Below the pieces are notes generated by a model. The model worked only from the letters and a program-made list of their open reading frames with translations, was not told the DNA's origin and did no database searches. 64,000 bases of DNA. It comes from Emticicia aquatilis. GTDB lineage: Bacteria; Bacteroidota; Bacteroidia; Cytophagales; Spirosomataceae. The stretch is from the NCBI RefSeq assembly GCF_014644295.1, contig NZ_BMKK01000003.1:496001-560000 (forward strand), in the 5' to 3' direction. The position numbers and the translations under genes were made by a program. Each line of letters opens with the position of its first letter. The first letter of the stretch is position 1. This document shows positions 1 through 64,000 of the stretch, one piece after another.

Positions 1-338
1 AGGAATTTATGGGGATTTTTGAGTTTAAGAAAGTTCAGCCCATCAAAGGTCTAACAATCAGTTATTTACAAAAAATGGATTCTTTCATTATGCCACCTTT
101 GGCGGTGGAGGTTTGGGCTGGAAATAGCAAAGCTGATTTGAAAGTTATTCAGAAAATCACGCCAAAACAAGCTAAAAAAATGGAAGGAAACGCCAATGTT
201 GGGCTTCAAATTCCTCTTATACAAGGCTCATATAAAATGATAAAACTGGTCATTAAACCAGTGTCGAAACTTCCAGTTTGGCACCCTGGAAAAGGGCAGA
301 AAGGTTGGTTTTTTGTCGATGAAGTATTTTTTAATTGA
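1..338 (+). CDS. C-terminal end of an Fn3-associated-domain protein (5' end cut off)
   Basis: The reading frame is open to the left edge, and the codons before the first ATG at 9 are sense codons, so this is the end of a longer gene. The visible ~110 residues look like a beta-sandwich accessory domain. The ending GKGQKGWFFVDEVFFN resembles the tail of Fn3-associated domains that follow cytochrome-c-like or glycoside hydrolase family 20 domains in Bacteroidota. The catalytic part lies outside the window, so its enzyme class cannot be given. The family assignment is recall of a motif, not a search result. Confidence 0.6.
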   Translation, partial: EFMGIFEFKKVQPIKGLTISYLQKMDSFIMPPLAVEVWAGNSKADLKVIQKITPKQAKKMEGNANVGLQIPLIQGSYKMIKLVIKPVSKLPVWHPGKGQKGWFFVDEVFFN

Positions 339-412
339 TTTATTGACGTACTTTGTGGCATTAATGCGGCTGTCTTTCAATCGCTAATTTTTAATTTTAT
401 TACGTTTATTCT

Positions 413-886
413 ATGTGCTACTGTGGCGAAGCAAAACCATTTTCTGACTGTTGCGAACCAATCATCAAAGGTGAAAAAACTGCCCAAACTGCCGAGCAAT
501 TGATGCGTTCGAGATACTCGGCTTATGTGGTGGTTGATGTGAAATATTTGATTGCAACTACCTATCCAACTCAACAAAAAAACTTCGATGAAGCCGATAT
601 TCGGGCGTGGGCAGTGGCCAATCAGTGGAAAAAATTGGAAGTTATTGCTACAAGAAAAGGTAAATTCAATGAAGAAGATGGTGAAGTTGAATTTAAAGCC
701 TCTTATTTAGATGATTCTGGGACATTACAAATTCATCACGAAAAATCTACGTTCATCAAAGAAAATGATAAATGGTATTATCTGAGCGGAATAATTGGTA
801 GTTCTGAAGCACCACAAACCCAAAATCGAAACGATTTGTGTGCCTGCGGAAGTGGTAAAAAATACAAGAAATGTTGTGGTAGATAG
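413..886 (+). CDS. YchJ/UPF0225-family SEC-C motif protein
   Basis: This 157-residue protein carries two zinc-binding-type cysteine clusters. The N-terminal one is C2, C4, C13 and C14 (CYCG...CC). The C-terminal one, at about residues 142-157, is a classical SEC-C motif (CACGSGKKYKKCC). Between them lies an NTF2-like middle region containing the family signature LMRSRYSAY. This matches the YchJ family in order and length. The molecular role of the family is poorly defined; SEC-C motifs bind zinc and often mediate protein contacts (as in SecA). It has no signal peptide, so it should be cytoplasmic. The ATG at 413 gives the expected N-terminal cysteine motif. Confidence 0.9.
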   Translation: MCYCGEAKPFSDCCEPIIKGEKTAQTAEQLMRSRYSAYVVVDVKYLIATTYPTQQKNFDEADIRAWAVANQWKKLEVIATRKGKFNEEDGEVEFKASYLDDSGTLQIHHEKSTFIKENDKWYYLSGIIGSSEAPQTQNRNDLCACGSGKKYKKCCGR

Positions 887-912
887 ATTTAAAACTAATC
901 AAAAATACTTGC

Positions 913-950
913 GAGATTAGAATTTACTTAGACCTCTAAATTCTAATCTC
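913..950. repeat. Perfect 14-bp inverted repeat downstream of the SEC-C gene
   Basis: The arms GAGATTAGAATTTA (913-926) and TAAATTCTAATCTC (937-950) are exact inverse complements around a 10-nt loop. An A-rich then T-rich stretch follows. It could act as a first transcript end for the gene at 413-886 or be a small palindromic repeat. Confidence 0.6.
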
Positions 951-986
951 AAAAAGCAGATTTTCTATTTTTTTAAATATTATTTT

Positions 987-1011
987 GCTCTTCAAATTGA
1001 AGGGCATTTTT
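987..1011 (+). terminator. Probable intrinsic terminator
   Basis: GCTCTTC (987-993) pairs with GAAGGGC (999-1005, one G-T pair) and is followed by ATTTTTA. It lies after the SEC-C gene and only about 12 nt before the next ATG at 1023, so it would end the upstream transcript. Confidence 0.55.
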
Positions 1012-1022
1012 ATTTAAACTAT

Positions 1023-1415
1023 ATGAAAACTCCATTTTTTATTTCTTTATTCTTACTTGCTTTTGAGGGATTTTCGCAGAAAATAACCTCTATTACCCTC
1101 AACGAATCTACACGTGGTTTTAGGCGAGAAATTTTAATTTCCGAAAAGGAATATATTTTAGACGAAAATTCGATTATCTTTAAGAAAAAACTTTCTATTG
1201 AAGATTGGAAAGAAATCATGAAAATTTGTGAAAAGATTAAACTTGATTCATTTTACTCTTTCAAATCTTCATCAAGAAAAAGGGCAAATGATGCAGCTTT
1301 GCAGGCTACTATTGAAATAACAGTAGGAAATAAAAAGTATCAATCTTCTACTTTCGACCACAATAATCCACCCAAAGAGCTTGTAGCGTTGGTAAATAAA
1401 CTAAGAAACTTCTGA
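1023..1415 (+). CDS. Exported hypothetical protein, 130 aa
   Basis: I do not recognise this family. It starts with a clear signal peptide (MKTPFFISLFLLAFEGFSQ, about residues 1-19), so it is exported to the periplasm or envelope. The remaining ~110 residues are Lys/Ser-rich and alternate predicted strands with one helix-like segment (SIEDWKEIMKICEKIKLDSF, about 59-78). The M14 carboxypeptidase gene follows 32 bp downstream on the same strand, so the two may be co-transcribed, but nothing links them functionally. Confidence 0.75.
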   Translation: MKTPFFISLFLLAFEGFSQKITSITLNESTRGFRREILISEKEYILDENSIIFKKKLSIEDWKEIMKICEKIKLDSFYSFKSSSRKRANDAALQATIEITVGNKKYQSSTFDHNNPPKELVALVNKLRNF

Positions 1416-1447
1416 CTTTCTTTGAATCACGATATTCCGATAAATTT

Positions 1448-2776
1448 ATGGTACTTCTTCACAAACGCCTTACCTTTGTGCTTTCGGTAATTATCTCATT
1501 TCTAACCAATATGTCAGCGATTGCACAGCCCAAACTCCCAGATTTTTCAAAACAATTATTCGATATTCACGAACAAATCAAAGAACAAAGCCTCACTAAA
1601 CGCCGTTTTAAGCACAAAGATATTGTTCCGTTGATAGAAAAATTGCCTTTTTCGGTCGAGAAAATCGGGAAGTCATTTGAAGAACGAGATATTTATCAAA
1701 TCAAGATGGGAAGTGGCAAAATCAAGGTTTTGTTGTGGTCGCAAATGCACGGCGATGAAGCTACTGCCACGATGGCCTTGTTTGATATTTTTAATTTCTT
1801 TCAAGGAAAAAATGATGGATTTGATGCACTAAGAAGCAAAATTCTTGAAAATTGTACGCTCTATTATGTGCCAATGCTCAATCCCGATGGAGCAGAACGC
1901 TTCCAAAGACGCACCGCTACCGACATTGATATGAACCGTGATGCTCTAAGTTTTCAGACTCCCGAAGGCAGAATTTTGAAGAAACTCCAAGACGACCTAA
2001 AACCTGATTTTTCGTTTAATTTACACGATAAAAATACCAAATACAGTGCTGGGGCGAGCGGAAAGCAAGCAACGATTTCGTTTCTGCCAACGTCATACAA
2101 TTATGCAAAAGAGTGGAATCCTGCCCGAACACGAGCCATGCAAGTGATATGTGGCATGCACCAAACGCTACAACAGTTTATTCCTGGGCATTTAGGCCGC
2201 TGGAACGACGACCACGAACCACGGGCTTTTGGCGATAATATTGCTAAATGGGGTAGTAGTCTGATTTTGATAGAATCGGGCGGATATAAAGAAGACACCG
2301 AAAAACAATTTATCAGAAAACTCAATTTTGTGGCGATTTTGACGGGTTTACAGGCAATTGCAGAGCAATCATACACAAAGTTTGAGTTAAAAACTTACGA
2401 AGCTATTCCAAACAACGACCGCTATTTGTTTGACTTACTCATTCGTAATGCCCAATTTGTGCAGAATGGCAAAACCATCATCAAAGATATTGGTATTAAT
2501 CTCAGCGAAAAAAACATCAACAACGCTACTGATTTTGTATTTTCGAGCGTTATAGAAGACCTCGGCGACCTTTCTATTTTTTGGGGTATCAAAGAGATTG
2601 ATGCCAAAGGTTTGACAGTGAGTTTATTAAAAGAATATCCAGAGGTTTTGCAGAAATATAAAGTTTCAGAAAAAGAAATACAAAATCAAGAAATTAATCT
2701 CGACGAAACAGCGAGTTTCTTGCTTACGAAAGATAAAGAAGTGAAATACATCATCTTGAATGGACAAATTAAATAG
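1448..2776 (+). CDS. Exported M14-family zinc carboxypeptidase
   Basis: A 442-residue protein with a signal peptide (about residues 1-27, ending SAIAQ). The M14 catalytic set is visible: the zinc ligands H101 and E104 in HGDE, H193 in NLHDKN as the third ligand, the NRD motif at 163-165 for substrate carboxylate binding, and a candidate general-base Glu, E276, in LIESGGYK. It should hydrolyse C-terminal residues of peptides, or the related amide bonds cut by this family, outside the cytoplasm. The peptidase part ends near residue 320 and a ~110-residue C-terminal extension follows. Its 3' end overlaps the next gene by 17 nt, suggesting translational coupling. Substrate is unknown. Confidence 0.9.
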   Translation: MVLLHKRLTFVLSVIISFLTNMSAIAQPKLPDFSKQLFDIHEQIKEQSLTKRRFKHKDIVPLIEKLPFSVEKIGKSFEERDIYQIKMGSGKIKVLLWSQMHGDEATATMALFDIFNFFQGKNDGFDALRSKILENCTLYYVPMLNPDGAERFQRRTATDIDMNRDALSFQTPEGRILKKLQDDLKPDFSFNLHDKNTKYSAGASGKQATISFLPTSYNYAKEWNPARTRAMQVICGMHQTLQQFIPGHLGRWNDDHEPRAFGDNIAKWGSSLILIESGGYKEDTEKQFIRKLNFVAILTGLQAIAEQSYTKFELKTYEAIPNNDRYLFDLLIRNAQFVQNGKTIIKDIGINLSEKNINNATDFVFSSVIEDLGDLSIFWGIKEIDAKGLTVSLLKEYPEVLQKYKVSEKEIQNQEINLDETASFLLTKDKEVKYIILNGQIK

Positions 2777-3536
2777 CAGCCCAACCCAATCGAACCGTCG
2801 AATAGAGAGGTTTTTAAAAGTTCTTATGCTTCTTATTCCCCTTCAGGGGTTAGGGGTGTTTTCTGCTTTCGCCCAAAAGGCATACGTTCTTGGCAAAGCC
2901 ATTGATAAGGCCACAGGCAAACCCGTTCCAGCTGCAACAGTTGTGAATAAAGACACCAAACAAATAACCAAAACGAGCGAAAATGGTAATTTTTTGGTAC
3001 GAGCATCAAAAGGCGATTCAATAAAAATTACTTCGGTTGGTTATAAAGCAACGGGCATTGCGTGGGATGGTGTGAATATGGAGCCTGTCATCGAAATGCG
3101 GCAAGATGCCATTGCCCTAAAAGAAGTAGTGGTTAGAGATAAACGGTTGGAGCAAGTAAAGAAGCAAATTGATGAATTAATGGGTTCGCCTGAAGCTTCA
3201 ACGAAGTTAAAATGGAAGGATATTTCAAACCTAATCAATACAAATACTTCTACTCCAGGCACAATTGGTATTTCGATTGATGGGCTTTACGAACTTTTCA
3301 GTAAAGAAGGAAAATCTCGTCGAAAACTGGCAGCCATGAAGCAAGAAGACCTCAAAAAGCTCTTGGTTGAGTATCGCTACAATGCCGAATACATTTCGTT
3401 TGTAACAAAACTCAAAGGCCAAGAATTGAAGAATTTTATGCGTTTTTGTAATTTACCCGATAATTTTGTGCTTACCGCCAACGACTACGACCTAACTTTT
3501 GAGGTTTTCCGTTGTTTGGATGAGTTTAAGCGTTAG
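2760..3536 (+). CDS. Carboxypeptidase-regulatory-like domain protein, exported
   Basis: A 258-residue protein with a hydrophobic leader ending FSAFAQ (about residue 39). A CarboxypepD_reg-like beta-sandwich follows (about 42-125; VLGKAIDKATGKPVPAATV, then GNFLVRASKGDSIKITSVGYK). This domain type is common at the start of Bacteroidota outer-membrane proteins. No TonB-dependent barrel follows; instead there is a helical C-terminal half of unknown fold. The first ATG (2760) overlaps the M14 gene by 17 nt. A second in-frame ATG at 2826 would give a shorter, more typical signal peptide. The leader-coding DNA contains a palindromic CCCCTTCAGGGG sequence (see findings). Role unknown, perhaps an envelope partner of the peptidase. 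Confidence 0.8.
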   Translation: MDKLNSSPTQSNRRIERFLKVLMLLIPLQGLGVFSAFAQKAYVLGKAIDKATGKPVPAATVVNKDTKQITKTSENGNFLVRASKGDSIKITSVGYKATGIAWDGVNMEPVIEMRQDAIALKEVVVRDKRLEQVKKQIDELMGSPEASTKLKWKDISNLINTNTSTPGTIGISIDGLYELFSKEGKSRRKLAAMKQEDLKKLLVEYRYNAEYISFVTKLKGQELKNFMRFCNLPDNFVLTANDYDLTFEVFRCLDEFKR

Positions 3537-3552
3537 AAAGAAGTGAGATTTT

Positions 3553-3641
3553 AGACAAGAGACAAAAGATTAAAGACAAGAGATTTATTTTAAGTAAAAT
3601 CCTCTCTTGTCTTTTGTCTAACATCTTTTGTCAAAATAATA
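3553..3641. repeat. Imperfect inverted repeat built from GACAAAAGA/GACAAGAGA units
   Basis: The 113-bp gap before the oligoendopeptidase gene holds repeated AGACAAGAGACAAAAGA-like words on one side. Their inverse complements (TCTCTTGTCTTTTGTCT, ATCTTTTGTC) lie on the other side. It can form a long imperfect hairpin in the leader region of the downstream gene. It looks like a small intergenic repeat rather than a terminator, as no clean T-run follows. Confidence 0.6.
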
Positions 3642-3648
3642 AATAATT

Positions 3649-5370
3649 ATGCAAGAAATAGAAATACCACAGCGAAAACCACGCACATTTATTGGTGAAG
3701 AATTTGCCCTTAATCAGTGGCAAGATTTAAAGCCACTTTACGAAAATTTGGTGAGCCGTTCGATTGCGAATACCCAAGAACTCCGCCAATGGTTCATTGA
3801 CCGTAGTGAGTTGGAATCGTATTTATCAGAAAATTTGGCTTGGCGATACATCAAAATGACTTGCGATACCGCCAGCGAAGAAAACCAGAAAAACTACCAG
3901 TTTTTTGTAGAACAGATTCAGCCCGAACTTTCGGTTTACAGCGACCAACTCAATAAAAAAGCTCTTGAAAGTGCATTTTTGAGTGAATTGACTGATGAAG
4001 GCTTCTTTATCACGATTCGTGGAATGAAAAAATCAGTTGAGATTTTTCGTGAAGAAAATATTCCGATTGAAACCCAAATTCAGACCAAACAAACTGAATA
4101 TCAATCAACTACGGCCGCAATGACCGTAAACATCAATGGCGAAGAAATGACCTTGCCGAAAGCAGGAGATTTGTTGCAGTCGCCTAACCGTGCAATTCGT
4201 GAAGAGGCTTGGACAAAAATTGCCGAACGCCGCTACCAAGACCACGAAAAGCTCGATACTCTATTTAACGAACTCCGTGATTTACGTCACCAGTTGGCCG
4301 TCAATGCAGGCTTCTTGAATTTCCGTGACTATATGTTTGCGGCCATGGGGCGTTTCGATTATACGCCACAAGATTGCTTCAATTTTCACGAGGCCGTGGC
4401 CGAAACCGTTGTGCCTTTGGTGGATGAAATGGCCAAAGAACGCAAAGCAAAGTTGAATGTCGATGAACTTCGTCCATGGGATTTGAAAGTTGACCCTGAT
4501 GGCAAACCTGCTCTCAAACCTTTCAGTAATGGAGAAGATTTGTTGGATAAAACCGTTGAATGTTTCCGAAGAATCGACCCGAAATTGGCTGATTATATTC
4601 GTATCATGCGACGCATGGGGCATTTCGATGTAGAATCTCGCAAAGGAAAAGCCCCAGGTGGATATAATTATCCGCTCGAAGAAATCGGTGTGCCGTTTAT
4701 TTTTATGAATGCCACTTCAAGCCTGCGTGATGTGGTTACGATGGTTCACGAGGGTGGACACGCCATTCACTCTTTCGAGGTGCGTGATTTGCCTTTGAAC
4801 TCATTCCGTAGTACAACCTCTGAGGTTGCCGAATTGGCTTCGATGTCGATGGAATTGATTTCGATGGAACATTGGGGTGTGTTTTTCGAGAATGAAGAAG
4901 ACCTAAAACGTGCCAAAATAGAGCATTTGGAAGATATTTTGGAGGTTTTGCCGTGGATTGCCACCGTCGATAAATTCCAACATTGGATTTACGAAAACCC
5001 TACGCACAGCATCGAAGAACGTCAGACCCGTTGGGTACAGACGTTCGAGCAATTCTCCGATTCTGTGACCGAATGGAAAGGTTTTGAGCGATTCAAAAAA
5101 TATAATTGGCAGCGTCAGTTGCATATTTTTGAAGTGCCATTTTACTACATAGAATACGGAATGGCCCAATTAGGTGCAATCAGTGTTTGGAGAAATTATA
5201 AACAAGATGCCCAAAAAGGACTCGATGGCTACCTAAATGCTTTGAGGTTAGGCTATACCACAACCATCGGTAAAATTTATGAAGCTGCTAATGTAAAATT
5301 CGATTTCTCAAAAGAATACATTGCCGAGTTAATGGATTTTGTAAAGTCCGAATTAGAAAAGTTGAAGTAA
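3649..5370 (+). CDS. pepF: M3-family oligoendopeptidase (PepF-like)
   Basis: A 573-residue cytoplasmic metallopeptidase without a signal peptide. The gluzincin motif HEGGH lies at residues 367-371 (H367 and H371 as zinc ligands, E368 as catalytic base). The third ligand is probably E392 in the SEVAEL segment, at the spacing seen in the M3 family. The long helical N-terminal half and the conserved C-terminal YIEYGMAQLGA stretch fit the oligoendopeptidase F subgroup. It should trim short peptides in the cytoplasm. The gene stands alone between a repeat-rich leader and an intrinsic terminator. Exact peptide-length preference cannot be read from sequence. Confidence 0.92.
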   Translation: MQEIEIPQRKPRTFIGEEFALNQWQDLKPLYENLVSRSIANTQELRQWFIDRSELESYLSENLAWRYIKMTCDTASEENQKNYQFFVEQIQPELSVYSDQLNKKALESAFLSELTDEGFFITIRGMKKSVEIFREENIPIETQIQTKQTEYQSTTAAMTVNINGEEMTLPKAGDLLQSPNRAIREEAWTKIAERRYQDHEKLDTLFNELRDLRHQLAVNAGFLNFRDYMFAAMGRFDYTPQDCFNFHEAVAETVVPLVDEMAKERKAKLNVDELRPWDLKVDPDGKPALKPFSNGEDLLDKTVECFRRIDPKLADYIRIMRRMGHFDVESRKGKAPGGYNYPLEEIGVPFIFMNATSSLRDVVTMVHEGGHAIHSFEVRDLPLNSFRSTTSEVAELASMSMELISMEHWGVFFENEEDLKRAKIEHLEDILEVLPWIATVDKFQHWIYENPTHSIEERQTRWVQTFEQFSDSVTEWKGFERFKKYNWQRQLHIFEVPFYYIEYGMAQLGAISVWRNYKQDAQKGLDGYLNALRLGYTTTIGKIYEAANVKFDFSKEYIAELMDFVKSELEKLK

Positions 5371-5391
5371 GCAATAGTTGCAGTCTAAATG

Positions 5392-5422
5392 ATGCCTCTG
5401 GTATTTTATCAGAGGCATTTTT
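5392..5422 (+). terminator. Intrinsic terminator after the oligoendopeptidase gene
   Basis: The perfect 9-bp stem ATGCCTCTG (5392-5400) / CAGAGGCAT (5410-5418) with a 9-nt loop is followed by a run of T, 21 nt after the stop codon. Confidence 0.85.
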
Positions 5423-5519
5423 TATGTGATTTATTTCAAGAAAATGATGAAAATTCAGAATAAGATGCAGATTTTTGTATATTGAAACCAACAACAAATT
5501 CCATCATTAACAGACTTTT

Positions 5520-8500
5520 ATGAAATTTAGATTTCCTTCACTTCTATTCCTGTTTTTAGTTTCCACACTTTCATTTGCACAAGACATCACTTGCGGGTTT
5601 AACGATAACGAAATCTCGCAGGAAATCATGAAACAGTTGCCGCAGTTTATCAAAGAACGCAAAACTCGTCAACAAGCCATTGATGATTTTTATCTATGCA
5701 AGGTAGTGGTTGATGTTGATTATCAGACTTTTAAGAAGTATAATGGCGATACCCTTTTTATCAAAAATGAGGTAGCTACTATCATTCAGAAAGCCTCCGA
5801 AATTTACGAAAATGAAATAGCGACCAAGCTCGTACTGACCTACGTAAATATCTGGAAAGAAGAAGCAAAAGACCCTTACAACAATGTAACGGATATTTTT
5901 ACGATGCTTACTAACCTTCGGAATGTTTATACAAATACATCTTTATCGAAAATCCCGAGCGATGTGGTAATGTATCTCAATTCAAAAGGATTTTCTGGTG
6001 CGGGTGGCGTAGCGAGTGGTAAATTCAATGTTTCACCGTGGCAAAATATCTCGACAATCGCTCACGAGATTGGGCATAATTTTGGTTCGCCACATACACA
6101 AAGCTGTACGTGGCCAGGCGGAGCCATTGATTATTGCTATGCCGTAGAGGGTAGTTGTTATTCCGACGCACTCGAAAACATCAAAGGTACATTGATGAGC
6201 TACTGCGGCCGCCGCCTCAATAATTTTCACCCACTTTGCATTGAATTGATGAACCGAACGGCTGCATCGAGATTTCTGAAAATTAGGGCAATTACGGAAA
6301 CCGTTAAGCTAAACGAAAACTGGGATTTTAATCGAGATGCTTATTTTTCTTGGAATACGATTGTCAATGCCGAAAGCTATCTAATCGAATTGGCGGATGG
6401 AGCTGATTTTAAGAATATCGTTTTGCGTGATACCAGCGAACAATCATACGCTGTGTTGCCGTATTTGAAGAAAAACCAGACTTGTTTTCTCAGAATTAAA
6501 GCAAAAAATAGGCTTGGCGAGGGTCAATGGTCAAATACAATGAAGATGAATGTACCAGCCATTGTAGAAACCCCGAAAATTCAGTCGCCAAGCAATGGGC
6601 TAACCAATGTAGATGGTTCGACGCTTGTTTTGAGATTTGATAAAATAGATGATGCCACCGAATACCAAATTCAGACGATTGGTTTTAGTTCGGGCAATAC
6701 TTCGTATTCATTTGATTTAAACGCTACTAATCGTCGTTCGACTACCAATTCATTATCATTGGTTGTATCAAACGAAGCCTTTACTTGGCGAGTAAGAGCC
6801 GTGAGAGGAACGGAGACAAGTGCGTGGTCGAAACCTTCAACGTTTTGGATAAAACCCAATACGACTATTCTTGACCTTACCCAACAAGCACTCAATGGCT
6901 ATCCGCTTACTTTTCCGATAAATTATAGTGCAGGCAGCGGCGATATTCTGGAGGTAAGGGTTATTGTTTCCGAGAAATCCGATTATTCCTCTCCGATTAT
7001 TCAGAAATCTATCAAATCGGGTATTTATGCCAGTCAGACCAACTATCCGTTTTTGTTGCAAAATCTAAAACCTAATACCACCTATTATGTAAAGTTTGAA
7101 GAATACAACAACGAAAAGTTTAATATCATTGGTTTACCGCAGGGACTTGTGCGTTTTACGGAGCGTTCGTTCAAGACTGGCACAGAGGCTATTCCAGAAA
7201 GTTTTTCGTACTTCAATAATGCCAATGTCGAAAACCTGAGCCGAACGCTACGAAAAGTTGTTTTTAATGATAATTTCGCTTTTGTAACTACCAACGAAGG
7301 AATCGTTCAGATGAAACTCGATGGTACTTCGAGTAAATTGCTCAATCGAAACGTTACGAACGGAAATGTAAGTAATGTACTGCTTGATTCGAAAACCGAT
7401 GTGGCAGGCAATCTATGGATTTTGACACAAGTGAGTAAACGCATTGCTTTTGATGGTGTTTTTCCGAAACCAACTTTCCGTTTGGCTAAATTAGACCCTA
7501 ATACGTTCAAGATTCTTGAATCGAGAGATTTTGTGGGTAGCAATAACGCAAGCTTTAGCAGTTTCGACCCACAAACCAAATTCGTGACAGATAATACAAG
7601 TATTCAGAAAGTCAATCAAGATTCTACCGATATTGTTTATCAGTTGCCATCGGGTATTTCTCTTCAACAAAGTGTGGCTTGGGGCAAAAACTCGGCTTGG
7701 ATGCTCGTTTTTAACAGTACAAATGGCACATACGAAATCTATAATTATAACTTTGAAACCAAAAAAGCAGAGGTTTTTAATCGAAGTAACAGCTTATTGA
7801 GTAGCTCAATTAGTCAGATTTATTTAGATTCAAAAGAAAATTTGTGGGTTATACATAGTGGGGGGGCACCATTGCTAAGATACAGTAAAGAAACTGGCTG
7901 GGTAAATCAGAATTTGCCACTTTCAGGTACAAATCGTGTCATTGGCGAAACAAACGGTAAGCTATTTTTATACAATATACTTGGTACTAAAAGAGACCTT
8001 TATTCTTTCAGTGGGAGCGAACTAAAGTTGGTTGAAAATATTCCGCTTGTGAGTACATCAGGTACTTGGCAATTAGATAATAGTGGTAAAGTGTGGCTTT
8101 TACAGTTTGATAAATTATTGAAAATAAACTCTTGTAATTATCTGAAAGCTCCCAAATTAAAGGCTTCTTCAAGCCAAATCTTGAAGGGTGAGCAAGTGAG
8201 TTTAACTGCCGAAGGCTGTAGCTCGGCCAAGTGGACTTGGACTGGTGAAAACCAAGCTGTGGAAACCTTGATAACCGACAAAAATAATATAATGAAGGTG
8301 AGTCCACAGGCCAATATTCAGTATAAAGTGCAGTGTCTTGACCAAGAATGTATAAGTGATTTGAGTAACCAACTCGAAATCAATGTGCTGGCTTTGAGTC
8401 TAAAGAGTTTTGATAAAAATCAGTATTGTTCAAACGAAAAAATTGATTTGAAACTCAGCATTGCAGGCAAATACAACGCCAATAATGAGTTTAAAATAAT

Positions 8501-9185
8501 ATTTACAGGAAAAAGCAAATACACTTCGTCGATTGGTAATGACCCACTCAAAGCGAATATTCCGAATGATATTGTTTCGGGAAAATACTGGGCAAAGTTG
8601 GAGAGTACCGACCCAAAAGTATCATCGACCGACTCGATAGAAGTACATATTTTTCAAGCACCAACCATTAGCCTTACGAAACCTGCTCAGGCTTATGTGT
8701 ATGATACCGTGCAGGTTTTGGTCAACCTATCGGGTACGCCACCTTATAAGTTTGTGATTAACGGAAACGAGCGAATCACAACATCGGCGAGTACTTATAT
8801 TAAGAAGTTTTATCCTACTGAGCCAATTTACTATGCTTTTTCGGTGGCAGATATATCAGATGCAAATTGCCCAAATGGTGTCGTTTTGACCCCCGAAGAG
8901 AGCCTAAGAGTTACATTAAATCCTAAAACACTTGGTTTTTGGGTCAATTATTTCCCTGTTCCTTTCGATAGCGAACTGAATTTTCATGTTTATAACAAAC
9001 CAAGCACGAAACTCAACGTAACTTTATTGAATGAAAAAGGGAATTTGATAACTCAACAAGAATATCCAATCACTACATATTTTGATAAATTTAAGTTGAG
9101 TTTACCTGACCTCAATGCAGGAATATATTTTTTGATTTTAGAGACTGGCAAGAGGAGAGAAGTAAAGAAAATTGTGAAGTGGTAA
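5520..9185 (+). CDS. Secreted reprolysin-like metzincin with FN3 and propeller-like regions and a T9SS sorting domain
   Basis: A 1221-residue protein with a signal peptide ending TLSFAQ (about residue 21). The zinc motif HEIGHNFGSPH at residues 182-192 is the metzincin HExxHxxGxxH, with E183 as base, and the M12 (reprolysin) type is the best fit. FN3-like regions follow (about 260-560). Next is a stretch resembling two-component-regulator propeller repeats (about 570-870; for example IYLDSKENLWVI), then Ig-like segments. The last ~80 residues (NYFPVPFDSELNFHVY to KKIVKW) match the type A T9SS sorting domain, so it should cross the outer membrane and be released or anchored. It likely degrades extracellular protein. 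Its own promoter was not identified; a two-way terminator follows. Confidence 0.9.
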   Translation: MKFRFPSLLFLFLVSTLSFAQDITCGFNDNEISQEIMKQLPQFIKERKTRQQAIDDFYLCKVVVDVDYQTFKKYNGDTLFIKNEVATIIQKASEIYENEIATKLVLTYVNIWKEEAKDPYNNVTDIFTMLTNLRNVYTNTSLSKIPSDVVMYLNSKGFSGAGGVASGKFNVSPWQNISTIAHEIGHNFGSPHTQSCTWPGGAIDYCYAVEGSCYSDALENIKGTLMSYCGRRLNNFHPLCIELMNRTAASRFLKIRAITETVKLNENWDFNRDAYFSWNTIVNAESYLIELADGADFKNIVLRDTSEQSYAVLPYLKKNQTCFLRIKAKNRLGEGQWSNTMKMNVPAIVETPKIQSPSNGLTNVDGSTLVLRFDKIDDATEYQIQTIGFSSGNTSYSFDLNATNRRSTTNSLSLVVSNEAFTWRVRAVRGTETSAWSKPSTFWIKPNTTILDLTQQALNGYPLTFPINYSAGSGDILEVRVIVSEKSDYSSPIIQKSIKSGIYASQTNYPFLLQNLKPNTTYYVKFEEYNNEKFNIIGLPQGLVRFTERSFKTGTEAIPESFSYFNNANVENLSRTLRKVVFNDNFAFVTTNEGIVQMKLDGTSSKLLNRNVTNGNVSNVLLDSKTDVAGNLWILTQVSKRIAFDGVFPKPTFRLAKLDPNTFKILESRDFVGSNNASFSSFDPQTKFVTDNTSIQKVNQDSTDIVYQLPSGISLQQSVAWGKNSAWMLVFNSTNGTYEIYNYNFETKKAEVFNRSNSLLSSSISQIYLDSKENLWVIHSGGAPLLRYSKETGWVNQNLPLSGTNRVIGETNGKLFLYNILGTKRDLYSFSGSELKLVENIPLVSTSGTWQLDNSGKVWLLQFDKLLKINSCNYLKAPKLKASSSQILKGEQVSLTAEGCSSAKWTWTGENQAVETLITDKNNIMKVSPQANIQYKVQCLDQECISDLSNQLEINVLALSLKSFDKNQYCSNEKIDLKLSIAGKYNANNEFKIIFTGKSKYTSSIGNDPLKANIPNDIVSGKYWAKLESTDPKVSSTDSIEVHIFQAPTISLTKPAQAYVYDTVQVLVNLSGTPPYKFVINGNERITTSASTYIKKFYPTEPIYYAFSVADISDANCPNGVVLTPEESLRVTLNPKTLGFWVNYFPVPFDSELNFHVYNKPSTKLNVTLLNEKGNLITQQEYPITTYFDKFKLSLPDLNAGIYFLILETGKRREVKKIVKW

Positions 9186-9198
9186 AATATTGAAAACA

Positions 9199-9236
9199 AA
9201 AACGCTGGCATGATTCAAAACCATGTCAGCGTTTTT
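9199..9236. terminator. Bidirectional intrinsic terminator between convergent genes
   Basis: The stem AAAACGCTGGCATG (9199-9212) / CATGTCAGCGTTTT (9222-9235), with one G-T pair, has A-runs on one side and T-runs on the other. It can end both the protease gene (+) and the GIN-domain gene (-). Confidence 0.88.
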
Positions 9237-9248
9237 TATACCCAATTA

Positions 9249-9929
9249 TCAATTCATAGACTTGACCGAACCTGCTCCCGACGTGCTTGATTTCACAGAA
9301 GCTCCGCCTTTGTAGCGTACACTACTTGCACCACTGGCATCAGCCACGATTTTGCTGGTTACGAATAATTTTATATCGCTTGCCCCCGAAGCATCAATAT
9401 CGGCCGAAGCAACTTTATAATCTAAGGAATTAACGTTTGAAGCTCCCGAAACATCAGCATCAATACTTTGCCCATTACCGATAAGTGTAAGGCTCGAAGC
9501 CCCCGAACAATCTATTGATAAAGCTTTGGCATTGACCTTAAAGTTACCAACCGATGCTCCAGAAATACTGATAGATAATTTATCAGAATTAAACCCCGAA
9601 ACTGTCGATTTTGATGCTCCCGAAAACTCAGCTTCCGTAAGTTTGGGCATCGTAATAGTCACGTAAACTTCTTTTCTGTTTTTACTCCCGCTCCAGTTTG
9701 ATGGAAAATGTAAATCGAGCGTGCTACCATTGACTTTACCGATAATTTCTTTCAAATCTTGTTCTCGCCCTCTAACATCAACTTTGTAGGTGCTACCTTG
9801 TGTAACGTTAATGATAAAGGCACTTCCCATATCGAGTTTATCAAAATCTTTAAGATTGAACGAGCGTTTTAGTTCTTGAGCAAAGCAACTACTGGTGATT
9901 AATAAAAATAATGTAAATAATTTTTTCAT
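9249..9929 (-). CDS. Exported GIN-domain (DUF2807) protein
   Basis: A 226-residue protein with a signal peptide (MKKLFTLFLLITSSCFAQ). The rest matches the head GIN domain (DUF2807), a right-handed parallel-beta-type fold. It shows the typical repeating pattern of S/D-x-SGAS turns (SGASKSTVSG, SGASVGNFKV, SGASSLTL, SGASNVNS, SGASDIKL, SGASSVRY). Members are envelope proteins often called putative autotransporter-adhesin heads, but their biochemical role is not established. It is a single-gene unit; the downstream end is the shared terminator at 9199-9236. Confidence 0.9.
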   Translation of the reverse strand: MKKLFTLFLLITSSCFAQELKRSFNLKDFDKLDMGSAFIINVTQGSTYKVDVRGREQDLKEIIGKVNGSTLDLHFPSNWSGSKNRKEVYVTITMPKLTEAEFSGASKSTVSGFNSDKLSISISGASVGNFKVNAKALSIDCSGASSLTLIGNGQSIDADVSGASNVNSLDYKVASADIDASGASDIKLFVTSKIVADASGASSVRYKGGASVKSSTSGAGSVKSMN

Positions 9930-10009
9930 GCGTTTTTATGTTTAAGTTTTCTTATTAGATGTAATGACTGAACAGAATGTTGCATGAAAGAGGGAAAATA
10001 AATCGACAT

Positions 10010-11914
10010 TTAGGTTTTTTTCACCAAAACAATCTGATTTTTGTCGGCTTTTACTATTTTTTTTCGGAAATCTACAAATTCATTGAAGGCCGCCGCAGGA
10101 TAACGCCCTTGAAGTAGCGTAATCTGACGAACATACAGAATCTTATCGCCAGTCATCTGCACATTTGTTGTGTAAGTGCCAAACTTCGATTGTATTTTGG
10201 TTGGTTCGGGCAGGTATTCCGAAGAAAAACCCGCAGGAATCTGAAAAGAAATACTATCAACATCCATATAATTTCCTGATAGCTCGAAATCAACTTTGCG
10301 GTCGGGATTGGGTAGTGGAACTGTGCGAGCTTGATTTAATAGATTAGGTGTCAGGAAAATCCTTGTGCCGCTTTTGTTCGAGATATTCCTAAGAGCCAAA
10401 GTCATTTTTTCGCTGACACTTGGTATTTTTTCTCGTTTTTCAGTCAGCGAAAATTGCTTGATTTCAACACTCGAAAGGCTCATATTATTGGTCAACCATT
10501 TCTTTTGTTCATCCGTTCCGAGCGTGTGAATCACGCCTGCGTGTGAGTCTTGCTGCAAACCCGAAAGGCGAGTTTCGATTTCTGCTTCGGCATTGCCATC
10601 TTCGGTCAAAACAAATTTCCCCTTTCTGACCATCATGTTGTCATTTGGTCTGTAAGTTGGCGTTTTTACGAGTTTCCCCCCATTTTCTTGAATCAAAACT
10701 ACGTGTCGGTTGCTCGTAAAATCGCTCAAATACCCAAAAGCATTGGTTTGGCTTGTACATTCAAGCCAAAGTGTATCTTTGGTCTGTGGTACACACAAAA
10801 AGACGTGATTGAACTGAAAAGAAGGGAAATCGGTCAGAATATCGTTGGCATCATCGCCTGCTTTTACGAGTGCTTGGTAGGATTTTATGCCCAATTCTCG
10901 GAGCATTCCCATCGTAAAAGTCGTGAGAGCCTTGCAGTCGCCGTAGCCTTTGTTGGCCACATCTTCCGACTTCATCGACTGCCAGCCACCAATGCCCAAC
11001 TGAATGCTCACGTAGCGAGTATTGGCTTGTAAATATTCATAAACCTTTTTTATCTTCTTGGTTTCATCGGTTTCGTTTTTGACCAAATCTTTGATTTTTG
11101 TTATCAATTCGGCAGGGAGTTTTTCACGGTCCTTGTTTAAGTTTCCATAAAATTTCGCCAAATCAGCCCAAGATTGAATATTCCCTTCGTAATCATCGAC
11201 TTTGAATAGGGTAGGGGCAGTATAAACCGTTGGTAAAATCTCACTCAAACTTGGGCTGTAAGGCTCTCGTTCGATGGCTTTGAGATTGCTCACTTCCCAA
11301 GAATACAAAAATTTATCTCCATCTCTCCCCATCACTACTTTATTGAGCATGTTTTGCTCTTTGTAGCGTAGTTGTACGCCATTGGGCATAGAAACCATAA
11401 ATGATGCTTGTTCGACAGAAGTGGCTTCTGCATTATATGGTATTGCCTCCCAACTCGGATAAAACATCATGTTTTTGGTCGTAAATTCATAGCTAAAAAC
11501 AATCGTGTATGGATATTTTGTGTGCGTAAGGCTGGCATATTTTACAAAACTATCATCAATATTGTTTGCTCCCGACGAGCCACCGATGCTTTCGATGTCG
11601 TCACGTTTGAGGCTTTTTATTTTCTTACCCGTTTCGTCGTAGAGTTGGGCTTCCATATCGTTTACTTTCGTGAACTTATTGTATGGAATCACGAGCGTGG
11701 TGTGTTGCTCGCCTTTTTCGTCCAGAATCGTGATTGCTCCCTCCACTTTCGTGACGGCCGAACCAATGTCTTTCACAATAAACGAGGTCTTATGCTCACG
11801 CACTACTGCATGAGCTTTTTCTTTGAGTTCGGCAGGGATTGTCGAAACTGGGTATTTTTGTGCAAAAACACTCGAAAATGAAAGTGTAACAAGAAAAAGG
11901 AGTGCTTTTTTCAT
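10010..11914 (-). CDS. DUF3857 and transglutaminase-core protein with intact catalytic residues
   Basis: A 634-residue exported protein (signal peptide ending SSVFAQ, residue 18). It has an N-terminal DUF3857 domain (about 40-220) and a transglutaminase-like core (about 260-400). The core keeps the expected catalytic residues: C327 in GYGDCKALT, H370 in NHVFL and an acidic residue, E385, 15 residues later. A C-terminal DUF2569/DUF3858-type beta region follows. Such proteins are presumed periplasmic or outer-membrane proteins; the peptide substrate is unknown. It lies 93 bp downstream of a paralogue on the same strand that has lost the catalytic pair. Confidence 0.9.
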   Translation of the reverse strand: MKKALLFLVTLSFSSVFAQKYPVSTIPAELKEKAHAVVREHKTSFIVKDIGSAVTKVEGAITILDEKGEQHTTLVIPYNKFTKVNDMEAQLYDETGKKIKSLKRDDIESIGGSSGANNIDDSFVKYASLTHTKYPYTIVFSYEFTTKNMMFYPSWEAIPYNAEATSVEQASFMVSMPNGVQLRYKEQNMLNKVVMGRDGDKFLYSWEVSNLKAIEREPYSPSLSEILPTVYTAPTLFKVDDYEGNIQSWADLAKFYGNLNKDREKLPAELITKIKDLVKNETDETKKIKKVYEYLQANTRYVSIQLGIGGWQSMKSEDVANKGYGDCKALTTFTMGMLRELGIKSYQALVKAGDDANDILTDFPSFQFNHVFLCVPQTKDTLWLECTSQTNAFGYLSDFTSNRHVVLIQENGGKLVKTPTYRPNDNMMVRKGKFVLTEDGNAEAEIETRLSGLQQDSHAGVIHTLGTDEQKKWLTNNMSLSSVEIKQFSLTEKREKIPSVSEKMTLALRNISNKSGTRIFLTPNLLNQARTVPLPNPDRKVDFELSGNYMDVDSISFQIPAGFSSEYLPEPTKIQSKFGTYTTNVQMTGDKILYVRQITLLQGRYPAAAFNEFVDFRKKIVKADKNQIVLVKKT

Positions 11915-11943
11915 GCTTTAGTTTTGTTAATTGTATATGAAAG

Positions 11944-12016
11944 TAGAACGCAGGTTTGAGTAAAATCTACGTTCTATTCTGTTGAAACAGTAGAAATCTA
12001 ACATTTTCTACTGTTT
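11944..12016. repeat. Two hairpins in the gap between the DUF3857 paralogues
   Basis: The first hairpin pairs TAGAACG near 11944-11950 with CGTTCTA near 11970-11976. The second pairs AAACAGTAGAAA (about 11985-11996) with TTTCTACTGTTT (about 12005-12016) and includes the stop codon of the upstream gene. A T-run follows only on the + strand, so it is not a convincing terminator for these minus-strand genes. It may limit read-through or protect the mRNA. Confidence 0.45.
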
Positions 12017-13972
12017 TTTCAATACTACTTGTTCGTTATGTTTCTTTACTATTTGGTCATAAAACTCTTTCAAAAACGGATATTCATCGGGCGTGTACGT
12101 TGTTTTTCGGAAACTCAAACGGCTCGTGACCGTGATTTTGTTTTCGAGTACATTGATTACGTGCGTGAATTTACCACCATTTTCGGGAAGTGCGAACGAT
12201 ACATTTTTGGGCGTTTCTATCACGGCATATCCCGCTGGAATTTCGTAGCTTGCCATAAAAGTTTCGTCGATTGGCATCGCAAAATCAATCGGATAGGTGC
12301 GTTCGGTATCTTTAAATGGATTTTCGGTGTGTCCTTCCGAAATCATTGGTTTTAAGTACATCATATTGCCCGCTTTCGTCACGAAATCGCTCATCTCTAC
12401 GTCGTATCTTGCTTCCATCGGTTGGCTAATTTCATCACTGTTATTATATTCGGCTTTGCTGATTGTCCAGTTGGTTTTGGCTTTTTTTATTTCTTCCAAA
12501 AACTTCTCTTTTCCTTCTTTTTTGAAGGTCTTTCTGGCACTCCAAGCACTGTATCCAGCATAAGATTTCATGAATTTACCCTTCATTTCGCCTTCTTCGT
12601 CTATTTTCATTTCAGCCTTTTCAAACTCAATGTCACGTTCGATTGGTTCGAGTGATACAAATCGAGGAAAAGATGGATGCACCAACCAACCGCTATGATT
12701 GAGGCATTGATAAGGCAGCATTCCTACTTTGAGGTGTTCGTCGGTGGCATCAATCAGTAAGTCTTTACCATCTTTTTCGATATGAGCCACTACGTAATTG
12801 AAGCGACGCATCAAGGCGTATTGTTCATGAATACGACCATGGTCACGGGTACTCAGAATCACGGGATTAGCATCGTATCCGATTTCTCGTAGCAAGGCAA
12901 CGAGCATAAGATTGATGTCGGCGGCATCACCTGTTTTTTTCTCAAAAACCTTCTTCAATCCTTCTGTGTAGATATTATTGTTGCCATCCCATTTTACATT
13001 TTTGACTATATAGTTTACGGCAGTCTGAATACGGTCGGTTGAGTCTTTGTATTTAGTTTTTATTTCGGAAGCAATATCTTTCAAGAAACCATTACGCTTG
13101 AGTTGTTGACCAAATTGCTCGCTTTCAAGAAGGGTTTTGTTGAGATTATTATAATCTAAAGAAAAATCTCTGACCAACACATCGGGCCAATTGACACTCG
13201 CCAACTCGAAATCAATTTTTGACAGATAGTCGCTTTCGGTTGTGATGTAGGCTTCGTCACGAAAAGCAGGTGCATCAAGCACGATAAAGTGATATTGCAA
13301 CCCATTGACATTAAACTCACTGATATTGACATCTTTGTTTTCGTTGAGAGCCAAAGGTAAATAGCCATTCATAATCATTCGATAGTAGAAATAGGCAGGA
13401 ATCGTGATTTTGTAGTCACTTCGCTCGACGGGAACTCCTTGTTGGAAATACCAAGTGGTCGGGTTATGACTAATACTCATCGGAGTTTGTTTTTTGTAGC
13501 TGTATTCAATCACCGAACCTTCTTTGATATTTGGCATCGAAATTTTGGTATAATAGACCGTTTCGGAAGCTTTTTCCTGAAAAATCATGTCTTTAGTCAG
13601 CTTATCTTTGGTTGGTGAGCCGTTATTATCATTATAGGTAAAGCCCTTAATATCGGTCAAAAACTCTTGAGAAGTGCCACTTTCTCGTATCACAGGAATT
13701 TTGATAGAGCCACGCTCCAAGGCCGATTTTTTAAGGATTTTGATTCGTTCGTGGATAATTTGTGTAATCATGATATTGCCACCCATGATTTCAAAATAGG
13801 TTTCGCCGCCATCATAAAGCACAACGGCTTCGGCCGAAGAATCTTTCGGATAAACTTTCATTTTGACAACATCAGAGAGTATATCACCAAACTTAACAGG
13901 AGCGGGTTTTTGTGCAAACGACGATAGTGTGACAAGCAGACACACAGAAAGAGTTGTAATAATCTTCAGCAT
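12008..13972 (-). CDS. DUF3857/transglutaminase-fold protein, probably catalytically inactive
   Basis: A 654-residue paralogue of the next gene, with a signal peptide (ending LSSFAQ, residue 20), a DUF3857 region and a transglutaminase-like core. Aligning GDAADINLMLVALLREIG with the neighbour's GDCKALTTFTMGMLRELG places A350 where the catalytic Cys should be. Exactly 43 residues later, as in the neighbour, Y393 (NYV) replaces the catalytic His (NHV). D408 keeps the third acidic position. The protein is long and undamaged, so it is probably a pseudoenzyme that binds rather than cleaves or cross-links peptides. The gene pair looks like one transcription unit. Confidence 0.88.
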   Translation of the reverse strand: MLKIITTLSVCLLVTLSSFAQKPAPVKFGDILSDVVKMKVYPKDSSAEAVVLYDGGETYFEIMGGNIMITQIIHERIKILKKSALERGSIKIPVIRESGTSQEFLTDIKGFTYNDNNGSPTKDKLTKDMIFQEKASETVYYTKISMPNIKEGSVIEYSYKKQTPMSISHNPTTWYFQQGVPVERSDYKITIPAYFYYRMIMNGYLPLALNENKDVNISEFNVNGLQYHFIVLDAPAFRDEAYITTESDYLSKIDFELASVNWPDVLVRDFSLDYNNLNKTLLESEQFGQQLKRNGFLKDIASEIKTKYKDSTDRIQTAVNYIVKNVKWDGNNNIYTEGLKKVFEKKTGDAADINLMLVALLREIGYDANPVILSTRDHGRIHEQYALMRRFNYVVAHIEKDGKDLLIDATDEHLKVGMLPYQCLNHSGWLVHPSFPRFVSLEPIERDIEFEKAEMKIDEEGEMKGKFMKSYAGYSAWSARKTFKKEGKEKFLEEIKKAKTNWTISKAEYNNSDEISQPMEARYDVEMSDFVTKAGNMMYLKPMISEGHTENPFKDTERTYPIDFAMPIDETFMASYEIPAGYAVIETPKNVSFALPENGGKFTHVINVLENKITVTSRLSFRKTTYTPDEYPFLKEFYDQIVKKHNEQVVLKKQ

Positions 13973-14157
13973 AAAGGAATAGTTTTTAAGAAAAGTGTCG
14001 GTTTAGTATGGAAGAATAATAAGTTGTTGGAAGAAATTATTATCAAACCCTACATTTGTTACGAAAATAAGCAAATTTTGTACCCACTGAATCATTTCAG
14101 AAAAATATTTTTTTACCATTTTTTACCAAGAATTTACCCGAAATAGTTGAACCTATT

Positions 14158-14185
14158 TTGAGATTCAATCTTTTTTGTACTTTTG
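14158..14185 (+). promoter_or_regulatory. Bacteroidota-type promoter for the NTF2-like gene
   Basis: TTG at 14158-14160 is followed after 17 nt by TACTTTTG at 14178-14185, matching the TTG / TAnnTTTG -33/-7 consensus of Bacteroidota sigma factors. Transcription would start near 14192, leaving a ~34-nt leader before the ATG at 14226. Confidence 0.65.
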
Positions 14186-14225
14186 GTTCTTTAACTCTTA
14201 TCATCACTTATTCAAACTAATTATT

Positions 14226-14681
14226 ATGAAAAAACTATTGACTTTATTGATGCTCACGGTAGCAACTCAGTCATTTGCCCAAACCGACGAAGAACAAATC
14301 AAAGCAACCATTAATCAATTATTCGACGGAATGCGTAAGAGCGATTCAAGCATTGTGCGTGCAGCTTTGCATCCTTCGTGTACGCTCAAATCAATCGGGA
14401 AAAGTAAAACAGGGGAGGTGCGTCTGCAAGAAGATGCGATTTTAGGCTGGTTAAAGCAAATCGGGACTAAGCGTGAAGGAGTAATTTTAGATGAAAGATT
14501 GACGAGTTACGACATTAAAGTCGATGGAGAAATGGCAATGGCTTGGACACCCTACGAATTTTATGTCAATGATAAATTTAATCATTGTGGTGTAGATATG
14601 TTTACGATGATGAAAACCGATAAAGGTTGGAAGGTTGTAAGTATTGTAGATACTCGCCGAAAAGATAATTGTGTCAAATAA
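14226..14681 (+). CDS. Exported NTF2-like (SnoaL/lumazine-binding-type) protein
   Basis: From the ATG at 14226 this is a 151-residue protein with a clean signal peptide (MKKLLTLLMLTVATQSFAQ). Starting further upstream would put a poor extension before the signal peptide. The body is an NTF2-like cone-fold domain (EEQIKATINQLFDGMRKSD at the start, GEMAMAWTPYEFYVND and GWKVVSIVDTRR near the end). These domains form a ligand pocket; function cannot be set by sequence alone. The gene is monocistronic, with a good promoter and a shared terminator. Confidence 0.85.
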   Translation: MKKLLTLLMLTVATQSFAQTDEEQIKATINQLFDGMRKSDSSIVRAALHPSCTLKSIGKSKTGEVRLQEDAILGWLKQIGTKREGVILDERLTSYDIKVDGEMAMAWTPYEFYVNDKFNHCGVDMFTMMKTDKGWKVVSIVDTRRKDNCVK

Positions 14682-14715
14682 TGATGTGATTATTAGTTAT
14701 TGATATTGACTATAA

Positions 14716-14749
14716 AAAATCCCTAAGAGCATAGTGCCTTAGGGATTTT
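14716..14749. terminator. Bidirectional terminator between convergent genes
   Basis: AAAATCCCTAAG (14716-14727) pairs perfectly with CTTAGGGATTTT (14738-14749) around a 10-nt loop. It lies between the NTF2-like gene (+) and the large surface-protein gene (-). Confidence 0.9.
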
Positions 14750-14783
14750 GGTTTTTGTCGCTTTCCGTTGTAATAAATAAACA

Positions 14784-17700
14784 CTAATTACATCCTTTTA
14801 TCTCTGCTTTAAATATGCTGCCACTGCCAGCTTCAAAGCCAGCGTTTAAAGAAATGGCTTTTCCTGCTTGGTAGCTGACATTGGCGGGGGCAATGATTTT
14901 ATTAGTTGCCGATAATGTCTGTGTAGCTTTGTTGGTTACTGTGCCAGTCGATATATTTTGCGAAATATTTGAATTGAGCGGATTAACCGTTACAGCACTC
15001 ATCGTTGGATTTCCAACTGCTGTTTGGTTAGCAGATGCTACTCGAATCAAGTAATTTGTTCCCTCAGCAATATTGGCTGGTATAAAACAAGAAACCGTAC
15101 CCGTTGTATTAGATGTTCCGATGGTAGTTGGATTTTGGAATGAGCCATTGGCATCAGATAATTGTACTTGGAATTGGCTAACTTGATTGAAGTTTCCCGA
15201 AGTTGAAAAACTTACATCAATGCTGCTTCCCGCACAGATACTTTGTGATGAAATTGTTGGCATTGAGATTGTTCCGAGTGTTCCAACTACTTTGAAGGTA
15301 GTCACAATTGGTCCGTAAACAACGGCTCCGTTTTTATCATCTTGCGAATACCCAGTTACAGTCAAAGTATAATCACCAGGGGTGAAGTTTCTACCAAAAA
15401 CATCTTCTTCTTCATTGCTAAAAAGAGCGAAGTATGATACGTTCTGAACCGTTAGATAGTTTAATTCTGGCCCAACGATTTTCATCTCAAAACTTTCGAT
15501 ATTGATTGTAGGACAAACGGGTGTTACGAGAATAGATGATTGCTCTGGAATTTGTTGGAGAACCATTCCATTGCTCAACGGGAAAAGAGGCTGATGCGGA
15601 TTTCCAGCCTTTACGTAGCTATAATCCACGATTCTTTGTGGACTACACGGAGCAAAATTATTGACAATAACATTGGTTGTTGCAGTTGCTGTACAGCCAT
15701 TTATCGAAACGGTTACACTATAGATTCCACTGTTTTGTAAGGTTGCATTGGTAATTGTCGGTGACGAAACCAAACTCGTAAAATTATTCGGACCTGTCCA
15801 CGAATAATTCGGGCCATTACTTGCTGTGAGCTTGATGGTTTGACCAACAATATAAGGTCCATTATTACTTGCTTGTGCCGTTGGGGCTACTTTTATTTCT
15901 AATCCTGTGATAAGCGAACTTGATTCACTCACACAGCCATCAATGGTGCATATTGCTGATAATGAGTAAGTTCCAATGGTCGATAATGTGATGTTTGAAC
16001 CAGTTGAATTATTAGACCAAGTAACCGTTCCTGTACAGCCATTTGCTGTCAAAGTTAAAGTGTTAGGAAAACAAACAACTAATTGACTCGGCACGCTGAT
16101 AACAGGAACTGGAGGTTTGGGTTTTACAATTACATTCGTTGTAGCGGTAGCTGTACAACCATTTGCGTCAGTAATAGTTACGCTGTACGTACCCGATAAA
16201 GCGGTTGTTGCATTAGCAAAGCTTGGATTTTGAATAGTTGAACTGTAAGCATTGGGTCCAGTCCACATATAAGCGTTTCCAGTTTCATTTCTGGTATTTG
16301 TTGCATTTAGGGTAAGTCCAAATTCAGCACAAATCGGAGAATTATTTGATACACTCGGAATCGGCAATGGATTTACTGTTATAGATGTCGTAGCGGTAGC
16401 TGTACAACCATTTGCGTCAGTAATAGTTACGCTGTACGTCCCCGATAAAGCAGTTGTTGCATTAGTGAAAGAAGGATTTTGGATAGTGGAAGCATAGGAA
16501 TTAGGTCCCGTCCATGAATAAGCGTTTCCAGTTGCATTTCTTATATTCTCAGCAGTAAGATTAAGCGTAAAACCAGTACAAATTGGTGAGTTGTTGGAAA
16601 CACTCGGAATCGGTAGTGGATTTACGGTCACCGATGTCGTAGCAGTAGCCGTGCAGCCATTTGCGTCAGTAATAGTTACGCTGTACGTACCCGATAAAGC
16701 AGTTGTTGCATTAGTGAAAGAAGGGTTTTGGATAGTGGAAGCATAGGAATTAGGTCCCGTCCATGAATAAGCGTTTCCAGTTGTATTTCTTGTATTCTCA
16801 GCAGTAAGATTAAGTGTAAATCCGGTACAGATTGGAGAATTATTAGAAACACTCGGAATCGGTAGCGGATTTACGGTCACCGATGTCGTAGCAGTAGCCG
16901 TACAACCATTTGCGTCAGTGATAGTTACGCTATACGTCCCCGATAAAGCAGTTGTTGCATTAGTGAAAGAAGGATTTTGGATAGTGGAAGCATAGGCATT
17001 AGGCCCCGTCCATGAATAAGCGTTTCCAGTTTCGTTTCTTGTATTTGTTGCGGCAAGATTAAGTGTAAAACCAGTACAAATTGGTGAGTTGTTGGAAACA
17101 CTCGGAATCGGTAGCGGATTTACAGTTACCGATGTTGTAGCAGTAGCCGTGCAGCCATTTGCGTCAGTGATAGTTACGCTATACGTCCCCGATAAAGCAG
17201 TTGTTGCATTAGTGAAAGAAGGATTTTGGATAGTGGAAGCATAGGCATTCGGCCCCGTCCATGAATAAGAATTTCCAGTTTCGTTTCTTGTATTTGTTGC
17301 GGTAAGATTAAGTGTAAAACCAGTACAGATTGGAGAATTATTAGAAACACTCGGAATCGGTAGCGGATTTACGGTTACCGATGTTGTAGCGGTAGCTGTA
17401 CAGCCGTTTAAGTCAGTAATAGTTACGCTATACGTCCCCGATAAAGCAGTTGTTGCATTAGTGAAAGAAGGATTTTGGATAGTGGAAGCATAGGCATTAG
17501 GCCCCATCCACGAATAAGAATTACCAGTTACATTTCTTGTATTTGTTGCAGTAAGATTAAGTGTAAAACCAGTACAGATTGGAGAATTATTAGAAACACT
17601 CGGAATCGGTAGCGGATTTACGGTTACCGATGTTGTAGCGGTAGCTGTACAGCCGTTTAAGTCAGTAATAGTTACGCTATACGTCCCCGATAAAGCAGTT

Positions 17701-19535
17701 GTTGCATTAGTGAAAGAAGGATTTTGGATAGTGGAAGCATAGGCATTCGGCCCCGTCCACGAATAAGAATTTCCAGTTACATTTCTTGTATTTGTTGCGG
17801 TGAGGTTGAGTGTAAAACCAGTACATATTGGTGAGTTGTTGGAAACACTCGGAGTTGGTAGTGGATTTACAGTTGTCGATGTCGTAGCGGTAGCTGTACA
17901 GCCATTTGCATCAGTAATAGTGACACTATAAGTGCCTGACATCGAAGTATTTGCATTCGTTATAAATGGGTTTTGGTTAGCCGAAGTATAGGTGTTTGGC
18001 CCTGTCCAAGCATAAGAATTTCCAAAGGTATTTCTTGAATTTGATGATGTAAGATTGAGCGTAAAACCAGTGCAAATAGGGCTATTGCTTCCAATCGTAG
18101 GAATTGGCAAAGGATTTACAGTTGCAGCCTTAGATGTGGTCGCCGTACAGCCATTTGCATCAGTAACAGTTACGCTATAAGTACCTGATAAAGTAACAGT
18201 TGTTGCCGAAAATGAGAGGTTTTGATTAGTAGAAGTATAGGCATTTGGCCCAGCCCAACTGTAAGTATTTCCCGTATTCACTCTTTCATTTGTAGCGTTT
18301 AAGGTCAAAGGCATTGCCGTACATACAGGCGAGTTAGTGGTAATATTTGGAATCGGTAAAGGATAAATAGAAACTGTTGCCGTAGCCGTTGGGCAGTCGG
18401 CAGTAGAAGGCAGCATTGTTACGGTATATACATCGTTTGCTTTGACATCATTCACCTGCAAAGTATTGATAGTAGCAATAGCCAGCCCCCCTGTAGTGGC
18501 GGCATAAATATTATTTCCTAAGGCAAAAGCATCATTTAATGTATTAGTTCCTAAGCCATCGGTAGTGGTTTTATTGATAAAGAAATTCGTACCATTATCA
18601 TTCGATAAGCTTAAACCACCAACAGTAGAAGCATAAATAAAACTACCAATAGCAAAAACACTTGAAACATTGTTATTTCCCAAACCATTAGCAGTTGTTT
18701 TGTTAATAAACGAGTTACCGTTATCTGACGAAATGCTTAGACCACCCGAAGTAGCTAAATAAATTCTGGTACCAACTTTATATACATCATTGATATTATT
18801 ATTTCCTAAACCATTGACAGTAGTTTTGAGAATAAAATTTGCCCCAGCATCGGTCGAGACATTTAAACCCGCAGAGGTAGCAGCATAAATATTATTTCCA
18901 TCTACAAAAACACCACGCACGCTATTCATACTCTTATTGGTAAAGCTCGCACCTCCATCTATTGAGATACTTAGCCCTGATGCAGTTGCAGCATAGACAT
19001 TGGTTCCATCTACAAAAACATCATTAACAATATTGCTTCCCAAACCATTAGCGGTTGTTCTATTAGTAAAAGTCGTACCATTATTATCCGATATACTCAG
19101 ACCACCCGCCGTGGCCGCATATATTTTGGTAGCGGTCACAAAAAGACCATTGACGAGGTCATTGCCTAAACCGTTGGAGGCTTTGGTTCTGTTTGTAAAA
19201 GTGCTACCCGAATTGGTAGAAATATTCAAACCTATTGAGGTAGCAGCATAGATATTACTACCAATTACATACACCTCATTAATCGTGTTATCACTCAAAC
19301 CCGCTTCAGTAGTTTTATTGGTAAAAATAGGGAGAATAGCATTATTTAATTTCCATGTATAAAATGGCGTAGAACCGCCGTTGGTGGGTGTAGCTGTAAG
19401 TAATTCGCTTTTTCCTGCACATAAACCTGTTAGGTTTACACTCACCGAAGGAGTATTCACACAATTTGACTGGGCTTTAGCAAGAATGATACTATTTAAA
19501 AATAGCAAAATATAGAGTAGATGTTTGTTTTTCAT
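14784..19535 (-). CDS. Large secreted adhesin-like protein: 7-unit propeller, tandem Ig/PKD-like repeats, coathanger-type C-terminus
   Basis: A 1583-residue protein with a signal peptide (ending LAKAQ, residue 22). Residues ~60-390 hold seven repeats, each with IYAATxxGL and most with an Asp-box (SxDxGxxF), consistent with a seven-bladed beta-propeller. Nine Ig/PKD-like units of exactly 83 residues follow (PLPIPSVSNNSPIC ... YSWTGPN ... SGTYSVTITDANGC), then two or three divergent units. The last ~60 residues match the C-terminal 3-coathanger-stack type and end GCN, as in two nearby proteins. It is probably a surface adhesin or matrix protein; T9SS export is plausible but the usual type A signal is absent. 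A terminator and a long inverted repeat separate it from the giant gene upstream. Confidence 0.85.
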   Translation of the reverse strand: MKNKHLLYILLFLNSIILAKAQSNCVNTPSVSVNLTGLCAGKSELLTATPTNGGSTPFYTWKLNNAILPIFTNKTTEAGLSDNTINEVYVIGSNIYAATSIGLNISTNSGSTFTNRTKASNGLGNDLVNGLFVTATKIYAATAGGLSISDNNGTTFTNRTTANGLGSNIVNDVFVDGTNVYAATASGLSISIDGGASFTNKSMNSVRGVFVDGNNIYAATSAGLNVSTDAGANFILKTTVNGLGNNNINDVYKVGTRIYLATSGGLSISSDNGNSFINKTTANGLGNNNVSSVFAIGSFIYASTVGGLSLSNDNGTNFFINKTTTDGLGTNTLNDAFALGNNIYAATTGGLAIATINTLQVNDVKANDVYTVTMLPSTADCPTATATVSIYPLPIPNITTNSPVCTAMPLTLNATNERVNTGNTYSWAGPNAYTSTNQNLSFSATTVTLSGTYSVTVTDANGCTATTSKAATVNPLPIPTIGSNSPICTGFTLNLTSSNSRNTFGNSYAWTGPNTYTSANQNPFITNANTSMSGTYSVTITDANGCTATATTSTTVNPLPTPSVSNNSPICTGFTLNLTATNTRNVTGNSYSWTGPNAYASTIQNPSFTNATTALSGTYSVTITDLNGCTATATTSVTVNPLPIPSVSNNSPICTGFTLNLTATNTRNVTGNSYSWMGPNAYASTIQNPSFTNATTALSGTYSVTITDLNGCTATATTSVTVNPLPIPSVSNNSPICTGFTLNLTATNTRNETGNSYSWTGPNAYASTIQNPSFTNATTALSGTYSVTITDANGCTATATTSVTVNPLPIPSVSNNSPICTGFTLNLAATNTRNETGNAYSWTGPNAYASTIQNPSFTNATTALSGTYSVTITDANGCTATATTSVTVNPLPIPSVSNNSPICTGFTLNLTAENTRNTTGNAYSWTGPNSYASTIQNPSFTNATTALSGTYSVTITDANGCTATATTSVTVNPLPIPSVSNNSPICTGFTLNLTAENIRNATGNAYSWTGPNSYASTIQNPSFTNATTALSGTYSVTITDANGCTATATTSITVNPLPIPSVSNNSPICAEFGLTLNATNTRNETGNAYMWTGPNAYSSTIQNPSFANATTALSGTYSVTITDANGCTATATTNVIVKPKPPVPVISVPSQLVVCFPNTLTLTANGCTGTVTWSNNSTGSNITLSTIGTYSLSAICTIDGCVSESSSLITGLEIKVAPTAQASNNGPYIVGQTIKLTASNGPNYSWTGPNNFTSLVSSPTITNATLQNSGIYSVTVSINGCTATATTNVIVNNFAPCSPQRIVDYSYVKAGNPHQPLFPLSNGMVLQQIPEQSSILVTPVCPTINIESFEMKIVGPELNYLTVQNVSYFALFSNEEEDVFGRNFTPGDYTLTVTGYSQDDKNGAVVYGPIVTTFKVVGTLGTISMPTISSQSICAGSSIDVSFSTSGNFNQVSQFQVQLSDANGSFQNPTTIGTSNTTGTVSCFIPANIAEGTNYLIRVASANQTAVGNPTMSAVTVNPLNSNISQNISTGTVTNKATQTLSATNKIIAPANVSYQAGKAISLNAGFEAGSGSIFKAEIKGCN
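16122..18362 (-). repeat. Nine in-frame 249-bp tandem repeats inside the adhesin gene
   Basis: The PLPIP start codons of the first and ninth units lie at 18362 and 16370, which is 1992 bp or exactly eight periods of 249 bp, so there are no indels between units. Units 3-8 are nearly identical at DNA level, while units 1, 2 and 9 are divergent. That pattern is expected from recent unequal recombination or gene conversion in the centre of the array. Confidence 0.92.
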
Positions 19536-19589
19536 GATTACGATTTTATAGAGAAGATACTTCGGAATGCCTGACTAATATTTTAAAAA

Positions 19590-19619
19590 TATTCCACTCC
19601 TAAGAAAAGAAGTGGAATA
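19590..19619 (-). terminator. Probable terminator after the giant gene
   Basis: TATTCCACT (19590-19598) and AGTGGAATA (19611-19619) form a 9-bp stem. On the minus strand it is followed by ATTTTTA, so it can end transcripts from the 2513-residue gene or act as an attenuator ahead of the 1583-residue gene 55 bp further on. Confidence 0.7.
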
Positions 19620-19643
19620 AAAACACTGTTTTACCCCAAAACA

Positions 19644-19708
19644 ATGTCGTTTAGTTAAAGTATTGAACCTCCTCACGAGGTGTATAAAATGCTCTAACTA
19701 AACGACAT
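19644..19708. repeat. 14-bp perfect inverted repeat with a nested hairpin
   Basis: ATGTCGTTTAGTTA (19644-19657) and TAACTAAACGACAT (19695-19708) are exact inverse complements. The 37-nt interior contains a second small stem, ACCTC (19667-19671) / GAGGT (19677-19681). It lies just after the stop codon of the giant gene. No T-run follows the outer stem, so it looks more like a structured RNA element or small repeat than a terminator. Confidence 0.7.
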
Positions 19709-19728
19709 CATCTCTTTATTTTTGAGTT

Positions 19729-22700
19729 TTAATTACTACAACCTTCTATTTTTCCTGTGAAAACAGTTCCCGGTTTTGTTTCAAAGCCTGGTTTCAACTC
19801 AATCTTATTACCACCTTTGTATTCTAATCGAATACCCGAATTGACAACAACTTGCGATGAAATAGAAACCGCTTTTACAACGTCATTGGTGCCTTCGGTA
19901 ACGTTTCGTACGACGACATCCAAACAAGCCCCTTGTTTTAGTCGTTGGAAACAGAAGGTAGTTTGGCCATCGCCGAAGTTCGGACAGTTTAAGGCAAAAG
20001 CATCAACACAGTATTTTCCAGTCCATGAAGTATCACGCATGACCGCCGTAATGACGCCATTATTGTTGGTGATTGTCAAAGGAGAAACATCTAAAGGTGC
20101 AGGTGTGATATAATCACCTAATTCTTTATTGTTTTTGTAGGTTACTCCTGATTTTACAACAAATGTCTTTTTCATAACATTTGAGTAATACTTCACATCA
20201 ATCGGTGTTTCGGCCGAAGTAACGCCTCCTTTCACAGTGAAGTTGAAGACATTGAATTGACTATCAAAAGTAGCACAACCTACTGTTAGGCCCGTTGTTG
20301 GGTTAACAAATGATAGTACGTCATTACTCGAAACGAAAGTTGAACGCTCATTGTAGTTGATTTTCATTACCCCCGTCATGTTTCCTTCAAGTCCTGTTTG
20401 CGAAACGCACACTGGCTTGGTTTCGGTACCAACTGGTAAAACACTATTGAAAGTAAATGAACCACAAGCCGTTGATTGTCCGCTAACCGCCGCTGGAATC
20501 GAAACCGTTGGGAAAATTTTAGATGGTTGCCAGATTAATTGGTCTTTGATATCAATTGTAATCGGCACCAAATTCGCAGATTCCAAGTTGAAAATAATTG
20601 GAGCTTCAACTAAACCCGCCAATGTTTCTGATTTAAACGGAATGGTTCTATTGAGGCTATACTCTTTCTTTCTATCAGCTTTATACAATTTAAAGTTGAT
20701 GTTCGACTCATCTTCAAAATAGATAGTTTGGAAAAATAATCTATCTTTTGAGTGAGCAATAGATTTATTAACTCCTACTAATTGCCCATTTATATATGCT
20801 CTTAGTTCGTCATCAGCATCAATCGTCATTCCATTTACTTTACCAATGAGGTTCATGGTGAGTTGGTATTTGGTGAAGTCAAAAATCATAGGAGCTTCTT
20901 GTGCTGCTTGAGCAAGCAAGGCCGTTGGAGTAATCTCTTCCGTTGGTCGGTTAGTAGTACCTGTCGGATAGACTAATGTTCCTGCATTGCTGATTTTCAA
21001 TAAATATCCTTTGAGAGGCTCTAAGAAACTCAAGTTACCAATCCAACCAATACCCGCCACATACTGAGCAAACAAGGTTTGACTCTTGATAATATCACCG
21101 TTGAGCGGTGTTAAGCCTTTGAGTGCCTGACTCACCGTCATACCTGTTGAAGGTACATAACCAACCCAGTTCCAACCCGGAGAAATCGTAATCGGGAACT
21201 CTTCAGTCAGATACGGACTCCCTTTCATACAAATGGTATCCTTCTCAGAAACATTAATCATGTAGCGTTTTTGAGGAGTAATATTGACTAAACTTCCTTT
21301 CCAACCATTGATTGGGCTACCATAATACTTCGCACTGAAATCTTCACTCTTGATGATTGTACCTGGCTTGAACTTCATTGAGGCAAGTACGTTTGTTACG
21401 GTATTACCTTCAGGTAGATTGAGGTTAAATGATACCCAATTCCAACCTCTATTTAATGGGATACATTTCTTGACAACGTTGATTACCTGAATGGTATCAG
21501 GGGCAATCGGACTACCCACTAAATCTCCTGTTTGGAAATTGATTCGGTTAATTACCTCAACGTATTCATTACATTTATCGCCATCCCACACACGGAATTC
21601 AATTGGTTTATCGTTGTCAGCATCATCGCCGAAGACAGTCATAAATACTAACCAACGATTACTTTCATCTTTTGGCTTGCCAGTTAAGCCATCAATAGTG
21701 GCATCAGCGGCAGGGATATTTCGGTAGTATGCAACTTTACCAACACCTCTGATTTGCCCGTTGATTTTTGCAACCACAACATCAGAAGGGTCAACTGAGA
21801 ACTTATCGAAAATACTTAATCGAGCAACGATGTTCATCGAACTCTCATATTGTGAAGGATTATCAACTACAAAATTTGGTTGTGGACAACGTACACGGTA
21901 GTCGATACCCATTGGTTCTTTCCCTTTTGAGCCAACTAAATTCAAAGTAGCGGTGTAATCCCCAATCAAGAGGTCTTGTTGGAAAGTAAACGTTACATCG
22001 GCAGTTTGGCCAGGGTTCAATGTACCAGTTGATGGGGTAACTGTTAACCAAGAAGGCACATTCTCCATACGGAAACTTGCGATACTACCACCACGGTTGC
22101 GTACTTGACGTTTTATTGAGAATGGTTTCAATACTTCATTGGTCTCGATGATGTCAGTTCCTACCCATTCAAGGTTATTTTGATTGACTGCAAATTCCCA
22201 CTTAATGGTTTTCTCAATCATATTACCCGCCTTATCTCTAATAGCTGCTCTTTGATGATTAGGGTTTTGAGCCAGCATGGCATCGTCATAATCTTTACCA
22301 CTTACTACAACTCTGAATGTACGGTTCTCAAAGAACACTGGGTTGATATTTGGTGTAATAATAATCTTATTACCTGTACAAGTAATGGTAGCATCAACAA
22401 GAGCGTTGGTGGTGGCATCATAAAGACCAATCGTATTATTGGCTAAAATATCGGCTTGAACTACTTTGTTACAGTCAATTGGTTCGTTGAAAGTAATAGA
22501 GATTTCATCGCCTGGGTCCCAAGTGCCATCGCCTGGCTCTGGTACACCAAATACTACTGGTGGTGTTCGAGCTACTTCTCCTTTAATAACCGTTGAAATA
22601 CCTGGAGCAAGGTTAGGGTTGAAACATTCGGCTACTGCTCGGATTTCATACGGTCCATCTTTCAAGAGGGAAGAATCCCATTCTTTTATAGTAAATACCG

Positions 22701-25700
22701 CTCCTAAGTCATCCTTTAAAGTCTCGTTGATATTAATCCAAGAGCCATCTCCACCAATTGGGCGATATTGCAAGCGAATTAGTTTTAAGTCATCGTCTCC
22801 TTTATCATATTCATTTAGGGTAATACTTAATTTATTACCAGATGCTGGAGTAATTACAAAGTCTTGTAAAGGGAAGCCGATATCAACTTTTGAACATGGT
22901 TCTATAAAAGAAGCTCTTAAAGCTACCGTACTAACAAAATATTTATCAACGAGTGCGTCTCCGCCTCTTGCATCTGCTAATTCTGTTTCACATGCAGTTT
23001 CTAATTGAATAATTAGGTCTTCGTAGTTATATTCTATAGGCCCCCTATCAATTGTAAGAGTTACCTCTTGTGGCTCGTCAGGAGCTACTGTAAATGTTAC
23101 AGGTTGCGTAAGTGGTTGTCCATTTAGTCTAATTATTGCTCCATTAGGATTTGAGGCTGGGTCAACAGATAAATCATAATTCATGATTTGTCTTGTTGGG
23201 CTTTCATTACCAATTTGCAGTCTATAAACAGCCGCAGTGTTTGATGGTACGTTTACTTTTGAAACTCCGTCCAAACTTTTTAATACGGGGGCAGACCTGC
23301 GAGCTGTGACACCCTGTTCCCAAGGACAAGAGGTTTCGGCTGCATTAATTTTAAAAGTAGGAGAATCCCATCTTTTGCCATATCTTACTTCAACGCTGTA
23401 GTTATCTCCAACATCATCATCCTCTAAGTGATATGATAGAACTTTAGACTCTTGATTGGTTTCTGTATCATTATTCGATTTAGTATGCTCGTATTTTAAT
23501 TTTACGTTTCCACTAAAGCCTGATTCGTTTACCTCCAAACCATAGGTATAAGCAAACTCGGCAAATCCTACACTTTGGAATTCAAACGAGTTTTCGGTTG
23601 AGTTATCAGTTGCCCTTGACCAATCTCTTACAGCTCCTGCATCAAAAGAAATGCTTTCTATGAGTTCTCCTGTAAAATAGTCAGCATGATTTGCTGCTAC
23701 AATTTGATACCAAAGGTTTGCAGATAATGAGTCCTTTTTGGTTTTTAAACTGTATAGACTCGGAATAACATCATTGAGGATTTGAAACTCACTGTAAATA
23801 AAAGTTGTTGCGATATTCTCTCTTCCAATAATTGGTTTTGCTTTTATCGTAAACTTACAGTTCTTAAAGTCATAATTAAGTTCGTCAGCAATACCATACT
23901 CAACGTTTTTGGCAGTACCAATATACACGTCTCCTCCCATTGTACTACCAACTACTTTATCATTAGCGGATGTACTGATGGTTTCGGTTGCAGTAATACA
24001 ATTATTAGTTACGCTGGAGTTAACCCAAGTTTGATTCGACCCTCCATTTACTGAAAATGTATTGGTAATCTTAGTTTCCAAAGATGCAGCTCCAAAAAAG
24101 CTGACATTTTGTTTAGTACCTAACTTTAATTCCAATGTAGCTTCTTGATTTGCCACATTTGTTACCGTTCTTACATGTTGATTACATTTTGTTGTCCCTT
24201 TTTCCCACGTTGCGTAACTTGCATCACCAGGGGGGTCTCTGAGTATAAACTCAGGAATTTCAGGGTCACGGGTTGTAAAGGTTGTAATTCTTGGTTTTTG
24301 CCCTAAAACGATAGCGGATGTTGTATCAGTAGCGAGTGCTCCATTAACATCAGCAGTTACTGTCAAAAGCTTTTTATACGGTAAAATTAAGTTCGGTAAG
24401 CCTGGAGAAAACACATACTTGTAAGTATCGGCTTGCATGGTTAAGGTATCTACTTTTCCATCAGCTATATCGTTTGTGATGGTTAATTTAGCATTAGATA
24501 AATAACACTTACCCCCATCGTAGTTTTCATATACACGAATATTGGTTTGTGCTTGGCCAAATGATGGTAGTAATTTTACTCCACAATTATTAGCAGCAAA
24601 CTCTGCAAGTTCAACTTTAGGTGGAGCAATATAGATGAAATCAACATTAGCAGTTTGATTATCTCTTAAATCAACTTGCTGACCACCCTTAGCCTGAAAG
24701 TAATTGTAAATAACTGAGTTCGAGTGTTCTACTACACTTATTCTGAAGGCACGAGCTGGTAAGTCTTTGAACATAAACTTTCCGTCTGGGTTTCTTAGAG
24801 TATCGGTTTTTTCAAAGCATCCATCTAATGTAGCCACTTTAATTACAACTCTCGAACCATTAGGAATGATTGATTTGCGGCAAATATCATTTCCTGCTAC
24901 TTGGCCTGTTATGGTTCTCTTCGTGTTATCTAAAAAGACAATACCTGCTTTAGGGGCTTGGATTTTGCGAATTTCAAAGAAACTTGGAGAAAATAGGTGG
25001 TCTTTATAAGATGCACTTAGTTTAATTGTTCGACCTGGCTCAAAATCGGCTGACCATTTACCATTTCTGTCAGTTCTGATTGGGGGGAAGTTTTCCTGCC
25101 CATTAACCAAAATATTAATAGAGTCAGCGAAACAAAACGTATTGGAGAATCGTACATACCCCGAAACATTAACAGTAGATACGTCTTTAAAATCAATATT
25201 ACCAACCGCTGTATTACTTGTGTTTAGATTTACAACTCTTACATTTGGCTCAAATTCATGAGGTTTGGTTTCTTTTCTACGAGCATTATTACTCCAAGAA
25301 GCCTTTAGAATAGTTCCTTCACGTGGAACCGATGCTCCGAAGTTAATGGCTGCATAGTCATAAACTTTTGTATCACTACCTTCATTTAGGTCAAAATGGC
25401 TAAACAAAATGTTGGTCGTTGAATCTTGCGGAACTCCCAAGACATAATGTTCTTGAATTACGTTTTGTGGAAGGGCGGTTTTGTAGATATAAAACTCATC
25501 AACCAAACCTGTATAAAATTTACCAGTAGTAGCATTGGTTGAGTTAGTCGCCAATAGCCACGGATTACCATTTTTCCAGTTGGATGTTCCTGTAAACGAT
25601 ACTGTTCCTTTTAATTCTCCTTCTAAATAGATTTTTGCATTACCCGCTGTGTTGTCAAGTGAAACAGCCAAATGGTAATACTTAGCTCTGATAGCTCCTA

Positions 25701-27270
25701 AATCAGTAATTGTCCCATTTAGATTTAAGAAAAGCTTGCCATTTTCAATGTAGGCTTCGTAAAGGTTTCCTTTTGAAAGTACAGTTTGACGAGATTTAAT
25801 ATCGAATGGATAAAATAGCACTTCAACCGTTGAGGTATCTGGCATATCATAATCGGTCAGATTTCCGTAAGATTTATCAGCCGCATTAAACTCAAGAGCC
25901 GAATTGAACTCAAAGTTTTTTATCGGAGTAGCTCTAAAACCTTCGTTTTGGCTATAATTTATGCCATCAATGACATAGTAGCCCGTTACGTCGGTTATAC
26001 CGGCACTATACACCTCAGGTTTATCAGAAGAGAAAGTAGCACCGTAGATATTGGCGTTGGTTGGTATTGCGGTATTATCAAAAACTTTTGCACCTACGCC
26101 TTCATCCATTTTCCAGTACGAAACCAGCCCACTTTCAGATTTTGATACCGAACGGTTTTTGGTTGAGTTTACCTCTGTTTGGGTTAGCGGACGGTTATAG
26201 ACACGTATATCATCAATTTTACCTTTAAAGAAACCATCATTTCCAATCTTACTACCAATATTTAAGTAGTTTTTCTCACGCACAATGCTGGCAGGTTTTG
26301 TGCCAACAAATTCACCATCTACCATGACCGACATTGCCGCACCGTTATACACCATCGTGACTTGATGCCAATCTGTTACGTTGAATGGGTTAGTCGGTAG
26401 ATTTGGTAAATAATATTTCAAAGAATCGCTACCTGTGCCATTACCAATATGAAAAACATACCCTTTCGGTTCATTATTTTTGGTAGTGGTAATCCACCAG
26501 TTTTTATTGATAGTGCTACCCCAGTCAATGATACCACCTTCGTTGTTTACATCACCCAATTTTACATAAGCTGAAACCGTGAATTTATCCGTCGGAAATT
26601 CATCATGGTAGGTTACACAAAGTTCATCGTTTACCCCATCAAATGCCATTGAGTTTCCTGTTAGGGGGGTAAGACGCACTTCTACTCCTGGTACTGGATT
26701 GCCAGAATTAGTAGAGACTTTTCCGCTCACGACTCCATTCGGGTTTACAAAACCTACATATTTAGAGGGGCTACCCGTACCAAAAACGTTTTTAGCTACA
26801 ATACTATATTCGTAATATTCGCCCGCCTGGGTATTAAAATCTAAAAACTCACGTACGTTTTCACCCAAATCGGCCAAGAAAGAGCCATCACGGTATAATA
26901 TAAAACCCGTTGGGGGAGTAGAAAGCGGGTTTACATTCCACGAAACCTTAATTCTATCCTTAAAATCTCCTTGTGAAGCTATTAAGATTGGAGGTTGTGG
27001 AGGCAAATAAAAAGGACTATAAACTCCAAATCCTCCTTGAAAACTTTGCGAAAGCATATTACGTGGCGAAGCTAAAGGCTGGCCCATCACAAAAGTAGAG
27101 CGGTTGAATGCCGAATAGGCATTCGTGACAGAGCCATAATTGAAATACAGCTCGCCGAATATTTTTTTATTCTCGTTTGGGTCACAGAGCGTATCGGCTT
27201 GGGCAAAAGTTTTTTGCCAACCAAACAGCATTAGCCAACCCAAGAGAATGTAGAGGATTCTCTTTTGCAT
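19729..27270 (-). CDS. Giant secreted multidomain protein with LamG, FN3 and SbsA-like domains
   Basis: A 2513-residue protein with a signal peptide (ending KTFAQ, residue 23). Visible parts in order: an FN3-like domain (~95-175); two LamG/concanavalin-like jelly rolls (~200-370 and ~445-620, the first ending DDIRVYNRPLTQTEV); carboxypeptidase-regulatory-like beta-sandwiches (~690-860); a long central region; an SbsA-like Ig domain (~1530-1640, FNEPIDCN); two GWNWV segments (~1935-2080); and a C-terminal 3-coathanger-type domain ending GCSN. LamG domains suggest carbohydrate or protein binding. It is 33 bp downstream of the tail-collar-like gene and probably co-transcribed with it. No catalytic motif was recognised. 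Confidence 0.85.
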   Translation of the reverse strand: MQKRILYILLGWLMLFGWQKTFAQADTLCDPNENKKIFGELYFNYGSVTNAYSAFNRSTFVMGQPLASPRNMLSQSFQGGFGVYSPFYLPPQPPILIASQGDFKDRIKVSWNVNPLSTPPTGFILYRDGSFLADLGENVREFLDFNTQAGEYYEYSIVAKNVFGTGSPSKYVGFVNPNGVVSGKVSTNSGNPVPGVEVRLTPLTGNSMAFDGVNDELCVTYHDEFPTDKFTVSAYVKLGDVNNEGGIIDWGSTINKNWWITTTKNNEPKGYVFHIGNGTGSDSLKYYLPNLPTNPFNVTDWHQVTMVYNGAAMSVMVDGEFVGTKPASIVREKNYLNIGSKIGNDGFFKGKIDDIRVYNRPLTQTEVNSTKNRSVSKSESGLVSYWKMDEGVGAKVFDNTAIPTNANIYGATFSSDKPEVYSAGITDVTGYYVIDGINYSQNEGFRATPIKNFEFNSALEFNAADKSYGNLTDYDMPDTSTVEVLFYPFDIKSRQTVLSKGNLYEAYIENGKLFLNLNGTITDLGAIRAKYYHLAVSLDNTAGNAKIYLEGELKGTVSFTGTSNWKNGNPWLLATNSTNATTGKFYTGLVDEFYIYKTALPQNVIQEHYVLGVPQDSTTNILFSHFDLNEGSDTKVYDYAAINFGASVPREGTILKASWSNNARRKETKPHEFEPNVRVVNLNTSNTAVGNIDFKDVSTVNVSGYVRFSNTFCFADSINILVNGQENFPPIRTDRNGKWSADFEPGRTIKLSASYKDHLFSPSFFEIRKIQAPKAGIVFLDNTKRTITGQVAGNDICRKSIIPNGSRVVIKVATLDGCFEKTDTLRNPDGKFMFKDLPARAFRISVVEHSNSVIYNYFQAKGGQQVDLRDNQTANVDFIYIAPPKVELAEFAANNCGVKLLPSFGQAQTNIRVYENYDGGKCYLSNAKLTITNDIADGKVDTLTMQADTYKYVFSPGLPNLILPYKKLLTVTADVNGALATDTTSAIVLGQKPRITTFTTRDPEIPEFILRDPPGDASYATWEKGTTKCNQHVRTVTNVANQEATLELKLGTKQNVSFFGAASLETKITNTFSVNGGSNQTWVNSSVTNNCITATETISTSANDKVVGSTMGGDVYIGTAKNVEYGIADELNYDFKNCKFTIKAKPIIGRENIATTFIYSEFQILNDVIPSLYSLKTKKDSLSANLWYQIVAANHADYFTGELIESISFDAGAVRDWSRATDNSTENSFEFQSVGFAEFAYTYGLEVNESGFSGNVKLKYEHTKSNNDTETNQESKVLSYHLEDDDVGDNYSVEVRYGKRWDSPTFKINAAETSCPWEQGVTARRSAPVLKSLDGVSKVNVPSNTAAVYRLQIGNESPTRQIMNYDLSVDPASNPNGAIIRLNGQPLTQPVTFTVAPDEPQEVTLTIDRGPIEYNYEDLIIQLETACETELADARGGDALVDKYFVSTVALRASFIEPCSKVDIGFPLQDFVITPASGNKLSITLNEYDKGDDDLKLIRLQYRPIGGDGSWININETLKDDLGAVFTIKEWDSSLLKDGPYEIRAVAECFNPNLAPGISTVIKGEVARTPPVVFGVPEPGDGTWDPGDEISITFNEPIDCNKVVQADILANNTIGLYDATTNALVDATITCTGNKIIITPNINPVFFENRTFRVVVSGKDYDDAMLAQNPNHQRAAIRDKAGNMIEKTIKWEFAVNQNNLEWVGTDIIETNEVLKPFSIKRQVRNRGGSIASFRMENVPSWLTVTPSTGTLNPGQTADVTFTFQQDLLIGDYTATLNLVGSKGKEPMGIDYRVRCPQPNFVVDNPSQYESSMNIVARLSIFDKFSVDPSDVVVAKINGQIRGVGKVAYYRNIPAADATIDGLTGKPKDESNRWLVFMTVFGDDADNDKPIEFRVWDGDKCNEYVEVINRINFQTGDLVGSPIAPDTIQVINVVKKCIPLNRGWNWVSFNLNLPEGNTVTNVLASMKFKPGTIIKSEDFSAKYYGSPINGWKGSLVNITPQKRYMINVSEKDTICMKGSPYLTEEFPITISPGWNWVGYVPSTGMTVSQALKGLTPLNGDIIKSQTLFAQYVAGIGWIGNLSFLEPLKGYLLKISNAGTLVYPTGTTNRPTEEITPTALLAQAAQEAPMIFDFTKYQLTMNLIGKVNGMTIDADDELRAYINGQLVGVNKSIAHSKDRLFFQTIYFEDESNINFKLYKADRKKEYSLNRTIPFKSETLAGLVEAPIIFNLESANLVPITIDIKDQLIWQPSKIFPTVSIPAAVSGQSTACGSFTFNSVLPVGTETKPVCVSQTGLEGNMTGVMKINYNERSTFVSSNDVLSFVNPTTGLTVGCATFDSQFNVFNFTVKGGVTSAETPIDVKYYSNVMKKTFVVKSGVTYKNNKELGDYITPAPLDVSPLTITNNNGVITAVMRDTSWTGKYCVDAFALNCPNFGDGQTTFCFQRLKQGACLDVVVRNVTEGTNDVVKAVSISSQVVVNSGIRLEYKGGNKIELKPGFETKPGTVFTGKIEGCSN

Positions 27271-27303
27271 AAAATTTTTAATTTAAGAATTGACTAATGA
27301 ATC

Positions 27304-28293
27304 TTAATTGATACGGATATATACCCAGAAGTTTAAGTTGTCGGGGCGGGTTTCGTTGCCACCCGCAGAACTTGTATTACCTGTAGCAGAACCATAAATA
27401 GAGTGTGAGTGACCACCTGCTGATTCAGTAAACAAGCTATTCCATGTTAAGTCCGCTGCACCACTTCCTGTTATCCTTATACCATGTTGAGAAAGACTTA
27501 AGTTTTCATTTGCTGCTTTAAATCCACCTACACCATTTGCCCCAGAGTTAATTCTTAGATTATGCGAATGAGACCCATCAGAGTTTGTACCACCACTAAT
27601 TGATAAATTTGCTGAGTGAGTGTGGCTTCTATAATCTTCAACTTGTACTTGGGCAATCGGGCTATTTGTATCTCTATTATCATCGTAGTTCGTACTATTA
27701 GCAAATTCTTGGCTTCTGATAAACAAACCACCACCATTAGGTAGTGAAGTCATTCCCGTAATTTGGCGTAATTTATCGGTTGCAGCCAATGCACGTCCAT
27801 CCATCGGCACCCAACAGTTTCCATTTACAGCGGCAAATTGCGTAGGATTTAATATTGAATGTTTCACATCTCCCACGGCACCTGAACAAACAACTTCTTG
27901 TGCTTTTGGCGAGCCAAGCGAGTAGGGAGCAAAAGTAAGCTCTGTACGTGGCGTAAGTTCAGTTCCTTGTACGGTTACACCAACGTAGTAAGTAGAGGCA
28001 CCCCAGTTAAGGTTTTCAAGTGATACAGTTTTACCAAGGTGGGTGCTATATACACCGCCAAAGACATTAATGGTTTGGTCTTCTGTCCACTCGGCGGTTC
28101 CACCTGCTTCTTGTGTATAAAGCTTGAAAGTGATTGTCTGCTGGCCATCGGCAACTGCTTTGCCATTGGCATCTTTTAAGAAGCCTTGTAGCGATATTTT
28201 CTTAGCTTGCTGAGCTGACGCTTCAAAAGCAAAAAACAGACTGAGAGTAAATACTAACGGAATTAATTTCGAAAGTGTAAAGGATGTTTTCAT
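27304..28293 (-). CDS. Exported phage-tail-collar-like (tail-fibre-like) protein
   Basis: A 329-residue protein with a signal peptide (ending ASAQQ, ~residue 28). A beta-rich N-terminal part (~30-130, GFLKDANGKAVADGQQTITFKLY) is of a type seen before tail-collar domains in Bacteroidota. The C-terminal ~190 residues carry tail-collar features: GGGLFIRSQ, a series of HxH motifs (HTHS, HSHN, HSHS) and the ending GNETRPDNLNFWVYIRIN. In phage long tail fibres similar HxH motifs bind iron along a trimer axis. The signal peptide argues for a domesticated surface fibre rather than a prophage gene, and no other phage genes are nearby. It lies 58 bp after the LytTR gene and is probably in its operon. 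Confidence 0.85.
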   Translation of the reverse strand: MKTSFTLSKLIPLVFTLSLFFAFEASAQQAKKISLQGFLKDANGKAVADGQQTITFKLYTQEAGGTAEWTEDQTINVFGGVYSTHLGKTVSLENLNWGASTYYVGVTVQGTELTPRTELTFAPYSLGSPKAQEVVCSGAVGDVKHSILNPTQFAAVNGNCWVPMDGRALAATDKLRQITGMTSLPNGGGLFIRSQEFANSTNYDDNRDTNSPIAQVQVEDYRSHTHSANLSISGGTNSDGSHSHNLRINSGANGVGGFKAANENLSLSQHGIRITGSGAADLTWNSLFTESAGGHSHSIYGSATGNTSSAGGNETRPDNLNFWVYIRIN

Positions 28294-28351
28294 TGTATTT
28301 GTAATTTAATTTAAGACAAAAGAATTTATTTGGATATCTGATAAAAGAGAA

Positions 28352-28660
28352 TTAGGAAAATGCAGTTTTGTGCTTGCGGCGAGAATACGTGAATTTTGAA
28401 TTGTCAGCCAACTCAACCTCCTGTACTCCCTGCTGACTGATTACTTTTTGCGGGTTTATCAGTACGCCTTTATTGATTCGCTGGAAATCTTGAAAAACAC
28501 TCTGCCAATAGCTAAGGCTATAGCTAACAATAAGCTTCTTTCCGCAGTCGAACTTAACTTCGTTGTAAGGCTCTTGCCCGAGATGCTTGATGTAGAGAAT
28601 ATTCTGGTGTTCGGCTAATTTAATGACCCTTGTCTTACGCCGTGGTGTATTGCTGCTCAT
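28352..28660 (-). CDS. Stand-alone LytTR DNA-binding protein
   Basis: A 102-residue protein consisting of a single LytTR-type domain (ILYIKHLGQEPYNEVKF ... FQRINKGVLINPQKV ... VELADNSKFTYSRRKHK). The conserved R-x-N-K...LIN and SRR positions of the fold are present. There is no receiver domain. It is the first gene of a probable operon with the tail-collar-like and giant genes. Two candidate promoters lie upstream, one with triple CGTGAA repeats (28811-28910) and one with an AGGGG/CCCCT palindrome (28707-28753). It could pair with the receiver-only protein at 31817-32212 as a split response regulator; that is inference. Confidence 0.85.
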   Translation of the reverse strand: MSSNTPRRKTRVIKLAEHQNILYIKHLGQEPYNEVKFDCGKKLIVSYSLSYWQSVFQDFQRINKGVLINPQKVISQQGVQEVELADNSKFTYSRRKHKTAFS

Positions 28661-28706
28661 ATTGCCTGTGTGTTCTTAATTTTTACTTTTTGAGTTTTTG
28701 ACTGTG

Positions 28707-28753
28707 CAAATGTAGGGAGGCGTTTTTTTTCCTTGACTTAGGGGTAAACCCCT
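28707..28753 (-). promoter_or_regulatory. Promoter with AGGGG-TAAA-CCCCT palindrome (proximal promoter of the LytTR gene)
   Basis: On the minus strand TACATTTG (28714-28707) fits the TAnnTTTG -7 element. There is no good -33 TTG; instead a palindrome AGGGG-TAAA-CCCCT (28740-28753) is centred about 46 bp upstream of the predicted start near 28700. The same palindrome occurs at the same distance from a -7 element in front of the propeller kinase (36290-36335). This suggests an activator site, perhaps for the NarL-type regulator at 38402-39028. Confidence 0.6.
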
Positions 28754-28810
28754 GTTTTTTTTCCTAAATCTGAACAAATTGAATGGCTATTAACCTTGCC
28801 ATTTTCTATA

Positions 28811-28910
28811 CAAATATTTACTTATATTGTATGATGAGCAATAGGCTTGCAGGTTCTACACCGTGAACGGTAAGAATATAATACGTGAATGGTAGAACTT
28901 ATTACGTGAA
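28811..28910 (-). promoter_or_regulatory. Distal promoter with three CGTGAA direct repeats (site A)
   Basis: CGTGAA occurs at 28862, 28884 and 28905 (spacing 22 and 21 bp), within a longer unit close to CGTGAATGGTA. On the minus strand a -7-like AATATTTG (28818-28811) lies exactly 51 bp from the nearest repeat. Direct repeats about two helical turns apart are the usual target layout of LytTR regulators. An element of identical layout precedes the receiver-only gene (32237-32335). Confidence 0.6.
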
Positions 28911-28986
28911 AGAATTCAGCGAAAAGCGAAGGAGAATGCTTATAAGTACTTTTTTATGTAGAAACAGAAGTTGTTATTAAGAAAAA

Positions 28987-29024
28987 AGAGTACCCAAAGA
29001 GAAGATATTTTCTTGGATACTCTT
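28987..29024 (-). terminator. Probable terminator of the 877-residue gene
   Basis: AAGAGTA (28987-28993) pairs with TACTCTT (29018-29024), and the stem extends imperfectly inward. On the minus strand it is followed by a run of T (the A-run at 28982-28987), 34 nt beyond the stop codon. Confidence 0.65.
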
Positions 29025-29057
29025 GAATTGATATTGGTTGTTTTTTAGTATATACGA

Positions 29058-31691
29058 TTAGTTAGTACACCCCTGAATATACGCTTGGAAAACTGTACCA
29101 TTGGCTGCTTCAAAGGTTGTTCCACCGCCGTTGGTACTGGGTTTTAATTCTACTGATTTACCTGCTTTCATTGTTACGGTAGCAGTGCCAGTAATTTTAT
29201 TGCTTGCCGAAATGCTCTCTGAGGCTTGGAAAGTTGTCGTACCAGTTGCTTTATCATCGGCTGTACTAATCAAGACTAATGTTGTTGGGCAAGGCGTACT
29301 GTTTTGGTTGAGTTTTGTTGTAAAAATGCCTCTTCCGTGAGTGGCAACAGCAACTGTGTTATCAGAAGAACGATAGCGTAACATATCGCATCGTACATTG
29401 GCCAAGCTGGCGTTTGTCGGAGACCATTGTGGGTTGGTTGCCGTAATATCACTCGTTGACCAAACACCCAGTTCAGTTGCCAAAAGTACCTGTTTGGTAT
29501 CAACAGGGTTAATGAGTGCATATCTAATCGGTATATTTTGTAAACCATACCCTGTTTCGTCTTTTGATGTCCAGTTTGTACCACCATTTACCGTATAAAA
29601 TACCGACTTGATATTATAGTTAGATTTTGTGACTACCATTGTTTGGCCACCATTGGCAAAGTCAATACTTGATACATTTCCTACGGAAGTATTAGCTTTA
29701 TCCATAATTTTTGTAAGCGTAATAGTTTGGTCGGCATCAGGAAGATTTGCTGTTTTATAAACATCTCCATCGGAGGTTCCGATGTACAAAGTATTCGATG
29801 GCCCTACTTTGATAACTGATATTTTGAGGGCTGTAAGAGCTGGTAAACCTGCATCTAAGGTATATACCACACGAGCAACCGCATAATTAGGAGCTGTTCC
29901 CGAAATAAGGTATCGTCGTATTTTGTTTTCGGTGACCGACTCATTTTTTATAGAGTAATCGGTATAGAGTTTATTGTTAGGCGAATCATAATCTGCGGCA
30001 TTAATAAAACTACCTCTTTCTTTATCGTTATCAAGAGCAATTGCCCCTGTTTTGTTAGTTGGACCATTCGGAAAAAGCTCAACATCTAAGTTTGTATAGC
30101 TTGCAATAAGGATATTGGAATCTTCTTGGTCAATAAAGCAGAGTCCACCATCACCGCCTTTTATCTCGAAACCATTTCCTAAAGTGCCATAGTTTGAGGT
30201 AATCGTTTGTGAACCATTATCTTGAGCTCCACCCATTACTAAACCCGCATTAGCTGCTCCAGCCATTGCAACACCAAAAAATTGTGTTACGTTGTAGCCA
30301 TTTGTTCTACGCTGAAAATCAGGTGCAGTAGCTGTGGCATCGCCCCACTCAGCTGAATAAAAAACTCCACCATCATTACCAAATATAGCTTCATTCGGAA
30401 AACCAGGGCGTGCTGCGAAAGCATGATTATCCACAAAAAACTTATTGGTTGGGGGATAAAAATAATTAGACCCATATTCAAATTTCCATGCTGGATTTCC
30501 ACTTACTGAAACGCCTCCTGTATAAGAAATTCCAATCGTAGTGCCACCTGCATAAATGACATTTGGGTCGGTTGGTTTTATTCCCAATACAAGATTATAT
30601 GTGCCTTGTTTACCCGTAAAAGGTGGTTTGGGGTTTGATTCTCCATCAACATCGAGAGGTACAATTACATCTGTCCAATTAGCCCCAGCATCAACACTTT
30701 TCTTGAAAAAAGCAACTCTTGAACCCGCCGCTACTGCATAAATTACTTGAGAATTTCCACTTGTACTTGGGGCAAGTGCTAATTCGACTCTACTTGGTGC
30801 GAATGTACCCGCTGGTGTGATAGTTGTAAAAGCACTGGCCGTATTATCGGTTGACTTATATATTTTGGGGTTGTTTACTCCTCCTTCGGCAATGTAGAGA
30901 ATCCCGTCACTACCCATTTTCATATCAGTTATAATGCCAGGATTGTTGTAGTCAATGGCTGGAGCTCCAGTACCAGTCAAAGTAGCCCATGTTGTACCGC
31001 CATCGGTTGATTTCAATACCCCTTGAAAAGTAAGTGCAAAAACGTGTCCTTGGGCATTAACTACTATATTCAATACTTCTCTCCAACTGGAAGCAAGAGT
31101 AGTACTATTTACATAGTCGGGTATAGTAGAGGTCAATAGCGACCAGCTTGTACCACCATTGGTTGATTTCCAAATGCCACCACCACCTGTGCCAGACGCC
31201 CCCGTATTATCTGTTTTATCTGATGCACTTCTTTCGCCTGTGCCTACATACATAATTTGGGTATTGCTGGGGTCATAAGTAATGCAGCCAATGGCTATAT
31301 TATCCCAAAAATCATTCACTTTTGTCCATACTGTGGTGTTGGTAGTAATATCATTATTGTACCATAATCCACCAGAAACACCACCTGCCCACACTTTCTT
31401 TTTGTTGGCATCGTTTGGGTCCCACATTAAGGCACGAGTACGCCCACCCACATTATTTGGCCCACGTTCTACCCAAGTTATGTTTGGAATTGGAGCCATC
31501 AATTTTATCATTTTCGACATGATTGCTCTCGATTTTTCGAGTTCATGGCGAGGCATTAGACCTGTCTTGGGGTCTTTTGTTCTCTCGTATTCAAATCTGG
31601 CCCTTTCTTCGGGGTTTTCTTTTTCTTCTTGTGATATAGCAAAAAACGGAATACTCAACAAGAGCAAGTATAAGTAGAGGTTATTTTTCAT
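29058..31691 (-). CDS. Secreted BNR/VPS10-type propeller protein with coathanger-type C-terminus
   Basis: An 877-residue protein with a signal peptide (ending FFAISQ, ~residue 20). The main body (~75-790) shows repeated Asp-box/BNR motifs (STNGGTSW, STDGGTTW, SVDAGANW, TVNGGTNW) and phrases such as GRTRALMWDPND and MYVGTGE. These are typical of sialidase-like or VPS10-like beta-propellers annotated in Bacteroidota exoproteins. No sialidase Arg-triad was recognised, so enzymatic activity is not claimed. The last ~80 residues are a 3-coathanger-type domain (GKSVELKPS ... FQAYIQGCTN), shared with the 1583- and 2513-residue proteins. The gene has its own terminator and lies next to the receiver-only gene. 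Confidence 0.86.
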   Translation of the reverse strand: MKNNLYLYLLLLSIPFFAISQEEKENPEERARFEYERTKDPKTGLMPRHELEKSRAIMSKMIKLMAPIPNITWVERGPNNVGGRTRALMWDPNDANKKKVWAGGVSGGLWYNNDITTNTTVWTKVNDFWDNIAIGCITYDPSNTQIMYVGTGERSASDKTDNTGASGTGGGGIWKSTNGGTSWSLLTSTIPDYVNSTTLASSWREVLNIVVNAQGHVFALTFQGVLKSTDGGTTWATLTGTGAPAIDYNNPGIITDMKMGSDGILYIAEGGVNNPKIYKSTDNTASAFTTITPAGTFAPSRVELALAPSTSGNSQVIYAVAAGSRVAFFKKSVDAGANWTDVIVPLDVDGESNPKPPFTGKQGTYNLVLGIKPTDPNVIYAGGTTIGISYTGGVSVSGNPAWKFEYGSNYFYPPTNKFFVDNHAFAARPGFPNEAIFGNDGGVFYSAEWGDATATAPDFQRRTNGYNVTQFFGVAMAGAANAGLVMGGAQDNGSQTITSNYGTLGNGFEIKGGDGGLCFIDQEDSNILIASYTNLDVELFPNGPTNKTGAIALDNDKERGSFINAADYDSPNNKLYTDYSIKNESVTENKIRRYLISGTAPNYAVARVVYTLDAGLPALTALKISVIKVGPSNTLYIGTSDGDVYKTANLPDADQTITLTKIMDKANTSVGNVSSIDFANGGQTMVVTKSNYNIKSVFYTVNGGTNWTSKDETGYGLQNIPIRYALINPVDTKQVLLATELGVWSTSDITATNPQWSPTNASLANVRCDMLRYRSSDNTVAVATHGRGIFTTKLNQNSTPCPTTLVLISTADDKATGTTTFQASESISASNKITGTATVTMKAGKSVELKPSTNGGGTTFEAANGTVFQAYIQGCTN

Positions 31692-31816
31692 AATAAAAGG
31701 TTCTTTCTCTGTAAAATTAGTATGTTTTTAAGTTTTTCTTAGAAAAGGTGCGTAGTAACAGGCATTTTTTATTGAATGGTAAATATCAAGGCTTTTAATA
31801 TTTTGAATACTTATTT

Positions 31817-32212
31817 TCAACTATCTAAGGCATACAAATTACGTTTCGAGAATAAAAACGATTCGATATGGGTTTTGAAAATATACTCATCGACTGGTTT
31901 TTGAAGATAAAATTTAGTGAAGTGTAGCGATTTGTATTGATTATAATAGACTTGACTTTCGTAGGCACTGCAAATAATCACCCAAGTTGAGGCGTCTTTC
32001 AGAAACTTTATGAGGTCGATGCCTGTGACTGATTCTTGTAGCTTGATGTCAACAATAATGAGCATGTATGACCGCTTCGAGACTTCGTTTAGGAATTCTT
32101 TCGAGCTGCTTATATAAAGTGTTTCGATTTCGGGAAACTGATTGAGAATCATCTCAATAGAAAGTTGGTCGCTCAGAGAATCCTCTAAGACCAAACAGTT
32201 GAATTGTTTCAT
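31817..32212 (-). CDS. Receiver-only response regulator protein
   Basis: A 131-residue protein that is just a CheY-like receiver: acidic pair E10/D11, phospho-acceptor D55 (IIVDIKLQE) and K105 (LQKP). It is clearly paralogous to the receiver half of the LytTR regulator next door (shared NCLVLED, FPEI, GIDLI, QYKSL, FLF). It lacks the linker and LytTR output domain, and only 125 bp separate it from the next gene, so no decayed output domain is present. It may be a phosphate sink, a competitor for the kinase, or the receiver half of a split regulator. A CGTGAA-repeat promoter lies directly upstream. Confidence 0.88.
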   Translation of the reverse strand: MKQFNCLVLEDSLSDQLSIEMILNQFPEIETLYISSSKEFLNEVSKRSYMLIIVDIKLQESVTGIDLIKFLKDASTWVIICSAYESQVYYNQYKSLHFTKFYLQKPVDEYIFKTHIESFLFSKRNLYALDS

Positions 32213-32236
32213 TATTTATGTGCCTGATTCAATGCA

Positions 32237-32335
32237 CAAAGGTTCTGAACTATTCAAAGAAATGCAATACCAGCTTCCCTGTCATTGCGTGAATGGTAGC
32301 TTTTATTACGTGAATGGATGTTTTTTTAGCGTAAT
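32237..32335 (-). promoter_or_regulatory. Promoter with three CGTGAA-type direct repeats (site B)
   Basis: CGTGAATGGTAG at 32288, CGTGAATGGATG at 32309 and CGTAATTGGTAA at 32330 are spaced exactly 21 bp. On the minus strand AACCTTTG (32244-32237) is a near-consensus -7 element 51 bp from the first repeat. A TTG at 32267-32265 could serve as the -33 element. Transcription would start near 32230, giving an 18-nt leader to the receiver-only gene. The geometry matches site A at 28811-28910. Confidence 0.65.
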
Positions 32336-32388
32336 TGGTAATCTTGAGTATGGCCCCGAAACATTCGTATATTGATGATGGTTCTACG

Positions 32389-33123
32389 TTAGACAGCTTT
32401 ATCAATATACTTATCAATAAATAATTGTTTGTTGCTTCTACTAATCTGAATTTGGTGCTTGTCGATTTCGATATAATTTTCTTTGATATTGATGCGTCGG
32501 ACGGCATTCATGTTTACCAAAGAATTGCGATTTGCTTTCTCGAAGTAATATTCTTTCAATAAATCTTCAAATGTTTTTAACGAAGTATAAGTAGTATATT
32601 TAGTTTTATCAGTGTAAACCGTTGTGGCGTGGTCGGCGGTTTCGATAAGTATAATATCGGTATAGGATACTTTGTAGAGATAATTGCCTTGCTTGAGCAT
32701 AACGTAGTTGTCGGGAATAATGGTTGTACTCACCGCAGCAGTTTGTTCTTCCTTTTGATTAAACAAAAACGACTCAAGGTTGGTCTTGAATATAAATTCG
32801 TCAATTGGTTTTTTGATGAAAAACTTATTGAACTTCAATGACTTATACTGCTCATAATAATCTTTGCTATCCATCGAACTCGAAATGATAACCCACGCCG
32901 AAGTATCGGTAATTGAATGAATCAAATCAATACCTGTGAGCGAATCTTGTAGCATAATATCAACAATGAAGATGTGATACTTTTGCTTCGATAATTCCTG
33001 CAAAAATCCCTTCGGAGTGTTGACATAAGTTGCACGAATTTCGGGGAATTGGTCCAAAACCATCTCGATAGCCAGCTGGTCGTTGAGGGTATCCTCCAAT
33101 ACTAAGCAGTTGTAATATCTCAT
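32389..33123 (-). CDS. LytTR-family response regulator
   Basis: A 244-residue response regulator. The receiver (~1-120) has the acidic pair E10/D11, phospho-acceptor D55 and K105. A linker follows, then a LytTR DNA-binding domain (~140-240; IPDNYVMLKQGNYLYKVSYTDIILIE, then RNSLVNMNAVRRI and ISRSNKQ). The ATG overlaps the stop codon of the propeller kinase upstream (ATGA), so kinase and regulator are translationally coupled and probably cognate. It is the best local candidate to bind the CGTGAA direct repeats in front of the receiver-only and LytTR-only genes. Confidence 0.92.
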   Translation of the reverse strand: MRYYNCLVLEDTLNDQLAIEMVLDQFPEIRATYVNTPKGFLQELSKQKYHIFIVDIMLQDSLTGIDLIHSITDTSAWVIISSSMDSKDYYEQYKSLKFNKFFIKKPIDEFIFKTNLESFLFNQKEEQTAAVSTTIIPDNYVMLKQGNYLYKVSYTDIILIETADHATTVYTDKTKYTTYTSLKTFEDLLKEYYFEKANRNSLVNMNAVRRINIKENYIEIDKHQIQISRSNKQLFIDKYIDKAV

Positions 33124-36100
33124 TTGTGTTTAGGTAATGTTTCAAATTGCAGTCTGGCGATAAATGTATCTTTACTCTCCAGTTTATCAAGTTTTATGCC
33201 CGCTTTTTCTAAGAGGGGTAACAATAAAGTCAGTCCCAGGCCTAAGCCGTTGTGTAATATACGATTTTCGTTACCCCTTTGGTTTTCTATCTCTAAAAAA
33301 TAATTACTGTCTGATACAAGAACCGAAACTTTAATTTTTGATTGTGGAGTTGAATGTACAATGGCATTAAAAAGTAAGTTTCTTAGTATGATTACGAGTA
33401 AACCATAGTCGAATTTTGCCCATATATCGGCATTAACGATTTCAAACGAAAGAGATTTTTCATTCAATTCATCGGTATAAATATCAAAAATCTGATTGAT
33501 GAGTTCTCCTAAATTTCGCTCTGTGAGATTCAACTCCCAGTTTTTATTGGTACTTTTTACCCAATAGACCAGTTCATCAATGAGCCACAATACTTTTCGA
33601 CTTTTGTTTTCGGTTTCTTTGCCGAGCAAGAAGAGCCTTTCGTGGTCATTTTTTTGAGTGAGATATGCCAGTTTTTTAGATAAATCATAGAAACTTTGTA
33701 TCGGATAACGAACGTCATGTACTAACAGTGAAAGCAAAGTTTCTTTCAGTGTCAAGCTTTCTTTGAGTGAGTGGGTTTGTTCATCTACTTTCTTTTGCAG
33801 AAGCTCATTGCGTAGGCGTAATTGATAAGTAGAGTAGGTGATAACTCCCCAAATTAAAAGACCTAAAATAATCAATACGATTGGTGCAAAATACCATTCA
33901 AAATACAAAGGTTTTTGTCGATTAATGGTTAGTTTTTGGATACGGGCCTCAGTAAAATTATCGCAACTCACAACTCTGATTTCGATGTTTGTTGTACCGT
34001 GGTCAATGTTGTTGAGTAATAATTTTCGGTCAGATAGTGGCACCCAGTCACTCTCTACCGACTTATCGCTGCGGTAGTAGTATTTTTTGTTACAATCATA
34101 CTTATAATCTTCGTATGCAAGTATCAGTTCGATACTGCTTTCGCTGCGTTCGAGGTCAAGAGATGATTGATTGAAGTTAGTAAATTCTCGATTTTTTGAC
34201 AACCCTTCGTAGGTATATAAGGCATCTATTTTTATATCAAATTGTTTTTCTTTTTGACTCGAAAAATTGATTGGGTTTATTACATTCAGCCCGTTGATTC
34301 CACCAAAATATAAAATATCATTATCGTCTTGGTAATGTGCCAATCGATTACACTCTTTGGTCGTAAGGCCATCGGTTTCGGTATAAATTTTTAGTAAAAT
34401 CCCTTTGTCGTCAAAGTGCCAAACCCCTTCATCTGAGCTGGCCCAAACTCCATTATTTGTGCGATAAGCCGACAGGTATTTTTTTCTCTGAAAATCAATA
34501 TCTTGTATAAAAGGACTTGTGATTCGTTTGGTCAAATCATAAACCCAAATACCGCTAATGCTGGAAATGAGTAGTTGATTTGCTTCTTTTTTGTCTTTTC
34601 GTATCGAAAAACAAGTCATTTGAAAATCTGCTTGTTTGGGAAACGGTATTTTCTCAAAAACTTCATTGTTTTTCAATCGGTATAAACCCGCTTCTGAAGC
34701 CACCAAAACCTCGTTTTCGTTGACCACAAAGAAGTCATAAATAATAGAGTTTTTTAAGGTTTTATCAATCTTAGGATATTGCTTGGTTTGTTTTCTTTTC
34801 TTATCGTAGAAGATAATTCCCTTCTTTTCGAGTCCCAATAAAAGTCCGTCTTTATACTGAGCAATCGACCAAATTTTGGTGCTATCGAGTTGGCATAAAG
34901 TAATGTCTTTGTTTTGTTGCAAGTCTGTTTTAAACAAGGCGTTTTCGCCAAAGAGCAAATCGCCATCTTTGTCTTTTAGTACCGATAAAATGAAGCGGTT
35001 ATCAGCTCCTATTTCTTTCTCAAATTGTTTGATTGATACGACCTTATCGGTTTTAAGATTTATCAACTGCCTTCTTTTGTTGGTGTTGACAATGAGTCTT
35101 TCATCGTCGATTTTTAAGATAGCTCGGCACGAATAATTATCATTGATTTTATCGGGTTGAGAATTTTTTAAAAAAGTCTTTATTTTTTGCTCAATTAGCC
35201 TAATGATATGCACACCATTATTGGTCGTCAGAAACAAATTTCCCTTGTTATCGCTGACTATATCATGAATCAAAAAGTCAAACTTTTCTCTTTTGAGCAA
35301 AACCATATCTTTATTGAAAAACTCAATGGCATTACCTTGGTTTACGACGAAGAAATCTTTGTTTTTATCATAAATGATATTTCCTAAATAACTGTCTTTT
35401 GAAACCTCAAAACGCTTACTGAAAGTACCTCCAACTTCAGTTAGTTCGATAACTCCTTCGGTGATATGTGCTACATAAAATAGACGATTATCAAATTCCA
35501 GAATTGACCTGATGAACTTAGCTTTGAGTGGCTCTTGCCTAATGATTTTGCCATCAGTATTTAGATGTATGAGGTGCGTATCGCTTCGAGAGTCTTTTTC
35601 GGTACATACAACTATGCCTTTTGTGCCAGCATAAAGTAGTTTGACTGGCGTTTTAGCCAGTGTAGCAAGCAAACTTAGCTTTTTTGTTTTTAGGTCGAAA
35701 CGATATATCTGCCCAACTTTTGTGCTGATGTATATTTGTCGCTTCGAGTCGGCTATGATTGAGTGAATAGGAAGGTTTTGACCAATGTATTTTTCAATAG
35801 CAACCGAGGTCTTATTGATGGGATTGAAAATGACACATCGCTGAATATTAAACGGGTAATACCACTCGAAGTTTTCGGTGAGCCAAAAATTCCCCTCGGC
35901 ATCTTCGATGGCAGAATTATAGCCTTTGTTTGAATAGGCATTGGCAAATTCAAAGTTTTTAATGTTTCCGTTTTCTAACAGACCAATTTTGTTGTTAGTC
36001 AAAAACCAAACATTGTTCTTAGAATCAATGAGTGTGGAATTGACGTGGCTATCACTTAGACCATCGTTATTGGTCAAGTGTTTTCGGATAAGTGCCAAAT

Positions 36101-36188
36101 CATAGTGAACAGTTTGGCCAAAAAGAAAAGTACTTAAGAAAAAAAAGCTTAAAAAAAGCAATTTTTTGCTCAAAAAACGTGGTTTCAT
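33120..36188 (-). CDS. Propeller-type sensor histidine kinase
   Basis: From ATG 36188 this is a 1022-residue kinase; the TTG 48 bp upstream would put a poor extension before the signal peptide (MKPRFLSKKLLFLSFFFLST). The periplasmic part (~25-760) holds Reg_prop beta-propeller repeats (DSKNNVWFLTNN, DAEGNFWLTEN, DNKGNLFLTTNNGV) and a Y_Y_Y-type beta-sandwich. One membrane segment (~778-800, FAPIVLIILGLLIWGVITY) precedes a coiled coil. The HisKA domain has H824 in LVHDVRYP, and an HATPase domain ends with GLGLGLTLLLP. Unlike hybrid versions it has no receiver or AraC output; the separate LytTR regulator overlaps its stop codon. The promoter carries an AGGGG/CCCCT palindrome. Signal unknown. 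Confidence 0.92.
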   Translation of the reverse strand: MKPRFLSKKLLFLSFFFLSTFLFGQTVHYDLALIRKHLTNNDGLSDSHVNSTLIDSKNNVWFLTNNKIGLLENGNIKNFEFANAYSNKGYNSAIEDAEGNFWLTENFEWYYPFNIQRCVIFNPINKTSVAIEKYIGQNLPIHSIIADSKRQIYISTKVGQIYRFDLKTKKLSLLATLAKTPVKLLYAGTKGIVVCTEKDSRSDTHLIHLNTDGKIIRQEPLKAKFIRSILEFDNRLFYVAHITEGVIELTEVGGTFSKRFEVSKDSYLGNIIYDKNKDFFVVNQGNAIEFFNKDMVLLKREKFDFLIHDIVSDNKGNLFLTTNNGVHIIRLIEQKIKTFLKNSQPDKINDNYSCRAILKIDDERLIVNTNKRRQLINLKTDKVVSIKQFEKEIGADNRFILSVLKDKDGDLLFGENALFKTDLQQNKDITLCQLDSTKIWSIAQYKDGLLLGLEKKGIIFYDKKRKQTKQYPKIDKTLKNSIIYDFFVVNENEVLVASEAGLYRLKNNEVFEKIPFPKQADFQMTCFSIRKDKKEANQLLISSISGIWVYDLTKRITSPFIQDIDFQRKKYLSAYRTNNGVWASSDEGVWHFDDKGILLKIYTETDGLTTKECNRLAHYQDDNDILYFGGINGLNVINPINFSSQKEKQFDIKIDALYTYEGLSKNREFTNFNQSSLDLERSESSIELILAYEDYKYDCNKKYYYRSDKSVESDWVPLSDRKLLLNNIDHGTTNIEIRVVSCDNFTEARIQKLTINRQKPLYFEWYFAPIVLIILGLLIWGVITYSTYQLRLRNELLQKKVDEQTHSLKESLTLKETLLSLLVHDVRYPIQSFYDLSKKLAYLTQKNDHERLFLLGKETENKSRKVLWLIDELVYWVKSTNKNWELNLTERNLGELINQIFDIYTDELNEKSLSFEIVNADIWAKFDYGLLVIILRNLLFNAIVHSTPQSKIKVSVLVSDSNYFLEIENQRGNENRILHNGLGLGLTLLLPLLEKAGIKLDKLESKDTFIARLQFETLPKHK

Positions 36189-36289
36189 TGTGGCTTGGTT
36201 ATTAGGTCGTAAAACTAAGTAAAATGCGAAATACAAAAAACACCTTCTGATAAGTATTTTTTGTTTTGTTTCGATACATTTTCACTGTG

Positions 36290-36335
36290 CAAATTTATAA
36301 TTATAGTATTTTGCTGGATACAAGGGGAAACCCCT
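36290..36335 (-). promoter_or_regulatory. Promoter of the propeller kinase with AGGGG-AAA-CCCCT palindrome
   Basis: On the minus strand TAAATTTG (36297-36290) is a -7 element. The palindrome AGGGG-AAA-CCCCT (36323-36335) begins 33 bp upstream, as at 28707-28753. ACTGTGCAAAT also precedes the palindrome by 39 bp in both places. Only one palindrome lies between the divergent propeller-kinase and TPR-kinase genes, so it may serve both. Confidence 0.6.
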
Positions 36336-36374
36336 GTTTTTGTCTGAGGTATGATTAGTAGGATATTTTAAAAC

Positions 36375-36382
36375 TATATTTG
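36375..36382 (+). promoter_or_regulatory. -7 element of the TPR-kinase promoter
   Basis: TATATTTG matches TAnnTTTG and would start transcription near 36389, ten bases before the ATG. The AGGGG/CCCCT palindrome is centred about 60 bp upstream of that start. Confidence 0.5.
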
Positions 36383-36398
36383 CTTTTTTAAAGGCTGT

Positions 36399-38405
36399 AT
36401 GAAAGATTTAAGAGAGTGTTGGCTACTGCTTTTGTTAGTGGCATTTGTAATTTCTATCGGGCAAGGATGTAGCAGCGATGGCGACAAAACAATGAGGAAA
36501 TCTGAGATTCAAAAATCAGATAGTATTCATAATTGGCTACTTAATGATAAAAATTACGTCAATAAAGAGCAATATCGAAAGGTGTTTATGAAGCATTTTG
36601 ATGAGGCTATTGCAAAGAAAAACTATGATGAGGCAAAGATGTTACTCGTGGATTATGGAGATATGATTTTTCCGCTTCATGCTTACGATAGCCTTTATCA
36701 TCGTACATTAAATAATTTTATTGATAAACACAATGAAACACTTCTCAGTGATTCGACAAGTGCAACACTTTACTATCTAAGTGCTAATCAATATCATAAT
36801 TTGAATCAAGTTGAAAAGATGCGTTTGTTCACCTTGAAAGGATTAGAGAAATGCAATTTTGCTCATGCCGAAAATATGATAATAAGGCTCAAGAACTTCA
36901 TGGGTTTGTATTATACCGAAAAAAGCCAGCCCGAAAAAGCGATACAGGTTTTTATGGAGGTAATTCCTTTAGCCGAAAAACTAAAAGCCTACAGACGTTT
37001 GGGGTCTCTGTATAATAATATGGCATATTGCTATGATATGCTCTATGCCTCAACGGAGTCGGCAAGAATGTATGAAAAGTCGGCGAAGAGTTTTTTGCTG
37101 GCCAAGGATACCACTAATTATCTTGATTTATCAATAACCTATGCCATTAACCAACTATTTTTCTCTAACGATACACTCAAGACAGTTCGTTTGATAGATT
37201 CTTCTTTGGCGGTATTTGCAAAGTACAAGCAGGCCAGAGGTATGGACAGTTGCAATGCTAATAATGGCTTGGCCTATAAATATTATTTGACTAAGCAGTA
37301 TGAAAAAGCCAAATATCATATTGATAAAAGTACAGATTACTTCAAATCGGTAGGTAATGAAGAACTCTTGCCTTATAATCAGAATTTAGCAACACTTATT
37401 TACTTTGCTCAACACAAGAAACTTGAAGATTCGCCCAAAGTGGAAGAGTTAGCCAAGCAACTTTTGGCAGACGAGAGCTACTATGATGCGATAGAATTAT
37501 ACGGAATTTTATATGCCAATGCCAAGACACAAGGTAATTATGCCAAGGCTCTTGAGTTTCGCAATAAAGAAGTAAGCTTGAATGATTCCTTAACCGTTAA
37601 AAATCAAAAAGGACAATTGTTTGAGTTAGAAAAAAAATACGAAACTCAAAAAAAAGAACAAGAGATACTAACTCAGAAGAACGAAATTTCTCAAAAAAAT
37701 ACCTTTATCGCTTTATTGGTGGCTTCGCTTGCGGGGTTAGTTCTGATAATTATAGTTTATTACTTGTGGCAAAAACAAGCGAAACTTAAACAAGAAAAAG
37801 AAAATGGTATGAATTTTACGAAGCAACTACTCGAAAATACCGAAGAAGAACGCAAACGCATTGCCAGCGATTTGCACGATAGTATCAGCCACGAATTACT
37901 CAATCTTAAATCTATCTTTACGCAAGATTTGGCAGTGGTAAACACAAAGATTGATACAATAATCAACGATATTCGAGGTATTAGCCGAAATCTCCACCCT
38001 GTGATGTTTGATAAAATTGGACTCGTACCGAATATCGAACAGTTGGTCGAACGAATCCAGAATCAGAATAATTTCTTTATAAGTACCGATATATCTTATG
38101 CAGGAAAACTCACTTCGGCCGACGAATTACAGATTTATCGTATCATTCAAGAAGCTCTCACTAATGTCATTAAATATGCTAATGCTCATGCTGCCAAGAT
38201 TACTATCGAAGAACAACCCGATAAGATACTTGTCGAGCTGAGAGATAATGGACATGGATTTAATGTAAAAGAAACCCTAAATAGCGGAAAAGCTTTTGGG
38301 CTGCATAACATCATCGAACGAAGCCGTGTAATTGGTGGCGAAGCCAACATTACTTCATCACCGAATGGTACAATTATTACGATTAACATACCCAAAAAAT
38401 TATGA
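36399..38405 (+). CDS. TPR-repeat sensor histidine kinase (HisKA_3 type), lipoprotein-like leader
   Basis: A 668-residue kinase. The leader ends in a lipobox-like IGQGC, so the N-terminus may be lipidated. Residues ~60-400 are TPR-like helices (for example RRLGSLYNNMAYCYDMLYASTESARMYEKSAKSF). A coiled coil and one membrane segment (~434-454, FIALLVASLAGLVLIIIVYYL) lead to a HisKA_3 dimerisation domain with H493 in ERKRIASDLHD, and an HATPase domain (DNGHGF, GLHNI). This NarL-partner type phosphorylates LuxR-type regulators, and the regulator gene overlaps its stop codon by 4 nt (ATGA). Signal unknown; TPRs suggest protein contact. Confidence 0.92.
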   Translation: MKDLRECWLLLLLVAFVISIGQGCSSDGDKTMRKSEIQKSDSIHNWLLNDKNYVNKEQYRKVFMKHFDEAIAKKNYDEAKMLLVDYGDMIFPLHAYDSLYHRTLNNFIDKHNETLLSDSTSATLYYLSANQYHNLNQVEKMRLFTLKGLEKCNFAHAENMIIRLKNFMGLYYTEKSQPEKAIQVFMEVIPLAEKLKAYRRLGSLYNNMAYCYDMLYASTESARMYEKSAKSFLLAKDTTNYLDLSITYAINQLFFSNDTLKTVRLIDSSLAVFAKYKQARGMDSCNANNGLAYKYYLTKQYEKAKYHIDKSTDYFKSVGNEELLPYNQNLATLIYFAQHKKLEDSPKVEELAKQLLADESYYDAIELYGILYANAKTQGNYAKALEFRNKEVSLNDSLTVKNQKGQLFELEKKYETQKKEQEILTQKNEISQKNTFIALLVASLAGLVLIIIVYYLWQKQAKLKQEKENGMNFTKQLLENTEEERKRIASDLHDSISHELLNLKSIFTQDLAVVNTKIDTIINDIRGISRNLHPVMFDKIGLVPNIEQLVERIQNQNNFFISTDISYAGKLTSADELQIYRIIQEALTNVIKYANAHAAKITIEEQPDKILVELRDNGHGFNVKETLNSGKAFGLHNIIERSRVIGGEANITSSPNGTIITINIPKKL

Positions 38406-39028
38406 GAATACTTATTGCCGACGACCACCCTTTTACACTTATGGGTACAAAAGGTTTTGTAGAATCGTTGGGCTACAAAGTAGAAGACATCTGTTCAAAT
38501 GGAATTACGGCCTATAATCTCATTAATACGCATCAACCTAATATAGCCATTCTCGACATCAATATGCCAGGCATGGATGGCCTCGAAGTACTCGAAAAAG
38601 TACATAGGCAGAAGCTAAAAACCAAGGTTATTTTGCTTACAATGCACAAAGAAATGACGATTTTCAAGAAAGCAAATCAGTTGGAAGTGTCGGGCTATAT
38701 TCTGAAAGAAAATGCCCAAGAAGAGTTACAGTTGTGTTTGGAAGCCGTGAAAAAAGGGAATCAGTATGTCAGTAAAAACCTCGAAAATGATTTATTGATA
38801 GATAATTCTCAGGGTAGTAGCGATGAACTTTTAAATAAATTGAGTTTTACGGAAAAGAAAATTCTCGAACTAATTGCCCAACAAAAAACCTCGAAACAAA
38901 TAGCCGAGATGCTATTTATCTCCGAAAAAACCGTTGAAGGACATCGAACCAATATTATTCAGAAGCTCGAACTACCAAAAGAAAAAAATGTGCTATTAGT
39001 TTGGGCGAGTAAATATTTTAAAGGATAG
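38402..39028 (+). CDS. NarL/LuxR-type response regulator
   Basis: A 208-residue regulator. The receiver has the D7/D8 acidic pair, phospho-acceptor D52 (ILDINMPG) and K102. A LuxR-type helix-turn-helix follows (~145-205, LSFTEKKILELIAQQKTSKQIAEML, then SEKTVEGHR). It is translationally coupled to the TPR kinase through an ATGA overlap. Such regulators bind short inverted repeats as dimers. The AGGGG/CCCCT palindromes upstream of this operon, the propeller kinase and the LytTR gene are therefore reasonable targets, by inference. A two-way terminator follows. Confidence 0.94.
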   Translation: MRILIADDHPFTLMGTKGFVESLGYKVEDICSNGITAYNLINTHQPNIAILDINMPGMDGLEVLEKVHRQKLKTKVILLTMHKEMTIFKKANQLEVSGYILKENAQEELQLCLEAVKKGNQYVSKNLENDLLIDNSQGSSDELLNKLSFTEKKILELIAQQKTSKQIAEMLFISEKTVEGHRTNIIQKLELPKEKNVLLVWASKYFKG

Positions 39029-39053
39029 CTTTTTCTAATCTAAGAGTTAAAAA

Positions 39054-39084
39054 AGCGTCGGCAAATTAGTAGTTTGCCGACGCT
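39054..39084. terminator. Bidirectional terminator between convergent genes
   Basis: AGCGTCGGCAAA (39054-39065) and TTTGCCGACGCT (39073-39084) form a perfect 12-bp stem with a 7-nt loop. An A-run precedes it and a T-rich stretch follows. Confidence 0.92.
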
Positions 39085-39089
39085 CGAAT

Positions 39090-40016
39090 TTAATTTTTCA
39101 ACAATCCGCCACCACCTGCGGCTTTCATCACTTCTTTCAAATCGGCTTGGTCGTTGAAGATTTCTACTTCAATATTCTCGAAACTACCGTTTTCAAACTT
39201 ATTGGTTTTGGAGGCTCTGCCCAGAATTTTTATTTCTCGTAGTTCGCCATAAACTTTACCAGAAATGATGGCTTTATTGCCAGAAGTTTGCCATTTGCTA
39301 ATCTCAACCGTGAAATCAGTATCTGCTTTACCATTCACAAAACCGTAGATGGTCGTATTATTTTTATTACCATCGGCCGCTCCCGAAAAATTGATTTCCA
39401 TGTCTTTAGGACTATACTTGGCAGGAGACTCTTTGGGATTGAAAATCTGAATAGTCAATGTGCGGTCATCGGGTGAATCAACGCTGCCAAATTGGAGTTG
39501 CAGATATGGTTTGTCAATATAATTTTTCACTCCTTTTCTCCATAATGATGCCCCTTTGTAAGTCCCTTTCCCTCGGAAAGACTTTCCATCGAGCGTAGTC
39601 TTGAAATTGACACTCGCCGAAAGTTTTGCATCAGTTTCGGCTTTCATTGCACCAGTATTTACCTGAAAACCAGCAGGGTAGGCTTTGTAGCCTGCTATTA
39701 GATAGTCTTTACCTTTTGATGGGTCTTCGGTAAATTTTACATCAAAAAAACCGTATTCACCTGCCTTGACAGCATTAACTTCTTGACGATTATCTCCTTG
39801 AATTTTTACGATTGTACCTGTGAATTTTCTGCCCGTAGGGGCGTAAATTTCGAGTTTGTCATTCTTCTTAATTATTCCTGTTAATACTTTTATATTTCCA
39901 TATTGAAGCAATGGGTCGTCAGAAAGGAACAAAGTGCCGATTTCGGCAGTGAATGATTGGGAATAGCTCCACAACCCCCAGAGAGAAAATATTAGTGTTA
40001 AGATGATTTTTTTCAT
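39090..40016 (-). CDS. Exported protein with an EF-Tu-domain-2-like N-terminal barrel
   Basis: A 308-residue protein with a signal peptide (ending WSYSQ, ~residue 20). Residues ~40-112 (VLTGIIKKNDKLEIYAPTG, then GTIVKIQ and VNAVKAGEYGFFDVKF) follow the pattern of the translation-factor domain 2 beta-barrel, but there is no GTPase domain. The rest (~130-300) is a beta-rich region with no family I recognise. It ends in a short glycine-rich tail (AAGGGGLLKN). It is a single gene between two terminators. The barrel assignment rests on pattern memory and needs a profile search. Confidence 0.7.
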   Translation of the reverse strand: MKKIILTLIFSLWGLWSYSQSFTAEIGTLFLSDDPLLQYGNIKVLTGIIKKNDKLEIYAPTGRKFTGTIVKIQGDNRQEVNAVKAGEYGFFDVKFTEDPSKGKDYLIAGYKAYPAGFQVNTGAMKAETDAKLSASVNFKTTLDGKSFRGKGTYKGASLWRKGVKNYIDKPYLQLQFGSVDSPDDRTLTIQIFNPKESPAKYSPKDMEINFSGAADGNKNNTTIYGFVNGKADTDFTVEISKWQTSGNKAIISGKVYGELREIKILGRASKTNKFENGSFENIEVEIFNDQADLKEVMKAAGGGGLLKN

Positions 40017-40101
40017 GAGTTTGAAAATTTAATTTATTCAAAATGAGCTATTTAGTTATTTTATTGAAATACAGATTTGCTAACTGTAAGTATAAGTACA
40101 C

Positions 40102-40138
40102 GAAAATCAGGTTTTATTAGACATAAAACCCGATTTTC
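40102..40138 (-). terminator. Terminator of the VWD/C1q operon
   Basis: GAAAATCAGGTTTTAT (40102-40117) and ATAAAACCCGATTTTC (40123-40138) pair with one mismatch over 16 bp. The hairpin lies 20 nt beyond the last stop codon of the minus-strand operon. Confidence 0.75.
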
Positions 40139-40158
40139 AATAAGTGTATAAATAAATA

Positions 40159-41101
40159 TCAATAGACCTTATGCCCCATAAATCGAATGGATTTATCACT
40201 GACATCTCCTAAAGTTAATGCCTCTCCAGTTACGTTGTTTTTTTGAAAAACCCTCACCTGAACATAGTCGTTGGCATTGAGGTAAATATCTGCACTCAAA
40301 TTGCTTCCTCCCCGGGCTGTTGCATTAGTGGTTGTGGTATTAAAATGATTGAGTCGGGAGATGTATGGAGTTCCATTTTTTAGAAGAGTGATTTCTAAAT
40401 AGCCAGAATTTACAGCACTAACCCAATACATAACTGGTATCACAACATCAAAATGATAAACTCCAGCTGAAGGTGCCGTAAATCTGCCAGTTGATTCGCT
40501 AAACACTGGGGGGCCACCACTCGCATAGTTATAATCGGCTATGTCAAAAGACGCAAGTGTTTGGCTTGTATTATTATTGAGCAAAATTAAAGCTCCCAAA
40601 GGTGCAGAAAAACCAATGTTAGGATTGAAATTAACCGAAGCCCAAACAGGTGTACCGTTCCCAAGAGACATCAAAACATCACCTAAGGTTCCTGCGTTTC
40701 CACCCACTCGCATAGCACCGACCAAATTCATCCCAGCCCCCATATTAAACCTTGAATATGCCGTAATTCCAGTACCATCTCCAAAAATCTTAAGCCTTTG
40801 GGTGTCGCCAGTATAAAAACTTAAATCATGTGCGTTTTTTGTTCCAATCTCAAAATTACTGTTTATTGCTTGCAAATACCCTTTGAATACTGCTCCTTCA
40901 TAAAAGGTTATGTAAGGGGCATTTCCTTGGAATCGAGCCACTTCACCACTATCGAGCCACTTCACCACTATTGAATATATGCAATGGAATTGATGAGAGA
41001 GTATTTTGACCAATGCCGATAGAGTAAGGCAAAGCTTGTACCTGTGCGATACTACGTAAGCCTATAAAGGCAAACATGAGAGATAAAATAGTTCTTTTCA
41101 T
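40159..41101 (-). pseudogene. C1q-like domain protein, frameshifted by a 19-bp tandem duplication
   Basis: The N-terminal part (signal peptide from ATG 41101, MKRTILSLMFAF) reads SIPLHIFNSGEVAR and then hits a stop. The rest continues in another frame from the second copy of SGEVAR into FQGNAPYITFYEG. The cause is a perfect 19-bp direct duplication at 40932-40969. Removing one copy restores a single frame that aligns throughout with the intact paralogue at 43416-44279 (IPLHINKSGEVARFQGTWPYVSFYDG). The restored protein would be ~307 residues: signal peptide, a tail-fibre-like neck and a C-terminal C1q/TNF-like domain (~175-307). It starts 4 nt after the VWD gene. It may be a pseudogene, a slippage-switched gene or a sequencing error. 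Confidence 0.85.
40932..40969. repeat. 19-bp perfect tandem duplication
   Basis: ATCGAGCCACTTCACCACT occurs at 40932-40950 and again at 40951-40969 without a gap. The extra 19 bp (one more than a multiple of three) shifts the reading frame of the C1q-like gene. Confidence 0.97.
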
Positions 41102-41105
41102 GGGT

Positions 41106-43385
41106 TTATTTTTGAATTTTAATGTCGATGTCATAGTAAGAAATTTTGGAAACTGGATTGATGCCAGTTCCTATGACTCTGAAAAGCCCCTGCTTGCCGT
41201 CTGCCGTAATGAAGGCAAATACATTTTGGTTATCAATGCCTTTACTGAAGTCTTCGATTACAGCTACGCCATTTTCATAATCTGAATTTTTATTCAATTT
41301 ATTCTGCAAAAGGCTACTAATTCCAGCCGAATTCTGAACATTGTAGAAATCTAAATTGCTGATTTTGAGTTTAAATGCTTTGTCCGAACCATTCGAGATT
41401 TGAATCATGCCTGTGTTCCAGATGTTCCATGAGATTGATTTGAGGTAATCATTCAAAGAACCAACTCCACACGAAATTCCACAGGTTTTCAGAAAACCGA
41501 AAGTACAAATCGAATTCTGAATGATGTCATAATACGCCACGCCATCAATGGCTTTATTTGTCTTAGATTCAGCAAAAGTGTAAGTTTTACCTGTATCAAA
41601 ATCAATCACATTTTTAATATCGCTTTGGTTTTGGCGAGTACCGACTTCGACTCGTACATTCTGAAAATAATTGATGTCCGCAGCCACAGGAAGACTTGTA
41701 AAAGAGGCCAGACTTTGAACCCATTTGGCAGATTCGGCAAAGGCAATATCGCCCGTAAGGCTCACATCATAGACGCACTGGCTCAGATATGGCTCACGGT
41801 TGATACCCGCCTGACGGCAACGACTTTCGGCTTGCTGAATGGCCGTCAGGCTAAATACAAACTCTTGATATGGGAATTTGGTATCGGTAAAACTCAATGA
41901 ATTTTTGCCGCTTTCGTAAGTAAAAATAGACTCAGCTTGTTTGATTCGCCACGCATCAGCATAGGCGGGGTACAAGCCTTTAAACGAGCGGTCGGTCAAG
42001 GCTTTGCCATCAGTCAATACCAAATCGTTGTTTCTGTTGCCGTCAAAATCTCCTAAAAGACCTTTTAATTTGCCTTTTCGAGCGTCATTCAAATAAACCA
42101 AATAATCAATTCGAGATTTATACCTGATAATAACCTCATCTTTGGTGGATGAATAGACTCTGATTTCTTCGGCATTTTTGGTAACCAAAGTATTATCCGA
42201 AAGGCGTTTTGACACGAAAGCATCATTTTGAGCTTCACCATTAATCAATAGCCTAAATGGATTTGAAAATACATTTACCACATCTTTATCGAACCTTACG
42301 GCAATTCCTGTATTGATTGTTGCTCTTTTCTCGGTAGCATTTACAGGTTCTTGTCTTACTTGAATTAAAAATTTATCAGTAGTTGATTGCACAGCAGTAA
42401 ACTCGCCATGACCCATAAAATCGTAAGCAAAACCATCGTGGGTTGTAAGGTGTGGGTCGCCATGCCCTCCGCCTACGCCGTCGAGTAAACCTGGGGTTTG
42501 GAGTTCGTCGTTGCACTCACAAGCCTTACGTGTGAGCCACGTATTTGCTACGGTCTGGCCACAGTTCGATAAGGCTTGCCCTGTTTCAGTAACAATATTT
42601 GTGAAACAATCTCTTTCTGCTCCGCCTGCTTCGGGGCATTGGATGGCTGGACGATTGTTTTGAAGATTATCAATCAATTTCTTGGTTTCGCTACAAGCAT
42701 CGAGAGCAGTGCGACCTGCTGTGAAAGTAGCAAGAATGCCCAGTTCGGGTGCTGCCAAAAGTGCTGCCCCAGCCGTAATACATCCTGCAATATTTTGCCC
42801 GATGTATGCTCCAGCAGCAATTCCACCAATGGTTTTATCGCAAGTCAATACACTATTCGGGCGACCATTTTTGGTATAATCAATGCCATTTGCAAAATAG
42901 GCTTTGGCTTTTTGTGCCAATTCGAGGTTACCTTCATACATTATTTCGCCTTTCTTCGAGGAAACTTCTTGACCATCGGCTTTTTTCTTTACCGAAATAT
43001 CTACTTTATTCGACTGGTAATTGGAAAATTCAATGATAAAACCATTCGATGTTTCGGCTTTTGAAGGCAAGAAATCGGCATTGAAATCATACTTTATCCA
43101 ACCGTTGTTGGTAGTATTGACCAAAATCAATTTATCGAGATTGGTCATTTCTCCTCTGGCGTTTTTTTTGCCTGCCGCTATGACTTGTAGCTTTTTATCT
43201 TCATAAGAAGCCACATAGCCAACCGCAATATTGGGGTTGGTTATGATGGCTTGCTGAGCAGTCGTCAATGAAGCAGGTTCACCCAATTTGAAGGTTGGAT
43301 TAGTAGTATTTCCACTTCTTGGGACATTATCTTTTGAGCAAGCAAGAAATAAAAATATAGATAAATAAGAAATTATTTTTTTCAT
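41106..43385 (-). CDS. VWD-domain lipoprotein
   Basis: A 759-residue protein with a lipoprotein signal (LFLACS, Cys at about residue 16). Residues ~170-250 hold a Gly/Ala-rich segment (GGIAAGAYIGQNIAGC) flanked by several Cys. From ~305 to ~480 is a von Willebrand factor type D domain, opened by GGHGDPHLTTHDGFAYDFMGHGEF and containing GLLGDFDGNRNNDLVL, a typical D-domain calcium-binding-like loop. The C-terminal third is of unknown fold. VWD modules mediate assembly or adhesion in secreted proteins. It lies between two C1q-like genes (30 bp and 4 bp gaps), so the three are probably one operon making a surface assembly. Confidence 0.88.
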   Translation of the reverse strand: MKKIISYLSIFLFLACSKDNVPRSGNTTNPTFKLGEPASLTTAQQAIITNPNIAVGYVASYEDKKLQVIAAGKKNARGEMTNLDKLILVNTTNNGWIKYDFNADFLPSKAETSNGFIIEFSNYQSNKVDISVKKKADGQEVSSKKGEIMYEGNLELAQKAKAYFANGIDYTKNGRPNSVLTCDKTIGGIAAGAYIGQNIAGCITAGAALLAAPELGILATFTAGRTALDACSETKKLIDNLQNNRPAIQCPEAGGAERDCFTNIVTETGQALSNCGQTVANTWLTRKACECNDELQTPGLLDGVGGGHGDPHLTTHDGFAYDFMGHGEFTAVQSTTDKFLIQVRQEPVNATEKRATINTGIAVRFDKDVVNVFSNPFRLLINGEAQNDAFVSKRLSDNTLVTKNAEEIRVYSSTKDEVIIRYKSRIDYLVYLNDARKGKLKGLLGDFDGNRNNDLVLTDGKALTDRSFKGLYPAYADAWRIKQAESIFTYESGKNSLSFTDTKFPYQEFVFSLTAIQQAESRCRQAGINREPYLSQCVYDVSLTGDIAFAESAKWVQSLASFTSLPVAADINYFQNVRVEVGTRQNQSDIKNVIDFDTGKTYTFAESKTNKAIDGVAYYDIIQNSICTFGFLKTCGISCGVGSLNDYLKSISWNIWNTGMIQISNGSDKAFKLKISNLDFYNVQNSAGISSLLQNKLNKNSDYENGVAVIEDFSKGIDNQNVFAFITADGKQGLFRVIGTGINPVSKISYYDIDIKIQK

Positions 43386-43415
43386 CTTAGTGATTCCAGT
43401 TTTGGAGGTATCAAT

Positions 43416-44279
43416 TTAAAACACTTTGTACCCTGAAATTGTCCTATTCCCGTTATAACCACCACTGATATTGAGGGTACTACCAGAGATTTGCAAGAAT
43501 GTAAAATATACAATATCGTTGCTTTGTAAAGCCATTTGAAAAGTACATTCTAAATTTTCTGAATAGGTATTACCAGAATTTACCCTTAGAATTTTGTTAA
43601 TTTGCTCTCTTTGTACGAAATTCTTATAGGCCCTTATTATTGCAGGTACACCATTATATGAAGCTGATGAAGGATATTGAATCTTTACGGTAAAACTGTA
43701 AAGACCATCAGAAGGTGCAGTAAACTCTCCAGTCGAATTATCAAAATTATTGCTAAAATCATAACTCTCTACTAAGCCTGATAATAATACGTCGGTGTTA
43801 TTAGGTATTGATAAACCACTACTTAAGTAAGAATCAAAACCAACTTTCCTATTCTCCCAAGTAGGCGGGTTTGCCGAGCCTTTTGAAACCAAAATCATTC
43901 CATCGGTACCACTATTTCCTCCAGCAGCCTGTAATGAACCACCTAAAAGCTGAATACCGTTATTGAATGTAACTTTCCCAGTCGAGCCACTAATATTCAT
44001 TCGTTGGGTATCACTTGTATAGAAATCCATGTCGTAGTTGTTTTTTGTGCCTATTTCGAATCTAAGCCCAATAGCTTGTAGATAACCATTCATATTGAGA
44101 CCATCGTAAAACGAAACATAAGGCCAAGTTCCCTGAAACCGAGCTACTTCGCCACTTTTGTTGATATGAAGCGGAATGCTTGAATTAATGCCAGTACCGA
44201 TTCCGATGGAGTTTGGAAGTGTTTGTACTTGTGCTATAAGCGATTGTGTAAGAAACAATAAGAATAGTGTTTTTTTCAT
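43416..44279 (-). CDS. C1q-like domain exported protein (intact paralogue)
   Basis: A 287-residue protein with a signal peptide (ending SLIAQ, ~residue 17). A tail-fibre-like neck follows (~20-140; SIGIGTGINSSIPLHI, RFEIGTKNNYDMDFYTSDTQRM). The C-terminal jelly roll (~150-287; FDNSTGEFTAPSDGLYSFTVKI to GYKVF) matches C1q/TNF-like domains, which usually trimerise. It is the first gene of a probable operon with the VWD lipoprotein and the frameshifted C1q paralogue. Its neck is closely similar to that paralogue, showing gene duplication. Likely an exposed binding protein; ligand unknown. Confidence 0.88.
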   Translation of the reverse strand: MKKTLFLLFLTQSLIAQVQTLPNSIGIGTGINSSIPLHINKSGEVARFQGTWPYVSFYDGLNMNGYLQAIGLRFEIGTKNNYDMDFYTSDTQRMNISGSTGKVTFNNGIQLLGGSLQAAGGNSGTDGMILVSKGSANPPTWENRKVGFDSYLSSGLSIPNNTDVLLSGLVESYDFSNNFDNSTGEFTAPSDGLYSFTVKIQYPSSASYNGVPAIIRAYKNFVQREQINKILRVNSGNTYSENLECTFQMALQSNDIVYFTFLQISGSTLNISGGYNGNRTISGYKVF

Positions 44280-44331
44280 GGGTATTTAAGAATTTTGTTC
44301 TCAAAACTCCTAAAACCTATAAATATCTACA

Positions 44332-44355
44332 AGCCACAATGAGTAACTGGTGGCT
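44332..44355 (-). other. Small hairpin after the 7TMR-DISM kinase gene
   Basis: AGCCAC (44332-44337) and GTGGCT (44350-44355) form a 6-bp stem 44 nt beyond the kinase stop codon. No strong T-run follows on the minus strand, so a terminator role is uncertain. Confidence 0.35.
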
Positions 44356-44398
44356 ATGAGTTGATAACTTGCAGGAAATGGCAGAAAATCGGTAAGGC

Positions 44399-46300
44399 TT
44401 ATTTCGGAATCGTGAGGATAACCTTTGTGCCGACTGGCTGATTTTTTGAATCGAATTTGTCCATTATTTGACAGCTAATATCCCAACCGTGAATTTTATT
44501 GAGGAGTTTCAATCGTTCATCATTGATTTTTAAACCCATTGATTGATGTCCGTCTGAATTGCTTTTTAGTTCGGCGGCACGATTTCGACCGATTCCGTTA
44601 TCATCAATCAGAATTTCTATGTTTTCTTCCAAATCTCTTACGATGAGCTGTAAAGTACCTTTTTCTTTCTTGTTGGTTAAGCCGTGCTTGATGGCGTTTT
44701 CTATATAAGGCTGGAGAAGCAATGCTGGAATCATTATGTTTTCTGTGTCAATTTCGGGCGAAATTTCAAAAATGAAGTCAAATTTTTTCTGAAAACGTAG
44801 CTGCTCTAGTTTCGTATAGAGTAAAATTGTGTCAAGCTCTTCTTTAAGCGTAACAACTTGCTCTTTTGATTTCTGCAAAATCGAACGAATTAGTGTCGAG
44901 AAATCGGTCAGATAATCGGCTGCTTCATCGGTTTTGTTTTTGATGATATAGCTCTTGATAGAATTAAGGCTATTGAACAAAAAATGTGGATTTATTTGCA
45001 AACGAAGCGTATTAAGTTCAGACAACGAAACGGCTTGTTCCAAATCGTTTTTCTGATGAATAACTTCGGTAGCTTTATAGGCCAAACCCATCGAGAAAAA
45101 TAAAATTTCGAGCAAAATACACGCATTAAAATATACATTTGGGTAGTGGTCGAGCAAATCAGAGCTTTGCGGAACCCAGTTCATCCAGCTCGAAATAAAC
45201 CCAAAAATGCCACCCAAAAGCAAAAAAGTACTACCAATTTTAACATATAAAGCCAATTTAGTTTTAATTTGATAAACATAAAACAACATCAACGCCCCAA
45301 AAACTGATAAGAAAACCTGTGTGAAAACACTGAGATAAATTTCCCAGTCGTATCGCTGCAAAATGAGTGTAAAAAGTAATTCCAGTACAATCAAAAAGCT
45401 AATACCTTTGAGGAAAAGGTTGCTCAGTTTGCCGATGCGTGAGTGGGTGCGTGCGTAAGCCAGAAATTCGGCAATAAATAAAAAGTAACATAGCTGAGTC
45501 ACGAGTACATAAAAGTTTTGTCGGAGTGAAATCAGCAACAAAGAAGAATATTTCAACAGGAAAAAGCCGTAAGAGGAGTGTTCAAACCCCCAAGCAACAA
45601 AGGCCGACATGGCAAAAAGGTAAAGCGAATAATACAAAATATAGCGTTGTCGGTTGAGTAAATATTGCAGGAATGTAAATAAAGCCAAAAACAATAAAAT
45701 TCCGAGAAGAGCATAATTGCTGCCAATTGCAAAACGGTTGTCGTAAAGGTCGCTTTCTTTCTTTTTGGCTTCCCATTCATAAGTAACTATCGTGGGCTGG
45801 ACTCGTATTTTTTTTAGCGAAAATTGGGTGATTTCTACATAAAAATCATAAGTGGCTTTGGGAGGAATAATGATAGGTAAATATTGTCCATCAAACCTGA
45901 AAGGACGTTGTTGGTCGGGTAGTAGTTTATCATTACTTGCTTGACTTACAAGTTTCTGATTATCAAACACATAGATGCTGGTTTGAAAGCTGCTCCCTGC
46001 CGAAAACAAAGCTTTTAAAGTATCAGTTTTTGAAGGGTTTCTTAGCTGAAATCGAAGCCAAACATTGGCTTTATATCTTGAAATATGATTAAAATCGGGT
46101 AGTTTCTTGAAGCCTTGAAATTGACTTTTTCGAATATCATTAATCGTTTTTTGCTTGGTTGAATCCAATAAAAAAAGCGTTTGGTCTGACAAATCAATGA
46201 TTTCTTTTCGCTGAAAACTGCTGTCAATTTCAATCGCTTTCTGAGCGAGTAAAGGCAAGCAAAAGCTCCAAAGCAGTAGTATGAAAATGCTTTTTTTCAT
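44399..46300 (-). CDS. 7TMR-DISM sensor histidine kinase (LytS-type catalytic part)
   Basis: A 633-residue kinase. After a signal peptide (ending LLAQK) comes a periplasmic 7TMR-DISM extracellular domain (~40-170; NVWLRFQLRNPSKTDTLKALFS). Seven hydrophobic spans follow (~195-400). The catalytic part is of the His_kinase/LytS type, with phospho-acceptor H439 in INPHFLFNSLNSIKSYI. The HATPase domain has the N-box-like PYIENAIKHGL and DDNGIGRNRA. The regulator gene overlaps its start by 4 nt (ATGA), so the pair is coupled. The DISM ectodomain suggests sensing of a carbohydrate or similar ligand. Confidence 0.93.
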   Translation of the reverse strand: MKKSIFILLLWSFCLPLLAQKAIEIDSSFQRKEIIDLSDQTLFLLDSTKQKTINDIRKSQFQGFKKLPDFNHISRYKANVWLRFQLRNPSKTDTLKALFSAGSSFQTSIYVFDNQKLVSQASNDKLLPDQQRPFRFDGQYLPIIIPPKATYDFYVEITQFSLKKIRVQPTIVTYEWEAKKKESDLYDNRFAIGSNYALLGILLFLALFTFLQYLLNRQRYILYYSLYLFAMSAFVAWGFEHSSYGFFLLKYSSLLLISLRQNFYVLVTQLCYFLFIAEFLAYARTHSRIGKLSNLFLKGISFLIVLELLFTLILQRYDWEIYLSVFTQVFLSVFGALMLFYVYQIKTKLALYVKIGSTFLLLGGIFGFISSWMNWVPQSSDLLDHYPNVYFNACILLEILFFSMGLAYKATEVIHQKNDLEQAVSLSELNTLRLQINPHFLFNSLNSIKSYIIKNKTDEAADYLTDFSTLIRSILQKSKEQVVTLKEELDTILLYTKLEQLRFQKKFDFIFEISPEIDTENIMIPALLLQPYIENAIKHGLTNKKEKGTLQLIVRDLEENIEILIDDNGIGRNRAAELKSNSDGHQSMGLKINDERLKLLNKIHGWDISCQIMDKFDSKNQPVGTKVILTIPK

Positions 46301-47049
46301 GCACCAAATTTTACCATGCTCATCAATTTGGTTTTGTTGGCTCTCGAAACCTGCAAGGTTGTTCCATCATTCAAAATCACCGAGCCTGTATCGCCCTTGA
46401 TGTATTTACGCACGTGTTCGAGATTCACCAAATACGAATTATGGATTCGAGCAAAAGTAGAGTCATTCAAGATGCCTTCAAACTCTTTGAGGGTTTTCGA
46501 AATCATTATTTTTTCTTGGTTTTGCAGCACAATCGTGGTGTAATTGCCATCAGCTTTAGCGTAGGTAATCTGCTGCATATTCACAAATTCCAAACCCTCG
46601 AAAGTTGGAATGGCCACTTGCTGCCGTTTCTGAATATCTTTTTGCATATTTGCCAGCAAAAGAGCAATGTTTTGCTTCATATTGATGTTTTTTTGCTTGC
46701 TTCTTATCTTTTCGGTGGCTCGCAAAAGGCTTTCTTTGGTAGTGGGTTTTACCAAATAATCAACGGCACAAAAATCAAATGCTTTAAGGGCAAAATTATC
46801 GTAGGCGGTTACAAAAACCACATCAAAGTCAATATTCGAGACTTGTTTCAGTAAATCGAAACCATTGAGAAGGGGCATTGAAATATCCAAAAAGAGGGCA
46901 TCAAAAGTATTTTGATTGATAAAATTTACGGCCTCAATCGGATTATCGAACTTTTGTAGAATCTGAAAATCGGGGCAGAAACGCTTCAATTCGGCCTCCA
47001 GAATATCCAAACACTCGGTTTCGTCATCTACTAAAATTACAGAAATCAT
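46297..47049 (-). CDS. LytTR response regulator, partner of the 7TMR-DISM kinase
   Basis: A 250-residue regulator. The receiver has D8/D9, phospho-acceptor D55 (LFLDISMP) and K101 (LVKP). The LytTR domain (~145-248) shows EFVNMQQITYAKADGNYTTIVL, then ARIHNSYLVNLEHV and LQVSRANK. The stop codon overlaps the kinase start. Its targets are not visible here; no CGTGAA-type repeats were seen next to it. Confidence 0.94.
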   Translation of the reverse strand: MISVILVDDETECLDILEAELKRFCPDFQILQKFDNPIEAVNFINQNTFDALFLDISMPLLNGFDLLKQVSNIDFDVVFVTAYDNFALKAFDFCAVDYLVKPTTKESLLRATEKIRSKQKNINMKQNIALLLANMQKDIQKRQQVAIPTFEGLEFVNMQQITYAKADGNYTTIVLQNQEKIMISKTLKEFEGILNDSTFARIHNSYLVNLEHVRKYIKGDTGSVILNDGTTLQVSRANKTKLMSMVKFGA

Positions 47050-47121
47050 TGCTTTTAGAAATAGGTTTTAATCCAAATTTATTGTTTTTTCCTATCTTAA
47101 GCAATTGATTATCGGTAAAAA

Positions 47122-47772
47122 CTAAAAATACTTGCTGGTAATTTCGGGGTGCGGAAATTCCATTTCAAAATCGCTAACGGCCAAGATAGATAAAGGTTTT
47201 AGCTGCGAAATAGGCGGGAAGTATGATGAATCAACTTCAATATTGAGCAATTTGGTAAAGGATGCTTTGCCTTTGGCGGGTGAATTGGTTATCAATAAAT
47301 CATTGCCAAGTTTTTGGGCAAGTTTCAGTGGGAAAAATTTAGTAGTAATCGGAAATTTGAACGAACGTTTGTGAAGATGAACTTTGAAGAAGGTTTTTCC
47401 AGCAATCATTACTTCTACAACTTCTTCTTTTTCGCTCAATTTAGAGATTCTAAAATCGGCTAATTCCTTCGGAATTCCCCAGTTGGCAATGCCATTTTCT
47501 ACACTTTCTTGGCTCGAAACATAGATTTTTGAAATCGAGAAAATCTTCTTCTTATCAAAATTCAATCTCCCTGGTACAAACAAAAGTTCGTGATATGGCC
47601 CAACGTCTGAAGTTGCATAATCAACCAACATAACTGTACCTACAAAATCGCCATTGAATCTATCAGCTTGATAATCAGCCAGAAAGCCAAGTTTTTTAAC
47701 AAACGATTTCGGGAAATGATAAAGAAAAATGTATCCATTACCCTTGAGTTTCCACGGTGGCGGTGCTTGCAT
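47122..47772 (-). CDS. Acetoacetate-decarboxylase-superfamily protein
   Basis: A 216-residue protein with the beta-cone pattern of the acetoacetate decarboxylase family: VGPYHELLFVPGRL (~68-81), SVENGIANWGIPKELADF (~103-120) and a C-terminal FPPISQLKP. The Lys in GIPKELA lies in the region where the Schiff-base lysine of true decarboxylases is found, but an exact match was not proven. Members without full active sites are common. It has no signal peptide. It is 74 bp before the FMN reductase gene in transcription terms reversed (the reductase lies upstream), so the two may be one unit. Confidence 0.75.
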   Translation of the reverse strand: MQAPPPWKLKGNGYIFLYHFPKSFVKKLGFLADYQADRFNGDFVGTVMLVDYATSDVGPYHELLFVPGRLNFDKKKIFSISKIYVSSQESVENGIANWGIPKELADFRISKLSEKEEVVEVMIAGKTFFKVHLHKRSFKFPITTKFFPLKLAQKLGNDLLITNSPAKGKASFTKLLNIEVDSSYFPPISQLKPLSILAVSDFEMEFPHPEITSKYF

Positions 47773-47846
47773 GTTTTGTTATCAATTATTGGTTGATTGG
47801 TTACTGGTTTTGACTGCCTACTGAGAATCGCCCATTGCTCACTATT

Positions 47847-48371
47847 TCAAAACGCTATCAAAGCCTTAGCTTGTTTTTCGAGAAAATTCCGATAGACCTC
47901 AAACGTAAATTCTTCGCCGTTAAAATGAGCTTTCATGTTGCCAAATTTCATGCGTAAACCCATTACGTCAGTTCCCATATAGCTCAAAATATCATTCAAA
48001 TGTCCGAGTCCAACGGCATTTCCCAACATTCCTGCCGAGATTCCGACCAAAGCTGCTTTTTTGTTATTGAAACTATCGGGGTATCGTAAACCATCAAAGA
48101 AAGTTTTCAAAACCCCAGGAAACGAACCGTTGTATTCGGGTACAATAAATACAAATTTTTTGGTTTCATCAACTATTTTTTGAAACTCATTAAAAGCCTC
48201 GTTTTTACCTGAATTGTGGTACAGAGCCGAAAAAGCAAAATCGGCTGGGAGTTCTGCCAAATCAATAATCTGACTTTCTTGACCGAGCGATTTTAAAAGA
48301 TTTTGGTAATTGATTCCTACTTTTTTTGAAAGTGAATGTTGACGGTTAGTACCTATTATAATGCCAATCAT
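47847..48371 (-). CDS. NAD(P)H-dependent FMN reductase-like flavoprotein
   Basis: A 174-residue flavodoxin-fold protein of the NADPH-dependent FMN reductase family. It has the N-terminal phosphate loop GTNRQHSLSKKVG (~7-19), PEYNGSFPGVLKTFFDGL (~98-115, the family-typical PEYN motif) and a glycine-rich GISAGMLGNAVGLGHL (~129-144). It should transfer hydride from NAD(P)H through bound FMN to quinones or similar acceptors in the cytoplasm. Transcription is towards the ADC-like gene 74 bp downstream. Confidence 0.9.
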   Translation of the reverse strand: MIGIIIGTNRQHSLSKKVGINYQNLLKSLGQESQIIDLAELPADFAFSALYHNSGKNEAFNEFQKIVDETKKFVFIVPEYNGSFPGVLKTFFDGLRYPDSFNNKKAALVGISAGMLGNAVGLGHLNDILSYMGTDVMGLRMKFGNMKAHFNGEEFTFEVYRNFLEKQAKALIAF

Positions 48372-48426
48372 GCTACTATTTTCTATGGTTTAATTAATTT
48401 TTATTGGTTGTTTTTGTTAGTGAATG

Positions 48427-48500
48427 ACCTCACCCAACCCTCTCCTCGTAGGAGAGGGCTTTACTCCCTTCTCCTCAAGGAGAAGGGCTGGGGATGAGGT
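48427..48500. repeat. REP-like cloverleaf element
   Basis: An outer stem (ACCTCACCC at 48427-48435 with GGGATGAGGT at 48491-48500) encloses two strong hairpins. These are CCCTCTCCT/AGGAGAGGG (48438-48458) and CCCTTCTCCT/AGGAGAAGGG (48466-48487). The GC-rich, symmetric build differs sharply from the AT-rich surroundings and looks like a mobile or REP-type palindromic repeat in the divergent intergenic region. Confidence 0.8.
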
Positions 48501-48603
48501 ACTTAAAGCACAGATTTTCCTCTACCCCACAGTTTAGCTAACAAAAAAAACGATAAAATGTTCACCTTCCGAGAAAATCCCAACGCTCAATTCGCAAATC
48601 TCG

Positions 48604-48611
48604 TATCTTTG
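48604..48611 (+). promoter_or_regulatory. -7 element upstream of the DUF3817 gene
   Basis: TATCTTTG fits TAnnTTTG and lies 18 bp before the ATG at 48629. No clear -33 TTG was seen. Confidence 0.45.
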
Positions 48612-48628
48612 TCAAAAACCAAAGATTT

Positions 48629-48913
48629 ATGTTTAAAACCACCTTAGATAAATTCAGAGTCGTAGCCTTTTTAGAAGGTTGTTCGTTTATACTTTTCGGA
48701 ATCACGATGCCACTCAAATATATGTTGGGTTTTCCGAAACCAAACTATTTTGTGGGTATGGCTCACGGTGTGCTTTTCATAGCCTATGTTGTGCTTTTAA
48801 CTATGGTGGTTATTCAATACAAATGGTCGTTGAAAAAAGCTGTTTTGGCATTTTTGGCCTCATTTGTGCCTTTTGGTACATTTTATGCCGATAAAAAACT
48901 ATTCAGAGAATAA
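48629..48913 (+). CDS. DUF3817-family small membrane protein
   Basis: A 94-residue protein with three hydrophobic spans (~12-32, 42-64 and 70-88). It has the DUF3817 features FRVVAFLEGCSFILF near the start, a central GMAHGVLFIAYVVLL, and the ending FASFVPFGTFYADKKL. It should sit in the inner membrane. The family has no known function. The LytS-type kinase gene follows 88 bp downstream on the same strand. Confidence 0.88.
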   Translation: MFKTTLDKFRVVAFLEGCSFILFGITMPLKYMLGFPKPNYFVGMAHGVLFIAYVVLLTMVVIQYKWSLKKAVLAFLASFVPFGTFYADKKLFRE

Positions 48914-49001
48914 ATATTCTCCGACAAAAAAGCAGTCTTCTCCTCAATATTTGCCAAATTCTCGTCTGAAATCTTTTAATTTACATCCAAATTAAAGACA
49001 G

Positions 49002-50096
49002 ATGAAAGACCAAACTCGCCAAATATTGATTCACGTAATAGCCATCATTGGCTTTTTATCATTGGCGTTTATTCCATTTTTTCAAGGGAAATCCAATGAG
49101 CTTTTCAACCCTTTGGCAGGGCGAGAGTTTTTGGGTTATGGCTTGCTGATTCTCATTTTTTACTTCAATTACTATATTCTCGTTCCAAGATTATATTTTT
49201 CAAAAAGATACGTTCTTTACTTTTTCGCCATCGTTTTAGTCTATTTGGCATTTAGGCGGTCGGGGAGTTTTATCATTGGGCAAAATGAATTTTTGAATCG
49301 TTCGCCGCATCAGATGGTTGGTAAATCAATGCCACCTCCGCCACCAATGTTTAAGTCTGGCGAAAGACCTTCTCCACCACCTTACGGAAAGCCCCCTCAT
49401 AATCAACCCGAAGGAGATGTATTTATTGATGTCAACCAAAAAATATTTCCGTTTTTGGTGGTAATTTTTTTCTCATTGATTTTGCGAGTAAGCAGCCGTT
49501 GGCGAGAAACCGAACGTGAAAAAATGAACGCCGAATTATCTTATCTAAAGGCACAAATCAATCCACATTTTTTGTTCAATACGCTCAATAGTATTTATTC
49601 GTTGGCCATCATGAAATCCGACGAAACGCCTACGGCAGTTGTGAAACTTTCGGGCATGATGCGGTACGTTTTGAGCGAAGCCACGACTGATTCTGTCTCG
49701 CTCGAAAAAGAAATTATTTATATAAAAAACTACATAGATTTACAGAAAATTCGCTTTGGAGAATCAATTTCGCTCGATTTTTCGATAAATGGTACGACCA
49801 ATGGCAAACAAATTGCTCCATTGATTTTGATTTCATTTATAGAAAATGCTTTCAAGCATGGCATCAATGCCGAAGAAGATTCGGTCATAAAAATAAAGAT
49901 AAATATTATTGACGAAGAGTTGTTTTTGAATGTGTTTAATAAGAAAGTAGCGGTACATATTTCGGAAGAAAACAAAAGTGGTTTAGGCGTAGAAAACACA
50001 CGTAATCGCCTCGAATTACTCTATCCGAAAAGACATAAATTATCAATTTTCGATACAGAAAAAGATTATTTGGTAGAACTTTCTATTGTTTTGTAA
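49002..50096 (+). CDS. LytS-type sensor histidine kinase
   Basis: A 364-residue kinase with four hydrophobic spans (~8-27, 42-60, 68-86 and ~146-165). An unusual Pro-rich linker lies between spans three and four (~104-135, PPPPPMF, PSPPPYGKPPHN). The His_kinase domain has H189 in INPHFLFNTLNSIYSL, and the HATPase domain has FIENAFKHGI and SGLGVENTRNRL. No ectodomain is present, so it probably senses something in or near the membrane. The LytTR partner gene is 110 bp downstream, separated by a long perfect inverted repeat. Confidence 0.92.
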   Translation: MKDQTRQILIHVIAIIGFLSLAFIPFFQGKSNELFNPLAGREFLGYGLLILIFYFNYYILVPRLYFSKRYVLYFFAIVLVYLAFRRSGSFIIGQNEFLNRSPHQMVGKSMPPPPPMFKSGERPSPPPYGKPPHNQPEGDVFIDVNQKIFPFLVVIFFSLILRVSSRWRETEREKMNAELSYLKAQINPHFLFNTLNSIYSLAIMKSDETPTAVVKLSGMMRYVLSEATTDSVSLEKEIIYIKNYIDLQKIRFGESISLDFSINGTTNGKQIAPLILISFIENAFKHGINAEEDSVIKIKINIIDEELFLNVFNKKVAVHISEENKSGLGVENTRNRLELLYPKRHKLSIFDTEKDYLVELSIVL

Positions 50097-50100
50097 GCGT

Positions 50101-50192
50101 TCGTGGCACGCTGTGCGTGGCACGGATAAAGTTTGTATCTTCTATTTTAATGAATTCATTTTTTTATCCGTGCCACGCACAGCGTGCCACGA
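50101..50192. repeat. 30-bp perfect inverted repeat between kinase and regulator genes
   Basis: The arms at 50101-50130 and 50163-50192 are exact inverse complements over 30 bp around a 32-nt AT-rich loop. Each arm contains two direct copies of CGTGGCACG-like sequence separated by CTGTG. The repeat starts 4 nt after the kinase stop codon and ends 14 nt before the regulator start codon. Confidence 0.95.
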
Positions 50193-50206
50193 GAAATGTA
50201 TAATCA

Positions 50207-50899
50207 ATGATAAAAGCCATTGCCATCGACGACGAACTTCTTGCTTTGAAAGTGATAGAAAGTTTCTGTGCGAAAGTTGATTTTATCAACTTAGAAAAGA
50301 CCTTTCATAAGCCCAAAGAAGCCCTCAGATATTTGGAGGAATATCCAGTTGATTTACTTTTTCTGGACATTAATATGCCATCCATGACGGGCATTGAGTT
50401 GTTTCGCAGTGTTACACAAAGTACGATGGTTATTTTCACGACTGCGTATAGCGAATATGCTGTTGAAGGTTTTAATCTGAATGCGATTGATTATCTGCTA
50501 AAACCATTTACATTCGAGCGTTTCCTGCAAGGTGCCAACAAAGCCCACGAGCATTTCAAGATTCAGCAACCAAACGATGCCGAAACACCGTCTTATTTAT
50601 ACATAAGAGCAGATTATCGTTTGCATAAAATTCCGCTGACTGATATTCTATTTATTGAAGGGTTAGATGATTATTTAAAAATTCATATTGTTGGAACAAA
50701 ACCAATTGTAGCTCGAATGACCATGAAAAATATGCTTGAAAAACTTCCTGCAAAAGATTTCATGCGAGTGCATCGGTCTTTCATAGTGCCTTTTAGTCGA
50801 ATAGAAAATGTACGAAACAAAATCATTACAATTGGCGAAGAAGAAATTCCGATTGGTGTTAGTTACGAAAAGACTTTCTTTGAAAATTTTGGAAAATAA
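50207..50899 (+). CDS. LytTR response regulator, partner of the LytS-type kinase
   Basis: A 230-residue regulator. The receiver has D8/D9, phospho-acceptor D54 (LFLDINMP) and K99 (LLKP). The LytTR domain (~128-228) shows YLYIRADYRLHKIPLTDILF, then MRVHRSFIVPFSRI and IPIGVSYE. Most LytTR regulators have SR/SK at the end; here it is SYE. It is almost certainly the partner of the kinase just upstream despite the inserted palindrome. Confidence 0.93.
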   Translation: MIKAIAIDDELLALKVIESFCAKVDFINLEKTFHKPKEALRYLEEYPVDLLFLDINMPSMTGIELFRSVTQSTMVIFTTAYSEYAVEGFNLNAIDYLLKPFTFERFLQGANKAHEHFKIQQPNDAETPSYLYIRADYRLHKIPLTDILFIEGLDDYLKIHIVGTKPIVARMTMKNMLEKLPAKDFMRVHRSFIVPFSRIENVRNKIITIGEEEIPIGVSYEKTFFENFGK

Positions 50900-50900
50900 T

Positions 50901-51007
50901 GTAGGACAGATTTCTAACCTGTCAAAAGATACGAATTTGCTTTGCGAATAGAATTCTTCATATTTTTTACATCCTTACAGATTTGACAAGTTGAAAACTT
51001 GTCTTAC
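50901..51007. repeat. Pair of inverted GTAGGACAG...CTGTC / GACAAGTT...AACTTGTC elements
   Basis: Unit one (50901-50926) has the internal palindrome GACAG...CTGTC. Unit two (50982-51007) has GACAAGTT...AACTTGTC and is an imperfect inverted copy of unit one. Together they fill the gap between the LytTR gene and the pirin-like gene. Unit two ends 6 nt before the ATG at 51014. A similar unit lies at the start of tamB (57934-57957). Confidence 0.75.
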
Positions 51008-51013
51008 TATGCT

Positions 51014-51703
51014 ATGACACAAAACGAAGCAAAAATATTTCTTTCAGCCCAAAGAGGCAAAACCGAGTTGTCTTGGTTTCGGAGTTTTCATTCGTTCAAT
51101 TTTGGTAATTTCCAAGACCCAAATAAAGAGCATATCGGAAAACTAAGAGTTTTCAATGATAGTACCTTGGCGGCTGGTTGTGGCATGAAAATGCAAGTAG
51201 AAAAACCAACCGAAGTCTTGATTTTACCCTTGGTTGGTGGCATCGAATTTAAGAATAGTGCGGGCTATCATGATTTTTTGGAGGCAGGGAAAGTACAAGT
51301 TTTTTCGGCCGATGCAGGCATGGAATATGAAGTACTAAATCCTTACGAAAACGAACTAATAAATTACCTTGAAATTTGGATTGAGAAAGAAAATTCCGTC
51401 AGACCATCAACGATTTCGGTTGATATTGACATCGAAAAACGCAATGAACTCCTACCGATTTTTTCATCAGTTCATAATGATGCTTTTGGCTATTTTGGGA
51501 AATACAATGGCCGAGAAGAAGGTGTTTTTCAAGTGAAAAATACTGGTAATTGCCTTTATGTCTTTGTGATTGAAGGAGCGTTTGAAGTCGATAATAAACT
51601 CATGGAAGCCCGTGATGGTTTAGCCATTTGGAATGCTGATGAGATTGAGTTTGAAGCACTTTCAAACGATGCCATGCTTTTGATTTTTGAGATACCCGCT
51701 TAG
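51014..51703 (+). CDS. Pirin-like bicupin protein lacking the usual metal ligands
   Basis: From the ATG at 51014 this is a 229-residue protein. A TTG 15 bp upstream lies inside the palindromic repeat and is an unlikely start. The N-terminal cupin keeps the pirin-family order SWFRSFHSFNFGNFQDP, then GKLRVFNDSTLAAGCGM. Where pirins normally have HPHxxMEI metal ligands, this protein reads KMQVEKPTEVLI, so the usual His/Glu metal site looks absent. The C-terminal half is a second cupin-like barrel (~150-229). It is probably cytoplasmic and without quercetinase-type activity. Function unknown. Confidence 0.8.
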   Translation: MTQNEAKIFLSAQRGKTELSWFRSFHSFNFGNFQDPNKEHIGKLRVFNDSTLAAGCGMKMQVEKPTEVLILPLVGGIEFKNSAGYHDFLEAGKVQVFSADAGMEYEVLNPYENELINYLEIWIEKENSVRPSTISVDIDIEKRNELLPIFSSVHNDAFGYFGKYNGREEGVFQVKNTGNCLYVFVIEGAFEVDNKLMEARDGLAIWNADEIEFEALSNDAMLLIFEIPA

Positions 51704-51853
51704 TTTACCGCAGAAATTCCCCTCTTTACCTCAAACTACGACTTTCAAACAACTTTAGTTCGCCCGCCAGCGTCTTTAAGATACAAAGGCAGTTTTCTAA
51801 TACAAAGATTTGGCGTGTTCGCTCAAAACATTACCTAATAAAATTCTAACAAA

Positions 51854-52594
51854 ATGAAAAGAGAAGATTTTATCAAAAGAGGCTTAGGCTCATTGAGCTT
51901 ATTTGCGGTTATTCCAGCATTGAGTTCTTGCACAAAAGATGAGGTTGTAGCTGATACCACAACAAGTAGTTCTTCAACAACAATTACTTCTGACCCGACT
52001 ACAACACCTTCGAGTTGCTCAGTGACAAACTCAGAAACTGAAGGGCCTTTTCCGACAAAATCACCAGCAACACTTGTTACAAATAATATTGTTTCGGATA
52101 GAAAAGGTACACCTTTGACCATTAAAGTATATATCCGAAATGTCAATGCCAGTTGTGCTGTGATTAAAGATGCCATTGTGGATATTTGGCATTGCGATGC
52201 GGCAGGACTTTATTCAGAGTATGGTGGAACTGGTATGCAAAGTGTAGATATGACTGCCGTGCATTTCTTGCGTGGTCGCCAAACAACCGACACCAATGGT
52301 ATGGCCGCTTGGACGAGTATTTATCCGGGTTGGTATTCGGGTAGAGCTCCGCATATTCACGTACACGTGTACAATAGTGCGGGTAAATCTTTGCTTGTTA
52401 CTCAAATTGCATTCCCTGAAGATGTAAGTAAAGTAGTTTATGCACAAGGCGTGTATGCAAGTCACGGCCAAGCTGATACTACCAATGCCCGAGATAATGT
52501 ATTTAGTGATGGAACATCCAACGAGATGTCTTCTGTAACAGGTAGTGTTTCGGCAGGTTATGTACTTACGCACACGATTTACGTAAAAGCTTGA
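51854..52594 (+). CDS. Intradiol ring-cleavage dioxygenase-like lipoprotein
   Basis: A 246-residue protein with a leader that has a Tat-like start (KREDFIKRGLGSLSLF) and a lipobox Cys (C26 in LSSC). A Ser/Thr-rich linker follows (~34-55). The catalytic domain matches protocatechuate/catechol intradiol dioxygenases: TEGPF (62-66), VDIWHCDAAGLY (Y120), RGRQTTDTNG, and IYPGWYSGRAPHIHV with Y147, H157 and H159. Y120, Y147, H157 and H159 are the likely Fe(III) ligands. An exported, lipid-anchored form suggests action on aromatic compounds outside the cytoplasm. No catabolic pathway genes are adjacent. The Tat-like leader would fit export of a folded metalloprotein. Confidence 0.9.
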   Translation: MKREDFIKRGLGSLSLFAVIPALSSCTKDEVVADTTTSSSSTTITSDPTTTPSSCSVTNSETEGPFPTKSPATLVTNNIVSDRKGTPLTIKVYIRNVNASCAVIKDAIVDIWHCDAAGLYSEYGGTGMQSVDMTAVHFLRGRQTTDTNGMAAWTSIYPGWYSGRAPHIHVHVYNSAGKSLLVTQIAFPEDVSKVVYAQGVYASHGQADTTNARDNVFSDGTSNEMSSVTGSVSAGYVLTHTIYVKA

Positions 52595-52705
52595 TTTGAT
52601 TAGTAATAAAGAGTTGAGAATGATGGGGAAATTATTTCTTCATCATTTCTTTTATAATTACACCTTAAAGTAGAAACCAGTTTCTTAATAACTGATAAAC
52701 AAACA

Positions 52706-53212
52706 ATGGCAAAAGCACAAATAAGGCTCGCTTTCAGAATAGTAATCAATAAAGACTCGCAATCTCGTTGGGAAAAATACGTTTGGGATAGCACTTATCA
52801 AGAGTTTTTGATGCAATCGCAACTGTACAATGATGCAGAAAATCCGTGGATGACTTTCAAACAATTATTGAGTAGAAATGAAAAAGCCGAACAGCTACAT
52901 TTTTTGGTAAGCATGGCGGCACATCCGTATCTTTTGCAGTGGAAAGGACTAACTTACCCGATGCCCGATGTATTGGGTAATAATTATATGCCCTTCCAAA
53001 ATTACCGACTTGATATTATTGATTCGAGTATAAAAGATAAAAATGCTCACGAAATAGGCATTACTTTTTATTCGCCTTTGCTGACGTTGGTTGATATTGT
53101 TGAAGGTCACTACTTGGTTTCGACTAACGAAAATATCTATGAGGGAGTAGAAACCACAATGTACAAGATGCAGCCACGTCTTTCGATAGTTTATTATAAA
53201 CCGCTTGAGTAG
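52706..53212 (+). CDS. Hypothetical protein, 168 aa
   Basis: I do not recognise this family. The protein has no signal peptide or membrane span. It starts MAKAQIRLAFRIVINKDSQSRW and ends YKMQPRLSIVYYKPLE, with alternating predicted strands and helices and several aromatic pairs. It ends 1 bp before the stop codon of the convergent tamB gene, so the 3' ends are tightly packed with no room for a separate terminator. It is a real gene by length and clean context. Confidence 0.65.
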   Translation: MAKAQIRLAFRIVINKDSQSRWEKYVWDSTYQEFLMQSQLYNDAENPWMTFKQLLSRNEKAEQLHFLVSMAAHPYLLQWKGLTYPMPDVLGNNYMPFQNYRLDIIDSSIKDKNAHEIGITFYSPLLTLVDIVEGHYLVSTNENIYEGVETTMYKMQPRLSIVYYKPLE

Positions 53213-53213
53213 A

Positions 53214-56200
53214 TTAAGGTTTGCTTTGGGTAACAAGTTTACTTTCTGGCTTTTTGCTCGAAATACCCATCGGTAAATCTTTAATTTCTTTCTTTTTGAA
53301 GATAGTATTGAAACTGCGAGTATGCTGCAAACTCACACCATTGACCGAGACGTTACTATTGAAATTGTAGTAATAGTTCGGTACACTGCGGCTATAAGCT
53401 TTCAATCTCCACGAACCATCTTGGCTTAAAAGCCACTCAACTTCGCCACCGTAGAAATAGTTATTGGTGGTTTGACCTTCGTTTTGCAGAATCGTATTAT
53501 TGAGACTTACCTTAATATTATTCCCGAATTTGTACGAGAAATTGAGCTGTGTATTATTAATCAAACTTTGGCGGAGATTATTTAAGTTTCCTTTGCCAAA
53601 CTGCACCGCAACTTCCAAATTAGGGTCAATTTTTGAAGCAATATTTCCGAGTTGATTCGTCAAAATTCCACTGACATTATCAAGTAATAGTTGCGTATCA
53701 AGGGCATCTTTGAAACTATTATCATTGAAGAGCCTATTCAATGCCGTAATACCCACAAAGTTATTATTGCGTAATTGTTCGTCGTCGTGAAGACGTTGCT
53801 CAAAAGCAATCACTTGCGGTTGGAGGTTCAGCGGAATTCGACGTTGATTAAATTTAATATCAAATTTGGTTGTAGGCTTCATCAGTTTGTCGGTTAGCAT
53901 GATTGATGCCACAACTGGATAAAGTGTATTCAATTCAGAAGAATTAGCCGTTGTGCTGGTAGCAATACCATTCAATGATACATTAGCTGTGTAACTCGCA
54001 CCAATGTTAATATCGGCATCGTAAGGGTCGCCCGACCACAAAATTCTGCTACCTTCCGAAATATCAAACTTTCTTAGTTTTGAGATATTCTGTAAGCTGA
54101 AATCATATTTCCCACTTTTAATCGTGTAAGGTCCCGACATCGTGAAGCCCCCACGAGTATCATATTCGATGCTAATATTGCCATTCCCAATGGCATTGAG
54201 TTGGTCTTGGTTTGTACGGTCAAAGATTACTATACATTCGGCATCGGGTGTAATTGTGAAGTTGAAAGCCATTTTCAGCCCTCCTTCACTACGCACAACA
54301 GTATCTTTCTTAACAATATTATCTGCGTTTTTTTGCGTGTTTTTACTCACAAATGTAATACCTTGCTCTTCGGTATTCACGGTTGTTTCTCCATCAAGTG
54401 GAATCGTAATTCTTGTGCCTTTTTTGCTCGTTAGATTGGCCGAAATATTCACATTATTTAAATCACCCGTAATGTGCAAATCACCCGTTGTGATGCCCGT
54501 TCCGTAGAAATCTTCGTTGTCTCTGATGCCTGTGTTCATGATTTTGAAGCCATCACGACCTCTCATATAGGCATGAATACCCAACATGAAGTTTCCACCA
54601 CCACCGTTAAAAATACCACCTTCCAACTCTGCAATATTGCCATTTTGAGCGGCATCTCTCACCTTGAAGCCTTTGGCTGCTACAAATCCTTCTTCATTGA
54701 AATTCAATTGGTCGTCAAAATACAAATAAGAGTTTAGTGCATTGATGCGTAAAACCCCTTTCTCAAAATCAACTCCACCTCTAATAATTGGGTCGTTGGC
54801 ATTACCTCTTACGGTAAGCGTACCGCTCGCATAACCACCAATATTCGAGAAAATATCATCGACAAACGACTCAAAAATTTCCAAATTGGTTTTCTTCAAA
54901 GTTGCTTTCAGATTGAGTGGGTTGCGGTCGTCTTTTGGGTCGTAAGTTCCCGAAACTCTAAAGATTTCGTTATTGATTCTGATAATATTTCCGTTGATAT
55001 TGAGGCGTTGTTTTAGGTTATCCCAAAGGGCTTCGCTTGAAATTGTACCTATCAAAATATTCTTGTAAATCAATTCGTCAATGCCAAAACTACTCGTCAC
55101 GATGGCGTCATCGTAAATATCTCGCATCGTGAGTTTACCGTTTACGATTCCTTTGAGGTCGAGGTCAGAAAGGGGTTTAAGGGTTTGTAAATCAAAATCA
55201 CGAATATCAATAAACGATTCGACCGTAGAGTCGGGCGAAAACGAACCATTCAATGAAATGCTTTGGTTTTGGTTCGATAACGCCACATCTTGGAAACAAA
55301 TATCATCGTTTTGGATATTGATTAAGTTGTTTTTACCCAACATCCATTGGCTACCCAGTAGGTCGAGCTTGGTGTTTTTGGGATTGAAAGTAATATCGAA
55401 TCCTTCTGATAAAAATGCCAATTTTCCGAAAATCTGAGCTTTGTTTGAGCTGTTTTGTTGTTTGATTCGCCCGTCAAATTCAATGACATTTCCCTGTCCC
55501 CACATTCCAGCAACTTCAATTTTTTCGGTCGGGGTCATATCGCCCAACTTTTGAGTAGCCGAATTGAAAATCAACGAGGTCAAAATCTTTGGAGAAGTGG
55601 CTTCTTTGGAAGTATTAAAATCAAGGTCGTTGCCATAAAAAGCCAAAGTTCCGTAGCGAAGCGTGTCAATTTTTCCTGCCAAAGATAACTCAGCCGTATT
55701 TCTGATATTTAGATTGCCGCTTAATTCTGTACCATAAGAAACATAAATATCGGGGTAGAAATAAGCAAAAAATGGGTCAGATTTCTTGAACGTTACTTTA
55801 TAATCTAACTGATATTTATTGGCCACATCGGCATACGGCAACTGGGCGTAATAATCAAGGCGAGTTTGCTCTTTATCGTAGAAATATTGGGTATATTCTT
55901 TCGATAAACGAGTAACATCGGCAATGACCTTGCTCGGGGTAAATTTTCCCGAAATATCAACATTGAAAAACTCAGATAGCAGGCTTATTTTTCTGGAATT
56001 ATCCGATAACTCTGAAGTGACAAAAAGCGAGTCAATACCCAATTGGCGTTTGTCATATTGCAAAACGGTATTCAATAATTTTGCTTCGCCGAGCCAATTA
56101 TCCAATTCGTTTCCTTGAAAATTAAGGTTGATTTCGGAGCGAAGTTTTACATCGTTTTTCGAATAACCGAGTGGTCGCAGATTGGCATTTTGCACAATTC

Positions 56201-57929
56201 CGTGAATATCAAATTTATTCAATGCCTTTGCAAAATCTACTTTTCCGCTCACATTAAAGGCCAAATTTGTGTCTTTTACGCTCACTTTTCCATCAAAAAG
56301 CGATTGGCTCATTTTGCCATCGACATAAATATTTTTGAAGTCGTAGCCATTGAACCAAATGCGGTCAACTTTCCCATCGAAATCAAGGGCGGCATCTTTG
56401 ATAGTAAAACCTTTACCTTTGATTTTTCCAGCAAATGAGAGTTTTTGTAAGTATTCAGATTCTTCAACAAACTGCCCCAAATCAAAGTTTTCAACACTAA
56501 GCGAGCCATCGTAAGTTGGTAATGCACCATTGTTTGGCAATTTCATTTTGATTTTTCCACCCACATTTCCCATCGCTGATTTTACGTAGGCATCGGTTTC
56601 AAAATCGTTATAAACGCCTTTAAAATTTCCCGCAAAATTAACTACCCCAAACTTATGCACTTGCGAATGATAAAGTGAATCGCCCACGTACTGACGAGCG
56701 TCTTCGGCGTCAATTTGGCTGAGCTTCCAGTTCAAATCCATGTCGGCTTTATACAAATCGGGTAGATGCTTGAAGGCAATGTCGCCATCGAGGAAGCTAT
56801 TTTTACCAAATTTTAGGTTAAAACCTTTCACTTTAAAATCATGCACCGTTCCTTTGAAATCGCCATTGAGTAGGTAAGTTTCTCGATAAGCATACATATC
56901 TGTTGCGAATCTTCCAAGGTCTTGAGCGTCGATTTCGCAATCTTTCAAATTGCCAATCATGACCACTTTTTCGTTGAAATCACCAAAGTCTCGTGGACTG
57001 TCATAATTGAAAACAACCGAATTTCGGAGGGTTGAATTATTGATTTTTGCATACAAATCATTCAACCGCATTGATCTACGAGAATAGAAGAAATTGGTGT
57101 TTAACTGCTTGATTGTGAGGTCACTACGGCGTTCTACTCCTTGCATATTCTTTAGACCGAACGTAATCGTATCACCCATGATGAAGAAGTTCTTGATGTT
57201 TCCGTGTAAGTTATTGACCGTGAAGTTATTATAGTCAAACTCTTCTTTTGGGAAACGTGCTTCTTCGGGGTCGGCCAACGTGAAAGTGCCATCTTGAATG
57301 TAGGCTTCATCAATCGTAAATGGCGTATTGTGTTCTCCTTTTAATCGGTGTGTAGTATCACTCGGAGCGGTCAACTCTTCAATTCTGGCAAGCCATTTAT
57401 CAATATTCAAATCGCCATCGGGTTCGTAAATAAGTTTTACTCTTGGATTACGAATCATTACGTAATCAAGGTTATTATCAAAGGTCAGAATCTTTTCCCA
57501 ACTGAAATCAAAATTTGTTTTGCAGTTGACGTAGAGTTCTTTCACGAAAATCATTTCACGGTTTTTGTGGTCGTAAATCGTGATGTTTTCGAGCGTAATT
57601 TCATCGAACCAAGTCATTCGAGCCTTTTCGATGGTTACTTTCGAGCCTAATTTTTGGGATAATAATTCGGTGGCTTTTTGTAAAGTAGTAGTCTGAAATT
57701 GTGGCAATTGCATGGCGTAAAATACCAGTCCAAAACCCAATAATAATTGCAGCAGAATCGTTGTAATGGCTCGTTTTGAGTAATAACCCCAAACCAAGCT
57801 ACCCAATAAAAGAGCAATCAGAATAAGTAAAGTTTTGGGTACGGGCGTAAACACTAACAAGCCACTCATCATCGCAACAACGATGAGAGAAATAAGCGTG
57901 AGAGTGATTATTTTTATAACTTTACCCAT
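53214..57929 (-). CDS. tamB: TamB-family translocation/assembly module protein
   Basis: A very long protein (1571 residues from ATG 57929; the upstream TTG at 57941 lies in a repeat). The N-terminus has two or three membrane segments (~5-70). A long beta-rich body follows with many AsmA/TamB-like repeats, and the conserved C-terminal DUF490/TamB domain (~1150-1530) shows GYASGTLTVRGNANDPIIRGGVDF and YDTRGGFTMSGPYTIKSGKYDF. TamB proteins form a hydrophobic groove across the periplasm and help outer-membrane protein or lipid transport. No tamA-like Omp85 gene is adjacent. A small hairpin overlaps its start region. Confidence 0.9.
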   Translation of the reverse strand: MGKVIKIITLTLISLIVVAMMSGLLVFTPVPKTLLILIALLLGSLVWGYYSKRAITTILLQLLLGFGLVFYAMQLPQFQTTTLQKATELLSQKLGSKVTIEKARMTWFDEITLENITIYDHKNREMIFVKELYVNCKTNFDFSWEKILTFDNNLDYVMIRNPRVKLIYEPDGDLNIDKWLARIEELTAPSDTTHRLKGEHNTPFTIDEAYIQDGTFTLADPEEARFPKEEFDYNNFTVNNLHGNIKNFFIMGDTITFGLKNMQGVERRSDLTIKQLNTNFFYSRRSMRLNDLYAKINNSTLRNSVVFNYDSPRDFGDFNEKVVMIGNLKDCEIDAQDLGRFATDMYAYRETYLLNGDFKGTVHDFKVKGFNLKFGKNSFLDGDIAFKHLPDLYKADMDLNWKLSQIDAEDARQYVGDSLYHSQVHKFGVVNFAGNFKGVYNDFETDAYVKSAMGNVGGKIKMKLPNNGALPTYDGSLSVENFDLGQFVEESEYLQKLSFAGKIKGKGFTIKDAALDFDGKVDRIWFNGYDFKNIYVDGKMSQSLFDGKVSVKDTNLAFNVSGKVDFAKALNKFDIHGIVQNANLRPLGYSKNDVKLRSEINLNFQGNELDNWLGEAKLLNTVLQYDKRQLGIDSLFVTSELSDNSRKISLLSEFFNVDISGKFTPSKVIADVTRLSKEYTQYFYDKEQTRLDYYAQLPYADVANKYQLDYKVTFKKSDPFFAYFYPDIYVSYGTELSGNLNIRNTAELSLAGKIDTLRYGTLAFYGNDLDFNTSKEATSPKILTSLIFNSATQKLGDMTPTEKIEVAGMWGQGNVIEFDGRIKQQNSSNKAQIFGKLAFLSEGFDITFNPKNTKLDLLGSQWMLGKNNLINIQNDDICFQDVALSNQNQSISLNGSFSPDSTVESFIDIRDFDLQTLKPLSDLDLKGIVNGKLTMRDIYDDAIVTSSFGIDELIYKNILIGTISSEALWDNLKQRLNINGNIIRINNEIFRVSGTYDPKDDRNPLNLKATLKKTNLEIFESFVDDIFSNIGGYASGTLTVRGNANDPIIRGGVDFEKGVLRINALNSYLYFDDQLNFNEEGFVAAKGFKVRDAAQNGNIAELEGGIFNGGGGNFMLGIHAYMRGRDGFKIMNTGIRDNEDFYGTGITTGDLHITGDLNNVNISANLTSKKGTRITIPLDGETTVNTEEQGITFVSKNTQKNADNIVKKDTVVRSEGGLKMAFNFTITPDAECIVIFDRTNQDQLNAIGNGNISIEYDTRGGFTMSGPYTIKSGKYDFSLQNISKLRKFDISEGSRILWSGDPYDADINIGASYTANVSLNGIATSTTANSSELNTLYPVVASIMLTDKLMKPTTKFDIKFNQRRIPLNLQPQVIAFEQRLHDDEQLRNNNFVGITALNRLFNDNSFKDALDTQLLLDNVSGILTNQLGNIASKIDPNLEVAVQFGKGNLNNLRQSLINNTQLNFSYKFGNNIKVSLNNTILQNEGQTTNNYFYGGEVEWLLSQDGSWRLKAYSRSVPNYYYNFNSNVSVNGVSLQHTRSFNTIFKKKEIKDLPMGISSKKPESKLVTQSKP

Positions 57930-57933
57930 TTGG

Positions 57934-57957
57934 TAGAGCAAGTTTCTATCTTGCTTC
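57934..57957. repeat. Hairpin unit abutting the tamB start codon
   Basis: AGCAAG (57937-57942) and CTTGCT (57950-57955) form a stem. The unit GTAGAGCAAGTTTCTATCTT (from 57934) is similar to the element at 50901 (GTAGGACAGATTTCTAACCT). On the transcript it ends about 5 nt before the tamB ATG. Confidence 0.65.
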
Positions 57958-58033
57958 GTTTCAATTTATTTAAGCACAATTCGGAGAGTTGTGTTACAAA
58001 TAGTGTTAATTTTGTGTTTTATTTCAAAAAATT

Positions 58034-58080
58034 AGGTCTGTGGACTGTTGTCTGTTGACTGGGCGGCATTCCGCCGTGGA
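58034..58080 (+). repeat. GTCTGTGGACTG/GGCGG-CCGCC element before tsaD
   Basis: Repeated CTGTGGACTG / CTGTTGACTG words are followed by the small palindrome GGCGG-catt-CCGCC, directly before the tsaD ATG. It looks like one of the small intergenic repeats of this genome placed in a leader region. Confidence 0.5.
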
Positions 58081-58082
58081 CT

Positions 58083-59084
58083 ATGAATATTTTAGCAATC
58101 GAATCTTCGTGCGACGATACGTCGGCCGCTGTTATTTCTAACGGTAAAATCTGCTCCAACATTGTAGCTGGGCAGCTAATTCATGAACTTTATGGAGGCG
58201 TTGTACCTGAGCTTGCCTCCCGAGCTCACCAACAACACATCGTTAGAGTGGTTGACAAGGCCATACAAGTTGCGAATATAACAAAAAAAGACCTAAATGC
58301 CATAGCTTTTACTCGTGGGCCGGGACTTTTAGGCTCTTTGTTGGTCGGAACATCGTTTGCAAAAGCAATGGCTTTAGCTCTCGAAATTCCCTTGATTGAG
58401 GTCAATCACATGCAAGCCCACGTGCTGGCTCACTTCATTGACGAACCTCGTCCAGCCTTTCCATTTTTGTGTTTGACCGTCAGTGGCGGACACACCCAGA
58501 TTGTACTTATCAAAGACCATGCTACAATGGAAGTTTTGGGCGAAACACAAGACGATGCCGTTGGTGAAGCCTTCGATAAAACCGCAAAATTGCTCGGTCT
58601 TCCTTACCCTGGTGGCCCACTGGTAGACAAACACGCTAAGCTGGGAAATCCGTTGGCGTATGAATTTCCTTTGTCTGAAATGCCACAATATAATTTTTCG
58701 TTTAGTGGTATAAAAACTTCTATTTTGTACTTTTTGAAGAAGAAAGTTGCCGAGAACCCGAACTTTGTGGCCGAAAACTTAAATGATATTTGTGCCAGTG
58801 TGCAGCATACGTTGGTGCGAATGGTGCTACAAAAACTACGCCGTGCGGCACGTGAACTGAATATAAAAGAGGTGGCGATTGCAGGTGGAGTTTCGGCCAA
58901 TTCAGGACTAAGAAAAACTTTGCACGAAATGGGCGAGAAGGAAGGTTGGAATGTATATATCCCCGATTTTCAGTATTGTACCGATAACGCAGGCATGATT
59001 GCAATGGCAGCACATTTCAAATACCTAAAAGGAGATTTTTCAAGTCAAGATGTTAGTCCATTGCCGAGAATGGAGTGGGGGTGA
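58083..59084 (+). CDS. tsaD: tRNA N6-adenosine threonylcarbamoyltransferase TsaD
   Basis: A 333-residue cytoplasmic protein with the conserved TsaD/Kae1 signature. It starts MNILAIESSCDDTSAAV and has GVVPELASRAHQQH, FTRGPGLLGSLLVG, the metal-binding HMQAHVLAHF (~109-118), TVSGGHTQ, DDAVGEAFDKTAKLLGLPYPGGP, VAGGVSANS-like AIAGGVSANSGLR and a C-terminal TDNAGMIA. It transfers the threonylcarbamoyl group to A37 of ANN-reading tRNAs. Length is normal for the family. The preceding repeat element sits in its leader. Confidence 0.98.
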   Translation: MNILAIESSCDDTSAAVISNGKICSNIVAGQLIHELYGGVVPELASRAHQQHIVRVVDKAIQVANITKKDLNAIAFTRGPGLLGSLLVGTSFAKAMALALEIPLIEVNHMQAHVLAHFIDEPRPAFPFLCLTVSGGHTQIVLIKDHATMEVLGETQDDAVGEAFDKTAKLLGLPYPGGPLVDKHAKLGNPLAYEFPLSEMPQYNFSFSGIKTSILYFLKKKVAENPNFVAENLNDICASVQHTLVRMVLQKLRRAARELNIKEVAIAGGVSANSGLRKTLHEMGEKEGWNVYIPDFQYCTDNAGMIAMAAHFKYLKGDFSSQDVSPLPRMEWG

Positions 59085-59181
59085 GCGAACGCTTCACATG
59101 ACCGTTCCCTTAATTTTCAGATAAATCTTTGGAGGGTAGATGGTTTGCTCATACCTTTAATGAGTAAAACCTTTTTAGGGT

Positions 59182-60030
59182 ATGATTTTCAAGCATATTA
59201 CACCGTCGGCACATCTTCAATCATTTGTAAAAAGGTATTTACTGATACATTTTAAAGTAAATGACCCAAATATTTCATTTATAAAACCCTATACACCTTC
59301 GCCCGAACAATGCCTCACGTTTGACCCTCGAAATACAATTAAAAGTGTCAATGAGCAAACTGCTGAGGTAGTCAATCGTACGGCTAATTATATATCTGGT
59401 CAGCAAATTTCAAGGTTAAACTTGCATATCCCGAATGACTATTTGATGTTTAAAATCGTTTTTCAACCTGGTGCAATGTATCAAATTTTTGGTGTGCCGC
59501 TGGCATTGATGACAGACCAGCATTTTGATACAGAAAGTGTAATCGGTAACGAAATGAAAGGTATTAACGAACAAATGGCTAATGCTGAATCGTACCAAAC
59601 CATTGTGGATATTGCCGAAAAGTATCTGTGGCGAAAGATTAAAAATAGAAAAAAAGAGGCGAATGCAGTAGATAAAATAGGGGCTATTTTGATTGATAAT
59701 CCAACAAGTTTTTCGTTAGATTGGCTCGCTGACCAAGCTTGTTGGAGTCCACGTAATTTGGAGCGGCAGTTCATTGAGCGGATTGGTATTAGTCCTAAGT
59801 TATTATCTCGAATTAGTCGGTTTGATAAAGCTTTTTTACTAAAACAGCAGAATCCAACGCTTGATTGGTTATCAGTAGCTATTCAGACAGGCTACAATGA
59901 TTATCAACACTTAGTGAAAGATTTCAAGTATTTTGCGGGTGTAACGCCCAAAGTAATGTTGGCAATTGACCAAAACTCTCCTGAACGAACCTTGGGGCTT
60001 CTTCCTGATGTATACACATCTTCTCGTTAG
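59182..60030 (+). CDS. AraC-family transcriptional regulator
   Basis: A 282-residue protein. The N-terminal ~150 residues form a sensor-like domain of the DUF6597 type found in Bacteroidota AraC proteins (PYTPSPEQCLTFDPR, then PGAMYQIFGVPL). A C-terminal AraC double helix-turn-helix follows (~172-262; FSLDWLADQACWSPRNLERQF, then LSVAIQTGYNDYQHLVKDFKYFAGVTPK). The NTF2-like gene follows 83 bp downstream on the same strand and is an obvious possible target, though no operator was identified. Confidence 0.9.
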   Translation: MIFKHITPSAHLQSFVKRYLLIHFKVNDPNISFIKPYTPSPEQCLTFDPRNTIKSVNEQTAEVVNRTANYISGQQISRLNLHIPNDYLMFKIVFQPGAMYQIFGVPLALMTDQHFDTESVIGNEMKGINEQMANAESYQTIVDIAEKYLWRKIKNRKKEANAVDKIGAILIDNPTSFSLDWLADQACWSPRNLERQFIERIGISPKLLSRISRFDKAFLLKQQNPTLDWLSVAIQTGYNDYQHLVKDFKYFAGVTPKVMLAIDQNSPERTLGLLPDVYTSSR

Positions 60031-60113
60031 AAATTCGTCGTTTTTTTACCACTTATTGAAAACAACAATCTATGATATTTGCATCAATATCAAGAAACTA
60101 AACATTTTACTAC

Positions 60114-60560
60114 ATGAAAAAAATTGGATTATTTATAGGTTATGTTTTTTTCTCATTATTGGCAAAAGGTCAAGAGAACAAAGATGAAGCAGAAATCAGA
60201 CGCTTAGAAGATGCTGAGCGTGTAGCAGTTTTAAAACAAGATTTAGTGACTTTGAACAAAATTTGGGATAAAGATTTCACAGTCAATAACCCTGCAAATG
60301 TGATAGTTACTCGTCAACAAGTTGAAGATTTTATCAAGTCGGATGAAATAAAATACGAACGTTTTGATAGAATCGTAGAAAAAATCATCTTTAGAGGAAA
60401 TATTGCTATTGCGATGGGTAATGAAGTGATAAAACCCCTCACAGGACAAAATATTGGGCAGATAATCAATCGCCGATATACCGATATTTGGTTTAAAGAA
60501 AATAAGTCATGGCGAATGCTCGCTCGCCATGCTAATGTGATTGTTGAGATAGGGAAATGA
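60114..60560 (+). CDS. Exported DUF4440/NTF2-like protein
   Basis: A 148-residue protein with a signal peptide (ending LLAKGQ, ~residue 18) and a single NTF2-like domain of the DUF4440 type: EIRRLEDAERVAVLKQDLVTLNKIWDKDF, then RYTDIWFKENKSWRMLARHANVI. Members bind small ligands or act as pseudo-enzymes; substrate unknown. It ends 3 bp before the convergent mtgA gene. The AraC regulator upstream may control it. Confidence 0.88.
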   Translation: MKKIGLFIGYVFFSLLAKGQENKDEAEIRRLEDAERVAVLKQDLVTLNKIWDKDFTVNNPANVIVTRQQVEDFIKSDEIKYERFDRIVEKIIFRGNIAIAMGNEVIKPLTGQNIGQIINRRYTDIWFKENKSWRMLARHANVIVEIGK

Positions 60561-60563
60561 TTC

Positions 60564-61361
60564 TCAAAAACTCCTCAAATCATTGATATAAGCCACGCCA
60601 CCCAATGCACGCATTTGACGAGCAATAGCTGCAGTACGTCGGTTGACATAAGGCCCAGGCTTGGCCGCTGACCACTTGATTGGGCTTGGCAAAACTGCCG
60701 CAATTCGTGCAGCTTGCTGACGAGTTAGATTCTTGGCATTTGTATTAAAATATCTTTTCGAGGCTTCTTCAACGCCAAAAGTCATGCTTCCCATTTCGGC
60801 TACGTTGAGGTAAACTTCCAAGATTCGTTTTTTTCCCCAAATCAATTCTATCAAAACCGTGAAGTAAACTTCAAATATTTTTCGGATATAACTTCTTGAT
60901 TGCCAGAGAAATACGTTTTTGGCGACTTGCTGTGAGAGCGTACTTGCACCACGCAATTTTTTACCTTTGAGATTTTTGCTAAAAGCATTGCTCATGGCTT
61001 CAAAATCGAAACCATTGTGGTCGGGGAAAAGTTGGTCTTCGGCAGCGACCACGGCCAAAGGTGCTTCTTTCGACATATTGGCGTATGATACCCAATCATA
61101 GTAGATTTTGCTGTCTCGGCCATCGGCTATGGCTTCCATTTTGCGAGCAATCATGGTTGAGGTAACAGGTACAGGTACGAATTTGTATAGCACAACCAGT
61201 CCAATCGAAATAGCAAAAAAGTAGAGCGTTATTTTTATAGCCCAATATTTCAGTTTACTTTTCCAATTTGATTTCGCTTTCTTGGAAGCCGTATTTTCTA
61301 TTGGTTTAGGAGTATTTTTTGTCCGAAATGTATTTTTTCCTCCTCTTGGGTCGTTTGCCAT
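60564..61361 (-). CDS. mtgA: Monofunctional peptidoglycan glycosyltransferase MtgA
   Basis: A 265-residue protein with a basic N-terminal tail, one membrane anchor (~42-62, ITLYFFAISIGLVVLYKFV) and a GT51 transglycosylase domain. The motifs seen are EDQLFPDHNGFD (E108 as probable catalytic Glu), LRGASTLSQQVAKNVFL, RKIFEVYFTVLIELIWGKKRILEVYLN and AAVLPSP. There is no transpeptidase domain, so it polymerises lipid II glycan strands only. It lies 45 bp downstream of the PhzF-like gene. Confidence 0.96.
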   Translation of the reverse strand: MANDPRGGKNTFRTKNTPKPIENTASKKAKSNWKSKLKYWAIKITLYFFAISIGLVVLYKFVPVPVTSTMIARKMEAIADGRDSKIYYDWVSYANMSKEAPLAVVAAEDQLFPDHNGFDFEAMSNAFSKNLKGKKLRGASTLSQQVAKNVFLWQSRSYIRKIFEVYFTVLIELIWGKKRILEVYLNVAEMGSMTFGVEEASKRYFNTNAKNLTRQQAARIAAVLPSPIKWSAAKPGPYVNRRTAAIARQMRALGGVAYINDLRSF

Positions 61362-61406
61362 AGCTTTGGTTAGTAATTTACTACAAAAGTCGGAAAGAAT
61401 TTTCTT

Positions 61407-62303
61407 TCAAACAAACCATTTGCCTTGTGCAATCAACTTTGTTTTTCCACCAACTTTCAAACTGAAATCTTGTTTTTCGTTTAATTCACCCTTGATTTGG
61501 ATAAGCGATGGACGCCCCATTTCGTAGCCTTGCTCTACTCGGTAACTGATTTTGTTTGCTTCGTATTTGAGCAAATAGGCAAGCAGACATGAGTTGGCAC
61601 TGCCTGTGGCGGCATCTTCTACAATTTTTTCGTTTTCGTAGCAAAACATTCTTGTATGAAGCTGATTTTCAGCCTTTTCGGTTTCACGAGTGAAAGTAAA
61701 AAATGCCGTTGTAAGCTCATCGGGGGCATTGGTTTTGTATAAATGATTTTCGATCAACCAGTTTTTTACTTGCTCATTGTTGAATCTGATGCGTTGAATA
61801 GCATCAAGATTTTTAAGCGGAAGTATTAGATAAGGAAGCCCAGTTGAAACAACTTCAATAGGAGACGTTTCGTCAATATCTTCGGGTTTTAAACCAAACA
61901 AATTTGCGATTTCTGAATTAAAATTCTTACCGAAAATAGGGTTGTTTATTTCCAGCCAAAGGGTTTCATTATCTTTGATTACTGGTACTTGTCCAATTTT
62001 TAGATTGAGTATAATATTTTGTTTATCAGTGTTTTGAGGGGAATTAAGCAAAATAAAAGCAGTTCCCAAAGTTGGATGCCCCGCAAATGGAACTTCATAT
62101 TCGGGTGTAAAAATTCTCACATCAAATCCACCATTTTTTTCTTCGTCAGCAATGATAAAAGTAGTTTCTTGAAAATTGATTTCACGTGCAATCTTGAGCA
62201 TCATTTCATTGCTCAAACCGCCTGCATTTTCAAAAACTGCTAATTGATTTCCTTGATATTTTTCTTCGGCAAAAACATCAACAATATGAAAATTGAGTAT
62301 CAT
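61407..62303 (-). CDS. PhzF-family isomerase/epimerase-like protein
   Basis: From ATG 62303 this is a 298-residue PhzF-fold protein (a TTG 9 bp upstream is less likely). Family features are the start FHIVDVFAEEKYQGNQLAVF, then EINFQETTFI with the conserved catalytic Glu, EVPFAGHPTLGTAFILL, and the C-terminal EDAATGSANSCLLAYLL. PhzF proteins are diaminopimelate-epimerase-like and catalyse isomerisation; the substrate of this one is unknown. It lies 11 bp after the NHL-repeat lipoprotein gene and before mtgA, so the three may be co-transcribed. Confidence 0.92.
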   Translation of the reverse strand: MILNFHIVDVFAEEKYQGNQLAVFENAGGLSNEMMLKIAREINFQETTFIIADEEKNGGFDVRIFTPEYEVPFAGHPTLGTAFILLNSPQNTDKQNIILNLKIGQVPVIKDNETLWLEINNPIFGKNFNSEIANLFGLKPEDIDETSPIEVVSTGLPYLILPLKNLDAIQRIRFNNEQVKNWLIENHLYKTNAPDELTTAFFTFTRETEKAENQLHTRMFCYENEKIVEDAATGSANSCLLAYLLKYEANKISYRVEQGYEMGRPSLIQIKGELNEKQDFSLKVGGKTKLIAQGKWFV

Positions 62304-62314
62304 AAAAACCAAGT

Positions 62315-63349
62315 TTATTTTATCGAAATCTTACGGATTCGGTTATAATCAGAAACGTAGATATTGCCTTTTGAGTCAACCGCAATGCCCGAAGGATAAG
62401 TAAACAAAGCATCTTTGTCATCGCCATCTTTGTAGCCTTCGGTTAGTCCGCCCGCAATAGTCGTTACTTTTTTATCTAAATCAATTTTTCGGATTCTATG
62501 TCCCAAACCCATATTGTTTTCAATAAAGTAAATTACACCTGTTTTATCAACACAAAGCCCAGAAACATCTCCGAGATAGGCTTTGGGCAATGTTCCATCA
62601 CCATAATTAAAGACTTTTGGATTGCTAACCGATGATTCTCCTTTTAGAAACTTGATACTTTTGTCGGGTGAAATTATTTTGATTGGTCCATTAAATGTAC
62701 TCTCGAAAAATCCAGAGAGCATATAAAAATTATCGTTTTTATCGACCGAAACAATATTTCCATCAAGTTGAGTAGCAGCAGCTTCTACGTTTTTCATCCA
62801 ATCTCTGTCCAAAACAAGGCTTGGCGATAGTTTACTGAGCGAACTACTGTTAAAGAAAAAGTAATCGCCTTTGGTATTTTTAAATACCGTACTGGTACGC
62901 ATAACATCAATGGCTTTTGGGTCAATGACAAAATCTTGTAGACCATTTTTCTCAGAATAGGTCTTGCAAAGCCAACCATTTCTCGGATAGATTGTCGAGA
63001 TAACTACTTCGTCATCCGCTCCTATATGAACTCGATGCGGGGCCGAATCGAATGGTGATGCTTTTGAGTTAATGGTCGAAACTACACCGCTCGGACTGAT
63101 AATTCTTACGGCATAATTTCCAGCCTCGGCAATGTAGAGATTATCTTTACTATCGATGGCCAGTCCTACGGGGTCGTCAAATAAGGCTTCGGTGAGTTTT
63201 CCATCGGTTTTTCCAGTTTGTTCTTTGCCTGCGTAGGTTGTTACGGTATAAGTAATTTCCTTGGGAGTGACTGTTGTTTCGTCGGTTGCCTGTTTTGAAC
63301 AAGCCAGTAGTGATGCAGCGAGTAATAGTGCGGAAAATTGTTTTATCAT
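62315..63349 (-). CDS. NHL-repeat lipoprotein
   Basis: From ATG 63349 this is a 344-residue protein (the upstream TTG would spoil the leader). The leader ends in a lipobox LLACS (~residue 17). NHL beta-propeller repeats fill the body: LFDDPVGLAIDSKDNLYIAEAGNYAVRII, GDVSGLCVDKTGVIYFIEN ... RIRKID and LFTYPSGIAVDSKGNIYVSDYNRIRKI. It is anchored to an envelope membrane and likely binds a ligand or partner; no catalytic residues were recognised. It is the first gene of a likely three-gene unit with the PhzF-like gene and mtgA. Confidence 0.9.
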   Translation of the reverse strand: MIKQFSALLLAASLLACSKQATDETTVTPKEITYTVTTYAGKEQTGKTDGKLTEALFDDPVGLAIDSKDNLYIAEAGNYAVRIISPSGVVSTINSKASPFDSAPHRVHIGADDEVVISTIYPRNGWLCKTYSEKNGLQDFVIDPKAIDVMRTSTVFKNTKGDYFFFNSSSLSKLSPSLVLDRDWMKNVEAAATQLDGNIVSVDKNDNFYMLSGFFESTFNGPIKIISPDKSIKFLKGESSVSNPKVFNYGDGTLPKAYLGDVSGLCVDKTGVIYFIENNMGLGHRIRKIDLDKKVTTIAGGLTEGYKDGDDKDALFTYPSGIAVDSKGNIYVSDYNRIRKISIK

Positions 63350-63415
63350 TGTGCTAAGTTTTTGGCAAAATAACACAAAAAATTAGCTGATTCAAATGCG
63401 GTGGTTAATAAAATC

Positions 63416-63454
63416 AAAAAGCAGGTTGTGATTGTAAACGACAACCTGCTTTTT
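63416..63454 (-). terminator. Terminator of the PQQ/sorbosone-dehydrogenase-like gene
   Basis: AAAAAGCAGGTTGT (63416-63429) and ACAACCTGCTTTTT (63441-63454) form a perfect 14-bp stem with an 11-nt loop. It lies 21 nt beyond the stop codon, with T-runs on the minus strand. Confidence 0.92.
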
Positions 63455-63475
63455 GTTTGAAATATTTTTAAAGAA

Positions 63476-64000
63476 CTATTTTTTATAGGCAATGCGGTAG
63501 ATTGTTCCGCCTAAATCATCACTTACATACAAGGCACCATCAGGGCCTTGTGCAAGCCCGCACGGGCGATGTTGTATCGGGCCAGTTGGTTTTACGAGGT
63601 CTGTTCCTGCGAAATTATCAGCAAATATTTCCCATTTTCCTGAAGGTTTATTATTTACGAAAGGCACAAAAGCCACCAAATAACCTTTCTTTAATTCGGG
63701 AGATTGACCATGGAATGCAATGAAAGCTCCGTTGCGATATTTGGCAGGAAACATTTTTCCAGTATAAAAAAGCAAATCGTTTGGCCCTAAGTGTGCTGGA
63801 AATGCCACAATCGGATTAATGGCTTTTTCGCCACCTGTTTTTTTGCCGTCTCCGCCATATTCGGGAGCAACGATTTTTTTCTTCTGAAATTGGTCATAAT
63901 AAATATACGGCCAGCCAGCATCATCTCCCTGGTGAAGTTCGTAAAGTGTTTCGGCGGGTAACTCGGCACTTTGCTGTGGCGTATAATATTGCGGATAAAA
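63476..64000 (-). CDS. PQQ-dependent/sorbosone-dehydrogenase-like propeller protein (5' end cut off)
   Basis: The frame is open to the right edge (reading FYPQYYTPQQSAELPAETL from 64000), so only the last ~174 residues are in the window. The visible motifs are DDAGWPY, NPIVAFPAHLGPNDLLFYTG, FPAKYRNGAFIAFHGQ and the ending GPIQHRPCGLAQGPDGALYVSDDLGGTIYRI. They match the C-terminal part of soluble glucose/sorbosone dehydrogenase-type six-bladed propellers. Enzyme activity and cofactor binding cannot be judged without the missing part. Confidence 0.85.
   Translation of the reverse strand, partial: FYPQYYTPQQSAELPAETLYELHQGDDAGWPYIYYDQFQKKKIVAPEYGGDGKKTGGEKAINPIVAFPAHLGPNDLLFYTGKMFPAKYRNGAFIAFHGQSPELKKGYLVAFVPFVNNKPSGKWEIFADNFAGTDLVKPTGPIQHRPCGLAQGPDGALYVSDDLGGTIYRIAYKK

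Follow-up and report, generated by a model that had tools for sequence, protein, structure and literature searches.

Tandem TACCRTTCACG repeats as probable docking sites of a LytTR regulator upstream of giant surface-protein genes in Emticicia aquatilis

Locus layout and promoter geometry

The window analysed here is the 64,000-nt stretch 496001–560000 of contig 3 in the 6.75 Mb genome of Emticicia aquatilis. Its minus strand carries, in order, a proposed partner sensor kinase gene, a LytTR regulator gene, a repeat array (site 2), a receiver-only gene, a gene for an 877-aa surface protein, a second repeat array (site 1) and genes for a LytTR-only protein, a 329-aa protein and a 2,513-aa surface protein (Table 1). 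The last three genes are likely to form one operon, and the receiver gene may share a transcript with the 877-aa gene. Upstream of the sensor kinase, and divergent from it, lie the genes of another kinase and a LuxR-type response regulator (36399–39028). We refer throughout to this genome (G000), an Emticicia sp. MAG (G004), Arcicella aurantiaca DSM 22214 (G075), Lacihabitans sp. CCS-44 (G169) and a Flectobacillus sp. MAG (G020).

Table 1. Coordinates of genes, repeats and promoter elements in the window
Feature	Position	Strand	Remarks
2513-aa surface protein	19729–27270	−	GCX_COOH domain
329-aa protein	27304–28293	−	second gene of the likely operon
LytTR-only protein	28352–28660	−	first gene downstream of site 1; PF04397 23.2 bits, cut-off 22.6
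Second promoter of the LytTR-only gene	28707–28751	−	GGGTTTACCC 28742–28751, 27 nt, TACATTTG 28707–28714
Core promoter, site 1	28811–28841	−	TTG 28839–28841, 20 nt, AATATTTG 28811–28818
Site 1	28862–28915	−	three direct TACCRTTCACG copies, period 21–22; kept in G004
Site 1 copies	28905–28915 (partial), 28884–28894, 28862–28872	−	
877-aa surface protein	29058–31691	−	GCX_COOH C-terminal domain
Receiver-only protein	31817–32212	−	site 2 target (proposed); 56% identical to the regulator's receiver
Core promoter, site 2	32237–32267	−	TTG 32265–32267, 20 nt, AACCTTTG 32237–32244
Site 2	32288–32339	−	TACCRTTCACG pair kept in G004, G075, G169
Site 2 copies	32309–32319, 32288–32298 (good); 32330–32339 (weak, distal)	−	
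Response regulator, receiver and LytTR domain	32389–33123	−	proposed binder of both sites
Proposed partner sensor kinase	33120–36236	−	Reg_prop propeller above cut-off
Like element before the kinase gene	36290–36333	−	GGGTTTCCCC, TAAATTTG
TPR-like histidine kinase	36399–38405	+	HATPase_c, HisKA_3 above cut-off, TPR_12 below
LuxR-type response regulator	38402–39028	+	Response_reg, GerE above cut-off

The LytTR domain of the regulator (PF04397) scores 57.3 bits against a cut-off of 22.6, and its receiver (PF00072) scores 26.9 bits, below the cut-off of 30.2. Despite this low score the receiver has the acidic pair, D55, S82 and K105, and we therefore describe the regulator as a LytTR protein with a divergent receiver. 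A PDB sequence search with it returned no matches. For the kinase part of the sensor kinase, all matches to kinase models stay below the curated cut-offs. In four aligned receiver-only proteins D11, D55, S82 and K105 are invariant; these proteins retain the phosphorylation residues. The 2,516-aa protein of the orthologous Arcicella operon shares 66% identity, along its length, with the 2,513-aa protein.

Read on the minus strand, the repeat unit is TACCRTTCACG, spaced 22/21 at site 1 and 21/21 at site 2. Over the site set that includes relatives, its 10-bp core is ACCRTTCACG, with a period of 21–23 and spacers of 11–13. A reading made earlier from the sequence alone (the sequence-only reading) had reported a triple CGTGAA at both places. 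The hexamer is exact at 28862, 28884, 28905, 32288 and 32309, but the copy at 32330 is a weak variant, CGTAATTGGT (ACCAATTACG on the minus strand), with 8 of the 10 letters of ACCATTCACG. At site 1 the distal copy (28905) agrees in TTCACG and one further letter of the ten. The distance of 51 bp given in the same reading is correct, CAAA (TTTG on the minus strand) beginning at 28811 and 32237, each 51 bp before the nearest repeat.

At both window sites the repeat is followed by 20 nt, a TTG at the −33 place, a further 20 nt and nAnnTTTG, so that repeat and box are separated by exactly 43 nt. This TTG was absent from the elements listed in the sequence-only reading. Proximal repeat and nAnnTTTG are 43 nt apart in eight of ten promoters (two each in G000, G004 and G169, the Arcicella subtilase promoter and the one in G020) and 44 nt apart in the Arcicella receiver and 325-aa promoters. 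TTG lies 20 nt past the repeat in eight of the ten, the exceptions being the Lacihabitans surface promoter (TAG) and the Flectobacillus promoter (ATA); nine of the ten lack the initial T of TAnnTTTG. In all ten the repeats thus stand directly ahead of the core promoter in fixed phase, as for a LytTR operator. With the box placed at −12 to −5, following excerpts of PMC9723704, the centre of the proximal repeat falls at −61.

This geometry bears on whether a regulator at the repeats would shut the promoters off. Repression is possible for LytTR regulators, since CoxC acts from an operator that overlaps the −35 element (PMC11347149, in excerpt). Here, however, 20 nt separate the repeats from the TTG downstream, with no overlap with the core, and nine of the ten boxes are below consensus, as expected of activated promoters. 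Repression is therefore improbable, and we favour activation.

Rarity of the tandem spacing and its distribution in relatives

The tandem spacing is rare although the CGTGAA hexamer is common. By itself the hexamer shows no enrichment across the window (36 versus 31.85 expected, a count reached by 29 of 100 shuffles), and a loose double pattern occurs at chance level in the genome (16 matches versus 20 reversed controls). The strict triple TTCAC-N16/17-TTCAC-N16/17-TTMAC has a single match in 6.75 Mb and none in the control. CACG-N10-13-ACCRYTCACG has four matches in the same genome and none in the control, three at the window sites and one in a coding frame. The pair scores of the two window promoter regions, both of whose sites are part of the matrix, were reached by 0 of 200 neighbour-frequency samples each.

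Across 19 genomes the latter pattern gave 15 matches versus 11 reversed controls. Nine of the 15 lie at seven of the ten known promoters, and the remaining six in open frames (G000, G004, G006, G010 and, twice, G017). The five genomes with the regulator contain 11 matches versus 2 reversed controls, and nine Emticicia genomes without it yield no promoter match (2 matches versus 6 controls); both of the latter matches fall within long open frames of one gene type, which we read as Gfo/Idh-type. Since the pattern misses three of the ten known sites (G020, the G169 receiver and the G075 325-aa promoter), absence elsewhere is not proven. A single repeat with promoter is at background in the 19 genomes (32 matches versus 36 reversed controls): eight of the 32 are sites known here, the Arcicella site on contig C2 having come from this pattern, and nine lie in the nine Emticicia genomes without the regulator.

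At 1e-15 the regulator itself was found in 5 of 38 genomes (own included, all candidates scored), within the genus in G000 and G004 only (n = 11 genomes). At 1e-25 it was found in 9 of 222 family genomes, with up to 12 candidates scored per genome; on the same basis, close orthologues of at least 58% identity occur in five of the 222, namely G000, G004, G075, G169 and G020. Identity is 93% in the Emticicia MAG, the nearest named relative, 73% in Arcicella, 66% in Lacihabitans, 58% in Flectobacillus and 41–43% in four genomes of genus g2. The two MAGs are incomplete (G004 81%, G020 88%). The kinase adjoins the regulator in G004, G075, G169, G020 and G011 as well.

A tandem site is present in all five genomes with a close regulator orthologue, in the genera Emticicia, Arcicella, Lacihabitans and Flectobacillus, the co-occurrence that a LytTR operator should show; this pattern is weaker than the counts suggest because the genomes are related, G000 and G004 being near relatives. 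In G000, G004, G075 and G169 the regulator gene is followed by the receiver-only gene, with the repeat pair in the gap in each case, and the receiver promoters of three genera, when compared, are conserved mainly in the repeats, TTG and TTTG. Lacihabitans has three further repeat copies before an immunoglobulin-domain gene. Arcicella has one extra site before a Peptidase_S8 (subtilase) gene and another before a 325/315/2516-aa operon on contig C2, its regulator lying on C6. The Flectobacillus pair is upstream of the kinase gene and divergent from it, near a contig end, the target gene being off the contig. A scoring matrix was built from nine repeat copies in G000 and G004. It gives the six sites of G075, G169 and G020, none of which is part of it, scores from 20.3 to 38.0, with a maximum of 14.2 in 200 samples per region; the regions were chosen with the sites already known. 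Within 19 kb around the regulator, none of the four genus g2 genomes has a comparable site (best score 13.7).

Homologues of the 329-aa gene occupy 14 loci, of which 13 were scanned, our own being left out, and 12 gave rows (L164 gave none). Two of the 12 rows are the single C2 site of Arcicella, where the homologues directly follow a site. The other ten are negative (maximum 5.4; the corresponding samples scored as high as 17.9, and the upstream DNA is coding in some cases): nine come from genomes without a regulator match and one is the second Arcicella homologue, on C20, upstream of which the matrix scan found no site.

Before the LytTR-only gene the repeats are present in just one of nine relatives, G004. 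These nine have a LytTR-only orthologue at E 1e-13 or better (the G006 frame is broken), and 450 bp upstream were scanned. Absence before orthologues had been named beforehand as counting against the motif, and for the LytTR-only gene it is formally what we found in eight of nine relatives. The same eight have no regulator match at 1e-15, so the absence of repeats follows that of the regulator.

This distribution also bears on whether the LytTR-only protein, instead of the full response regulator, binds the repeats and so regulates its own gene. Its LytTR domain scores above cut-off, and site 1 immediately precedes its gene. Yet eight of the nine orthologue-bearing relatives lack both repeats and regulator match (in a search covering genomes other than G075 and G169), which argues against it as the conserved binder, and the Arcicella and Lacihabitans sites precede receiver, subtilase and surface genes. 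We have set this candidate aside as very improbable. Binding by the regulator 32389–33123, already proposed in the sequence-only reading, is in turn supported by its co-occurrence with the repeats and by the Arcicella, Lacihabitans and Flectobacillus MAG sites, which share this geometry.

A second promoter and its GGG element

The LytTR-only gene has another promoter at 28707–28714, consensus-like and nearer the gene than site 1, which is common to relatives without repeats (G001, G002, G008). It carries the element GGGGTTTACCCC, for which we propose the LuxR-type regulator 38402–39028 as candidate binder. The pattern CAAANNTA-N14-30-GGGDWAMCCC has 24 matches in 19 genomes versus 15 reversed controls. 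Of these, 22 were inspected, L143 (a shifted reading of L138) and L131 (the letters of L129) being left out. By our own reading 15 of the 22 are promoter-like, with an open frame 46–307 nt downstream (G000 2, G001 3, G002 4, G008 4, G169 2), and seven are not (G004, G007, G139, G169 and, three times, G011). LuxR-type orthologues at 77% or more occur in 5 of the 19 genomes, exactly those with promoter-like matches.

Among ten LytTR-only genes, GGGN4CCC precedes those of G000, G001, G002, G008 and G004 and is absent before those of G005, G006, G009, G010 and G017. G004 retains the LytTR repeats, while its element is altered, to GGGTATACCC with 14 nt and, ahead of the kinase gene, to GGGGTTTGCCC. 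A LuxR-type orthologue was not found there at 1e-45; as this genome is 81% complete, the coincidence is suggestive only.

The original reading, in which site 1 controls the LytTR-only operon, has to be supplemented by this consensus-like promoter closer to the gene. That the repeats and TTTG of site 1 are incidental and the operon is driven solely by the TACATTTG promoter with GGGGTTTACCCC would suit the position, consensus match and wider occurrence of that promoter, but is most improbable, given that G004 retains site 1 together with a GGGG promoter of changed spacing, and that LytTR repeats followed by a GGGG promoter recur before a surface gene in Lacihabitans.

Proposed regulation and relation to known LytTR operators

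Because the same repeats recur at the same distance in related genera that keep the regulator, they are very probably docking sites through which the neighbouring LytTR regulator would switch on giant surface-protein genes. The explanation that best accounts for the whole, to which we assign a probability of about 0.8, comprises LytTR operators, activation by the regulator 32389–33123, two targets, receiver feedback and a LuxR-type input. The kinase 33120–36236 would phosphorylate the regulator, whose LytTR domains would sit side by side on TACCRTTCACG in two or three copies, with the proximal copy near −61. The bound regulator would then recruit RNA polymerase to promoters that mostly lack the first T of TAnnTTTG. 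One target would be the likely operon of LytTR-only, 329-aa and 2,513-aa genes; the other would be the receiver-only gene, perhaps together with the 877-aa gene. Receivers can serve as phosphate sinks. The receiver-only protein closely copies the receiver of the regulator and probably withdraws phosphate from the kinase, which would provide negative feedback.

The divergent kinase and LuxR-type regulator probably act via GGGGTTTACCCC on the sensor kinase gene as well as the LytTR-only gene, and since this input would reach both, a feed-forward loop is likely to result. A fuller version is more tentative, and we hold it at somewhat less than even odds: the two adjacent two-component systems might together form a feed-forward loop on the giant surface-protein operon, with a LytTR-induced receiver copy damping the signal. 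The LuxR-type regulator would act through GGGGTTTACCCC on the LytTR kinase operon and the surface operon, and the latter would also respond to the LytTR regulator at a distinct promoter further upstream.

LytTR operators are described, in excerpts of PMC11347149, as short direct repeats of about 9 bp, 10–13 bp apart, a description that the window repeats fit. The arrangement resembles AgrA P2/P3 of Staphylococcus aureus, where a LytTR response regulator likewise has direct repeats ahead of the core promoter and the proximal repeat has its centre near −60 (PMC4227749, in excerpt). It differs from AgrA P2/P3 in repeat sequence, in its Bacteroidota −7 box, in having two to three copies and in its targets, giant surface proteins and a receiver-only gene. 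The triple LytTR operators of RcoM and CoxC likewise have three short direct repeats, those of RcoM with spacers of 12–13 bp (PMC11347149, in excerpt). Unlike the regulator proposed here, RcoM and CoxC are one-component CO-responsive regulators with a TTCNNGCA-type motif, and CoxC is a repressor.

A literature search over titles and the beginnings of abstracts brought up no LytTR operator described in Bacteroidota, and the repeats treated in a Flavobacterium paper (PMC10197871) are other ones. The same search agrees with the sequence-only reading, which knew of no description of this repeat, in finding none for either the sequence or the regulon. The repeat is very probably an ordinary LytTR-type operator, positioned much as in AgrA systems, and belongs to a small regulon newly recognised here. 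With a sequence, a fixed geometry and a small set of targets across four genera, the link between regulator and targets is directly testable. The same three features offer a template for finding other LytTR operators in the phylum and would tie one such operator to very large surface proteins.

A recurrent promoter-like layout

A promoter-like arrangement, in which GGGKTTWCCC is followed after ~26-27 nt by TAnnTTTG, recurs in the window and its relatives, where it stands ahead of genes for LytTR-only proteins, kinases, surface proteins and other response regulators.

Positions of the features discussed
Feature	Sequence	Coordinates or loci
GGGKTTWCCC + TAnnTTTG	window	28707-28751; 36290-36333
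GGGKTTWCCC + TAnnTTTG	relatives	L123, L126, L127, L133, L135, L136, L139-L141, L144, L145
Regions around the 877-aa surface gene and upstream of the kinase	G004, contig 91 (L038)	7389-8227; 2263-2976
Short LytTR-like gene	G075:C2 (L153)	354736-355068
Kinase	window	33120-36236
Four-copy stretch	G007:C12	6261-7753

The locus in the sister MAG and in Arcicella

Both LytTR sites are retained in the sister MAG (G004), from which the 877-aa surface gene is mostly missing; upstream of the kinase, inspection by eye found just a short stretch similar to the 5' end of the second kinase gene. In Arcicella (G075), judged likewise by eye, the conserved surface operon has a different short LytTR-like gene on its upstream side; this gene precedes the LytTR site rather than following it.

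Kinase start and a repeated stretch

For the kinase, the annotated TTG may not be the correct start codon: a signal sequence would be better accommodated if translation began at an internal ATG (MKPRFLSKK). In another genome, G007, four copies of one stretch spaced 477 bp apart are probably a repeated domain within a large coding gene.
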